From: Kiritimatiellia bacterium
GTDB taxonomy: Bacteria > Verrucomicrobiota > Kiritimatiellia > JAAZAB01
Direction of reading: 5' to 3'
NCBI GenBank assembly: GCA_028715905.1
Contig: JAQUQV010000027.1
Span: 1-33,061 of the forward strand
DNA: 33,061 bases
The notes beneath the pieces were generated by a model that saw only the letters and a program-made list of their open reading frames with translations, did no database searches and had not been told where the DNA came from. Made by a program: the position numbers and the translations under genes. Shown in pieces: positions 1 to 33,061 of the stretch (position 1 is its first letter; every line of letters begins with the position of its first letter).

Positions 1-3000
1 AATTCGCGTTTCGGCAGGAAAATTTCAACCTCGCCGTTTTTTTCTGTCCGGCGGAAACCGCCGGCCAATATGTCCTTCAGTTCCCCGCCGGCCGGGAACG
101 CAAGGTTGTCCGGATTGATTTTCAATTTGAGGGTAACGTCGTCGTCCGTGTTGTTGAAGGGGACCAGCATGAACCGGTCTTTCCGGCGGTATATTGACAC
201 CACGATATTTTCAGATTGCGGCGATACAATCGTGATGTAATCCCGGTTGTTCCAGTAAGGGATAAAGTCCGTGGCGTCGTCAAACCCGAACTCATCCTGC
301 GCTTTCCAGACTTCGTCCATGTGCACGCCCCAATTCGGCCAGCATTGCGTGCCGTGGGTCATAATCAAGCCCAGCAGATGATTGATCGGTTTTTTGGCTT
401 CCGCGGTTTTCCAGAAGTTCAGGCGTTCCGGCCGGAAAACCAGGGAGCCTTTGGCGAACTGCGGGAGCAGGACAACGGCCGGTCCCCAGGGGTAGGGCAT
501 GTATTCCGCCCGGAAGGTTGCCAGCGGAAGGAGGTTGTAATATGATTCCTCCCTGGCAATCACGGACCCCAGATTCTCGCCGTCAACCATGATATCCGCG
601 AAGGCGTGCACCGGCATGACCGGTTCGCCCGACATGTGATAGGCGATAACCGCGCCGGGGTGGTAGTCCTTCATCATCACGTAAATCCGTTTGGCAATCT
701 CCCGGCAGCCCCGGATGGTGTAGGACGCATGGCGGGCTTTTTTGGAATCCTGCCAGCCGCAGTTGTGCAGGGAATTATCGCAGGACATGACGTGGCCCCA
801 GTCAAAATAAAGCCCCTGCATGTCCAGGTCGCGCACGGCTTTTGATAATTTCCACAAATAAAAATCGCGGTAATCGCCGGAGTTCATGCAGGGAGTTGTT
901 TCGGACCATTCCAGGCCCGTCCCCAGCTCGCCGCGGGGGATATAAGCTTGCGGCGTCTGGCGCCAGGTTTCGCCGAAGGCCTTCCATTCCGGCGAGAAGC
1001 CGGAAGACGTGTGCATGGTCAGGTAGGGACAAACCCGCACGCCGGATTTTTTCAGCCCGGCCAATTCTTCCGGGATTTCCTTTTTAATGAGAAAGTTTAC
1101 GTCCGGATAATTGCACCATTTGAAGCATATATACCATAAATCCAGGTTGTACGGATAGTCGGAGGCATCCTTGAAGGGCATGCCCAAATCCCGCAGACGC
1201 CATTTTCTCCAGCCGGCGGGCTGGGGCCGCACGGGCGTGGCCATCAGGCCGAAGCGGATGGTTCTGCTCTTCTCCAGCACAACGGGACTGTCAATCATGT
1301 TCAACGTGATCACGGACCGCTCGCCGACGGTTTCAACGACGGCGCTTTCCTCGGGATTTTCGGCCACCCATCCTTCCAGGTCTTCCGCGAACCATTGCAG
1401 TCCCCTTTCGTTGTCGCCGATCCAGAACGCGGGTTTTTGCAGGAGATTTTTCCGCCAGCCGCGCGCGGGCAGGGCGCCCGTTCCCTTCAACAGATAGTCA
1501 ACCCCGTTGGCCAGCGAAGCGTGTTGCTTGCGCAGGGGGATCACCATTTTGAAATTATCAATCTTCTGGCCGGGCGTGTCCGGCGCAATAACCGTTTCAA
1601 TCCAGGCAAACCCGTCGTATTCCACCAGAATTTTGCAGGAGAGGTTGATTTTTCCGCACCGGCCGGTCGTTGCCAATTCCACCCTGTTTTCGGAGCGGAG
1701 AAGCCATTTCATTCCTGAAAATTCTCCGGCGTATTCGCGGCCGCCGCTTGCGCAGGAAAAATTTATCGGCGCCGCCAGGAGCGGTTCGTTTTGGGAAATG
1801 ATCTGGGAGGGGAGCAGGCTGTTTTCAAACGAGTATTTCCGGCCCCAACATGCCACGGAGTTGCCGGTCGTTTCAAGCGGCGTCCACGGCGCGGGAACTT
1901 TGTCCGTAACGCCGGTCTTGTTGCCGCTCCAGGGCGCGGAAGAATACCGGGTGTAATCCGTTTTTACGACGCAGATATCGCGGCCCTGGCCGTCCGCCAG
2001 CGAAGCTTCCAGCGAATAATCGCCCTCCGGCAGGGCTTTAATGTCAAGCTCGGCCTGAAAATCAAAAAGTTCCGGCGTGATGTCCTTTGCAATCAGTTCT
2101 TTGCCCTGTTTGTCTTTGATTTTAACGCGCGTGGCGAGCGTTTTTCCGTCTTTTTCCAGGAGCGTCTGGAGCAAACCGATCTTCAGGGTGTTGTTGTCCG
2201 GCGAGGTATAGACGTACTGCAGCTGCAGGGGGCGTTTGGTTTTCATTTTGAACCGCGCCGAATACAGAAGGCCGTGCTTTTCCGAGTCAATTCGCAGGCT
2301 TAACATTCCGGAACCGTTAAAGACTTCCGGCGCCAGGGAAGCGTCCGTCCATATTCCCGGCTCCAGCGCGATGGTCAGGGATTCGTTTGTTTTTTCCGTG
2401 CCGGAAACTTGCAGGCGGGTTTTGAGGGTCGCCTGGTCGGCGGAGTCCGCGCCGTTCTGCAGTTTTATTTGCGGTTTTAAGTATCCGGCCGCGAGGTTTC
2501 CCATGGCGCCGATGTTGACGGCGGGCGATGATTCTCCGAATCTCAGGACCGCAAAATTTGCGGCGTCCTCATACCTTCGGTTCACCGGGGCGATGCAGGA
2601 GGAAACTCTCAGCTCGGGAGACGAGCGGCAGATGTTCAACCTGATTTCCCGGCCTTTTCCGGGGCTATCCATACCCAGGGTTTTGAAGGGAATCGCCGCC
2701 TCTGCCTGCCAGATGTTTCCCTGTATGGAGCTTTCGGTTTTAACCGCTGCGTTTTGACCGGTTCGTTTCACACCGTCAAAAGGGTCAATGGCCATTTCAA
2801 ACAGGTTTGTTCCGTCCGGTTTGGGCGCGATCAGAATCCGCAATCCGCGTTCTCTTTTCTGCCGGGCGTCGTCCCCGCAGTAAAACGTGCGGAGGGCGAT
2901 ATATAACCGCGAATCGTCATATGCCAGGAAGTAACGGCTTTGATACAGGCAGTATTCGCCGTAAATTGTTTCCAGGAAGCCCTCGCCCGCAAAGGTGTAT

Positions 3001-5495
3001 TCATCGTTGCCGATCGCTCCGTCTATGTCTGGCGCGGCGCGCGTTTTGGGGACGGTCATGTAAAGGCGGTGTTCCGGCGGGGTGGCGGCGGCGTCGTTTT
3101 TCATGGATGTTGCCTTGTTATTTTGGTTTTGCAGACTCGCGATGTTTTTGCAGAGAACCAGGCGGAGCCGGTCGTAGTCGTCAAGCGCCAGCCCGCTTGT
3201 GATTTTATATTCGCCGCCGACGATCTTGACGTCGTCCGGTTGGTAGCTTTCCTTTTCCCATTTTCCCGGCAAATTATGCATGCCGACGGGGTTCAGGCCG
3301 CTGAAGTCAATTTTGGAGAGGAGCGCGGCGACTTCCTTCTTCGCTTCGCGGGCGATCTTTTTCTTTTCCGGGTTCGCGGCCGCTTCCGCTTGTCTGGCCA
3401 GCTGGTCCAGCGTGTATAGGAGCCGGTAATCTTCAACGCCCTCGCGGGTCGCCTCCCATCCGATGGACGGTCCGCCCCGGCGCTCCGCGTCGGCGGGGTA
3501 ACGGAACGCGTAGCAGGTTTTCCCGGGCGGCAGTGTCCATTCGTCATAGTGGTTTTTACGGGGGGACTGATAATGCCAGTTAAACGCTCCCCGCGCGCCT
3601 TTAATCCATAACGCCAGGCCGTTTCCGAAGCGCATCGCTTCCGGGTTAACGCCCGTTGTGTCCACGTTGTAAAACAGGATTTTCTTTCCGTCCCGTTCGG
3701 CCTTTTTCAGGAACTCATCCCAGGCGCAGTCAAAGGCGGTGAATTTATCGCTCACGCAAACGGGCGGATGGGAGAAGGTAAGCAGAATCATATCCATGAG
3801 CTCGTAATATTCATGGGCGAAATTGATGGCATTTGGAATGGGATGGTTGAGTCCGTGCCCGGCGGTTTTCAGCCCCATGTTCCGCATGATTTTGTTGCAG
3901 ACCCGCGTCATCTCAATGCGATTTTCCGAAAACGGGTAAGGATACCCCTCGTCGGCCGCAAAATAATAAATTTCCGGCCAGTTGCGTTTCGCGCCCTCTT
4001 CCGTTATGCGTTTGAAAATTTCGCCGAATACGGCGGCAAATTCACGGCTGCCGGGCTTGCCGCCCAGTTTTTCGCTGATATTCATGGGTTCATAGGCATA
4101 CCACATGACGGGTTTGCTGAAACCTGCGTCGCGGCAGGTGTCCAGCACAAAAGCCAGGCCGTTGGCGTAATCCCATTTGATCCGGATTTTGCCGTCCGCA
4201 TCCTTTTGCGCCGCGGAACCCAAAGGCCCGCAATGGCAGACGGAATTCATGCCGTGTTCCCGCATGTCCTCGTAATGGTTTTTCAACAGGTGCTTGTCCG
4301 GTATGTCGGCATACATTCCCCACAGCGCTTCCTCGGGTTCCAGCGGCTTGACGGCAAAAACCTCAAGTTCAATCCTCAACTTTTTGGCCGGCGCGTTGGC
4401 GGGGCTGATGAGAATGTCGCCTTCGTATTTCCCGGGCCGCGCGTCCTCGGGAACTTTGACTGTGGCCCAGAACTGCTGGGTTTTGTTTTTTTCCAGGGAA
4501 ATTCCGTCAAATGGTTCAAGGTAGGTTGGCGACAATATATATTCCGTGCTCTGAACGTGTATTTTACGGTATAAATAATGTGTCTTGCGCAGGTCAATTG
4601 CCGCCGAAGGGATCAGGACGTTCGGGTCGCCCGCGAGAACGAGGTCGGAGGCGGAGATTTTCAAATTTTCAATCTTGTCCAGCGTGTGGACGCAAAAAGT
4701 CAGCGGCGCGCGGTCGGACGGGAAAGAAAGCGCGGCAATTTTCAGCTCGTCAACGCCTTTTTCCGGCGTCATATCGGGCAAAATGTAGCTCAACGGATTG
4801 ACGGGGAAGACGGTGTAACCGGCATTGACGATTTCTTCCGACCAGGCCGGTTCCTTGCCTTTCCATTGGATGGGGGCATACCCCGTTTCCCAGCTTGGAT
4901 TCGGTTTTATCGGCTCAACCTTTAAATCATCAATCCAGGCGCTGCCTTTTGCCCCGGGCGTTTGCCACGGATTGACCGCGGCCCAAAGTCTTATTTTTAC
5001 CGCGCCCCGGGGAATATTTTTGCCGAAATAACTCACGTATTTTGTCCAATCGCTTCTGCCCGTCGCGGCAAAAAAACCGGTGGGCACATTGCCGCCGGAC
5101 GCGAGGGGATCCGCGGGCAGAATCCGGCCTTCGGCGTCGCAATAATTCACTCCGCAATGTATCTTGGTTGTGCCTTCCAGTTCCGTTTTAAGCCAGGCGG
5201 ACAATTTGTAAAGCCCGGATTGACCGTCGCAGGGGATGAATTTATATATGCCCGTCGGGGTGTCGGAGGCTTCAATTTTCAGGCTGTCTTTGCCTCCCGG
5301 CCGGATTGCCTGGTCAAGCCGGACAAGTTCCTCTCGGCCCTCAATGTTCCAGCCGCCGGGTGTTTTGTCGCTTTCCCCGGCCCCCGTGTTGCGGATATTT
5401 GCGGCGTCCGGCGCGGGTTGGGCGGGCTCCTGTGCGCCGATCCCCGCCGCCATCACGAGCCACAACCCAGCTGCCGGTAAAATCATTTGTTTCAT
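1..5495 (-). CDS. Giant secreted multidomain glycosidase-like protein (GH123/DUF4091 + CBM9 + second TIM barrel), 3' end cut by window
   Basis: One open frame runs from an ATG at 5495 to base 1 without a stop, giving at least 1831 residues. It begins with a signal peptide (MKQMILPAAGLWLVMAAG). A beta-sandwich-like binding module follows (about 35-185), then a GH123/DUF4091 unit (about 190-720). That unit has the adjacent Asp515-Glu516 pair (YYFAADEG), matching the family's catalytic pair, and the family's closing signature GWEATREGVEDY near 679-690. Next come a CBM9-like module (about 813-985, PDIDGAIGNDEY) and a long sandwich region. The last part is a second TIM-barrel domain (about 1430-1780, with LYFDWGHVMSC near 1555) and the start of a C-terminal beta sandwich. 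GH123 enzymes are beta-N-acetylgalactosaminidases, but the substrate here is unknown. The gene follows the discoidin-GH123 gene by 28 bases. The large size and the two barrels are unusual. Confidence 0.85.
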   Translation of the reverse strand, partial: MKQMILPAAGLWLVMAAGIGAQEPAQPAPDAANIRNTGAGESDKTPGGWNIEGREELVRLDQAIRPGGKDSLKIEASDTPTGIYKFIPCDGQSGLYKLSAWLKTELEGTTKIHCGVNYCDAEGRILPADPLASGGNVPTGFFAATGRSDWTKYVSYFGKNIPRGAVKIRLWAAVNPWQTPGAKGSAWIDDLKVEPIKPNPSWETGYAPIQWKGKEPAWSEEIVNAGYTVFPVNPLSYILPDMTPEKGVDELKIAALSFPSDRAPLTFCVHTLDKIENLKISASDLVLAGDPNVLIPSAAIDLRKTHYLYRKIHVQSTEYILSPTYLEPFDGISLEKNKTQQFWATVKVPEDARPGKYEGDILISPANAPAKKLRIELEVFAVKPLEPEEALWGMYADIPDKHLLKNHYEDMREHGMNSVCHCGPLGSAAQKDADGKIRIKWDYANGLAFVLDTCRDAGFSKPVMWYAYEPMNISEKLGGKPGSREFAAVFGEIFKRITEEGAKRNWPEIYYFAADEGYPYPFSENRIEMTRVCNKIMRNMGLKTAGHGLNHPIPNAINFAHEYYELMDMILLTFSHPPVCVSDKFTAFDCAWDEFLKKAERDGKKILFYNVDTTGVNPEAMRFGNGLALWIKGARGAFNWHYQSPRKNHYDEWTLPPGKTCYAFRYPADAERRGGPSIGWEATREGVEDYRLLYTLDQLARQAEAAANPEKKKIAREAKKEVAALLSKIDFSGLNPVGMHNLPGKWEKESYQPDDVKIVGGEYKITSGLALDDYDRLRLVLCKNIASLQNQNNKATSMKNDAAATPPEHRLYMTVPKTRAAPDIDGAIGNDEYTFAGEGFLETIYGEYCLYQSRYFLAYDDSRLYIALRTFYCGDDARQKRERGLRILIAPKPDGTNLFEMAIDPFDGVKRTGQNAAVKTESSIQGNIWQAEAAIPFKTLGMDSPGKGREIRLNICRSSPELRVSSCIAPVNRRYEDAANFAVLRFGESSPAVNIGAMGNLAAGYLKPQIKLQNGADSADQATLKTRLQVSGTEKTNESLTIALEPGIWTDASLAPEVFNGSGMLSLRIDSEKHGLLYSARFKMKTKRPLQLQYVYTSPDNNTLKIGLLQTLLEKDGKTLATRVKIKDKQGKELIAKDITPELFDFQAELDIKALPEGDYSLEASLADGQGRDICVVKTDYTRYSSAPWSGNKTGVTDKVPAPWTPLETTGNSVACWGRKYSFENSLLPSQIISQNEPLLAAPINFSCASGGREYAGEFSGMKWLLRSENRVELATTGRCGKINLSCKILVEYDGFAWIETVIAPDTPGQKIDNFKMVIPLRKQHASLANGVDYLLKGTGALPARGWRKNLLQKPAFWIGDNERGLQWFAEDLEGWVAENPEESAVVETVGERSVITLNMIDSPVVLEKSRTIRFGLMATPVRPQPAGWRKWRLRDLGMPFKDASDYPYNLDLWYICFKWCNYPDVNFLIKKEIPEELAGLKKSGVRVCPYLTMHTSSGFSPEWKAFGETWRQTPQAYIPRGELGTGLEWSETTPCMNSGDYRDFYLWKLSKAVRDLDMQGLYFDWGHVMSCDNSLHNCGWQDSKKARHASYTIRGCREIAKRIYVMMKDYHPGAVIAYHMSGEPVMPVHAFADIMVDGENLGSVIAREESYYNLLPLATFRAEYMPYPWGPAVVLLPQFAKGSLVFRPERLNFWKTAEAKKPINHLLGLIMTHGTQCWPNWGVHMDEVWKAQDEFGFDDATDFIPYWNNRDYITIVSPQSENIVVSIYRRKDRFMLVPFNNTDDDVTLKLKINPDNLAFPAGGELKDILAGGFRRTEKNGEVEIFLPKRE

Positions 5496-5513
5496 GGCAT
5501 AAATTTTCCTGTT
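5492..5513 (-). promoter_or_regulatory. Leader of the giant gene: RBS followed by a two-codon ORF overlapping the real start
   Basis: Read on the minus strand, the leader is AACAGGAAAATTTATG. The AGGA lies about 6 bases before an ATG at 5500. That ATG opens only ATG-CCA-TGA, and its stop overlaps the ATG of the giant gene (5495) as ATGA. The same 16 bases recur with one mismatch at 9353-9368. The sequence is seen directly; a role in coupled re-initiation is inference. Confidence 0.4.
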
Positions 5514-5523
5514 CTTTTTGATC

Positions 5524-8103
5524 TCAATTAATGCTTTCCAATGCTTTGAGAATCTGCACGCGGCAGCGATCCGCCGCGGAGCGATCCTTGTCAACCGACC
5601 AGTCTCTCAAGCGCTCCTCAAAGAGGCCCGGGACAACTTCGCCGGCCGCGTCCTTGAGAAGCCTGGCCGCCGCTTCCACCTCCGGCGTATTGATTCCGCG
5701 CGAGCGCAATTCCTCAATGCGGTCCCGCAACATGGCGAGATATTCGTAATCCTCTATTCCCTCGCGCACGGCCTCCCAGTGCTTGCCGTCAACCAGGGAA
5801 TCGGCCGTTGTATACACCACGCCGAAACTCATGCCCTTCCTGTTCGTGGGAATCAATTCGTTCCAGGCCGTGTCCTCCGGTTCCTTGTAATAATTCCAGT
5901 AGTTCCAGAACCCCATGCCGACCGCTTCGTTGCGCCAGCAATGCCAGGCCTGCAGTCTGTGATAATAATAAGGATCAAATAAACGCGCCGGTCCAAAGGC
6001 GCTGTAATACCAGAGTGTTTTTTGTTTCCCCCCGGTGGTCCGGAGAATTTTACACTTGGTTTCGTCCATGCCGCGGTAAGAAGGCAGGTGCGGGCAGAAA
6101 ATATCGTGCAACTCCAGCATTTTTTCCAGCTCCAGGTTGGGCTTTTCCCACCCGGAAGCGTCCGTAAACAGGACAAAATCAGGGACGGCCGCTTTTAATT
6201 GCGCCGCCCAAATGGTGTTTATCCGGTACTGCTCTGGTTTGCCGGGTTCATCCACCAGAATGAATCCTATTTGTTTTGGATCAACTCCCATGTGTTTCGC
6301 GTGGGCCGCAAAGGCGGCGGCCCAGCTTTTTACCATTTTGTTGAACCGGGGCGTCCCCATCGGCTCGCCGGCAAAATCGGTCCCGACCGCAAGGTAGATG
6401 AAATAATTCCGGCTGCCACTCCAATCGCCGATCCAGTCGTCAAATCCTTTCGTACGGAGCGGCTTGGCCAGGTTCCCTTCGGCGTCAAAATCGTCTTTTT
6501 CAGGCCAGCAGGCGGAAGAACGGTGCGCCCAGGGAGTGTCAACAAAATGCTCGCGCATGTCGGCGATGGCAAGTTTGACGTTTTTTTCGGTAAAGTTCGG
6601 ACGGTATAACGGTTTGTCGGTGTAGTCCCACATGCCCAGGGAAAGACGGGGGCGGTCGGGGAAGCGGAAGGGATAGATTTTGAGGGTCAGGGGCACCGCG
6701 AGCGTTTGAGCTGATTTTAATCCGCGTATCCAGCGGTAAATGCGCGTGACGAGAAGAGGATTTTCCGAAGGGCGGACAATAATTTTTCCCTCGTAGACGC
6801 CCGGTTTCACGCCCGCCGGATGAAAAGTCAGCCAGACCTGGCGCGTCATGCCCGGGTGCAGGTCTATCAGCCATCCCTTCTCAGTTCGCTTTGCCGGGGG
6901 CAGGGGGTCGGCGATCATTCTGCCTTCCTGTGTTGCCACAAATTCAACCTGATGGACGGCAATCATCCCGGGGTTGTCGCCACCGGGCAGTTTTTCTATC
7001 GCGAGCAGGGCGGTGAGGGGTTTGTCGGAGGTGTTCATCAGGTTAAGGACTTCGGCCCGGTATTCGTTGTCCATCATTTCAACCAGCAGATGCGGCGGCC
7101 CGGCCGGAGGCTGGATCGGCGTTTCAACGGCCGCGAGGGGGTCCCAGCGGTTATTGTGCCAGGCAAAAAGCGGCGGGAAACCGCTCTCGCGCAGAAGGCG
7201 GGCGTTGACTTTCAGTATTTCGGCATGGATGTTGTCAAGCGGGGTAATGGCGCGGTGGGCCGCATTGGTTATAAAGTCATAATCGGCAGTTCCGGCGCTT
7301 TGCTCCAGCCGGGCCAGCTTCTTCTCAATGGCGTTTTGCCGCTCCGGACTGATTCCCATGCGCACTGCTTTCTCCCTGACCATGGCGGCGTCCCTGCTCA
7401 TCAGTCTCCAGATGAGTTTGGCAAAACAAAATTTTTTGATGTCACCTGCTCGCATGCCCGCCGCGGGTTTCGCAAGCAGGGAATCCGGACCGCGGTAGAT
7501 TTCAATCTCATCACAAAATGGACCATAGTTGCCCATGATAATGAAGATAAGGCGGATATAGCGGCCCTTGGTTGCGAGTTTGTTAGTTGCATAACGATGA
7601 ACCGCGTATCCCTCGGCAGGCGGCGCGCCATCCCGGCCGCACATCTCAACCAGGTCGCCCGCATAGTAAAAATCAGCGCCGTCCTCGCTGGTGAAGATCA
7701 TGACGGCAGCCGGCCATTCAACCCCGGCGCGCCCGGCGGCCGTGTTGAAGGACAAGCCGCCGATCGGCTCCACCTGTTGAAGGTCTATTGTGATGGCAAC
7801 TTTTTTTATTGCAAGCCAGCCGACCGTGCCCTTCTGGACCCAGAAATATCCCTGAGAGTATTCTCCGTCGGTCAACTGCGTGAGATCGTTCTCATCCGTG
7901 CAGTAGCTGTAATTCGGGGCGGGATCAAGCGTGTAAGATTTGCCGCGGGCGATGTTGACCGGCTCCGGGTCGTTTGCTTCCACGCCGCCCAATCCGGATT
8001 TTGCCGGCTGGGGAACGGAATCGGCGCGGCCGGGCCAGGCGGCCAATGTTATAGCCGCAAACATGCATGCTCCGAGCAAAAAATATTTTCCAATAACTTT
8101 TAT
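5524..8103 (-). CDS. Secreted discoidin-domain plus GH123/DUF4091 protein, probable ATA start
   Basis: The product is about 859 residues if it starts at the ATA at 8103. The reason for that start is a perfect GGAGGT at 8109-8114, 5-6 bases upstream, and the peptide it gives (KVIGKYFLLGACMFAAITLAAW), which reads as a complete signal peptide with a basic n-region, a hydrophobic core and PGRADS. In-frame TTG (8079) and ATG (8064) starts lack an RBS and cut into that signal. A TAA sits just upstream at 8107-8109. Domains, numbered from ATA: F5/8-type C (discoidin) about 48-205, a linker, a GH123 N-terminal sandwich about 330-480, and a catalytic barrel with Asp618-Glu619 (FILVDEPG). It ends with the HWEAVREGIEDYEYL signature. 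It is a likely exported beta-N-acetylhexosaminidase-like enzyme; the substrate is not shown by sequence. Confidence 0.85.
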   Translation of the reverse strand: MKVIGKYFLLGACMFAAITLAAWPGRADSVPQPAKSGLGGVEANDPEPVNIARGKSYTLDPAPNYSYCTDENDLTQLTDGEYSQGYFWVQKGTVGWLAIKKVAITIDLQQVEPIGGLSFNTAAGRAGVEWPAAVMIFTSEDGADFYYAGDLVEMCGRDGAPPAEGYAVHRYATNKLATKGRYIRLIFIIMGNYGPFCDEIEIYRGPDSLLAKPAAGMRAGDIKKFCFAKLIWRLMSRDAAMVREKAVRMGISPERQNAIEKKLARLEQSAGTADYDFITNAAHRAITPLDNIHAEILKVNARLLRESGFPPLFAWHNNRWDPLAAVETPIQPPAGPPHLLVEMMDNEYRAEVLNLMNTSDKPLTALLAIEKLPGGDNPGMIAVHQVEFVATQEGRMIADPLPPAKRTEKGWLIDLHPGMTRQVWLTFHPAGVKPGVYEGKIIVRPSENPLLVTRIYRWIRGLKSAQTLAVPLTLKIYPFRFPDRPRLSLGMWDYTDKPLYRPNFTEKNVKLAIADMREHFVDTPWAHRSSACWPEKDDFDAEGNLAKPLRTKGFDDWIGDWSGSRNYFIYLAVGTDFAGEPMGTPRFNKMVKSWAAAFAAHAKHMGVDPKQIGFILVDEPGKPEQYRINTIWAAQLKAAVPDFVLFTDASGWEKPNLELEKMLELHDIFCPHLPSYRGMDETKCKILRTTGGKQKTLWYYSAFGPARLFDPYYYHRLQAWHCWRNEAVGMGFWNYWNYYKEPEDTAWNELIPTNRKGMSFGVVYTTADSLVDGKHWEAVREGIEDYEYLAMLRDRIEELRSRGINTPEVEAAARLLKDAAGEVVPGLFEERLRDWSVDKDRSAADRCRVQILKALESIN

Positions 8104-8114
8104 GATTTACCTCC
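8101..8114 (-). promoter_or_regulatory. Strong Shine-Dalgarno pointing at an ATA codon
   Basis: The minus strand reads GGAGGTAAATCATAAAAG. GGAGG ends 6 bases before ATA (8103-8101). No ATG, GTG or TTG lies within 25 bases downstream in the frame of the GH123 gene, so this RBS decides the start. Either the gene truly uses ATA, or the base at 8101 is an assembly or population variant of an original ATG. Confidence 0.6.
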
Positions 8115-8121
8115 GTCACCG

Positions 8122-8514
8122 TTAAAGATTAAGGCACTGTCTGACAAACGAGAGCATTTCTTCCTCGTACAGAAAAGCAGTATTGTCCGGATTGGGATTA
8201 TCGGTGGCGGTCATGGTATGCCCGCGGCCGGGCGCCTCCTGATACACGACGGTGTTTCCTTCCGCTCGAAGGCGTTCAACCATACGGCGCGATTGGTCAA
8301 CCGGCACGATGTCATCATCAGTTCCATGCGCTATCCATATCGCCGGAGCTTTTGCACGCACATGATTGATCGGCGATGCTTCAATATATAAATCAGGTGC
8401 CCAGGAAGGCGCCCCGCCCATAAAATCCACGGTTATTGTTGATTTGCGGCGGATATCCGCATCCACCTGAGTCTTTAAATCCATAATCCCGCAATAAACC
8501 GCCTTGACGTTCAT
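8122..8514 (-). pseudogene. Alpha/beta hydrolase (BD-FAE / peptidase S9-like) C-terminal remnant without nucleophile
   Basis: This 130-residue frame keeps only the C-terminal third of an acyl-esterase-type alpha/beta hydrolase. It has the HGTDDDIVP loop with the acid Asp67 and GRGHTM with His99. The N-terminal 150 or so residues of the family, including the oxyanion HGG and the GxSxG nucleophile, are absent, and no trace of them appears upstream, where the GH3 remnant sits. The ATG at 8514 overlaps the GH3 stop as ATGA, so it would still be translated by coupling. A frame opening at 8526 is possible but has no better RBS. An active enzyme is unlikely; a remnant or a non-catalytic fragment fits best. 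Confidence 0.6.
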
Positions 8515-9287
8515 TTTTCTCCGCAAAATATTTTTTCGGCCGCCGCGCGCAGCACAAATTCATTTCGTCCATTGGTGGCGACGACCGCATTGACAAACGG
8601 GATCTGGGAAATAATGAAAGGATTCAGGGCGAGAACCACGACCCGTCCATTGGTTTTCTGCAGATGTTTCAGCAAGTCAATCTGTTCCTCCGTCAAGATG
8701 GCGCTTTGTCCGGAGGGCAGGCGAAAAGACGCGTCAAAAATGACGGCCGAATGATTTTCCGCCATCCGCTTCAGCTCCCCGCCCAGCTCCGCGCCGATCG
8801 TTAATGGGATTGTTTTTTCAACGACACGGCGGCAATGATTTTCAATATACGGTTTTGCCTTCTTTTCGCTCATGTGAACGCCGATGTCAAGTTTTGCGTT
8901 CCGCTCCGGAGCGATCAGCAAGACCGGCTTTTCCGGGGCGCAGGATAACGGCAGGTGTCCGGCCGTATTGCGGGTTATTTTCACGGCTTTGCGGGCTATC
9001 GTCTCCGCAAGTTCCCTGTGTTCCCGGCGCGAGAAGGATGGCGTTCTCAAAGGTTTGAAGAGCCCATATCTCTCCTTGAGCCTGATAATCTTGATCCGTT
9101 CCAGTTCATAATGGGAATTCATTCTTGAATCGCCCTGGCCGGGAAAATGTTTGGCCGTGGAAATCAACCCGTTTTCGCGATACGCCCGGACTTTCCGGAT
9201 GCAATAATCCGATATTTCCGTTTTGCCGAAGCGGAATGAATTCAGCACCTGCGCCGCTTTTTCCTCAAGTGAGAGCTGAATCTTCAT
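8511..9287 (-). pseudogene. GH3 beta-N-acetylhexosaminidase-like gene with two in-frame internal deletions
   Basis: This 258-residue open frame resembles NagZ-type GH3 enzymes in pieces. The usual opening (LSLEEKAAQVL, 6-16) jumps to the KHFPGQGDS motif at 46-54, normally about 120 residues further on. Just after NSHYELERI it jumps to RLKERYGLF (69-77), normally the end of the barrel. About 110 residues before and about 150 after KHFPG are therefore missing, including the region with the catalytic Asp nucleophile. The acid/base dyad of NagZ-type enzymes (Asp-x-His) reads Asn57-Ser-His59 here. Residues 85-258 are a GH3 C-terminal domain. Catalysis by the usual mechanism is not possible. The reading frame is intact and ends in an ATGA overlap with the hydrolase remnant. 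Confidence 0.65.
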
Positions 9288-9410
9288 GTTCAGTTAAGGT
9301 ATATTCTTTTTCCCTGCGGCGCGCCGCGTTATGGGCCCACCTGCCGGACTTTCATGAATTTTCCTGTTTTCTCAACCCGTAAGGTTGATATTTTGAGTTA
9401 AAACACCGGT
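9288..9410 (-). other. 123-base gap with orphan start signal, small hairpin and palindrome
   Basis: There is no gene here. Read on the minus strand, it holds a 6-bp stem with a 5-base loop (9372-9388, UCAACC/GGUUGA) just past the stop of the CBM9-barrel gene, with no U-tract, so it is not a convincing terminator. An orphan RBS-ATG (9353-9368) follows, opening an 8-codon frame that ends in TAA, and then a perfect 12-bp palindrome GCGGCGCGCCGC (9316-9327). The orphan start is a 15/16 copy of the leader at 5498-5513. It may be a scar from the events that shortened the GH3 gene; that is inference. Confidence 0.4.
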
Positions 9411-11369
9411 TTACCGCTCATTGCGCGGGAAGTCCGGGAGGCGGCCGCCCAATTCTTCCGCCACGGCCCGAGAAACTTCTTTGTCCGCAAGAATATGGCC
9501 GAGCTCAACAAGCTGGATGCCTTTTGCGGCGGACTTTTTGACAAGATTTATCTCAGCTCTGATTCGTTCAGCCGTTTTTTTATCGTTTGCGTATTTGTCC
9601 TTGCAGTAAAACCCGATAAAAGGTGTCCCGATGCTTTTAGGATGATAACGGCCTTCTTCTTTGACCACGATGGCCGTATATTTCCCAACCTTTTCAAGAT
9701 CCCAGTGCGGCGCGAAAAACCAGGAGACCGTCTGGCCGCAGTAATCAACCGGCAGACGATTCCCGTAAAGTATGTTTGGCATGAAGACCGGATAGATATG
9801 ACATGTGGTTTTAATATTGTGCCTGGCGGATTTGGCATAAGATATCGCGGCGTCATAAAACATTATGATGGATTCTTCCGCGAACCGGTTTGCGGCCTCT
9901 TGTTCGGACAGCCCCGGGTGGGAGTCAATATAGTTCCCGCGCAGTTCGCGGCACCGCGGGCAATAACATCCATGGAAATTGCCGTATCCCACAAAATCCA
10001 GGGCAATGCCGTCAAACCCGAGTTTAATCGCCTTGTCAACGTCTTCCCTGGCGTTTTTTAAGGCGTCGGGCTGGCCAAAGCAGGGTCGCCGGGCGCATCC
10101 TTTATCAATCACTTTCCCAATATCGTCAGGCAACGGCTCTCCGCCTGCTTGGGGATTATCCGGAAGGGAACATTCCGAAACAATTATTTCCTGCCTGGCA
10201 GTTGATCTGGGCGCTATGCAATAATACGATTCAAGTCCATTCTCCCGGCAAAGCTGCGCAAAAATTTCCGGGAATTTGGCCTGGGCCTGACTCCACTCCA
10301 TGGCGTTAAATCCAAGCTCGTGCGCCATTTTTACTCCATTTTCCACGTCGTTTCGGCTTGCGCATGGTAAAGTCCAGCACCATGTCATTTTCCATTTTAA
10401 TTCGCGGCCGGATGCCTTTTCCTGATCGGGAGGCTCGTCAAAGAACAGCAATCCCCAGCGGGATGGAAGATGGCAGTTTGTGACGCCGATTACCGGCCAT
10501 GTCCAGTAAAGATGATGGCTTTTCCTTCGCTTTTCCGGTTCAAATTCCGGCTTGTAAACAGCGCCAGCGTGCAAACGCCATTTTTGTCCCGGGCGGGGTG
10601 GACAATCGCCTTTTGTAAAATGCTTCAGGGCGGCCCAGGGGACCGCCGCCTCCGCCGTCCATCCCTGATCGCAATCGTTTGAATAATTCAATGTGCCTTG
10701 AACTTGGACTGCGCTTCGCAATCCTTCGCAGTTCCAGAACCAGTCATAACGGTCTTCAAGAACAAATTTTGCGCCGCCATTAAAAAGAATGCCCATTTCA
10801 GAGCATCCTTTTTCCGTATTTGGATATTTTAAGGTCAGATCCGCCGTATTATTGATGGGATTGATATGTATTTCCACGTAATCCAGTCCGTCCGCATCAG
10901 GATCAATAAACAGCTTGACAAACGTATCGCGCCACATGATTTCGCTTTCCCCCGTCCACGGCTCGCCCTCCGGGTTGGGATGGCCGCGATAGGTGGAGCC
11001 GCGCTTGCGATCCCCGTAAAAAGCCGCGACGTTTGTATCGGAAATATTATATCCCACGTAAAGATATTGATTGTCCCAAAGCAGGCGGGCAAAAGAAGGC
11101 CCGGGGGGCATGGCGCCGTCGGCTATTCCCCGGAAGTAAATTTTTTCGGCCTTGTCCCAATCCGGCTCCGTTAAATTGCCGTCTATCCGGATGGCGCCGT
11201 CCGGAATTTTCAAACAATGGCAGATTGATGTTTGCGGTTCTTTCGGTTTTGTCCCGCCGCCGGAATTGGCGGCGGCCGTTCCAGAACAAATTGCCGAGGC
11301 CAGCAGCAGAATGCCCAAAATAGTTTTTTTCAGTCCGCCTCTCAGCCAATGTGTTCGTGATGCTTTCAT
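9411..11369 (-). CDS. Secreted CBM9-like plus TIM-barrel putative glycoside hydrolase
   Basis: The product has 652 residues. The ATG at 11369 is preceded by GAGGGAG at good spacing. Residues 1-35 are a signal peptide with a twin-basic start (LKKTILGILLLASAIC). Residues about 52-312 form a CBM9/DOMON-like module (AIRIDGNLTEPDWDKAE; the YLYVGYNISD strand; WTAEAAVPWAALK). Residues about 335-645 look like a TIM barrel with GIALDFVGYGNF (Asp458) followed by CYCPRCREL (Cys468, Cys470, Cys473). That Cys pattern is common in uncharacterised glycosidase-like barrels. The same order, CBM9 then barrel, forms the second half of the giant gene at 1-5495. The substrate is unknown, and no specific GH family can be named by eye. 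It sits 60 bases after the amidohydrolase gene. Confidence 0.75.
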   Translation of the reverse strand: MKASRTHWLRGGLKKTILGILLLASAICSGTAAANSGGGTKPKEPQTSICHCLKIPDGAIRIDGNLTEPDWDKAEKIYFRGIADGAMPPGPSFARLLWDNQYLYVGYNISDTNVAAFYGDRKRGSTYRGHPNPEGEPWTGESEIMWRDTFVKLFIDPDADGLDYVEIHINPINNTADLTLKYPNTEKGCSEMGILFNGGAKFVLEDRYDWFWNCEGLRSAVQVQGTLNYSNDCDQGWTAEAAVPWAALKHFTKGDCPPRPGQKWRLHAGAVYKPEFEPEKRRKSHHLYWTWPVIGVTNCHLPSRWGLLFFDEPPDQEKASGRELKWKMTWCWTLPCASRNDVENGVKMAHELGFNAMEWSQAQAKFPEIFAQLCRENGLESYYCIAPRSTARQEIIVSECSLPDNPQAGGEPLPDDIGKVIDKGCARRPCFGQPDALKNAREDVDKAIKLGFDGIALDFVGYGNFHGCYCPRCRELRGNYIDSHPGLSEQEAANRFAEESIIMFYDAAISYAKSARHNIKTTCHIYPVFMPNILYGNRLPVDYCGQTVSWFFAPHWDLEKVGKYTAIVVKEEGRYHPKSIGTPFIGFYCKDKYANDKKTAERIRAEINLVKKSAAKGIQLVELGHILADKEVSRAVAEELGGRLPDFPRNER

Positions 11370-11429
11370 GCAGTAATCTCCCTCTATTTGTTGTGACGCC
11401 GCCGCGGAAACGATTCATCAACGGGATGA

Positions 11430-12182
11430 TCACTTATCCGCAATGCCGAAAACATTCACGGCGTTGCCGCGCAGTATTTTTTCTTTGTCTTTTTCCGATA
11501 TGTCCGCATCGAGGACCATGCCCAGGCTGGAGGCCGGATCAAGGAGGGGCATGTCGCTGCCGTAAAGGATTTTCCCGGCGCCGGCGATCCTGACGGCATC
11601 CTCAATTTTGGGTCTTAAGGGGTAGCCGGAGGAAATTTCAAGATAGACGTTGCCGGCCTTGGCCGCGCCTTCCGCCGCCTCCCGCCATTCCGTTCCGCCC
11701 ATGTGCCCCATTATGAACTTTACGGCGGGAAAGGCCTTGGCCAGACAGAACAATCTGGAAACGCTTTGATGCCAGCAATGGAAAAGCACCGTGTTTTTGC
11801 GCGGATACTTTTCACATAAGACTTCCAGAAAACGATAATGGCCTGCGCAATCAAGGGGTTGGGCAATATAACCCTCGCTGTAAAGCTTAAGGCCGACAAA
11901 TTTTTCATCCGGCAGATAACGCTCCATTTCGCGCAGACTCAGGTCCATATAATTCGGGTTCAGCATGAGATAGGCGAAGCAGCCGGCCTGGTTTTTGACC
12001 GCCCCGGCCAGTTGGCGGTTGCCCTCCGCCAAATCGTTGATGATGGCCAGGGACGAGGAGAAAAAAGCCTTTTCAATCTCATATTTCCGCATGATCGCGC
12101 GAATATCATTCAAGCCGGTCTGTTCCGTGAGGATAAACCATTTTCCCATATGGGCATGAACGTCAATAGTTTTCATGTTCAT
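11430..12182 (-). CDS. Amidohydrolase_2 family metal-dependent hydrolase (lactonase/decarboxylase-like)
   Basis: The product has 250 residues and no signal peptide, so it is cytoplasmic. The metal-site residues of the amidohydrolase_2 (PF04909) TIM barrel are present: His9-x-His11 (IDVHAHMG), His135 (VLFHCWHQ), His160 (IMGHMGG) and Asp210 (YGSDMPL). Family members hydrolyse sugar lactones or decarboxylate aromatic acids. A lactonase role would fit the dehydrogenases nearby, but this is inference. The ATG overlaps the stop of the preceding paralog as ATGA (12179-12182), so the two are translationally coupled. It is shorter than many members (about 280-330). Confidence 0.85.
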   Translation of the reverse strand: MNMKTIDVHAHMGKWFILTEQTGLNDIRAIMRKYEIEKAFFSSSLAIINDLAEGNRQLAGAVKNQAGCFAYLMLNPNYMDLSLREMERYLPDEKFVGLKLYSEGYIAQPLDCAGHYRFLEVLCEKYPRKNTVLFHCWHQSVSRLFCLAKAFPAVKFIMGHMGGTEWREAAEGAAKAGNVYLEISSGYPLRPKIEDAVRIAGAGKILYGSDMPLLDPASSLGMVLDADISEKDKEKILRGNAVNVFGIADK

Positions 12183-12919
12183 AACCGCAGCAGTTTCGTG
12201 ATGTTTTCCGAGCGAATCACTTTCTTGTGCTCTTCGGAAATATCCGCCTTTTCCAGGCTCAGGGCCGCCGATGCGAAGTAATACAAGGGAGAGTTGGAGC
12301 CGAAAACAATGCGCCCGGCATGCCCCCTTGACGCAAACAATTGATAACTGTCCGGCGTGTTGAAAAGCGAGGAATCAAGATAAATATTCCGGTTCGTTTC
12401 CATGACCGCGAGCATTTCCGGATAGTAAAAATGGTCAACCGAGGAAATGATCACCGGCGAGCGCCACCGCACGGTCAGTCGGGCGATTTCGGTGATCATG
12501 CCCAGGCAGTGGTTTCCTTCCGGCTGGATGATCAGGGTAATCATGAGGGGCATTTCCGTTTCGGCAACTTCATCCATGAAACGCTGGAAAGGAGCGTAAT
12601 TCAACGGCCAGCCCTGCAAATTAGGAAACAGCCTGATCAGTTTAAACCCCTGTTCAAGGCATTGCCGGGCGACGCCGCCCCCTCCGTAATATTTTCGCAA
12701 GTCCACGGTCGCGGCGGGAATCAGGCGTTTGTCTTCCCCGGCCGCCCGGAGTGTCTCCACATTGCCCTCTTCATAGTCATAAAATATGCCCTTGAGCGAA
12801 AGCGACGCGAATCGCGCCACTTCGTGGCGGTCCATGATCCGCCTCAGGCCGTCAATGCTTACGTCAACCTTTCGCTTCGGCCAGAAACCGAAATAGGTAT
12901 TGATGTCCTTTGTCTTCAT
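12179..12919 (-). CDS. Amidohydrolase_2-like paralog lacking the metal ligands (probable pseudoenzyme)
   Basis: The product has 246 residues. It aligns end to end with the next gene: DINTYFGFW against DVHAHMGKW, FKLIRLFP against FVGLKLYS, IVFGSNSPL against ILYGSDMPL, and the ADISEEHKKVI tail against ADISEKDKEKI. The HxH pair is Asn7/Tyr9, the third and fourth His are gone (region 127-163), and the final Asp is Asn209. Metal-dependent chemistry is therefore unlikely. The intact frame and ATGA overlaps at both ends (12916-12919 with the DegT gene, 12179-12182 with the active paralog) argue for a kept function, perhaps as a structural or regulatory partner. Confidence 0.75.
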   Translation of the reverse strand: MKTKDINTYFGFWPKRKVDVSIDGLRRIMDRHEVARFASLSLKGIFYDYEEGNVETLRAAGEDKRLIPAATVDLRKYYGGGGVARQCLEQGFKLIRLFPNLQGWPLNYAPFQRFMDEVAETEMPLMITLIIQPEGNHCLGMITEIARLTVRWRSPVIISSVDHFYYPEMLAVMETNRNIYLDSSLFNTPDSYQLFASRGHAGRIVFGSNSPLYYFASAALSLEKADISEEHKKVIRSENITKLLRL

Positions 12920-14094
12920 TGCTCCAATATCTTCCGTATTCCCGCCGCGGTCTTCCGTATGTCCTCAAGCGAACGGGAATGGTGGATGTCCATTATCAAC
13001 AGGTCCGGCATGGCCTTTTCAAGAACAGGACACAATCCCTCTTTGTACTCTATCTTTTTCCCGTACCATTTGCAGTCAAACGGACAATTATGGCCGTAGG
13101 TTGCCATGTCCTTGAAAACCGGCTCAAGATAATTGGGCCGCGGAATGTATCCGCCGTCGGCGAATCCGACCGTGAGGGAGGCGTCCTTGCAGCGTTTCAG
13201 AAATTCAGACTTTGAAAATGGGGCTTTATCCTCGTTATACTTCATCGGATACAGCCAGTAATTTGGCTCGCAGCCGTCCGGTACGAACGCCAGCGATATG
13301 GCGGGAATACCTTTTAGCGTGGTTTCAATCAAATCAACGAACCGTTTCCTTTCCGCGTTGAATTTGGCGATTTTCTTCAACTGCGCGGTCGCCACGGCCG
13401 ACAACAATTCTGCCAGCCGGAAATTCCAGCCGAGCGTGAAATGGTTGTATTTTTTGCCGATCTGCTGGCCGTAATTCGCGAACAGAGACATTTTCTCAAG
13501 CAAGCCGGCCTGATTGGTGACGGCGATACCGCCGTCGCCGCAGGTGATATGCTTGCTCATTTGCAGGCTGAAACAGCCGATATCGCCGATGGTCCCGACG
13601 TAGCGGCCCTTGTATTTCGCGCTGTAGGCCTGGCAGCAGTCTTCAATCACGAAAAGGTTGTGCTTTTTGGCGATGGACATGATGGCATCCATCTCGCAGG
13701 GCTGGCCGAAAATATGGACGGGGATGATGGCCCTGGTTCTGTCCGTTATTTTCCGTTCAATATCGGCCGGGTCAATGCACATCGTCCTGGGGTCAATATC
13801 GGCGAAGACCGGGATGGCGTTCTGGTTCAGGACGCACCCGGAAGACGAGATGTATGAAAATGCGGTGCAAATGACCTCGTCGCCGGGCCCGATGCCGCAG
13901 GCCGCGACGGCCGCCTGGAGCGCGGCCGACCCGCTGTTGACCGCGAGGACATGCTGGCTTCCGACGTACTGCGCGAAATCCCTTTCAAAACGGGACGTGA
14001 AGCTTTGCTCCAGCCTGTCCAAGCGGCACAATTTTTGGGTTTCAATGACTTGTTTCAGCATCTGAATTTCTTCGTTTCCCATAATTTTTTTCAT
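12916..14094 (-). CDS. DegT/DnrJ/EryC1/StrS family PLP-dependent sugar aminotransferase
   Basis: The product has 392 residues, a normal length for the family. GGGAGAAGTC precedes the ATG at 14094. Fold-type I features are seen: the phosphate-binding NSGSAALQAA (53-62), Glu151-Asp152 in VIEDCCQAY (the Asp binds the pyridine nitrogen) and the Schiff-base Lys181 in FSLQMSKHITCGDGG. Members transfer an amino group, usually from glutamate or glutamine, to a keto-sugar or keto-cyclitol. A Gfo/Idh/MocA dehydrogenase lies directly upstream. Such pairs are known to oxidise a hydroxyl and then aminate it (WlbA with its aminotransferase, NtdC with NtdA). The actual sugar is not evident, and a reverse, catabolic direction is equally possible. 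Confidence 0.9.
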   Translation of the reverse strand: MKKIMGNEEIQMLKQVIETQKLCRLDRLEQSFTSRFERDFAQYVGSQHVLAVNSGSAALQAAVAACGIGPGDEVICTAFSYISSSGCVLNQNAIPVFADIDPRTMCIDPADIERKITDRTRAIIPVHIFGQPCEMDAIMSIAKKHNLFVIEDCCQAYSAKYKGRYVGTIGDIGCFSLQMSKHITCGDGGIAVTNQAGLLEKMSLFANYGQQIGKKYNHFTLGWNFRLAELLSAVATAQLKKIAKFNAERKRFVDLIETTLKGIPAISLAFVPDGCEPNYWLYPMKYNEDKAPFSKSEFLKRCKDASLTVGFADGGYIPRPNYLEPVFKDMATYGHNCPFDCKWYGKKIEYKEGLCPVLEKAMPDLLIMDIHHSRSLEDIRKTAAGIRKILEQ

Positions 14095-14170
14095 GACTTC
14101 TCCCGATTTCCAATCATTCCTGTCATCCGGCAGGGCAGTTTTGCCCGATGTCTTTCCGAGTTTTTATACC

Positions 14171-15172
14171 TTAACTTCTGACAACAACGTTCCGGTGTTC
14201 CCTTGCAGAACGATAAACTGCTTCCGCGATCTTGAGCGAGGCCAGGCCGTCTTGTCCGGTGACCAGAGGCGGACGGCCGGCTGAAACACATTCAATGAAA
14301 TGTGCGATTTCAGATTTAAAAGTCAGTTTGGCATAAGGCGCGGCGTTTTTCCGTCTTATCCATTTTTTACTCCCGCACTTGAAACGCATTTCATTCCGGC
14401 CGTAGTCAACAACCGCGGTCCCCTTGGAGCCGTATATCTCAACCGTGTTCTCCGATGCCGGCGTGGACCAGCTTAACTCAACGACCCCGGGCACACCGCC
14501 GACCGACTTTAGAAGGATGGCGGCCGTATCCTCAACCTCCATGCGCTGAACAAAAGTGCCGGTAAAAGCGGACACTTCCCGAACCTCGCCGACCAGCCAT
14601 CTGAATAAATCAATTGAATGCACCCCGCAGTCCATGACCACCCCGCCGCCCGAGCGTTCTATTTCGGCAAACCATGTTTTTTCATAATTGACGTCCAGAT
14701 TGAAGCGATTATGGAACATGACCAGCCGCCCGAGTCTGCCGTCCGCGATCATTTGTTTCACCTGCCGGTTCAAGTCATAGAAACGATGGCTGAAGCCGAC
14801 CATCAAAATAACCCTGTTTTGCCTCGCGGCCCTGATCATTTCAGCGGCCTCACGGCTGGTAACGGCCATCGGTTTCTCGCAGAGAATGTGCTTGCCGGCC
14901 CGCGCCGCGGCCACGGCCATCTCCCGGTGAAGATAGACGGGGGCGCAGAGGTTGACGGCGTCAATCCCGGGACTTTGCAGCAACTGCCGGTAATCGGTGA
15001 ACCAGCTCGGCGCGCCCCATTTGGCGGCGGCGCCCTTTGCGGTTTTTTCCGAGCGCGAGCAGACCGCCGCGACCTGCGCCAGGGGATGGTTGTGGTACCA
15101 TGGAAAACAGCCGATATCGGCCTGCCGTCCGCAGCCGATGACTCCGATGCCGATTTTTCGTTGTATTTTCAC
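14171..15172 (-). CDS. Gfo/Idh/MocA family NAD(P)-dependent dehydrogenase
   Basis: The product has 333 residues and starts at GTG (15172), with GGAGGT 4-5 bases upstream, just after the stop of the FAD oxidoreductase. The N-terminal Rossmann fold has GVIGCGRQA (10-18). The EKP motif is at 99-101 (LCEKPMAV), and the C-terminal domain keeps GGGVVMDCGVHSID with Asp181 and His185. The family oxidises or reduces a hydroxyl/keto group of sugars and cyclitols. There is no signal peptide, so it is not a GH109-type exported glycosidase. It stands 76 bases before the DegT aminotransferase, which makes an oxidise-then-transaminate pair plausible. Confidence 0.9.
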   Translation of the reverse strand: MKIQRKIGIGVIGCGRQADIGCFPWYHNHPLAQVAAVCSRSEKTAKGAAAKWGAPSWFTDYRQLLQSPGIDAVNLCAPVYLHREMAVAAARAGKHILCEKPMAVTSREAAEMIRAARQNRVILMVGFSHRFYDLNRQVKQMIADGRLGRLVMFHNRFNLDVNYEKTWFAEIERSGGGVVMDCGVHSIDLFRWLVGEVREVSAFTGTFVQRMEVEDTAAILLKSVGGVPGVVELSWSTPASENTVEIYGSKGTAVVDYGRNEMRFKCGSKKWIRRKNAAPYAKLTFKSEIAHFIECVSAGRPPLVTGQDGLASLKIAEAVYRSAREHRNVVVRS

Positions 15173-15182
15173 GGGACCTCCG

Positions 15183-16574
15183 TCAAATGACCACGCCTTG
15201 TTGCCGCAGGGCCGCTTGCAATTCCCCGATATTTATCCGGCGGGGGATCGTGTTTGTCTTGACCGCCAGGGCGGCGGCGGTTCCGCAGGCCTGGCCGGTT
15301 GCCATGCAGCAGGGCATAAACCTGACCGACGCCAGGGCCTTGTGCGTCACGGAAATACAGCGGCCGGCGACCAGCAGATTATCCGTTTTTTCAGGGACAA
15401 GACAGCGGTAAGGCACGTCATAATCATCCTTCAGGGTAGTATAGTTCTGGCCTTCCGGGTTATGCATGTCCATCGGCGCCCGGTTTTTCGCGATCACATC
15501 ATCAAACCTTCGGCTTTTAAGCGCATCTTCCTCCGTAAAGATGTATTCTCCGATGACCCGGCGCGTCTCGCGCACGCCGATGGAAACGGAACCGCGGTCA
15601 GTCCGGCGGCTGTTCGCGAAGCCGGGAATGTATTTTTTTGCGAAACCGACCAGCGAAGCCAGTTGCTTGGCTGATTCCACTTCCGCGAAAGTCAAATCGC
15701 GCACGTTCGTGCCGTCCACGCCGGCCACGAAACTCCCGCCGATTTCGGCGCGGTCCGTGCCGAGCGTGCCGTTGATCCAGATGGTGTCATAATCAAGATA
15801 TAAATCGCCCTTGGCGCGGGCCGTTTTCAGCAAACCGGTGAATCCGCTCGCGACAAAGAGCGGCAGACGGTCTTCAATAAAATCCGCGATATCTTTCGGA
15901 TGGTTTTTTTTGTACTCGCGCAAAAACCGCCATAATTCGTCGTTATTTGTGTTTTCCATGACCGGTCCGACCAGGGTCATGCCCTGGGTTTTGCCGTCGG
16001 ATTCCCGCCCTTGTTGCCAGGCGGCGCCGGCCCGGGCCGCCACGTCCCCGTCGCCCGTGGCGTCAATGATAACCTTACTCAAAAGGGCCTGCCGGCCGGA
16101 CTTGCTTTCAATGATAATGCCTTTGAGGCGATTGTTTTCAACAATGCTGTCGGCGATCCAGGCGTGCAGGAGCAGGTTTGCGCCGGCCTCCTCCAGCATG
16201 CGCAGGCTGACCCACTTGAAGACATCTACTTTGATTTCCACCAAAAAGCCGTTGTTGATGGGGTTGAAAAAGCGGCGGCCGAGGCCGCCGTTCATTTCAA
16301 GCTTGTCAAGCAATTCCTTGATGATGCCCTTGTGAATTTCCGGCACGTAACCGCCGATCCACGGCATGGGAACAGCCGTGGCCGTGCCGCCCAGGAAACC
16401 GTTGGCCTCCACCAGGATGGTTCTGGCGCCGTTCCGCGCCGCGGCTATGGCCGCCACAATACCGGCCACACCGCCTCCGGCCACGATGGCATCGGTTTCT
16501 TCCAATATCGGGGTTTGTCTTGATTTTTCTTCAATGAATGTTTTTTTCATTTTTATATATTTTGATTCTTTCAT
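15183..16574 (-). CDS. FAD-dependent oxidoreductase (FAD_oxidored family), copy 2
   Basis: The product has 463 residues. The dinucleotide-binding motif VAGGGVAGIVAA (31-42) is followed about 20 residues later by an acidic strand end (ILVEANGFLGG). VIIDATGDGDVAARAG and the C-terminal NLLVAGRCISVTHKA are typical of PF12831. No signal peptide is present. The substrate is unknown; the family acts on small organic substrates. It is a close paralog of the protein at 26218-27612, with long identical runs. Its ATG at 16574 overlaps the upstream Gfo/Idh/MocA stop as ATGA. A second in-frame ATG lies 8 codons downstream, and neither has a strong RBS. Confidence 0.87.
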   Translation of the reverse strand: MKESKYIKMKKTFIEEKSRQTPILEETDAIVAGGGVAGIVAAIAAARNGARTILVEANGFLGGTATAVPMPWIGGYVPEIHKGIIKELLDKLEMNGGLGRRFFNPINNGFLVEIKVDVFKWVSLRMLEEAGANLLLHAWIADSIVENNRLKGIIIESKSGRQALLSKVIIDATGDGDVAARAGAAWQQGRESDGKTQGMTLVGPVMENTNNDELWRFLREYKKNHPKDIADFIEDRLPLFVASGFTGLLKTARAKGDLYLDYDTIWINGTLGTDRAEIGGSFVAGVDGTNVRDLTFAEVESAKQLASLVGFAKKYIPGFANSRRTDRGSVSIGVRETRRVIGEYIFTEEDALKSRRFDDVIAKNRAPMDMHNPEGQNYTTLKDDYDVPYRCLVPEKTDNLLVAGRCISVTHKALASVRFMPCCMATGQACGTAAALAVKTNTIPRRINIGELQAALRQQGVVI

Positions 16575-17818
16575 TTCATCAAAATATCCTTTTCTTGTCC
16601 CACTTGTCTGACATTGATAAACCGGCCTTTCAATGCTGATTCTTTCGCCGCCAGGCAGGCGTATACGCTCTGGATGCCCATGGCGAGGGTGGCGCGGATT
16701 TTTTTGCCGCCCTTCATCACCCTGATGAAATCATGGATCAATTCGCGGTCGCCGCCGAAATGCGGCTGGTAATGCCCGCCGCTGATGGTGTCGGTATAGG
16801 AGCTGGAACGGCGCGACAGCTTGAGATTGTTCTTGTACCAGTCAAAGGAGACGGCCCCCTTGTAGCCGCTGACGGTCGCGCCCCTGGCCGGCCGGCAGGC
16901 ATAAAAAACCTGCGTGTAAACCCCTTTGGCGCCGTTCTTGAATTCAACCAGCGCGCTGGAGGAATCTTCATTCATCCCTTTTTCCGGCGTGCCGCAATCA
17001 ACGCTGAACGGGCAGAGATGGTCTTCCCGGGGGCGTTTTTTCAGGTCTTCCGGGCAATACAGGTGGGTGTACATAAGGTCTTCAATAGGGGACCCCTCCT
17101 GAACCTTGCGGCGGTTTGCCGGACTTTCCGGGCAGGTTTCCGCCTCGCGGCATTGCGAGCATTTCAGGCCGGCCGGTTTTTTGCCGCCGTAGACCCGGCC
17201 CCAAGACGCCGTGGCCGCCACTTTCACGATCGGCGAATCCATCAGGTAACTCATGGCGTCAAAATCATGGGTGGCCTTCTGCAAAAACAGGCCCTGGGTA
17301 ACCTGGTAATTCCGGTAATGCTGTTCAAAAAATCCGGCGCCGTAAGTAACATAATTGACCGCCAGGATATGCTCCGGCTTGCCGACCGCGCCGCCGGCAA
17401 TCTGCTCCCGCGCGAGGGCGCAGAGGGGGGAGAGGCGCAGGGGAAAACTCACAACGACCGGACATTTTGATTTTTCAAACGCCCTTTCCAGGGCCGTTGC
17501 CTGCGCCATGGAAATCGCCACCGGTTTTTCCAGAAACATCGGAACATCAAATCTGGACGCCTCAATGGCATAGGGTGTGTGCAGATTGCACCGCGGCCCG
17601 ACGATGATGCCGTCCAGTTTTGCTTTGCGCAGCATTTCCGGCAGGGTGGTGTAAAACACCGCCTCGTTCCGGTCGGCTTCCGGCAAACGCGCGCGCGCGT
17701 TTGCCTCGTCCGGGTCCACGACCCCGGCCACGCGGGCGTCGGGCTCCTCCTCAAGCAAATATCGGTTCACCAACCCGCTTGAACGATGTCCGTAACCGAC
17801 CACGCCTATTTTGAGCAT
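16571..17818 (-). CDS. Gfo/Idh/MocA family dehydrogenase with a Cys-rich insertion
   Basis: The product has 415 residues, longer than a typical 330-360. The ATG at 17818 has AAGGAAG upstream. It shows a Rossmann motif GVVGYGHRSSG (5-15), the EKP motif at 97-99, and Lys181/His184/Asp187 in QKATHDFDAM. Between about 215 and 280 lies an insert with six Cys (220, 223, 229, 255, 269, 275; first part CSQCREAETC). A similar CxxC...C patch occurs in a subset of this family; it could hold a zinc or an Fe-S cluster, but nothing in the sequence decides which. The gene is coupled by ATGA to FAD oxidoreductase copy 2, which suggests shared redox chemistry. Confidence 0.87.
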   Translation of the reverse strand: MLKIGVVGYGHRSSGLVNRYLLEEEPDARVAGVVDPDEANARARLPEADRNEAVFYTTLPEMLRKAKLDGIIVGPRCNLHTPYAIEASRFDVPMFLEKPVAISMAQATALERAFEKSKCPVVVSFPLRLSPLCALAREQIAGGAVGKPEHILAVNYVTYGAGFFEQHYRNYQVTQGLFLQKATHDFDAMSYLMDSPIVKVAATASWGRVYGGKKPAGLKCSQCREAETCPESPANRRKVQEGSPIEDLMYTHLYCPEDLKKRPREDHLCPFSVDCGTPEKGMNEDSSSALVEFKNGAKGVYTQVFYACRPARGATVSGYKGAVSFDWYKNNLKLSRRSSSYTDTISGGHYQPHFGGDRELIHDFIRVMKGGKKIRATLAMGIQSVYACLAAKESALKGRFINVRQVGQEKDILMK

Positions 17819-17833
17819 AATACCGCTTCCTTT

Positions 17834-20689
17834 CTATTTAACCAGTTGTTTAAGTTTGATGATTTCATCGGCAATGCGCCGGCGGGCGGCGTTGGCCGTT
17901 TCGTCCGTAACATTGCCGGGCGCGAGATAGCAATTGCCGGTCTGCGCGTCGGCGCCCCAGGGCATTTCGTTCAACAGGTCTGCCAGCATTTTTTCAGCCG
18001 CAGCAGTTTCTTTTTCCCGCTCTTTCTCCCTGGCGCGCAGAATCCATTGTTTCAGGGTGTGAATATACTTGTAATCGTCAATCCCCTCGCGAATGCCTTC
18101 CCACTGCAGGGTTGAAATAGTCGCTTCGTTGGAGGTGATATTGCGGGCGGGGTAGGCAATGATGGAGTTTTTGGGAGCGGCGCGCATGTCGGATTCGTCC
18201 CAGTCTATCCAGGGCGTGCCCTTTATGTATTGCCAGGACCAGGAAATATGCGCCCGGGCGCCGGTTTTATAAAAGAGGAATCCCGCCAGGTAACGGTTTG
18301 GCAGCAGTCCTCCCTCTTGGATGCCGTAAACGCCGGCGCCGATGTAGCAGAGGTCCACGTTATGCCGGTTGGCCAGCTGCGTGAACTTGCGGCAATCGTT
18401 CCCGGTGTTGGCCAGGATGCTGTTGGCGTCAACGTTCAGATACGGGAACAATTTTTCCGCGGCGTCAAGCGGATACACCGTCATAAATGTTTTGACGCCC
18501 GCCGCCCGGGCCAGCTTGAGCTCCCACAAGGTTTTCCGCATTTTATCCGAGTCCGCGCCGTTCTGGTGCGGTTCGTCCGTGCCCTGGAAATACCAGTTTG
18601 TCACGCCGGCCATCCCGACAATAAGGTCAATGGTTTTCAGGTATTCCTTGAACTCGTTTTGAAACGCGGGGTCTTTCATTTCGTCAAAGAGGAAGTCCGG
18701 CATGTTTTTGCCGCGTTTTTTATCCAGGATGACGTTTTCGGGGTTAAGGAAAAGTATCAGCGGTCCGGTGAACCCGGTCTCCTTGAACAGGCGCGCGGTG
18801 CGGGCGGCGTTTTCAAATTCGTTATAAACGCGTTTGTCGCCCTCCAATCTGTTGGAATCCCAGGGCATATCCCAGATTCCGGTGATGCCGTATTCCTTCA
18901 TGTCGTCCAGATAACGCCGCAGTTCCGCTTCCGTGTAATGATGGCCCGTCCATGGCCGTTCATAGATGCCGCCCCGGTAGCGTTCCATGAGGTTGGAATA
19001 CATCACCCAGTCAATACCGTCCGGCTGTTCCAGATCAAACGGCATGACCTCCAGGCGAAAAATCATGGTTGCGGGCGGCAGGTTGGACGGCGCAATCCGC
19101 AGTTCCGCCCTGTATATTCCCGGTTCGGTCTGCGCGGGGATTTTCACCTGGAGCCAGAACCCTTCGGTCGTTTCCGCGGCAACGTCAATTTTGTCAAAAT
19201 TTTCCAGCAGTTCCGGGATCACGTAATAACCTGATCCCCGTTCGGAGCAGCGCTGCGGCCAGCATTTGACGTGTTTGACGCGGACGGCGTCTTTGCCGAT
19301 TGAATCGCCGGCCGCGTTCTTCAAGTCGCCGTCCAGGGCGATTGACAAGGCCTTGATGTCCTTCAATCCGTAGACCATAAACCAGGCGGCGGCGTATTGC
19401 CCGGGCGCCGCGAAGGCGCTGATTTCATAGCCGGCTTCTTCCGGTTGGGGGATGCTGTCCGGGTAATATCCGCGGATGTTTTTCCGGATATACGGAATAT
19501 AACCTTGCTCGCCGTGCCGCTGTTTCAACTCGCCGGCCAGCGGCGGGTCTTGTTTTTCCCGGCGGGGCCGGTGGATATAAGCCGTTTCGCCGTAGACAAT
19601 GGTCTCTGCCTCGTCCGCGCCAAGTTCCTCCAGGCGCAGGTCGTCAAGCCAGACGGTACCCGTTCCATGATGCTGGCAATATAACCGCACCTGGCCGGTC
19701 GCGGCCGGCGTCCGGAATACGAATTCGCAGGGATTCCAGTCATAGGTTCCGTCGCGAATTTTTAATATTTCCATTTTTTTGTTCTTTTGCCCGACCATGT
19801 AGCAGTTGAGCCGGGCGGAGCGGAGGTTCTCGGCTCTGGCGAACAAGGTCAGTTTGTAGTTTGTGTTGCCCTTGACTTCCAGGTTTTTCGGCGTGAAACA
19901 ACCGCCCCAGGATCCGGGGCTTTCCTTCTGGAGCAGCTTGATCCTCAGCGACTGTTTGCCTTTGTGTTTGACTTCCGTGTCAAAGACCGTTTCGTAATCG
20001 TGGTTGTCCGGCGGAAAATGCCTGATGGTCCAGAAAGACCTTGCTTCAAAGCCAAGCAGGTCGGATAAGGAGGCGTTAGCGGCTTCCGGCCCTTCCGGCG
20101 GGGGGACTTTCATGAAGACTTTTACGGCGGAAATCGGCAGGGCCTGTTCCTTGTCGGCGCCGATTGCGAAAGAGTAATTTTGCTTGCTGTCCATTTTCAG
20201 TTTGCCCGGCGCCGCTTCTATTTCAACGGTTTTCCATTGATTATCGGCCTTCCCGCCGAATTCAGATATTTTTGCAAAGCCGCCGTCTTCGCCGGACCAG
20301 GCCGAGAATTGCGCCGGCGCGGATAAAACATCCTTGAAGTCAATCTCCACGAAGACGGGATGTTTCGGACTGCCCTGGCCGTCGGCCAGGAACGCGCTTG
20401 CCTCAATCAGGGCGCGTTGGCCCGGCGACTCCGCTTTCCTTATGGCGCGGTAGGTGGTCTTTCCCTCGCGGGCCTGCTCGCTCCAGAAGTCCCGCGGCGC
20501 GACGTGCAGGGGGATATACCACTCAAAATCGTCGGACCCCTTGGACTCAACGCCGTCGTTCGTTCCCAGCCGGCGGAAATGGCCGGTCTCTTGATTCGTG
20601 TCTATTTCGGCGCCGCTTGCTCCGGCGGCGGCCGCCAGGCAGATGGCCGGGCCGATCAATCTCCATCCGATTGCGCAGTTTATGTTCAT
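17834..20689 (-). CDS. Secreted GH123/DUF4091-like protein with N-terminal beta-sandwich binding modules
   Basis: The product has 951 residues from the ATG at 20689. That start gives a signal peptide (WRLIGPAICLAAAAGASGA) and an ATGA overlap with the upstream GH123 gene; an in-frame extension to 20743 would bury the signal. Modules are an N-terminal sandwich (about 35-200), a CBM4/9-like jelly roll (about 210-357, with TVWLDDLRLEELG), a GH123 N-terminal sandwich (about 400-555) and the catalytic barrel (about 557-905). The barrel has Asp705-Glu706 (YFQGTDEPHQ) and the QWEGIREGIDDYKY signature (863-875). The GH123 mechanism uses such an Asp-Glu pair with help from the substrate acetamido group, so a 2-acetamido sugar is the expected target. 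It is the tandem paralog of the next upstream gene. Confidence 0.88.
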   Translation of the reverse strand: MNINCAIGWRLIGPAICLAAAAGASGAEIDTNQETGHFRRLGTNDGVESKGSDDFEWYIPLHVAPRDFWSEQAREGKTTYRAIRKAESPGQRALIEASAFLADGQGSPKHPVFVEIDFKDVLSAPAQFSAWSGEDGGFAKISEFGGKADNQWKTVEIEAAPGKLKMDSKQNYSFAIGADKEQALPISAVKVFMKVPPPEGPEAANASLSDLLGFEARSFWTIRHFPPDNHDYETVFDTEVKHKGKQSLRIKLLQKESPGSWGGCFTPKNLEVKGNTNYKLTLFARAENLRSARLNCYMVGQKNKKMEILKIRDGTYDWNPCEFVFRTPAATGQVRLYCQHHGTGTVWLDDLRLEELGADEAETIVYGETAYIHRPRREKQDPPLAGELKQRHGEQGYIPYIRKNIRGYYPDSIPQPEEAGYEISAFAAPGQYAAAWFMVYGLKDIKALSIALDGDLKNAAGDSIGKDAVRVKHVKCWPQRCSERGSGYYVIPELLENFDKIDVAAETTEGFWLQVKIPAQTEPGIYRAELRIAPSNLPPATMIFRLEVMPFDLEQPDGIDWVMYSNLMERYRGGIYERPWTGHHYTEAELRRYLDDMKEYGITGIWDMPWDSNRLEGDKRVYNEFENAARTARLFKETGFTGPLILFLNPENVILDKKRGKNMPDFLFDEMKDPAFQNEFKEYLKTIDLIVGMAGVTNWYFQGTDEPHQNGADSDKMRKTLWELKLARAAGVKTFMTVYPLDAAEKLFPYLNVDANSILANTGNDCRKFTQLANRHNVDLCYIGAGVYGIQEGGLLPNRYLAGFLFYKTGARAHISWSWQYIKGTPWIDWDESDMRAAPKNSIIAYPARNITSNEATISTLQWEGIREGIDDYKYIHTLKQWILRAREKEREKETAAAEKMLADLLNEMPWGADAQTGNCYLAPGNVTDETANAARRRIADEIIKLKQLVK

Positions 20690-23196
20690 TTGTTTAAAAG
20701 CCGGACCAGGCCGGTGATTTCCAGGGCAATTTCCTCCCGGCATTCATTGGCCGCGGTGTCCGTGAAATTGCCGGGATCAAGATAATAGTTGCCGATTTTA
20801 AAGGCGTTTTCTGAGTCGCGGAAAACTTCCGGAATTCGGCTTAAAATGGCGTTCAGCTTGTTTTCCGCGGCGTCGGCGGCCTCGCGCAGGCCGTTCTTTC
20901 TTGCCAGCGCGATGTAATGCCGCAGGGTGTAAAGGTATTTATAATCGGTGATGCCCTCGCGGATGCCTTCCCATTGAAGGGTGGAAATATAAGATTCGGG
21001 CGCGTCCGCGTTCCGGGCGGGATAGGCGATCATGCTGCTTTTTCTTTCGCGGTAATTATTTTGTTTAAACTCATTGAAAGCATCGCCTTTTACCCTTTGC
21101 CAGACCCAGCTGACATGCGCCTCGCCTTCCGTCTGGGCGAAGCCGAATCCCGAATGGAAACGGTTCGGCATGAGTCCGCCTTCCTGGCCCGTGTAACATC
21201 CTCCGCCCAGATACCAGAATTTCGTTCCGGCCGCCGCCAGCATTTTCAGGTTTTTTACGGTGGGGCCGGCGCTGATATCAGCGTTCAGGAAGGGAAGGAA
21301 TTCCATGGCCTCCCTTTCGTCTTTATACATGAGATAATAGGTAAGGCAGGTGTTGACTCCCAGGCTGCGCATGATTTTGTAAACCCAGAGCGTGCGCCGG
21401 TAAGTGTCGCTGTCGGGCGGCGGCTCGTCCCGCCCGTAAAAGCACCATTTCAGGCCCGGCGCGCGTTCTTTGATAAAGGCGTCAATCAGGGGAACCGCCT
21501 GGCGCAGTCCGGCTTCCACTTGGCTTTTCCACGGATCGCTGAAGACCGCGTCCTTGACGCCGAGGGCTTTTGCCACGGACTGTTCAAGATTGAACTGGAA
21601 CCAGAAGGCGACGGGGCCTTTCAGGCCGGCCTGGTTGTATATTTTCAGAATGTCGTTCAAATAATCCGACTGAAATTCCGTGATTTTTCCGTGGGGGGCC
21701 GCGAGACTGAAGGTTTTTGATGAGGTGAAATTGAGGATCAAGCCGGAAATGCCGTAGTCTTTGAACAGCTCCAGCATTTCCTTCTGCTGGTCAATCTTTT
21801 TATCCGGATAGGGGTCAATGTACATCAACCAGTGTTTGTCATCCGGCTCTTCCAGCTTGAAAGGCAGGATGGCAACTTCAAACGGAATATCCGCGAGTTT
21901 GTCGCCGGCCTGGGTTTCAATGGCGAGCAGGCCTTTGTATTTGCCTGCTTTCGCCGCGGGACTTGTCCTGAAATCAACCCAGAACGTGCAGGATTCGTTT
22001 TGGCGGAGAAGGACGTCGTCAAATCGCTCAAGCAGTTCGGGGATGATGTAATAGGACCTTGTCGCCCAGATCGGCATTTGCGGCCAAAAGGCCGCTTTTT
22101 TTACCCGGATTTCCCGGGTCAATTCAAGCGCCTGTCCGGATTCCTCCGCCGGCGGCGCCGCGCGGATTTTCAGATCGGGCAGGTCGCGCAGGGCGTGCAG
22201 GCTGAAATAAAAGGCTTTCCGTTCGCCCGGCGCCGCGGCAAGCTTGATTGCGCCGGTGATTTCCTCCTTCTGGGGAATACTGTCGGGATAGACCAGACGC
22301 GGGTCCCGTTGAAAAACCAGGAAACCGGTTCTGTATTCCGGCGAGAAAAGCCGGCGGAAGAAAGAGACCTGCGGACGGGGCGGATCCGGCTCGGTGTTTC
22401 GCGGGGCGTAAAAATATTTCTTGCCGTCAAATTCAAAGATTTTCTCCGTGTTGTATGACTTATATTCGGCGCAGGAATTTTTTATCCGGAGTTCATCAAT
22501 AGCAACGTGCGCCAGGCGCGCGCCGGATTTTGCGTTTCCAAAAGTCTTGCCGCGCCCCACGATCAGCTCTTTCGGCGGGGACTGCCAGCGGCCGGGTAGT
22601 TCGCCCACTGTGCTCATTTTGCCGTTCACCATAATGGCGATGATGTTCGCCTCGCCGCCGAAAATGCAGGCAATATGGAGCCATTCGCCGCGTTTAAACC
22701 GCTGGGGATGGCTGAAGGCAAAAGCCGCCTTTTGATCGGCCCGCCAGCAGAAGGTGAATACCTGCTCGCGCTTGTCGTAAAAGGCGTACATGCTGTTTTT
22801 ATACACATCCTGAGGCTTATCGGCGGCGTCGCAGCAGAATAAAAAACAATATTGCTCCGGCGCCTTGTCATGATCAAAATCGGGCCTGATCCACATTTCA
22901 ATCAGGCCGCAGTTGAAATCAACGTTGCCTTCCGTTGCGATTTTGAGGCAGTTTTGCGGGTCGTCAAAGCCGGTCAGCGCCCGGCCGAATTTGCCGTCGG
23001 TTTGCATGATTTTTCCGCATTTTTCAATTTGCGGATTGCCCCGGGCAAAGTCGGCCTGATCGCCGATGTTATCAAAATGCGCCAGGAAAAGCGTGTTGTC
23101 GTCGGGAATGAATTTCTTGTCCCATTCCACGGCGGCTTGTGAGGCGGCAATGGAAGCAACGAGACAGATCAATCCGGGAAAAAGCAATCTTCGCAT
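20686..23196 (-). CDS. Secreted LamG-domain plus GH123/DUF4091-like protein
   Basis: The product has 836 residues from the ATG at 23196 (AGGGAATAATACC before it). This start gives a signal peptide (MRRLLFPGLICLVASIAASQA); a frame extension to 23256 adds 20 non-signal residues and is rejected. Residues about 28-245 form a concanavalin/LamG-type sandwich (FLAHFDN; GKFGRALTGF; LIEMWIRPDF; GEWLHIACIFGG; VAIDELRI). The GH123 sandwich (about 300-450) and barrel (about 455-800) follow, with Asp590-Glu591 (FYGRDEPPP) and the QWEGIREGITDYKY signature. Its GH123 half matches the downstream neighbour closely, including PELLERFD against PELLENFD and SMIAYPARN against SIIAYPARN. The two differ in the binding module. 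It is likely exported to act on glycans. Confidence 0.88.
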   Translation of the reverse strand: MRRLLFPGLICLVASIAASQAAVEWDKKFIPDDNTLFLAHFDNIGDQADFARGNPQIEKCGKIMQTDGKFGRALTGFDDPQNCLKIATEGNVDFNCGLIEMWIRPDFDHDKAPEQYCFLFCCDAADKPQDVYKNSMYAFYDKREQVFTFCWRADQKAAFAFSHPQRFKRGEWLHIACIFGGEANIIAIMVNGKMSTVGELPGRWQSPPKELIVGRGKTFGNAKSGARLAHVAIDELRIKNSCAEYKSYNTEKIFEFDGKKYFYAPRNTEPDPPRPQVSFFRRLFSPEYRTGFLVFQRDPRLVYPDSIPQKEEITGAIKLAAAPGERKAFYFSLHALRDLPDLKIRAAPPAEESGQALELTREIRVKKAAFWPQMPIWATRSYYIIPELLERFDDVLLRQNESCTFWVDFRTSPAAKAGKYKGLLAIETQAGDKLADIPFEVAILPFKLEEPDDKHWLMYIDPYPDKKIDQQKEMLELFKDYGISGLILNFTSSKTFSLAAPHGKITEFQSDYLNDILKIYNQAGLKGPVAFWFQFNLEQSVAKALGVKDAVFSDPWKSQVEAGLRQAVPLIDAFIKERAPGLKWCFYGRDEPPPDSDTYRRTLWVYKIMRSLGVNTCLTYYLMYKDEREAMEFLPFLNADISAGPTVKNLKMLAAAGTKFWYLGGGCYTGQEGGLMPNRFHSGFGFAQTEGEAHVSWVWQRVKGDAFNEFKQNNYRERKSSMIAYPARNADAPESYISTLQWEGIREGITDYKYLYTLRHYIALARKNGLREAADAAENKLNAILSRIPEVFRDSENAFKIGNYYLDPGNFTDTAANECREEIALEITGLVRLLNK

Positions 23197-23272
23197 GGTA
23201 TTATTCCCTTCATTAATGTTTTTCCGGCTCCCATGGCCTTTGATCTCCTCATGCATTTTTTTTCAGTTTTGC

Positions 23273-24766
23273 CTATGTGGGGGCGTATTTCTTAAAAAGA
23301 ATTCCGATTTCCGCAAGGTTATCCTCTTTTTCAAGCTGCATGACCAGATCAAACAGGCGCGCGCTGTCAGCCGGCGGCAAGCTGCCCCTGATGCAACGGG
23401 ATAATTTGGCGAACAATTCCTGATCCGACAATCTGGTTTCCCCCCACCAGGGATCGCCCTTGGCCCGTTTTTTATCCCTTTTATATGTCTTGTCTTTAGT
23501 CAGGATTTCCACCGTGGCGGGGATTTCTTTCGGGAATCCGCAGGCATAAACATCCTCAACGCCGGTAACCAGCGCCTCGCCCGCCGGATAGACGAACACC
23601 TTTTTCATGAAATCTCGGATCCTGGCGTTCCGCAGATGGCCGGTTTCATGCCATTCGGCATTGAGAGGGATATGATAAATTACCTTGGCAAAATTCAGCG
23701 GCAGATTATGGGTGAACGGCATATCGGAATCCTCCGGAAGTTCCCGGGCCGAAAAACCGACCGCGTGACTCGGCCTGACGTAGACATTAATCCGCTGCAC
23801 ATCCTCGGGACACAGGCGATGTTCGTCCGCCAATTCGGCAAACGCTTCCAGCGGGGCGTGCGTGTATTTGCAACAGGGGTATGTTTTAAAGGCGGCATCC
23901 AAAATGTGCCATTTTTCCCCCAGATGTTCCGTCAGTTTTTCGTTGTCCGGATGGTCAATGTCCATGACGGCCGCATAACCATCCCTGCCGTCCAGGACAT
24001 AATGCGAGGATTTATATCCCTTCCAGCCGAAAAGGGCGGCCATGATGCCGGTGTGAGTTGACCAGCCGGCGTCGCAATATTTATTCATTTCATCGCAGGG
24101 CGCGACGGTCATGATTGACCTGGTCAGACAGGGCGCGAAGTGGCCGCAATTTCCGAAAGCGTTTTTCAAGTTCTGCGTTGTCAATCGCAGGGCATGGGCC
24201 GCGGACGCCATGGCCGCAAAAGCATTTGCCGCATAAACCTGCCGGCTGCCCCGGGTGGTCAGGAGTCCGCGCCGCACGCGCCAGAACATGAAAGAAAGGC
24301 AGATTCTGGCCGCCACGTCATATCCCAGCGCCACGGCCGCAATCAGGCGTTTCCCCGATATCTGCGCGTATTCGCCGGCCGCCAACGCCCCGAAAACCGT
24401 CTGCGGGGCGAAATGGGCAACGTTCATATAGCAATCGTCAAAATCCAGGGCGTTCGCCATTTTGGCGTTTACCATGCCGGCCAGCGGAAATGGCCGGGAA
24501 ACTTTTTGCCCGATAACGCTTGCCTGCGGCGCGCCGCCGAACAGGTCGGCAATTTCAAGGTTGATCCGCGAGCATTTCGCCGCGGCCCCCGCAAAACCAG
24601 CCGCCAGGGTGTCCACCAGCAAACGTTTTGTTTCCAGCACGACTTTTTCCGGCAGGCGCTCGTAATCAAAACCGGCCACGAACTCCGCCAGCACCTGTGT
24701 GCGCGAATGGAGGTTGCCGGTTGTTTCGGGAAACTGATTGACGTAATCCCGTTTAACGTTTGACAT
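23273..24766 (-). CDS. MmgE/PrpD family protein (2-methylcitrate dehydratase-like)
   Basis: The product has 497 residues, the usual family length. It shows the helical N-terminal domain signatures LLVDTLAAGFAG and ALDFDDCYMNVAHFAPQTVFGALAAGEYA, and the C-terminal alpha/beta domain with CKYTHAPLEAFAELA and a late EILTKDKTYKRDKKRAKGDP segment. Members include 2-methylcitrate dehydratase, cis-aconitate decarboxylase and an iminodisuccinate epimerase, so the substrate cannot be read from family alone. The rest of the methylcitrate pathway is not nearby, and a role in dehydrating or epimerising a sugar-derived acid is only inference. It starts 6 bases after the esterase stop, with no clear RBS, which suggests coupling. 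Confidence 0.85.
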   Translation of the reverse strand: MSNVKRDYVNQFPETTGNLHSRTQVLAEFVAGFDYERLPEKVVLETKRLLVDTLAAGFAGAAAKCSRINLEIADLFGGAPQASVIGQKVSRPFPLAGMVNAKMANALDFDDCYMNVAHFAPQTVFGALAAGEYAQISGKRLIAAVALGYDVAARICLSFMFWRVRRGLLTTRGSRQVYAANAFAAMASAAHALRLTTQNLKNAFGNCGHFAPCLTRSIMTVAPCDEMNKYCDAGWSTHTGIMAALFGWKGYKSSHYVLDGRDGYAAVMDIDHPDNEKLTEHLGEKWHILDAAFKTYPCCKYTHAPLEAFAELADEHRLCPEDVQRINVYVRPSHAVGFSARELPEDSDMPFTHNLPLNFAKVIYHIPLNAEWHETGHLRNARIRDFMKKVFVYPAGEALVTGVEDVYACGFPKEIPATVEILTKDKTYKRDKKRAKGDPWWGETRLSDQELFAKLSRCIRGSLPPADSARLFDLVMQLEKEDNLAEIGILFKKYAPT

Positions 24767-24772
24767 GTTTTT

Positions 24773-26179
24773 TCAACTGTCTTCGTTCTGTTTTTTCGGG
24801 TTTGTTGCCGCCGGTGGGACCGATTCTCCCATGCCGAGCTGGCCGGGAATCCACTTGTTCAGAAAAACATAAAATGGCTTCACAGCGTCATGCTTTGTAA
24901 GCGGCGCCGCAAAGATCCGCTTGGGCGCCTTGATTTCGTTGTAGGCGGAATATACCGAGCTGGGAGGACAGGTGGTGTCAATAAAACCCACCGAGAGAAC
25001 GGACGGACATTTGATTTTGCGCGCAAAATTGACAACGTCAAAATAGGGCGACATTTTCAGGCGCAGGGACTTTTCTTCTTCGGCGCCGCGGACCAGCGCG
25101 GGCCAGCCCGCCCCGCGGCCGGCCATGTGTCCCGCGTGATCGCACATGGCCGGCACGTTTGCCGCCACTGCCGTTACCTGGGGGTTGAAGCCGGCCATTA
25201 TTAAAGATAATCCGCCCCCCTGGCTGCTTCCTTCCATAACCAGATGCCGGCCGTCAAAGTCCGGCCGGGCCGCCAGGTAAGTCAGCGCCCGGTCTATGCC
25301 GAGAATAACCCTGCGGAAATAATAACGCCGGCGGTCCGGCGCCCCGATTTGCATATACATTCCGTTCTTGTTGATTTTGTTATAAAGTTTCTTGCTTTCT
25401 TCGGGCGAAAGTCCGACCTCGTAATCATGAATCCCGAGCTGGAGCGCCAATACTCCCTTGGCGCCCCAATCGCAAACGTTCGGAACGCACGGGTTTTTTC
25501 CGGCCGGCTGTATGGTCACGTACCCGGGGTAGGGCGGCTGCAATCCTTCCGGGACGCTCAAAAAGCCGTAGATGCGCGTGTTGTCAAGATTCGCGAAACT
25601 GATCAGATAGCATTTTTGTTTCGCGTTGGAATATTTTTCCAGGGGCGCCAGCCTGACGTCGGCCGGAATCTTCGCCAGCTCGGCCCGGCCTTCCCTCCAG
25701 AACGCGTCAAAGTCATCGGGCACAATCGCCGTGGTCTTGATGCGTTCCGGCTCAAAGCCGGCCGCGGCGCAGACGTTTGTTTTCGTTCCCGCATAACTGA
25801 CGTTGCAGCGGAGAAAACCCGGCTCCGCCAGCGTTCCCGCAACGATGACGGACTGATTGCTGAGACCAAGCGTCAGGTTGGTGATAACTTCCCCGCCGTC
25901 GCGCGTCAGACGAACCGAAATGTGTCCTTCCGCCGCCGTCTCTCCCGAAACTTCGGCGGTAATCGCAAAACCGGCCTTTTCCCCGCAGTTGTACAGCGCG
26001 TCTTTCTTGTCGGTTTTGGCCGAAAGGAAAACTTTCCCGGATGTTTCCTGGCGGTTGTCGTCCGCCTGTCCGGCGGGGGCCGGCGCGGTGCTGAAGCTGT
26101 TGGAATGCCCGTTTCCCTGCGCCCGGCCGCCGGCCAGCATCATGGCGCCGCCGATCAGCATGATTGCCAGTATTTTCAT
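24773..26179 (-). CDS. Secreted acetyl-xylan-esterase-like (CE7/AXE1) hydrolase
   Basis: The product has 468 residues from the ATG at 26179, chosen because GAGGA lies 6 bases upstream and a signal peptide follows (MKILAIMLIGGAMMLAGGRA). A frame extension to 26344 overlaps the previous gene and is rejected. Residues about 45-145 form an Ig-like sandwich. The alpha/beta hydrolase (about 150-445) has the nucleophile Ser319 in EGSSQGGGL, the acid Asp401 in GFIDTTCPPSS and His430 in LTKHD, the triad layout of the CE7 acetyl xylan/cephalosporin C deacetylase family. It probably removes acetyl or small acyl groups from glycans or oligosaccharides outside the cytoplasm, preparing them for the GH123-like enzymes; that link is inference. 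Confidence 0.87.
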   Translation of the reverse strand: MKILAIMLIGGAMMLAGGRAQGNGHSNSFSTAPAPAGQADDNRQETSGKVFLSAKTDKKDALYNCGEKAGFAITAEVSGETAAEGHISVRLTRDGGEVITNLTLGLSNQSVIVAGTLAEPGFLRCNVSYAGTKTNVCAAAGFEPERIKTTAIVPDDFDAFWREGRAELAKIPADVRLAPLEKYSNAKQKCYLISFANLDNTRIYGFLSVPEGLQPPYPGYVTIQPAGKNPCVPNVCDWGAKGVLALQLGIHDYEVGLSPEESKKLYNKINKNGMYMQIGAPDRRRYYFRRVILGIDRALTYLAARPDFDGRHLVMEGSSQGGGLSLIMAGFNPQVTAVAANVPAMCDHAGHMAGRGAGWPALVRGAEEEKSLRLKMSPYFDVVNFARKIKCPSVLSVGFIDTTCPPSSVYSAYNEIKAPKRIFAAPLTKHDAVKPFYVFLNKWIPGQLGMGESVPPAATNPKKQNEDS

Positions 26180-26217
26180 GATTATTCCTCGTTTTTCCCG
26201 CCGCGTGCCGCTTCGGA

Positions 26218-27612
26218 TCAGGTCGCGGCGTTTTGTTTTTTCAATGTTTTTTTCAGGCGTTGTACGTTTACTTTGCGGAGCGCGGTTTTTGACTTTGCCG
26301 CCAGCGCCGCGGCGGTGCCGGCGGCTTCGCCGACGGCGATGCAACAGGGCATGTAGCGCGTGGAGGCGAGCGCCTCATGGGTCACGGAAATACATCGCCC
26401 CGCAACCAGAATGTTCTCCCATCCTTTTGGCGTCAGACAGCGATACGGAATGTCATATGCTTTTTTCAGCGTGGTAAACCGCTGGCCTTCGGGCGCGTGA
26501 ATGTCAATCGGCGCCAGATTGCGGGCGATGGCATCCGGGAATTTTTTTGCCCGGCGCACGTCTTCCTCCGTCAATAAATAATCGCCAGTGATCCGCCGCG
26601 TTTCGCGCACGCCGACGGATACCCACCCGCGCCGGTCCAGTATTTTCCCCTTTTCAAATCCCGGGATATATTTTCTGGCGAACGCCTCCAGGGACGCAAG
26701 CTGTTTCAGGGATTCGGTTTCGGCAAGAGTCAAATCCCGCGCGTTTGTGCCGTCAACGTTTGCCACAAAACTGCCGTCAATTTCGCCCTTGTCCGTGCCC
26801 AGGCGTCCGTTGATCCAGACCGTGTCGTAATCAAAATGCAGATCGCCCTTTTTGCGGGCATTTTTCAGCATGCTTTTGAATCCGCTGGCCACGAAAAAGG
26901 GCAGGCGGTCGTCAATAAATTCCAGAATTTCGTCCGGATGTTTCCGGCGATAGGCGCGCATGAAATTCCATAATTTGCGCGTATTGACGCCTTCCATGAT
27001 CGGCCCCGTCAGGGTCATGCCCTGCGTCTGACCGTCGCTCTCCCGGCCGATTTCATAGGCGCATCCCGCCCGCGCGGCCACGTCGCCGTCGCCGGTGGCG
27101 TCTATGACGATTTTGGCGAGGACGGCTTCCCGGCCGGATTTGCTTTCCACGATCACCCCTTTCAGCGCGCGGTCCTTGACAACGGCGTCCGCAATCCAGG
27201 CGTGCAGGAGCAGTTTTGCGCCGGCCTCCTCCAGCATTTCGGCCGCCAGCATTTTAAAACGGTCCACGGAAAAGCCGATCAGCCAGCCGTTGGTTACCGG
27301 GTTGAAAAACTTCTGGATAATGCCGTTCTTTTTTTCCAGCCGGTCCAGGAATTCCTTCATGATGCCCTTGTGCAGGGCGGGGACATAAGCGCCGAACCAG
27401 TTCATGGGCACGGCCGTCGCCGTTCCGCCCAGGAAGCCGTTGGCCTCAATCAGGATGGTTTTGGCGCCGTTCCGGGCGGCGGCCACGGCCGCCGCGATGC
27501 CGGCCACTCCGCCGCCGGCCACGGCCACGTCGGTCTTGACTAACACGGGAATCCGGCGCGGTTTTTCCAGGATGTAATCATCATTCAGGATTGATTTCTT
27601 TTCTTTTTTCAT
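26218..27612 (-). CDS. FAD-dependent oxidoreductase (FAD_oxidored family), copy 1
   Basis: The product has 464 residues from the ATG at 27612; a frame extension to 27666 runs through the promoter/operator region and is rejected. It has VAGGGVAGIAAAVAAARNG, ILIEANGFLGGTATAVPM, VIDATGDGDVAARAGCA and NILVAGRCISVTHEAL, the PF12831 layout. It matches copy 2 (15183-16574) over its whole length, about two thirds identical by eye, so they come from one duplication. It is the first gene after the regulator and the palindromic operator, and so the likely lead gene of the operon. No clear Shine-Dalgarno precedes the ATG (GGTAATACCGCAT). Confidence 0.88.
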   Translation of the reverse strand: MKKEKKSILNDDYILEKPRRIPVLVKTDVAVAGGGVAGIAAAVAAARNGAKTILIEANGFLGGTATAVPMNWFGAYVPALHKGIMKEFLDRLEKKNGIIQKFFNPVTNGWLIGFSVDRFKMLAAEMLEEAGAKLLLHAWIADAVVKDRALKGVIVESKSGREAVLAKIVIDATGDGDVAARAGCAYEIGRESDGQTQGMTLTGPIMEGVNTRKLWNFMRAYRRKHPDEILEFIDDRLPFFVASGFKSMLKNARKKGDLHFDYDTVWINGRLGTDKGEIDGSFVANVDGTNARDLTLAETESLKQLASLEAFARKYIPGFEKGKILDRRGWVSVGVRETRRITGDYLLTEEDVRRAKKFPDAIARNLAPIDIHAPEGQRFTTLKKAYDIPYRCLTPKGWENILVAGRCISVTHEALASTRYMPCCIAVGEAAGTAAALAAKSKTALRKVNVQRLKKTLKKQNAAT

Positions 27613-27629
27613 ATGCGGTATTACCTGTT

Positions 27630-27641
27630 TATACATGTATA
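27630..27641. promoter_or_regulatory. Perfect 12-bp palindrome TATACATGTATA, candidate operator
   Basis: The palindrome lies 18 bases before the start of FAD oxidoreductase copy 1 and partly overlaps the predicted -10. Perfect dyads of this kind at a promoter, next to a GntR-type regulator gene, are usual operator sites. I found no second copy of TATACATGTATA in the gaps I read. Binding by the neighbouring regulator is inference. Confidence 0.5.
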
Positions 27642-27677
27642 GTATAATAATGCGTTTAATAATCAAGCTTTTTTTTT
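27639..27677 (-). promoter_or_regulatory. Candidate promoter for the long operon, with an A-tract upstream
   Basis: On the minus strand an A9 tract (27669-27677) leads to TTGATT (27661-27666) as -35, a 16-base spacer, and TACTAT (27639-27644) as -10; TATTAT at 27644-27649 is an alternative -10 with a poorer -35. The matches are only 4/6 each, but the AT-rich block stands out from the GC-rich surroundings. The A-tract resembles an UP element. Confidence 0.4.
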
Positions 27678-27701
27678 AGAAAATAATCCGCAGGCCGCGA
27701 A

Positions 27702-28829
27702 TTAAAGCATTCGGCCAACATTAATGTTGTTACAGCTTTCCCTGACAACAAGCGCGGGCGGGAGCGTTTCCTGGATGACACGGTTCGTTCGGTTATTGAT
27801 TTTTGATATAAGTATTGCCGCCGCTTTGCGGCCGATTTCACGGAACGGCTGGGCAATCGTCGTCAACGGCGGCACAAGCGTCTCGGTAAAGCTTTGATTG
27901 TCAAACCCGATTACGGAGATGTCGCCGGGAACGGAGAGGTTTTGAGCTTTTGCGGCGTTCATGGTCTCGCGGGCGATAAAATCATTAACCGCAAAAATGG
28001 CGGTGGGTTTTTTTTGCAGGAGGGCCATGGCCGTTTCGTAACCGCCGTGGCCGGGCTCGTTTCCAACCGGTTCCTCCATGCGAACGATCATGTTCGGATC
28101 AAGCACTTGTTTGTATTGGCCCAGGGCGTCCAGGAAACCGGCGTATCGGTCGTCCACGGCGGTGCAGTGCACCCCGAGGATCACGCCGATTTTACGGTGT
28201 CCCAGTTTAATCAGATGTTCGCCGGCGAGGAAGCCGCCCTGTTTATTGTCGGTTACGACGTAATCGGTTTCCAGGTCGCGGAAATACCGGTCAATCAGGA
28301 CAAATGGATAATCGGCGTGTTTGAGCTCGTAAATCATCTGGGCGTTGGCCCGGCCCCAGTTTGGGAAAATAATCGCCCCTTCCTCCTCCCGCTCCAGCAG
28401 CAGCAGCAGGTTGTCGTTTTCCTGTTTAATGCTGTGGCGGGAATTGAAGATGGAAAGCACCGCCCCGGCTTCGTCCAGAACCGAGGATATTCCCTCGTAA
28501 ATCTGGTGGTCCGAATCCTCCAGGCCGGGGATGATCAGGGCGATCCGGTTTCGCCGGAGAACGGAATGGAGGGCGGAAGGCCGCGCGACGAACGCGCCCT
28601 TCCCGGGCAGGACGCGGATAATTCCGTTTTCCCGAAGCAGGCGCAGGCCGGTGCGGACCGAGCCGCGGCTGATGCCGTATTTTTTGGACAGTTCAAACTC
28701 GGAAAGCAGCGGCGCATCCGGTTTCAGTTTTCCGCTGGCAATTTGCATGCGGATGTCATCCTGCATGGCGGCATAAACCGCGACCGGGTTTCTTCTGGCT
28801 GATTTTTTTTTCTGCGTTAATGAAGACAC
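27702..28829 (-). CDS. GntR-LacI hybrid transcriptional regulator (AraR-like layout)
   Basis: The product has 375 residues from a GTG at 28829 with GGAGAAGGATC upstream. Residues about 16-83 are a GntR winged helix-turn-helix (LLSEFELSKKYGISRGSVRT, then ENGIIRVLPGKGAFV). Residues about 93-370 are a LacI/periplasmic-binding-protein sensor (RIALIIPGLEDSD; GHRKIGVILGVH; AIFAVNDFIA; ISVIGFDNQSF; the PPLTTIAQPFREIGRKAA end). Such hybrids usually repress sugar operons until a sugar binds the C-terminal domain. It lies directly before the long operon and has its own promoter candidate, so it is the likely local controller. The inducer is unknown. A run of five Leu (near 130) comes from a short CAG-type repeat. 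Confidence 0.9.
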   Translation of the reverse strand: MSSLTQKKKSARRNPVAVYAAMQDDIRMQIASGKLKPDAPLLSEFELSKKYGISRGSVRTGLRLLRENGIIRVLPGKGAFVARPSALHSVLRRNRIALIIPGLEDSDHQIYEGISSVLDEAGAVLSIFNSRHSIKQENDNLLLLLEREEEGAIIFPNWGRANAQMIYELKHADYPFVLIDRYFRDLETDYVVTDNKQGGFLAGEHLIKLGHRKIGVILGVHCTAVDDRYAGFLDALGQYKQVLDPNMIVRMEEPVGNEPGHGGYETAMALLQKKPTAIFAVNDFIARETMNAAKAQNLSVPGDISVIGFDNQSFTETLVPPLTTIAQPFREIGRKAAAILISKINNRTNRVIQETLPPALVVRESCNNINVGRML

Positions 28830-28926
28830 GATGCTGATCCTTCTCCGGCTAATCCGGCCTGGCCGCTATTGCGCAAAATCATCGCCGCCATGCCTCGGCT
28901 TAAATGCCGGAACTGTTGCTTTAATC

Positions 28927-28954
28927 ATTTTATAACGTTGTCGGAACATATCAA
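28927..28954 (-). promoter_or_regulatory. Promoter candidate for the regulator gene
   Basis: The minus strand carries TTGATA (28949-28954, 5/6 of the -35 consensus), a 16-base spacer and TAAAAT (28927-28932, 5/6 of the -10). The -35 overlaps the stop codon of the M20 gene. About 97 bases of leader would precede the GTG. It lies in the 121-base gap 28830-28950, where I see nothing else of note. Confidence 0.5.
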
Positions 28955-30225
28955 TTGGTTTCCGCCCAGCGGCAGATTGCCACGGCAAAAATTTTTATGG
29001 ACTGCAGATATTCCGCAATCGGGAGCGCCTCGTCAATATGGTGCGCCTGCGCCAGTTCGCCGGGGCCCGCGATGAAGCTTGGGGTTTTCCCGATATTGTT
29101 CAAAATGCGCGCGTCGGCGCCGGAAGGCAGGCCGGTTATTTTCGGTTTTCCCTTTAATCCGGCGATCGTCCTCCTCAAAACGGAAACCAGCGGGTGGGCG
29201 GTGGATGTTTCATAGGGAGGCGTGTTCAGAAGCCAGATGATTTGCGGGGGATTTTTTTTCAGCCATTTATCCCGCCGGGCCGAATCCCGAACGCGCTTTT
29301 CCACTTCCGCCCGCACGTCCGGCGCATTTTCCGCGGGCAGGTATTTGACATTGATTTTAGCTTCGCACGCGGCCGGAATTATGGAGGCGCCCGTCCCGCC
29401 CGCGATTTGACAGCAGGTGATGGCCGGCGAGGGGAGGAGGGCGTGTTTTTTGGAGACCTGCCATTGCCGGTTCAAATCCTCCAGTGCCCCGAGAATCAAC
29501 ATCATTTTTTCAATGGCGTTCACGCCTTTGGATTTCAGGCTGGCGTGGGTGGTCAAGCCCCTGACCTGAATGCCGGCGTGCATGGCGCCGCGGTGGGCGC
29601 AGCAGATGGCCAGGCTGGTCGGCTCCGCGATCAGCGCCGCATCCGCCTTATACCCGCGTTCCACGCAGGCCAGCGTGCCGTTGCCGCCGCCTTCCTCGTC
29701 AACCACGCTCTGGAAAATGACGTCGCCGCGCAGTTTGATTCCGGCGCGCTTGATAATGCGCATGGCCATCAGCATGGCCGCGAGCCCGCCCTTCATGTCC
29801 ACTGCGCCCAGGCCGATCAGCCGGCCGTTTTCAATCTCGCCCCCATATGGATCATGTTTCCAGGCCGAAACATCTCCGGCGGAAACCGTGTCAATGTGTC
29901 CGTTGAGAATCAGGGATTTTCCGCCGCCGCGGCCCTTGAAGGTGGCCGCGACATTGGGCCGTCCATGATAGTCATGGCCGGGGTTGAAGTCGGCGTATTT
30001 TTTTATCCGCCGGTTGTCCGGCTCAAACACGTCCACGGCGGCGCCCAGTTTGCGCAGTTGGGCGGCCATGAATTGCTGGGCTTTCCCCTCGTTGCCGCGG
30101 ACACCCTGCTCAATTCCCCGCGAATCAAAAGCGATCATTTGCCGGAGGAGGGACAGCGCCTCCTCGCGGCAATGGTCGGCCAGAGCGGTCAATTGCGTGT
30201 CCACCGAGTCCAGACGGATACTCAT
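28951..30225 (-). CDS. M20 family peptidase/deacylase (ArgE/DapE-like)
   Basis: The product has 424 residues and no signal peptide. The di-zinc site of M20 enzymes is complete: His110 and Asp112 (LNGHIDTVSAG), Asp143 (AVDMKGG), the catalytic Glu177 and ligand Glu178 (VVDEEGGGNG), Glu201 (IAEPT) and a late His in AQAHHIDEA. Family members remove acyl groups from amino acids (ArgE), split succinyl-diaminopimelate (DapE) or cut dipeptides. The closeness to a class III aminotransferase gene (15 bases) suggests N-acyl-amino-acid or N-acyl-amino-sugar breakdown, but the substrate is not determined. The RBS is weak. Confidence 0.88.
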   Translation of the reverse strand: MSIRLDSVDTQLTALADHCREEALSLLRQMIAFDSRGIEQGVRGNEGKAQQFMAAQLRKLGAAVDVFEPDNRRIKKYADFNPGHDYHGRPNVAATFKGRGGGKSLILNGHIDTVSAGDVSAWKHDPYGGEIENGRLIGLGAVDMKGGLAAMLMAMRIIKRAGIKLRGDVIFQSVVDEEGGGNGTLACVERGYKADAALIAEPTSLAICCAHRGAMHAGIQVRGLTTHASLKSKGVNAIEKMMLILGALEDLNRQWQVSKKHALLPSPAITCCQIAGGTGASIIPAACEAKINVKYLPAENAPDVRAEVEKRVRDSARRDKWLKKNPPQIIWLLNTPPYETSTAHPLVSVLRRTIAGLKGKPKITGLPSGADARILNNIGKTPSFIAGPGELAQAHHIDEALPIAEYLQSIKIFAVAICRWAETN

Positions 30226-30240
30226 AGGATTTTTATATTC

Positions 30241-31611
30241 CTATTTTTCAACCGCGCCCAGCGCTTCATCCAGGATTTTCACGCCGATGTCAATTTCACC
30301 CTTCGTGATGACCAGGGGCGGCACGATATTCAATCGGTTGCCGAAATGGCCCGAGATGGTCAGGAGCAGACCTTTGCGCATCGCCGCCTTGACGACATTG
30401 ATGCTTTCAAACGGCTCCTTGGTCCGCCGGTTTTTGACCAATTCCATAGAAAGAATGAACCCCTTGCCCTGAACCTGGCCGATGATCTCGTGCTTCTCCA
30501 TCAATTCCTGGAGCCGTTCCAGGAAATAAGCCCCCATTTTGCGCACATGGTCAAGCAGTTTTCTCTTTTCAATCGTGGCAATCATGGCTAGCGCCGCCGC
30601 CGCGCCGACGGGGTTGCCCGAGAACGTGACGCTTTGATGAATGGGCTTGAGCACGTCCATGATCTTTATGGGCGCAAGAATGGCCGCATTCGGAATGACG
30701 CCGGCGGTGAACGCCTTGCCGACCATCATAATATCCGGATAAGTGTCAAAGGCTTCTATGGAGAACATCTCCCCGGAACGCCCCCAGCCCATCTGGATTT
30801 CGTCGTCAATGAGAAGCACGTCGTATTTTTCGCAAATGCGGCGCACTTCCTTCCAGTATTCAGCCGGAGGAACAATGTATCCGCCCGCGCCCTGCGCCGG
30901 CTCAAAGAGCAGGCCGGCCACCAGGTTCGTTCCTTTTTTGCGGTCAATCAGGCCCCAGGTCGGATCCTGAAACATGTTTTCAATATGTTTTGCGCAGAAC
31001 AGTTCGCAGCCCGGGTAACTGCGCCCGAACGGACAGCGGTAGCAGTAGGGGTAGGGGATGCGCACGGCTCCCGGCATGATGGGGAAAAAATTTTCCTTCA
31101 GGAAAGGGAAACAGGTTACCGACAAGGTGCCGTGCGAGCGGCCGTGATAGGCGCCCTGATAACAGAGAATGTAGGGCCGTTTTGTGCAGGCCTTTGCGAT
31201 TTTCATGCCAACTTCCACCGCATTGGTTCCGCCGGTATCATACTGCACCTTGCTGTTGTTTCTGAGCTTGCCCGGCGCCATCGCGACGAGTTTTTTCGCC
31301 AACTGCACCCTGACTTCAGTCGGCTGCTGGGCGGTGTGGTGCACCGTTTTCATCTGTTTGCAGGCCGCCTCAATCACTTCCTGCGGACAATGGCCGAGAT
31401 TGAGCGCCGCAAAACCCGAGGTCAGATCAAGGAAGGTGTTGCCGTCCACGTCCCTGACGAAAACGCCTTTGGCCTCCTTGATAACCGGCGGCAGGCCGGC
31501 GTAGTTGGCGAAACACAGGTCCCCCGCGGACTCGTATTTCTGCAAATCCTTGAGAATTTTAACGGCTTTTGGCCCGGGATACTTCTTGACATTAGGGCGC
31601 GTGATTTTCAT
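30241..31611 (-). CDS. Class III PLP-dependent aminotransferase (GABA/dialkylglycine aminotransferase-like)
   Basis: The product has 456 residues. The ATG at 31611 has AAAGGA at good spacing. Fold-type I class III motifs are present: DTGGTNAVE (125-133), YQGAYHGRSHG, the Asp270 region LLIDDEIQMGWGRSG, and the Schiff-base Lys299 in MVGKAFTAG. A Cys-containing stretch (YCYRCPFGRSYPGCELFC, 189-206) resembles that of archaeal-type 4-aminobutyrate aminotransferases. The probable job is transfer of an omega- or alpha-amino group to 2-oxoglutarate or pyruvate. It sits between a Gfo/Idh/MocA gene and the M20 gene in a close-packed group. The precise donor cannot be read from sequence. Confidence 0.9.
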   Translation of the reverse strand: MKITRPNVKKYPGPKAVKILKDLQKYESAGDLCFANYAGLPPVIKEAKGVFVRDVDGNTFLDLTSGFAALNLGHCPQEVIEAACKQMKTVHHTAQQPTEVRVQLAKKLVAMAPGKLRNNSKVQYDTGGTNAVEVGMKIAKACTKRPYILCYQGAYHGRSHGTLSVTCFPFLKENFFPIMPGAVRIPYPYCYRCPFGRSYPGCELFCAKHIENMFQDPTWGLIDRKKGTNLVAGLLFEPAQGAGGYIVPPAEYWKEVRRICEKYDVLLIDDEIQMGWGRSGEMFSIEAFDTYPDIMMVGKAFTAGVIPNAAILAPIKIMDVLKPIHQSVTFSGNPVGAAAALAMIATIEKRKLLDHVRKMGAYFLERLQELMEKHEIIGQVQGKGFILSMELVKNRRTKEPFESINVVKAAMRKGLLLTISGHFGNRLNIVPPLVITKGEIDIGVKILDEALGAVEK

Positions 31612-31682
31612 GTTGAAATCCTTTCTGTATTTTCTGACTTGCGAATCCTTTTCAGGCCGCGTTGTGTTTTTTTTCTCCTTTT

Positions 31683-32663
31683 TTATACTTTGACCGTTTT
31701 GTTTGTTTTAATTGATTGCAGAATCGCCAGGGCCGTTGCCAGGGATTTGCGCCCTTCCTGTCCGTCGCTGATTGCCGGCTCCCTGTTTTCGCGGACGCAC
31801 TTCAGAAAATAGGCGATTTCCTCGCGCACGCCGTCGCTTTCCTCAAAACAATGCTCTTCCGGGTGGCTCTCTTCGCGGCGCAGGCATCTCAGGTGGAACG
31901 GGTAGTCCAGCTTGCCCCAGATTTGCGCCAGGCCTTTTTCGTAGTGAACGTCAAGGTATTCCCGGCTGATCCTGCGGTCCGAGGTGCACCCGCCGCCCAG
32001 CGCGGCAATGGCGCCGTTTTTGAACCGGAGGGAGCAGATAACCGAATCCGGCAGGACCGGGTGCTTGAAAACGGCCCGGTTGCCTTCGGCGTAAACCCGC
32101 TCAACATCGCCCATCAGGTAGATGAGCGCGTCAAGCGCGTGGACAAAATTTTCCACGATAATCCCGGGGGTGCCTTTGGCCTGGAACTTCCAGCCGGGAT
32201 CGTCAACTTTCCAGAGCGGATAGGTGTAAACCGCCCAGAGCGGCAGGCCGAGGGCGTTTGATTTTTCCTTCAGGCATGAAAACGCCTTGGCAAACCTGTG
32301 CTTGAAAGCGATCATCAGCTTGACCTTGTTCTTTCTGCAGACCCTGATCATTTTATCGCAATCCTCCAGGCGGTGCGCCATGGGTTTTTCGCAATAAACA
32401 TGAATTCCGCGCCCGGCGGCCATCTCCACCGGGGGCAGGTGGAATTCCGGCGGGGTTACCACCACCACGCCGTCCATTTTTTCCGTGTCAAACATCTCCT
32501 TCATGTCGGCATAATATTTCGCATCCTGCAGAAAAGCGTCCGGGAAATTCCTTCTCCGGTCGCAGAGCGCCGCGATTTTAACCCCGGGAAACTCCCGGAA
32601 ATAGCCCGTTACAATCTGGCCCCACCAGCCCAGCCCAACCACTCCGATTCTGATTTCTTTCAT
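31683..32663 (-). CDS. Gfo/Idh/MocA family dehydrogenase
   Basis: The product has 326 residues. The ATG at 32663 is preceded by a strong GGAGG. It has a Rossmann motif GVVGLGWWGQ (7-16), the EKP motif at 92-94 (YCEKPMAH), and GIIVENFVHALDAL with His175 and Asp178. A Glu (171) stands where many members have Asp. It probably oxidises a sugar or cyclitol hydroxyl with NAD(P). It is the third and most divergent member of its family in this window, 21 bases after the URO-D-like gene. The 71-base gap after it (31612-31682) contains an extra AAAGGAG with no gene behind it. Confidence 0.88.
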   Translation of the reverse strand: MKEIRIGVVGLGWWGQIVTGYFREFPGVKIAALCDRRRNFPDAFLQDAKYYADMKEMFDTEKMDGVVVVTPPEFHLPPVEMAAGRGIHVYCEKPMAHRLEDCDKMIRVCRKNKVKLMIAFKHRFAKAFSCLKEKSNALGLPLWAVYTYPLWKVDDPGWKFQAKGTPGIIVENFVHALDALIYLMGDVERVYAEGNRAVFKHPVLPDSVICSLRFKNGAIAALGGGCTSDRRISREYLDVHYEKGLAQIWGKLDYPFHLRCLRREESHPEEHCFEESDGVREEIAYFLKCVRENREPAISDGQEGRKSLATALAILQSIKTNKTVKV

Positions 32664-32684
32664 TGCGCCTCCTGTATGTTGATT

Positions 32685-33061
32685 TTATTCGTAAAGGCCG
32701 TATTGCGCCAGCAGTTTTCTGGCAAATTTATAGTTTTCAAAACTCACCGAGGGCGGAACGGAATGGTCCGAGTGATAGATGTAGCCGCCGTTTTTCTTGG
32801 CCGGCGGCAGTTTGCGCCTGATTTCCCCCTCAATATCCGCGCGCGAGCCGCTCATTTTTTGCACGTCAATGTTCCCGACCAGCACGAGGCGTCCGGCGTA
32901 TAATTCTTTCAGCCGGCACACATCGTTGCCGGCTTTGGCCTCAATCGGCTGGATGGCCGTGACGCCGGCTTCCAGGGCCAGCGGCAGAACCTCGTCCAGC
33001 TTGCCATCGGTGTGATACATGACCGGAAGCCCCTTGGATTTAAAATAATCGCAAAGTTTTT
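32685..33061 (-). CDS. Uroporphyrinogen decarboxylase (URO-D) / corrinoid methyltransferase-like protein, 5' part outside the window
   Basis: Only the last 125 or so codons are present; the frame is open to the right edge (KLCDYFKSKGLPVMYHTDG). The HTDGKLDEVLPLALEAG, IQPIEAKAGND, RLVLVGNID and closing GGYIYHSDHSVPPSV segments match the C-terminal half of the URO-D superfamily TIM barrel. This branch, common in PVC bacteria, is usually a MtaA/MtbA-like or uncharacterised methyltransferase rather than the haem enzyme. No haem or corrinoid partner is visible here. It ends with TAA at 32685-32687. Confidence 0.8.
   Translation of the reverse strand, partial: KLCDYFKSKGLPVMYHTDGKLDEVLPLALEAGVTAIQPIEAKAGNDVCRLKELYAGRLVLVGNIDVQKMSGSRADIEGEIRRKLPPAKKNGGYIYHSDHSVPPSVSFENYKFARKLLAQYGLYE

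Follow-up and report, generated by a model that had tools for sequence, protein, structure and literature searches.

An amidohydrolase and its metal-ligand-free paralog as probable subunits of one heteromeric enzyme from a widespread pair family

The locus described here raises the question of why a bacterium keeps, directly beside a gene for an amidohydrolase with a complete metal site, a paralog in which this site is erased, and whether the two products work as one enzyme. Both genes lie in a window of 33,061 nucleotides, by which we mean the whole stretch of DNA that was analysed. On its minus strand, a DegT aminotransferase gene is followed by the gene of the degenerate paralog P0001 and then by that of P0002 (Table 1). 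Successive genes overlap by four bases each, and both ATGA overlaps claimed in a first, sequence-only reading of this DNA are present. Such overlaps would favour equal synthesis of both proteins, as was proposed there. For P0002, an alternative start is possible at Met3.

Table 1. Features of the paired amidohydrolase locus and its direct neighbours (positions within the window).
Feature	Position	Strand	Evidence
P0001, degenerate amidohydrolase (pseudoenzyme half), 246 aa	12179..12919	-	sequence, Pfam, AlphaFold2
P0002, amidohydrolase with complete ligand set (catalytic half), 250 aa	11430..12182	-	sequence, Pfam
ATGA overlap, 4 bases, P0001 stop/P0002 start	12179..12182	-	sequence
ATGA overlap, 4 bases, DegT stop/P0001 start	12916..12919	-	sequence
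Asn7 of P0001, in place of first metal His	12899..12901	-	sequence, conservation
Conserved loop after strand beta4 of P0001, R96-L-F-P99-N-L-Q102-G-W104	12608..12634	-	conservation in 128 pairs
Asn209 of P0001, in place of metal Asp	12293..12295	-	sequence
Asp210 of P0002, metal/catalytic Asp	11553..11555	-	sequence, conservation
DegT/DnrJ/EryC1/StrS aminotransferase, directly upstream of P0001	12916..14094	-	Pfam
Gfo/Idh/MocA oxidoreductase, same-strand neighbour, context	14171..15172	-	Pfam

P0001 and P0002 share approximately 27% identity, and the claim that they can be aligned over their whole length is very nearly right, the alignment covering P0001 residues 1-237. Both exceed the Pfam cut-off of 26.4 bits for Amidohydro_2 (PF04909), P0002 with 101.3 bits and P0001 with 30.1 bits, and NCBIfam has no named family for either of them. 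The metal-ligand set of P0002 is complete and consists of the HxH motif, two inner His and an Asp (H9, H11, H135, H160, D210), whereas P0001 carries N7, Y9, T128, S160 and N209 at these positions and thus none of the five canonical ligands. This is in full agreement with the earlier description of one intact and one fully erased active site, and all residues that had been named in both paralogs proved correct when the sequence was read again. Further His residues of P0001 (H137, H163, H200) are missing from its two closest homologs, L034 and L035 of Latescibacterota assemblies, so that no conserved substitute for the lost site is apparent. Other metal ligands in the pocket of P0001 had been named in the first reading as a counter-argument; judged from the sequences of these two relatives, such a site was set aside.

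The arrangement is not due to chance, since the source genome holds four degenerate/active pairs, of which two begin with the degenerate gene and two with the active one, and more than 120 further pairs recur beyond this genome. We count as the pair family all cases in which a degenerate barrel has a sister-clade barrel with complete ligands next to it or fused to it, as is the case for P0001 and P0002. The sample comprises 137 distinct degenerate domains in fetched loci from the source phylum, the Latescibacterota, haloarchaea and one actinomycete. A partner with at least four of the five ligands was found within 600 bp on the same strand for 128 of them; the sample was picked by similarity to degenerate members, with some assemblies being fragmented, and such frequencies thus describe the pair family and not PF04909 in general. 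Adjacent genes account for 75 pairs and single-polypeptide fusions for 53, with the natural fusions occurring in both orders (48 degenerate-first, 5 active-first). Five of the nine domains without a scored partner are located at contig ends (L017, L055, L103, L137, L158), L105 is a fusion whose second half was aligned by the profile only in part, and the partner of L114 keeps three ligands. The only clear exceptions are L049 (1501-2286) and L157 (1501-2253), lone degenerate genes without an adjacent active partner, which count against a heteromer; L049 comes after a Gfo/Idh gene.

In the reciprocal direction, which was checked in seven genomes, every match to the active profile of at least 144 bits has a degenerate neighbour or a degenerate fused half. 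Taking both directions together, pairing is near-obligate both ways. The sequence-only reading had proposed to look for the pair in other genomes and held that homologs of the upstream gene always occurring alone would speak against it; with 128 of 137 degenerate homologs paired, the opposite is observed. The degenerate-member profile matched 223 of 388 genomes of the source phylum, a figure that is not a pair count, as this profile can also match active members, and found matches in each of the 64 Latescibacterota genomes that were searched, at more than 20 places in some of them. Two adjacent pairs were found in the actinomycete Nonomuraea. Haloarchaeal megaplasmids carry active-first fusions which are annotated only as "amidohydrolase family protein", and since the other annotated members of the sample bear this same name, the degenerate half is probably often mistaken for an enzyme.

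A maximum-likelihood tree of 31 pairs (IQ-TREE) has a branch with support 99/96 that separates 30 of the 31 degenerate domains from all 31 active domains. The sole stray is the partly degenerate L020 (YVHHY), which has a long branch. Subclade topologies match between the degenerate and the active halves, and P0001 and P0002 share a well-supported clade with the pairs of Latescibacterota and with two fusions from genome G039. In one Latescibacterota pair, both members show equal divergence (46-49% identity). Over the 128 pairs, distances among degenerate members and distances among their partners correlate with a Mantel r of 0.89, compared to a maximum of 0.06 in 2000 permutations. That these mirror trees arise from shared species history was excluded by partner swaps restricted to the same genome: these gave a mean r of 0.58 and a maximum of 0.77 in 1000 trials and never reached the observed value, so that species history alone is no explanation. 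The slope of degenerate versus active distances is 0.90, and hence the degenerate half is not the faster-evolving one. On the basis of these sequence comparisons, the pair family appears to stem from one old split with subsequent co-diversification of the two halves.

The selective constraint on the degenerate half is also visible in the residues it keeps. Its mean relative entropy is 1.48 bits, that of the active half 1.64 bits. Conserved are D5, N7, G11, N53, R96 (or Lys), P99 and an aromatic residue at W104; the fold residues D5, G11, N53 and N239 are retained. Among the ligand columns of the degenerate halves in the 128 pairs, the first is Asn in 78%, while columns 2-5 vary widely, and no new conserved polar set was found in place of the lost ligands. 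Near-equal conservation together with free ligand columns indicates that the pseudoenzyme half is constrained, but not for metal catalysis. The loop after strand beta4, RxxPxx[H/Q]x[Y/F/W], is specific to the degenerate half in these pairs and, from its conservation, a candidate for an interface or trans-acting loop.

AlphaFold2 predicts an intact barrel for P0001 (pLDDT 94.5, pTM 0.92). For the fused homolog L031 (G007:C17, 544 aa), modelled with an alignment of 32 natural fusions, pLDDT is 94.6 and pTM 0.93 over 530 residues. This pTM value speaks for a confident relative placement of the barrels, and the model predicts an intramolecular dimer of an active and an inactive barrel. A corresponding geometry for P0001 and P0002 would be carried over from this homolog, which belongs to another clade. 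Among the solved structures searched, no single chain spans the two barrels. For one barrel, the best matches are 3cjp, entries of the gamma-resorcylate decarboxylase type, LigJ and ACMSD; the solved proteins most closely related to the active half are decarboxylases, hydratases and uncharacterised hydrolases.

Near-obligate pairing in both directions, fusions in both orders, mirror trees and the confident two-barrel fusion model lead us to the view that P0001 and P0002 are very probably subunits of one obligate heteromeric enzyme, with P0002 as the catalytic and P0001 as a ligand-free, fixed partner. The heteromer of enzyme and pseudoenzyme that had been suggested from the letters of the DNA is strongly supported by the same four lines, one of them a structure prediction, and the two proteins would be in physical contact in the source organism. 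Fusion and operon coupling can, on the other hand, also arise where two proteins are linked through a pathway but share no active site. P0001 would then be an independent, metal-free enzyme for a neighbouring step, with no need to touch P0002. Fusions of consecutive enzymes are generally common, and P0001 has kept its fold together with the conserved residues of its own listed above. Cofactor-free PF04909 enzymes exist (PMC10811679); within this family, LigI provides a metal-free precedent. Four of the five ligand positions are nevertheless free to vary without a new conserved polar set, and one-to-one pairing, strict co-diversification and a confident two-barrel unit are in better agreement with a subunit, which makes the independent enzyme quite improbable.

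P0001 might also be a regulatory or ligand-sensing subunit that binds a metabolite of the pathway in its metal-free pocket and modulates P0002. The frequent Asn at the former first ligand and the conserved loop at the barrel mouth are consistent with such a role, and partner activation by a catalytically dead paralog is known from the trypanosome AdoMetDC-prozyme (PMC5201418), where the paralog is likewise obligate, although fold and organism group are unrelated. The remaining pocket positions, however, are not conserved in the alignments, and we consider this role unlikely; it overlaps with the heteromer insofar as a complex is needed in both. Loss of all five ligands would, finally, be expected of a decaying, functionless duplicate of P0002, but the open reading frame is intact, both members of a Latescibacterota pair are equally diverged, the slope is close to that of equal rates, constraint is similar in both halves, and the pseudoenzyme has been retained across Bacteria and Archaea. 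Decay of a recent duplicate is ruled out by the deep split in the tree and the equal rates, and decay as such has a negligible probability.

The closest precedent for a heteromeric enzyme of P0001 and P0002 is AibH1H2, the 2-aminoisobutyrate hydroxylase of Rhodococcus wratislaviensis, which is reported as an alpha2beta2 tetramer (PMC7782822, PMC10401708, PMC12141560) and likewise combines two PF04909 barrels in a heteromer, the one being catalytic and the other apparently structural. AibH2, an oxygenase that has a Rieske partner, carries a dinuclear Mn/Fe site (D25, H27, H211, E265, D337, H340, D342); in AibH1, a mononuclear metal site is retained, and AibH2 homologs sometimes occur without AibH1 (PMC12141560). 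In contrast, P0002 has the ordinary HxH-H-H-D set with GSD210MPLLD and no D-x2-H-x-D loop, P0001 is without a ligand set and its stray His residues are not conserved, and pairing in the family described here is near-obligate with frequent fusions. No Rieske protein was found among the window genes scanned with Pfam. The degenerate-profile search did not match the AibH1H2 structure entries, and the active-profile search matched one AibH1H2 chain marginally (8ful_A, E 7.5e-4). Membership in the AibH1H2-type oxygenases was rejected, since neither the ligand set nor the partner genes agree with it.

Other systems share single aspects with the pair. The pseudo-dihydroorotase (pDHO) of Pseudomonas aspartate transcarbamoylase is an inactive barrel of the amidohydrolase superfamily as well, and is required for assembly and activity of its partner (PMC7053772), but this partner is the unrelated ATCase and not its own active paralog; no ATCase was found among the window genes scanned with Pfam. 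ACMSD, a PF04909 zinc decarboxylase (4ifk), is among the closest folds to P0001. It is a homodimer whose active site is completed by Arg239 from the adjacent subunit (PMC11650718), and its subunit interface is thus catalytic, but it is built from two identical active subunits. The best match of the active half in both sequence and fold is the uncharacterised amidohydrolase 3cjp (CAC3332), a single barrel for which no pseudoenzyme partner is known from the entry. A literature search, whose coverage left out most subscription journals, yielded no description of the present pairs. While the principle is known, the pair family, its extent, the fusions and the co-diversification appear to be new.

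As to the reaction, the gene neighbourhood gives some indication. In 25 of the 128 pairs there is a DegT gene no more than 700 bp away on the same strand, often directly beside the degenerate gene, and DegT genes recur beside pairs across clades (L013, L032, L057, L065, L094, L099, L136 and others) as well as in haloarchaeal clusters, which suggests that DegT and the two-barrel arrangement form a conserved module. The best solved match of the DegT protein is glutamine-scyllo-inositol transaminase. DegT aminotransferase and Gfo/Idh dehydrogenases together suggest the breakdown of a sugar or cyclitol derivative, and P0001/P0002 would catalyse a hydrolytic or lyase step in this catabolic cluster. 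The lactonase activity considered earlier is conjectural and not specifically supported: the active half has its nearest solved relatives in the decarboxylases, hydratases and uncharacterised hydrolases named above, and NCBIfam and structure searches gave no specific sequence link of P0002 to LigI or other PF04909 lactonases.

The same cluster holds paralogous FAD-dependent oxidoreductases (15183-16574, PF12831, and 26218-27666), a related gene being found near the pair in L179. Three large related proteins are encoded at 17834-20743, at 20686-23256 and in a reading frame open at the window start (1-5606); one has a match to a GH123 N-terminal domain, which suggests a secreted glycan-degrading set. 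The short overlapping reading frames 8122-8526 and 8511-9287 match peptidase S9/esterase and GH3 N-terminal domains only in part and look like truncated genes.

Several pairs deviate from the common scheme. The active half is without the beta5 His, having Met, Leu or Asp as third ligand, in the fused proteins L010 (2284-2997), L022 (2275-2985), L177 (297-1031) and L095 (2513-3268), in which metal binding may be altered or lost. The partly degenerate first members L016 (1510-2232) and L020 (1495-2217), of type Y-A/V-H-H-Y, have lost HxH and Asp but kept the inner His; they have long branches and adjoin a complete partner, and their pairing may have arisen separately. A further degenerate type (FFNAE, FFNGE or FFAGG) was observed in L182 (5164-6642), L220 (a 507 aa ORF) and L216 (182-991 and 1468-2259). 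It is fused to or located beside a complete barrel, matches the profile weakly and is probably another subfamily of pairs. In L114 (1738-3173, G364:C46), which falls into the P0001/P0002 clade, the partner has HYHHS, and both halves may be degenerate.

For the heteromer of P0001 and P0002, we envisage that a duplication turned the homodimer of an ancestral PF04909 enzyme into two different barrels, one catalytic and one not, which became mutually dependent. P0002 would hold the metal centre and carry out the chemistry, while P0001 would have lost its metal site in this ancient duplication and kept its barrel to complete the PF04909-type dimer. P0001 probably stabilises or shapes the active site of P0002, most likely via R96, P99, Q102 and W104 of the beta4 loop. 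More tentatively, the pairs may constitute a large and ancient class of asymmetric amidohydrolases, apparently undescribed, that extends over Bacteria and Archaea. In this class, a single duplication would have split the homodimer, the RxxPxxHxY loop would supply part of the catalytic pocket in trans, and the halves would have radiated, always coupled, into many reactions by which sugars and cyclitols are broken down.

To our knowledge, most couples of enzyme and pseudoenzyme are isolated cases. From one split, a whole radiating family seems to have arisen here, with as many as 27 matching domains in a single genome. Its dozens of natural fusions provide built-in evidence of contact, and make it a good system for studying why evolution retains a dead partner.
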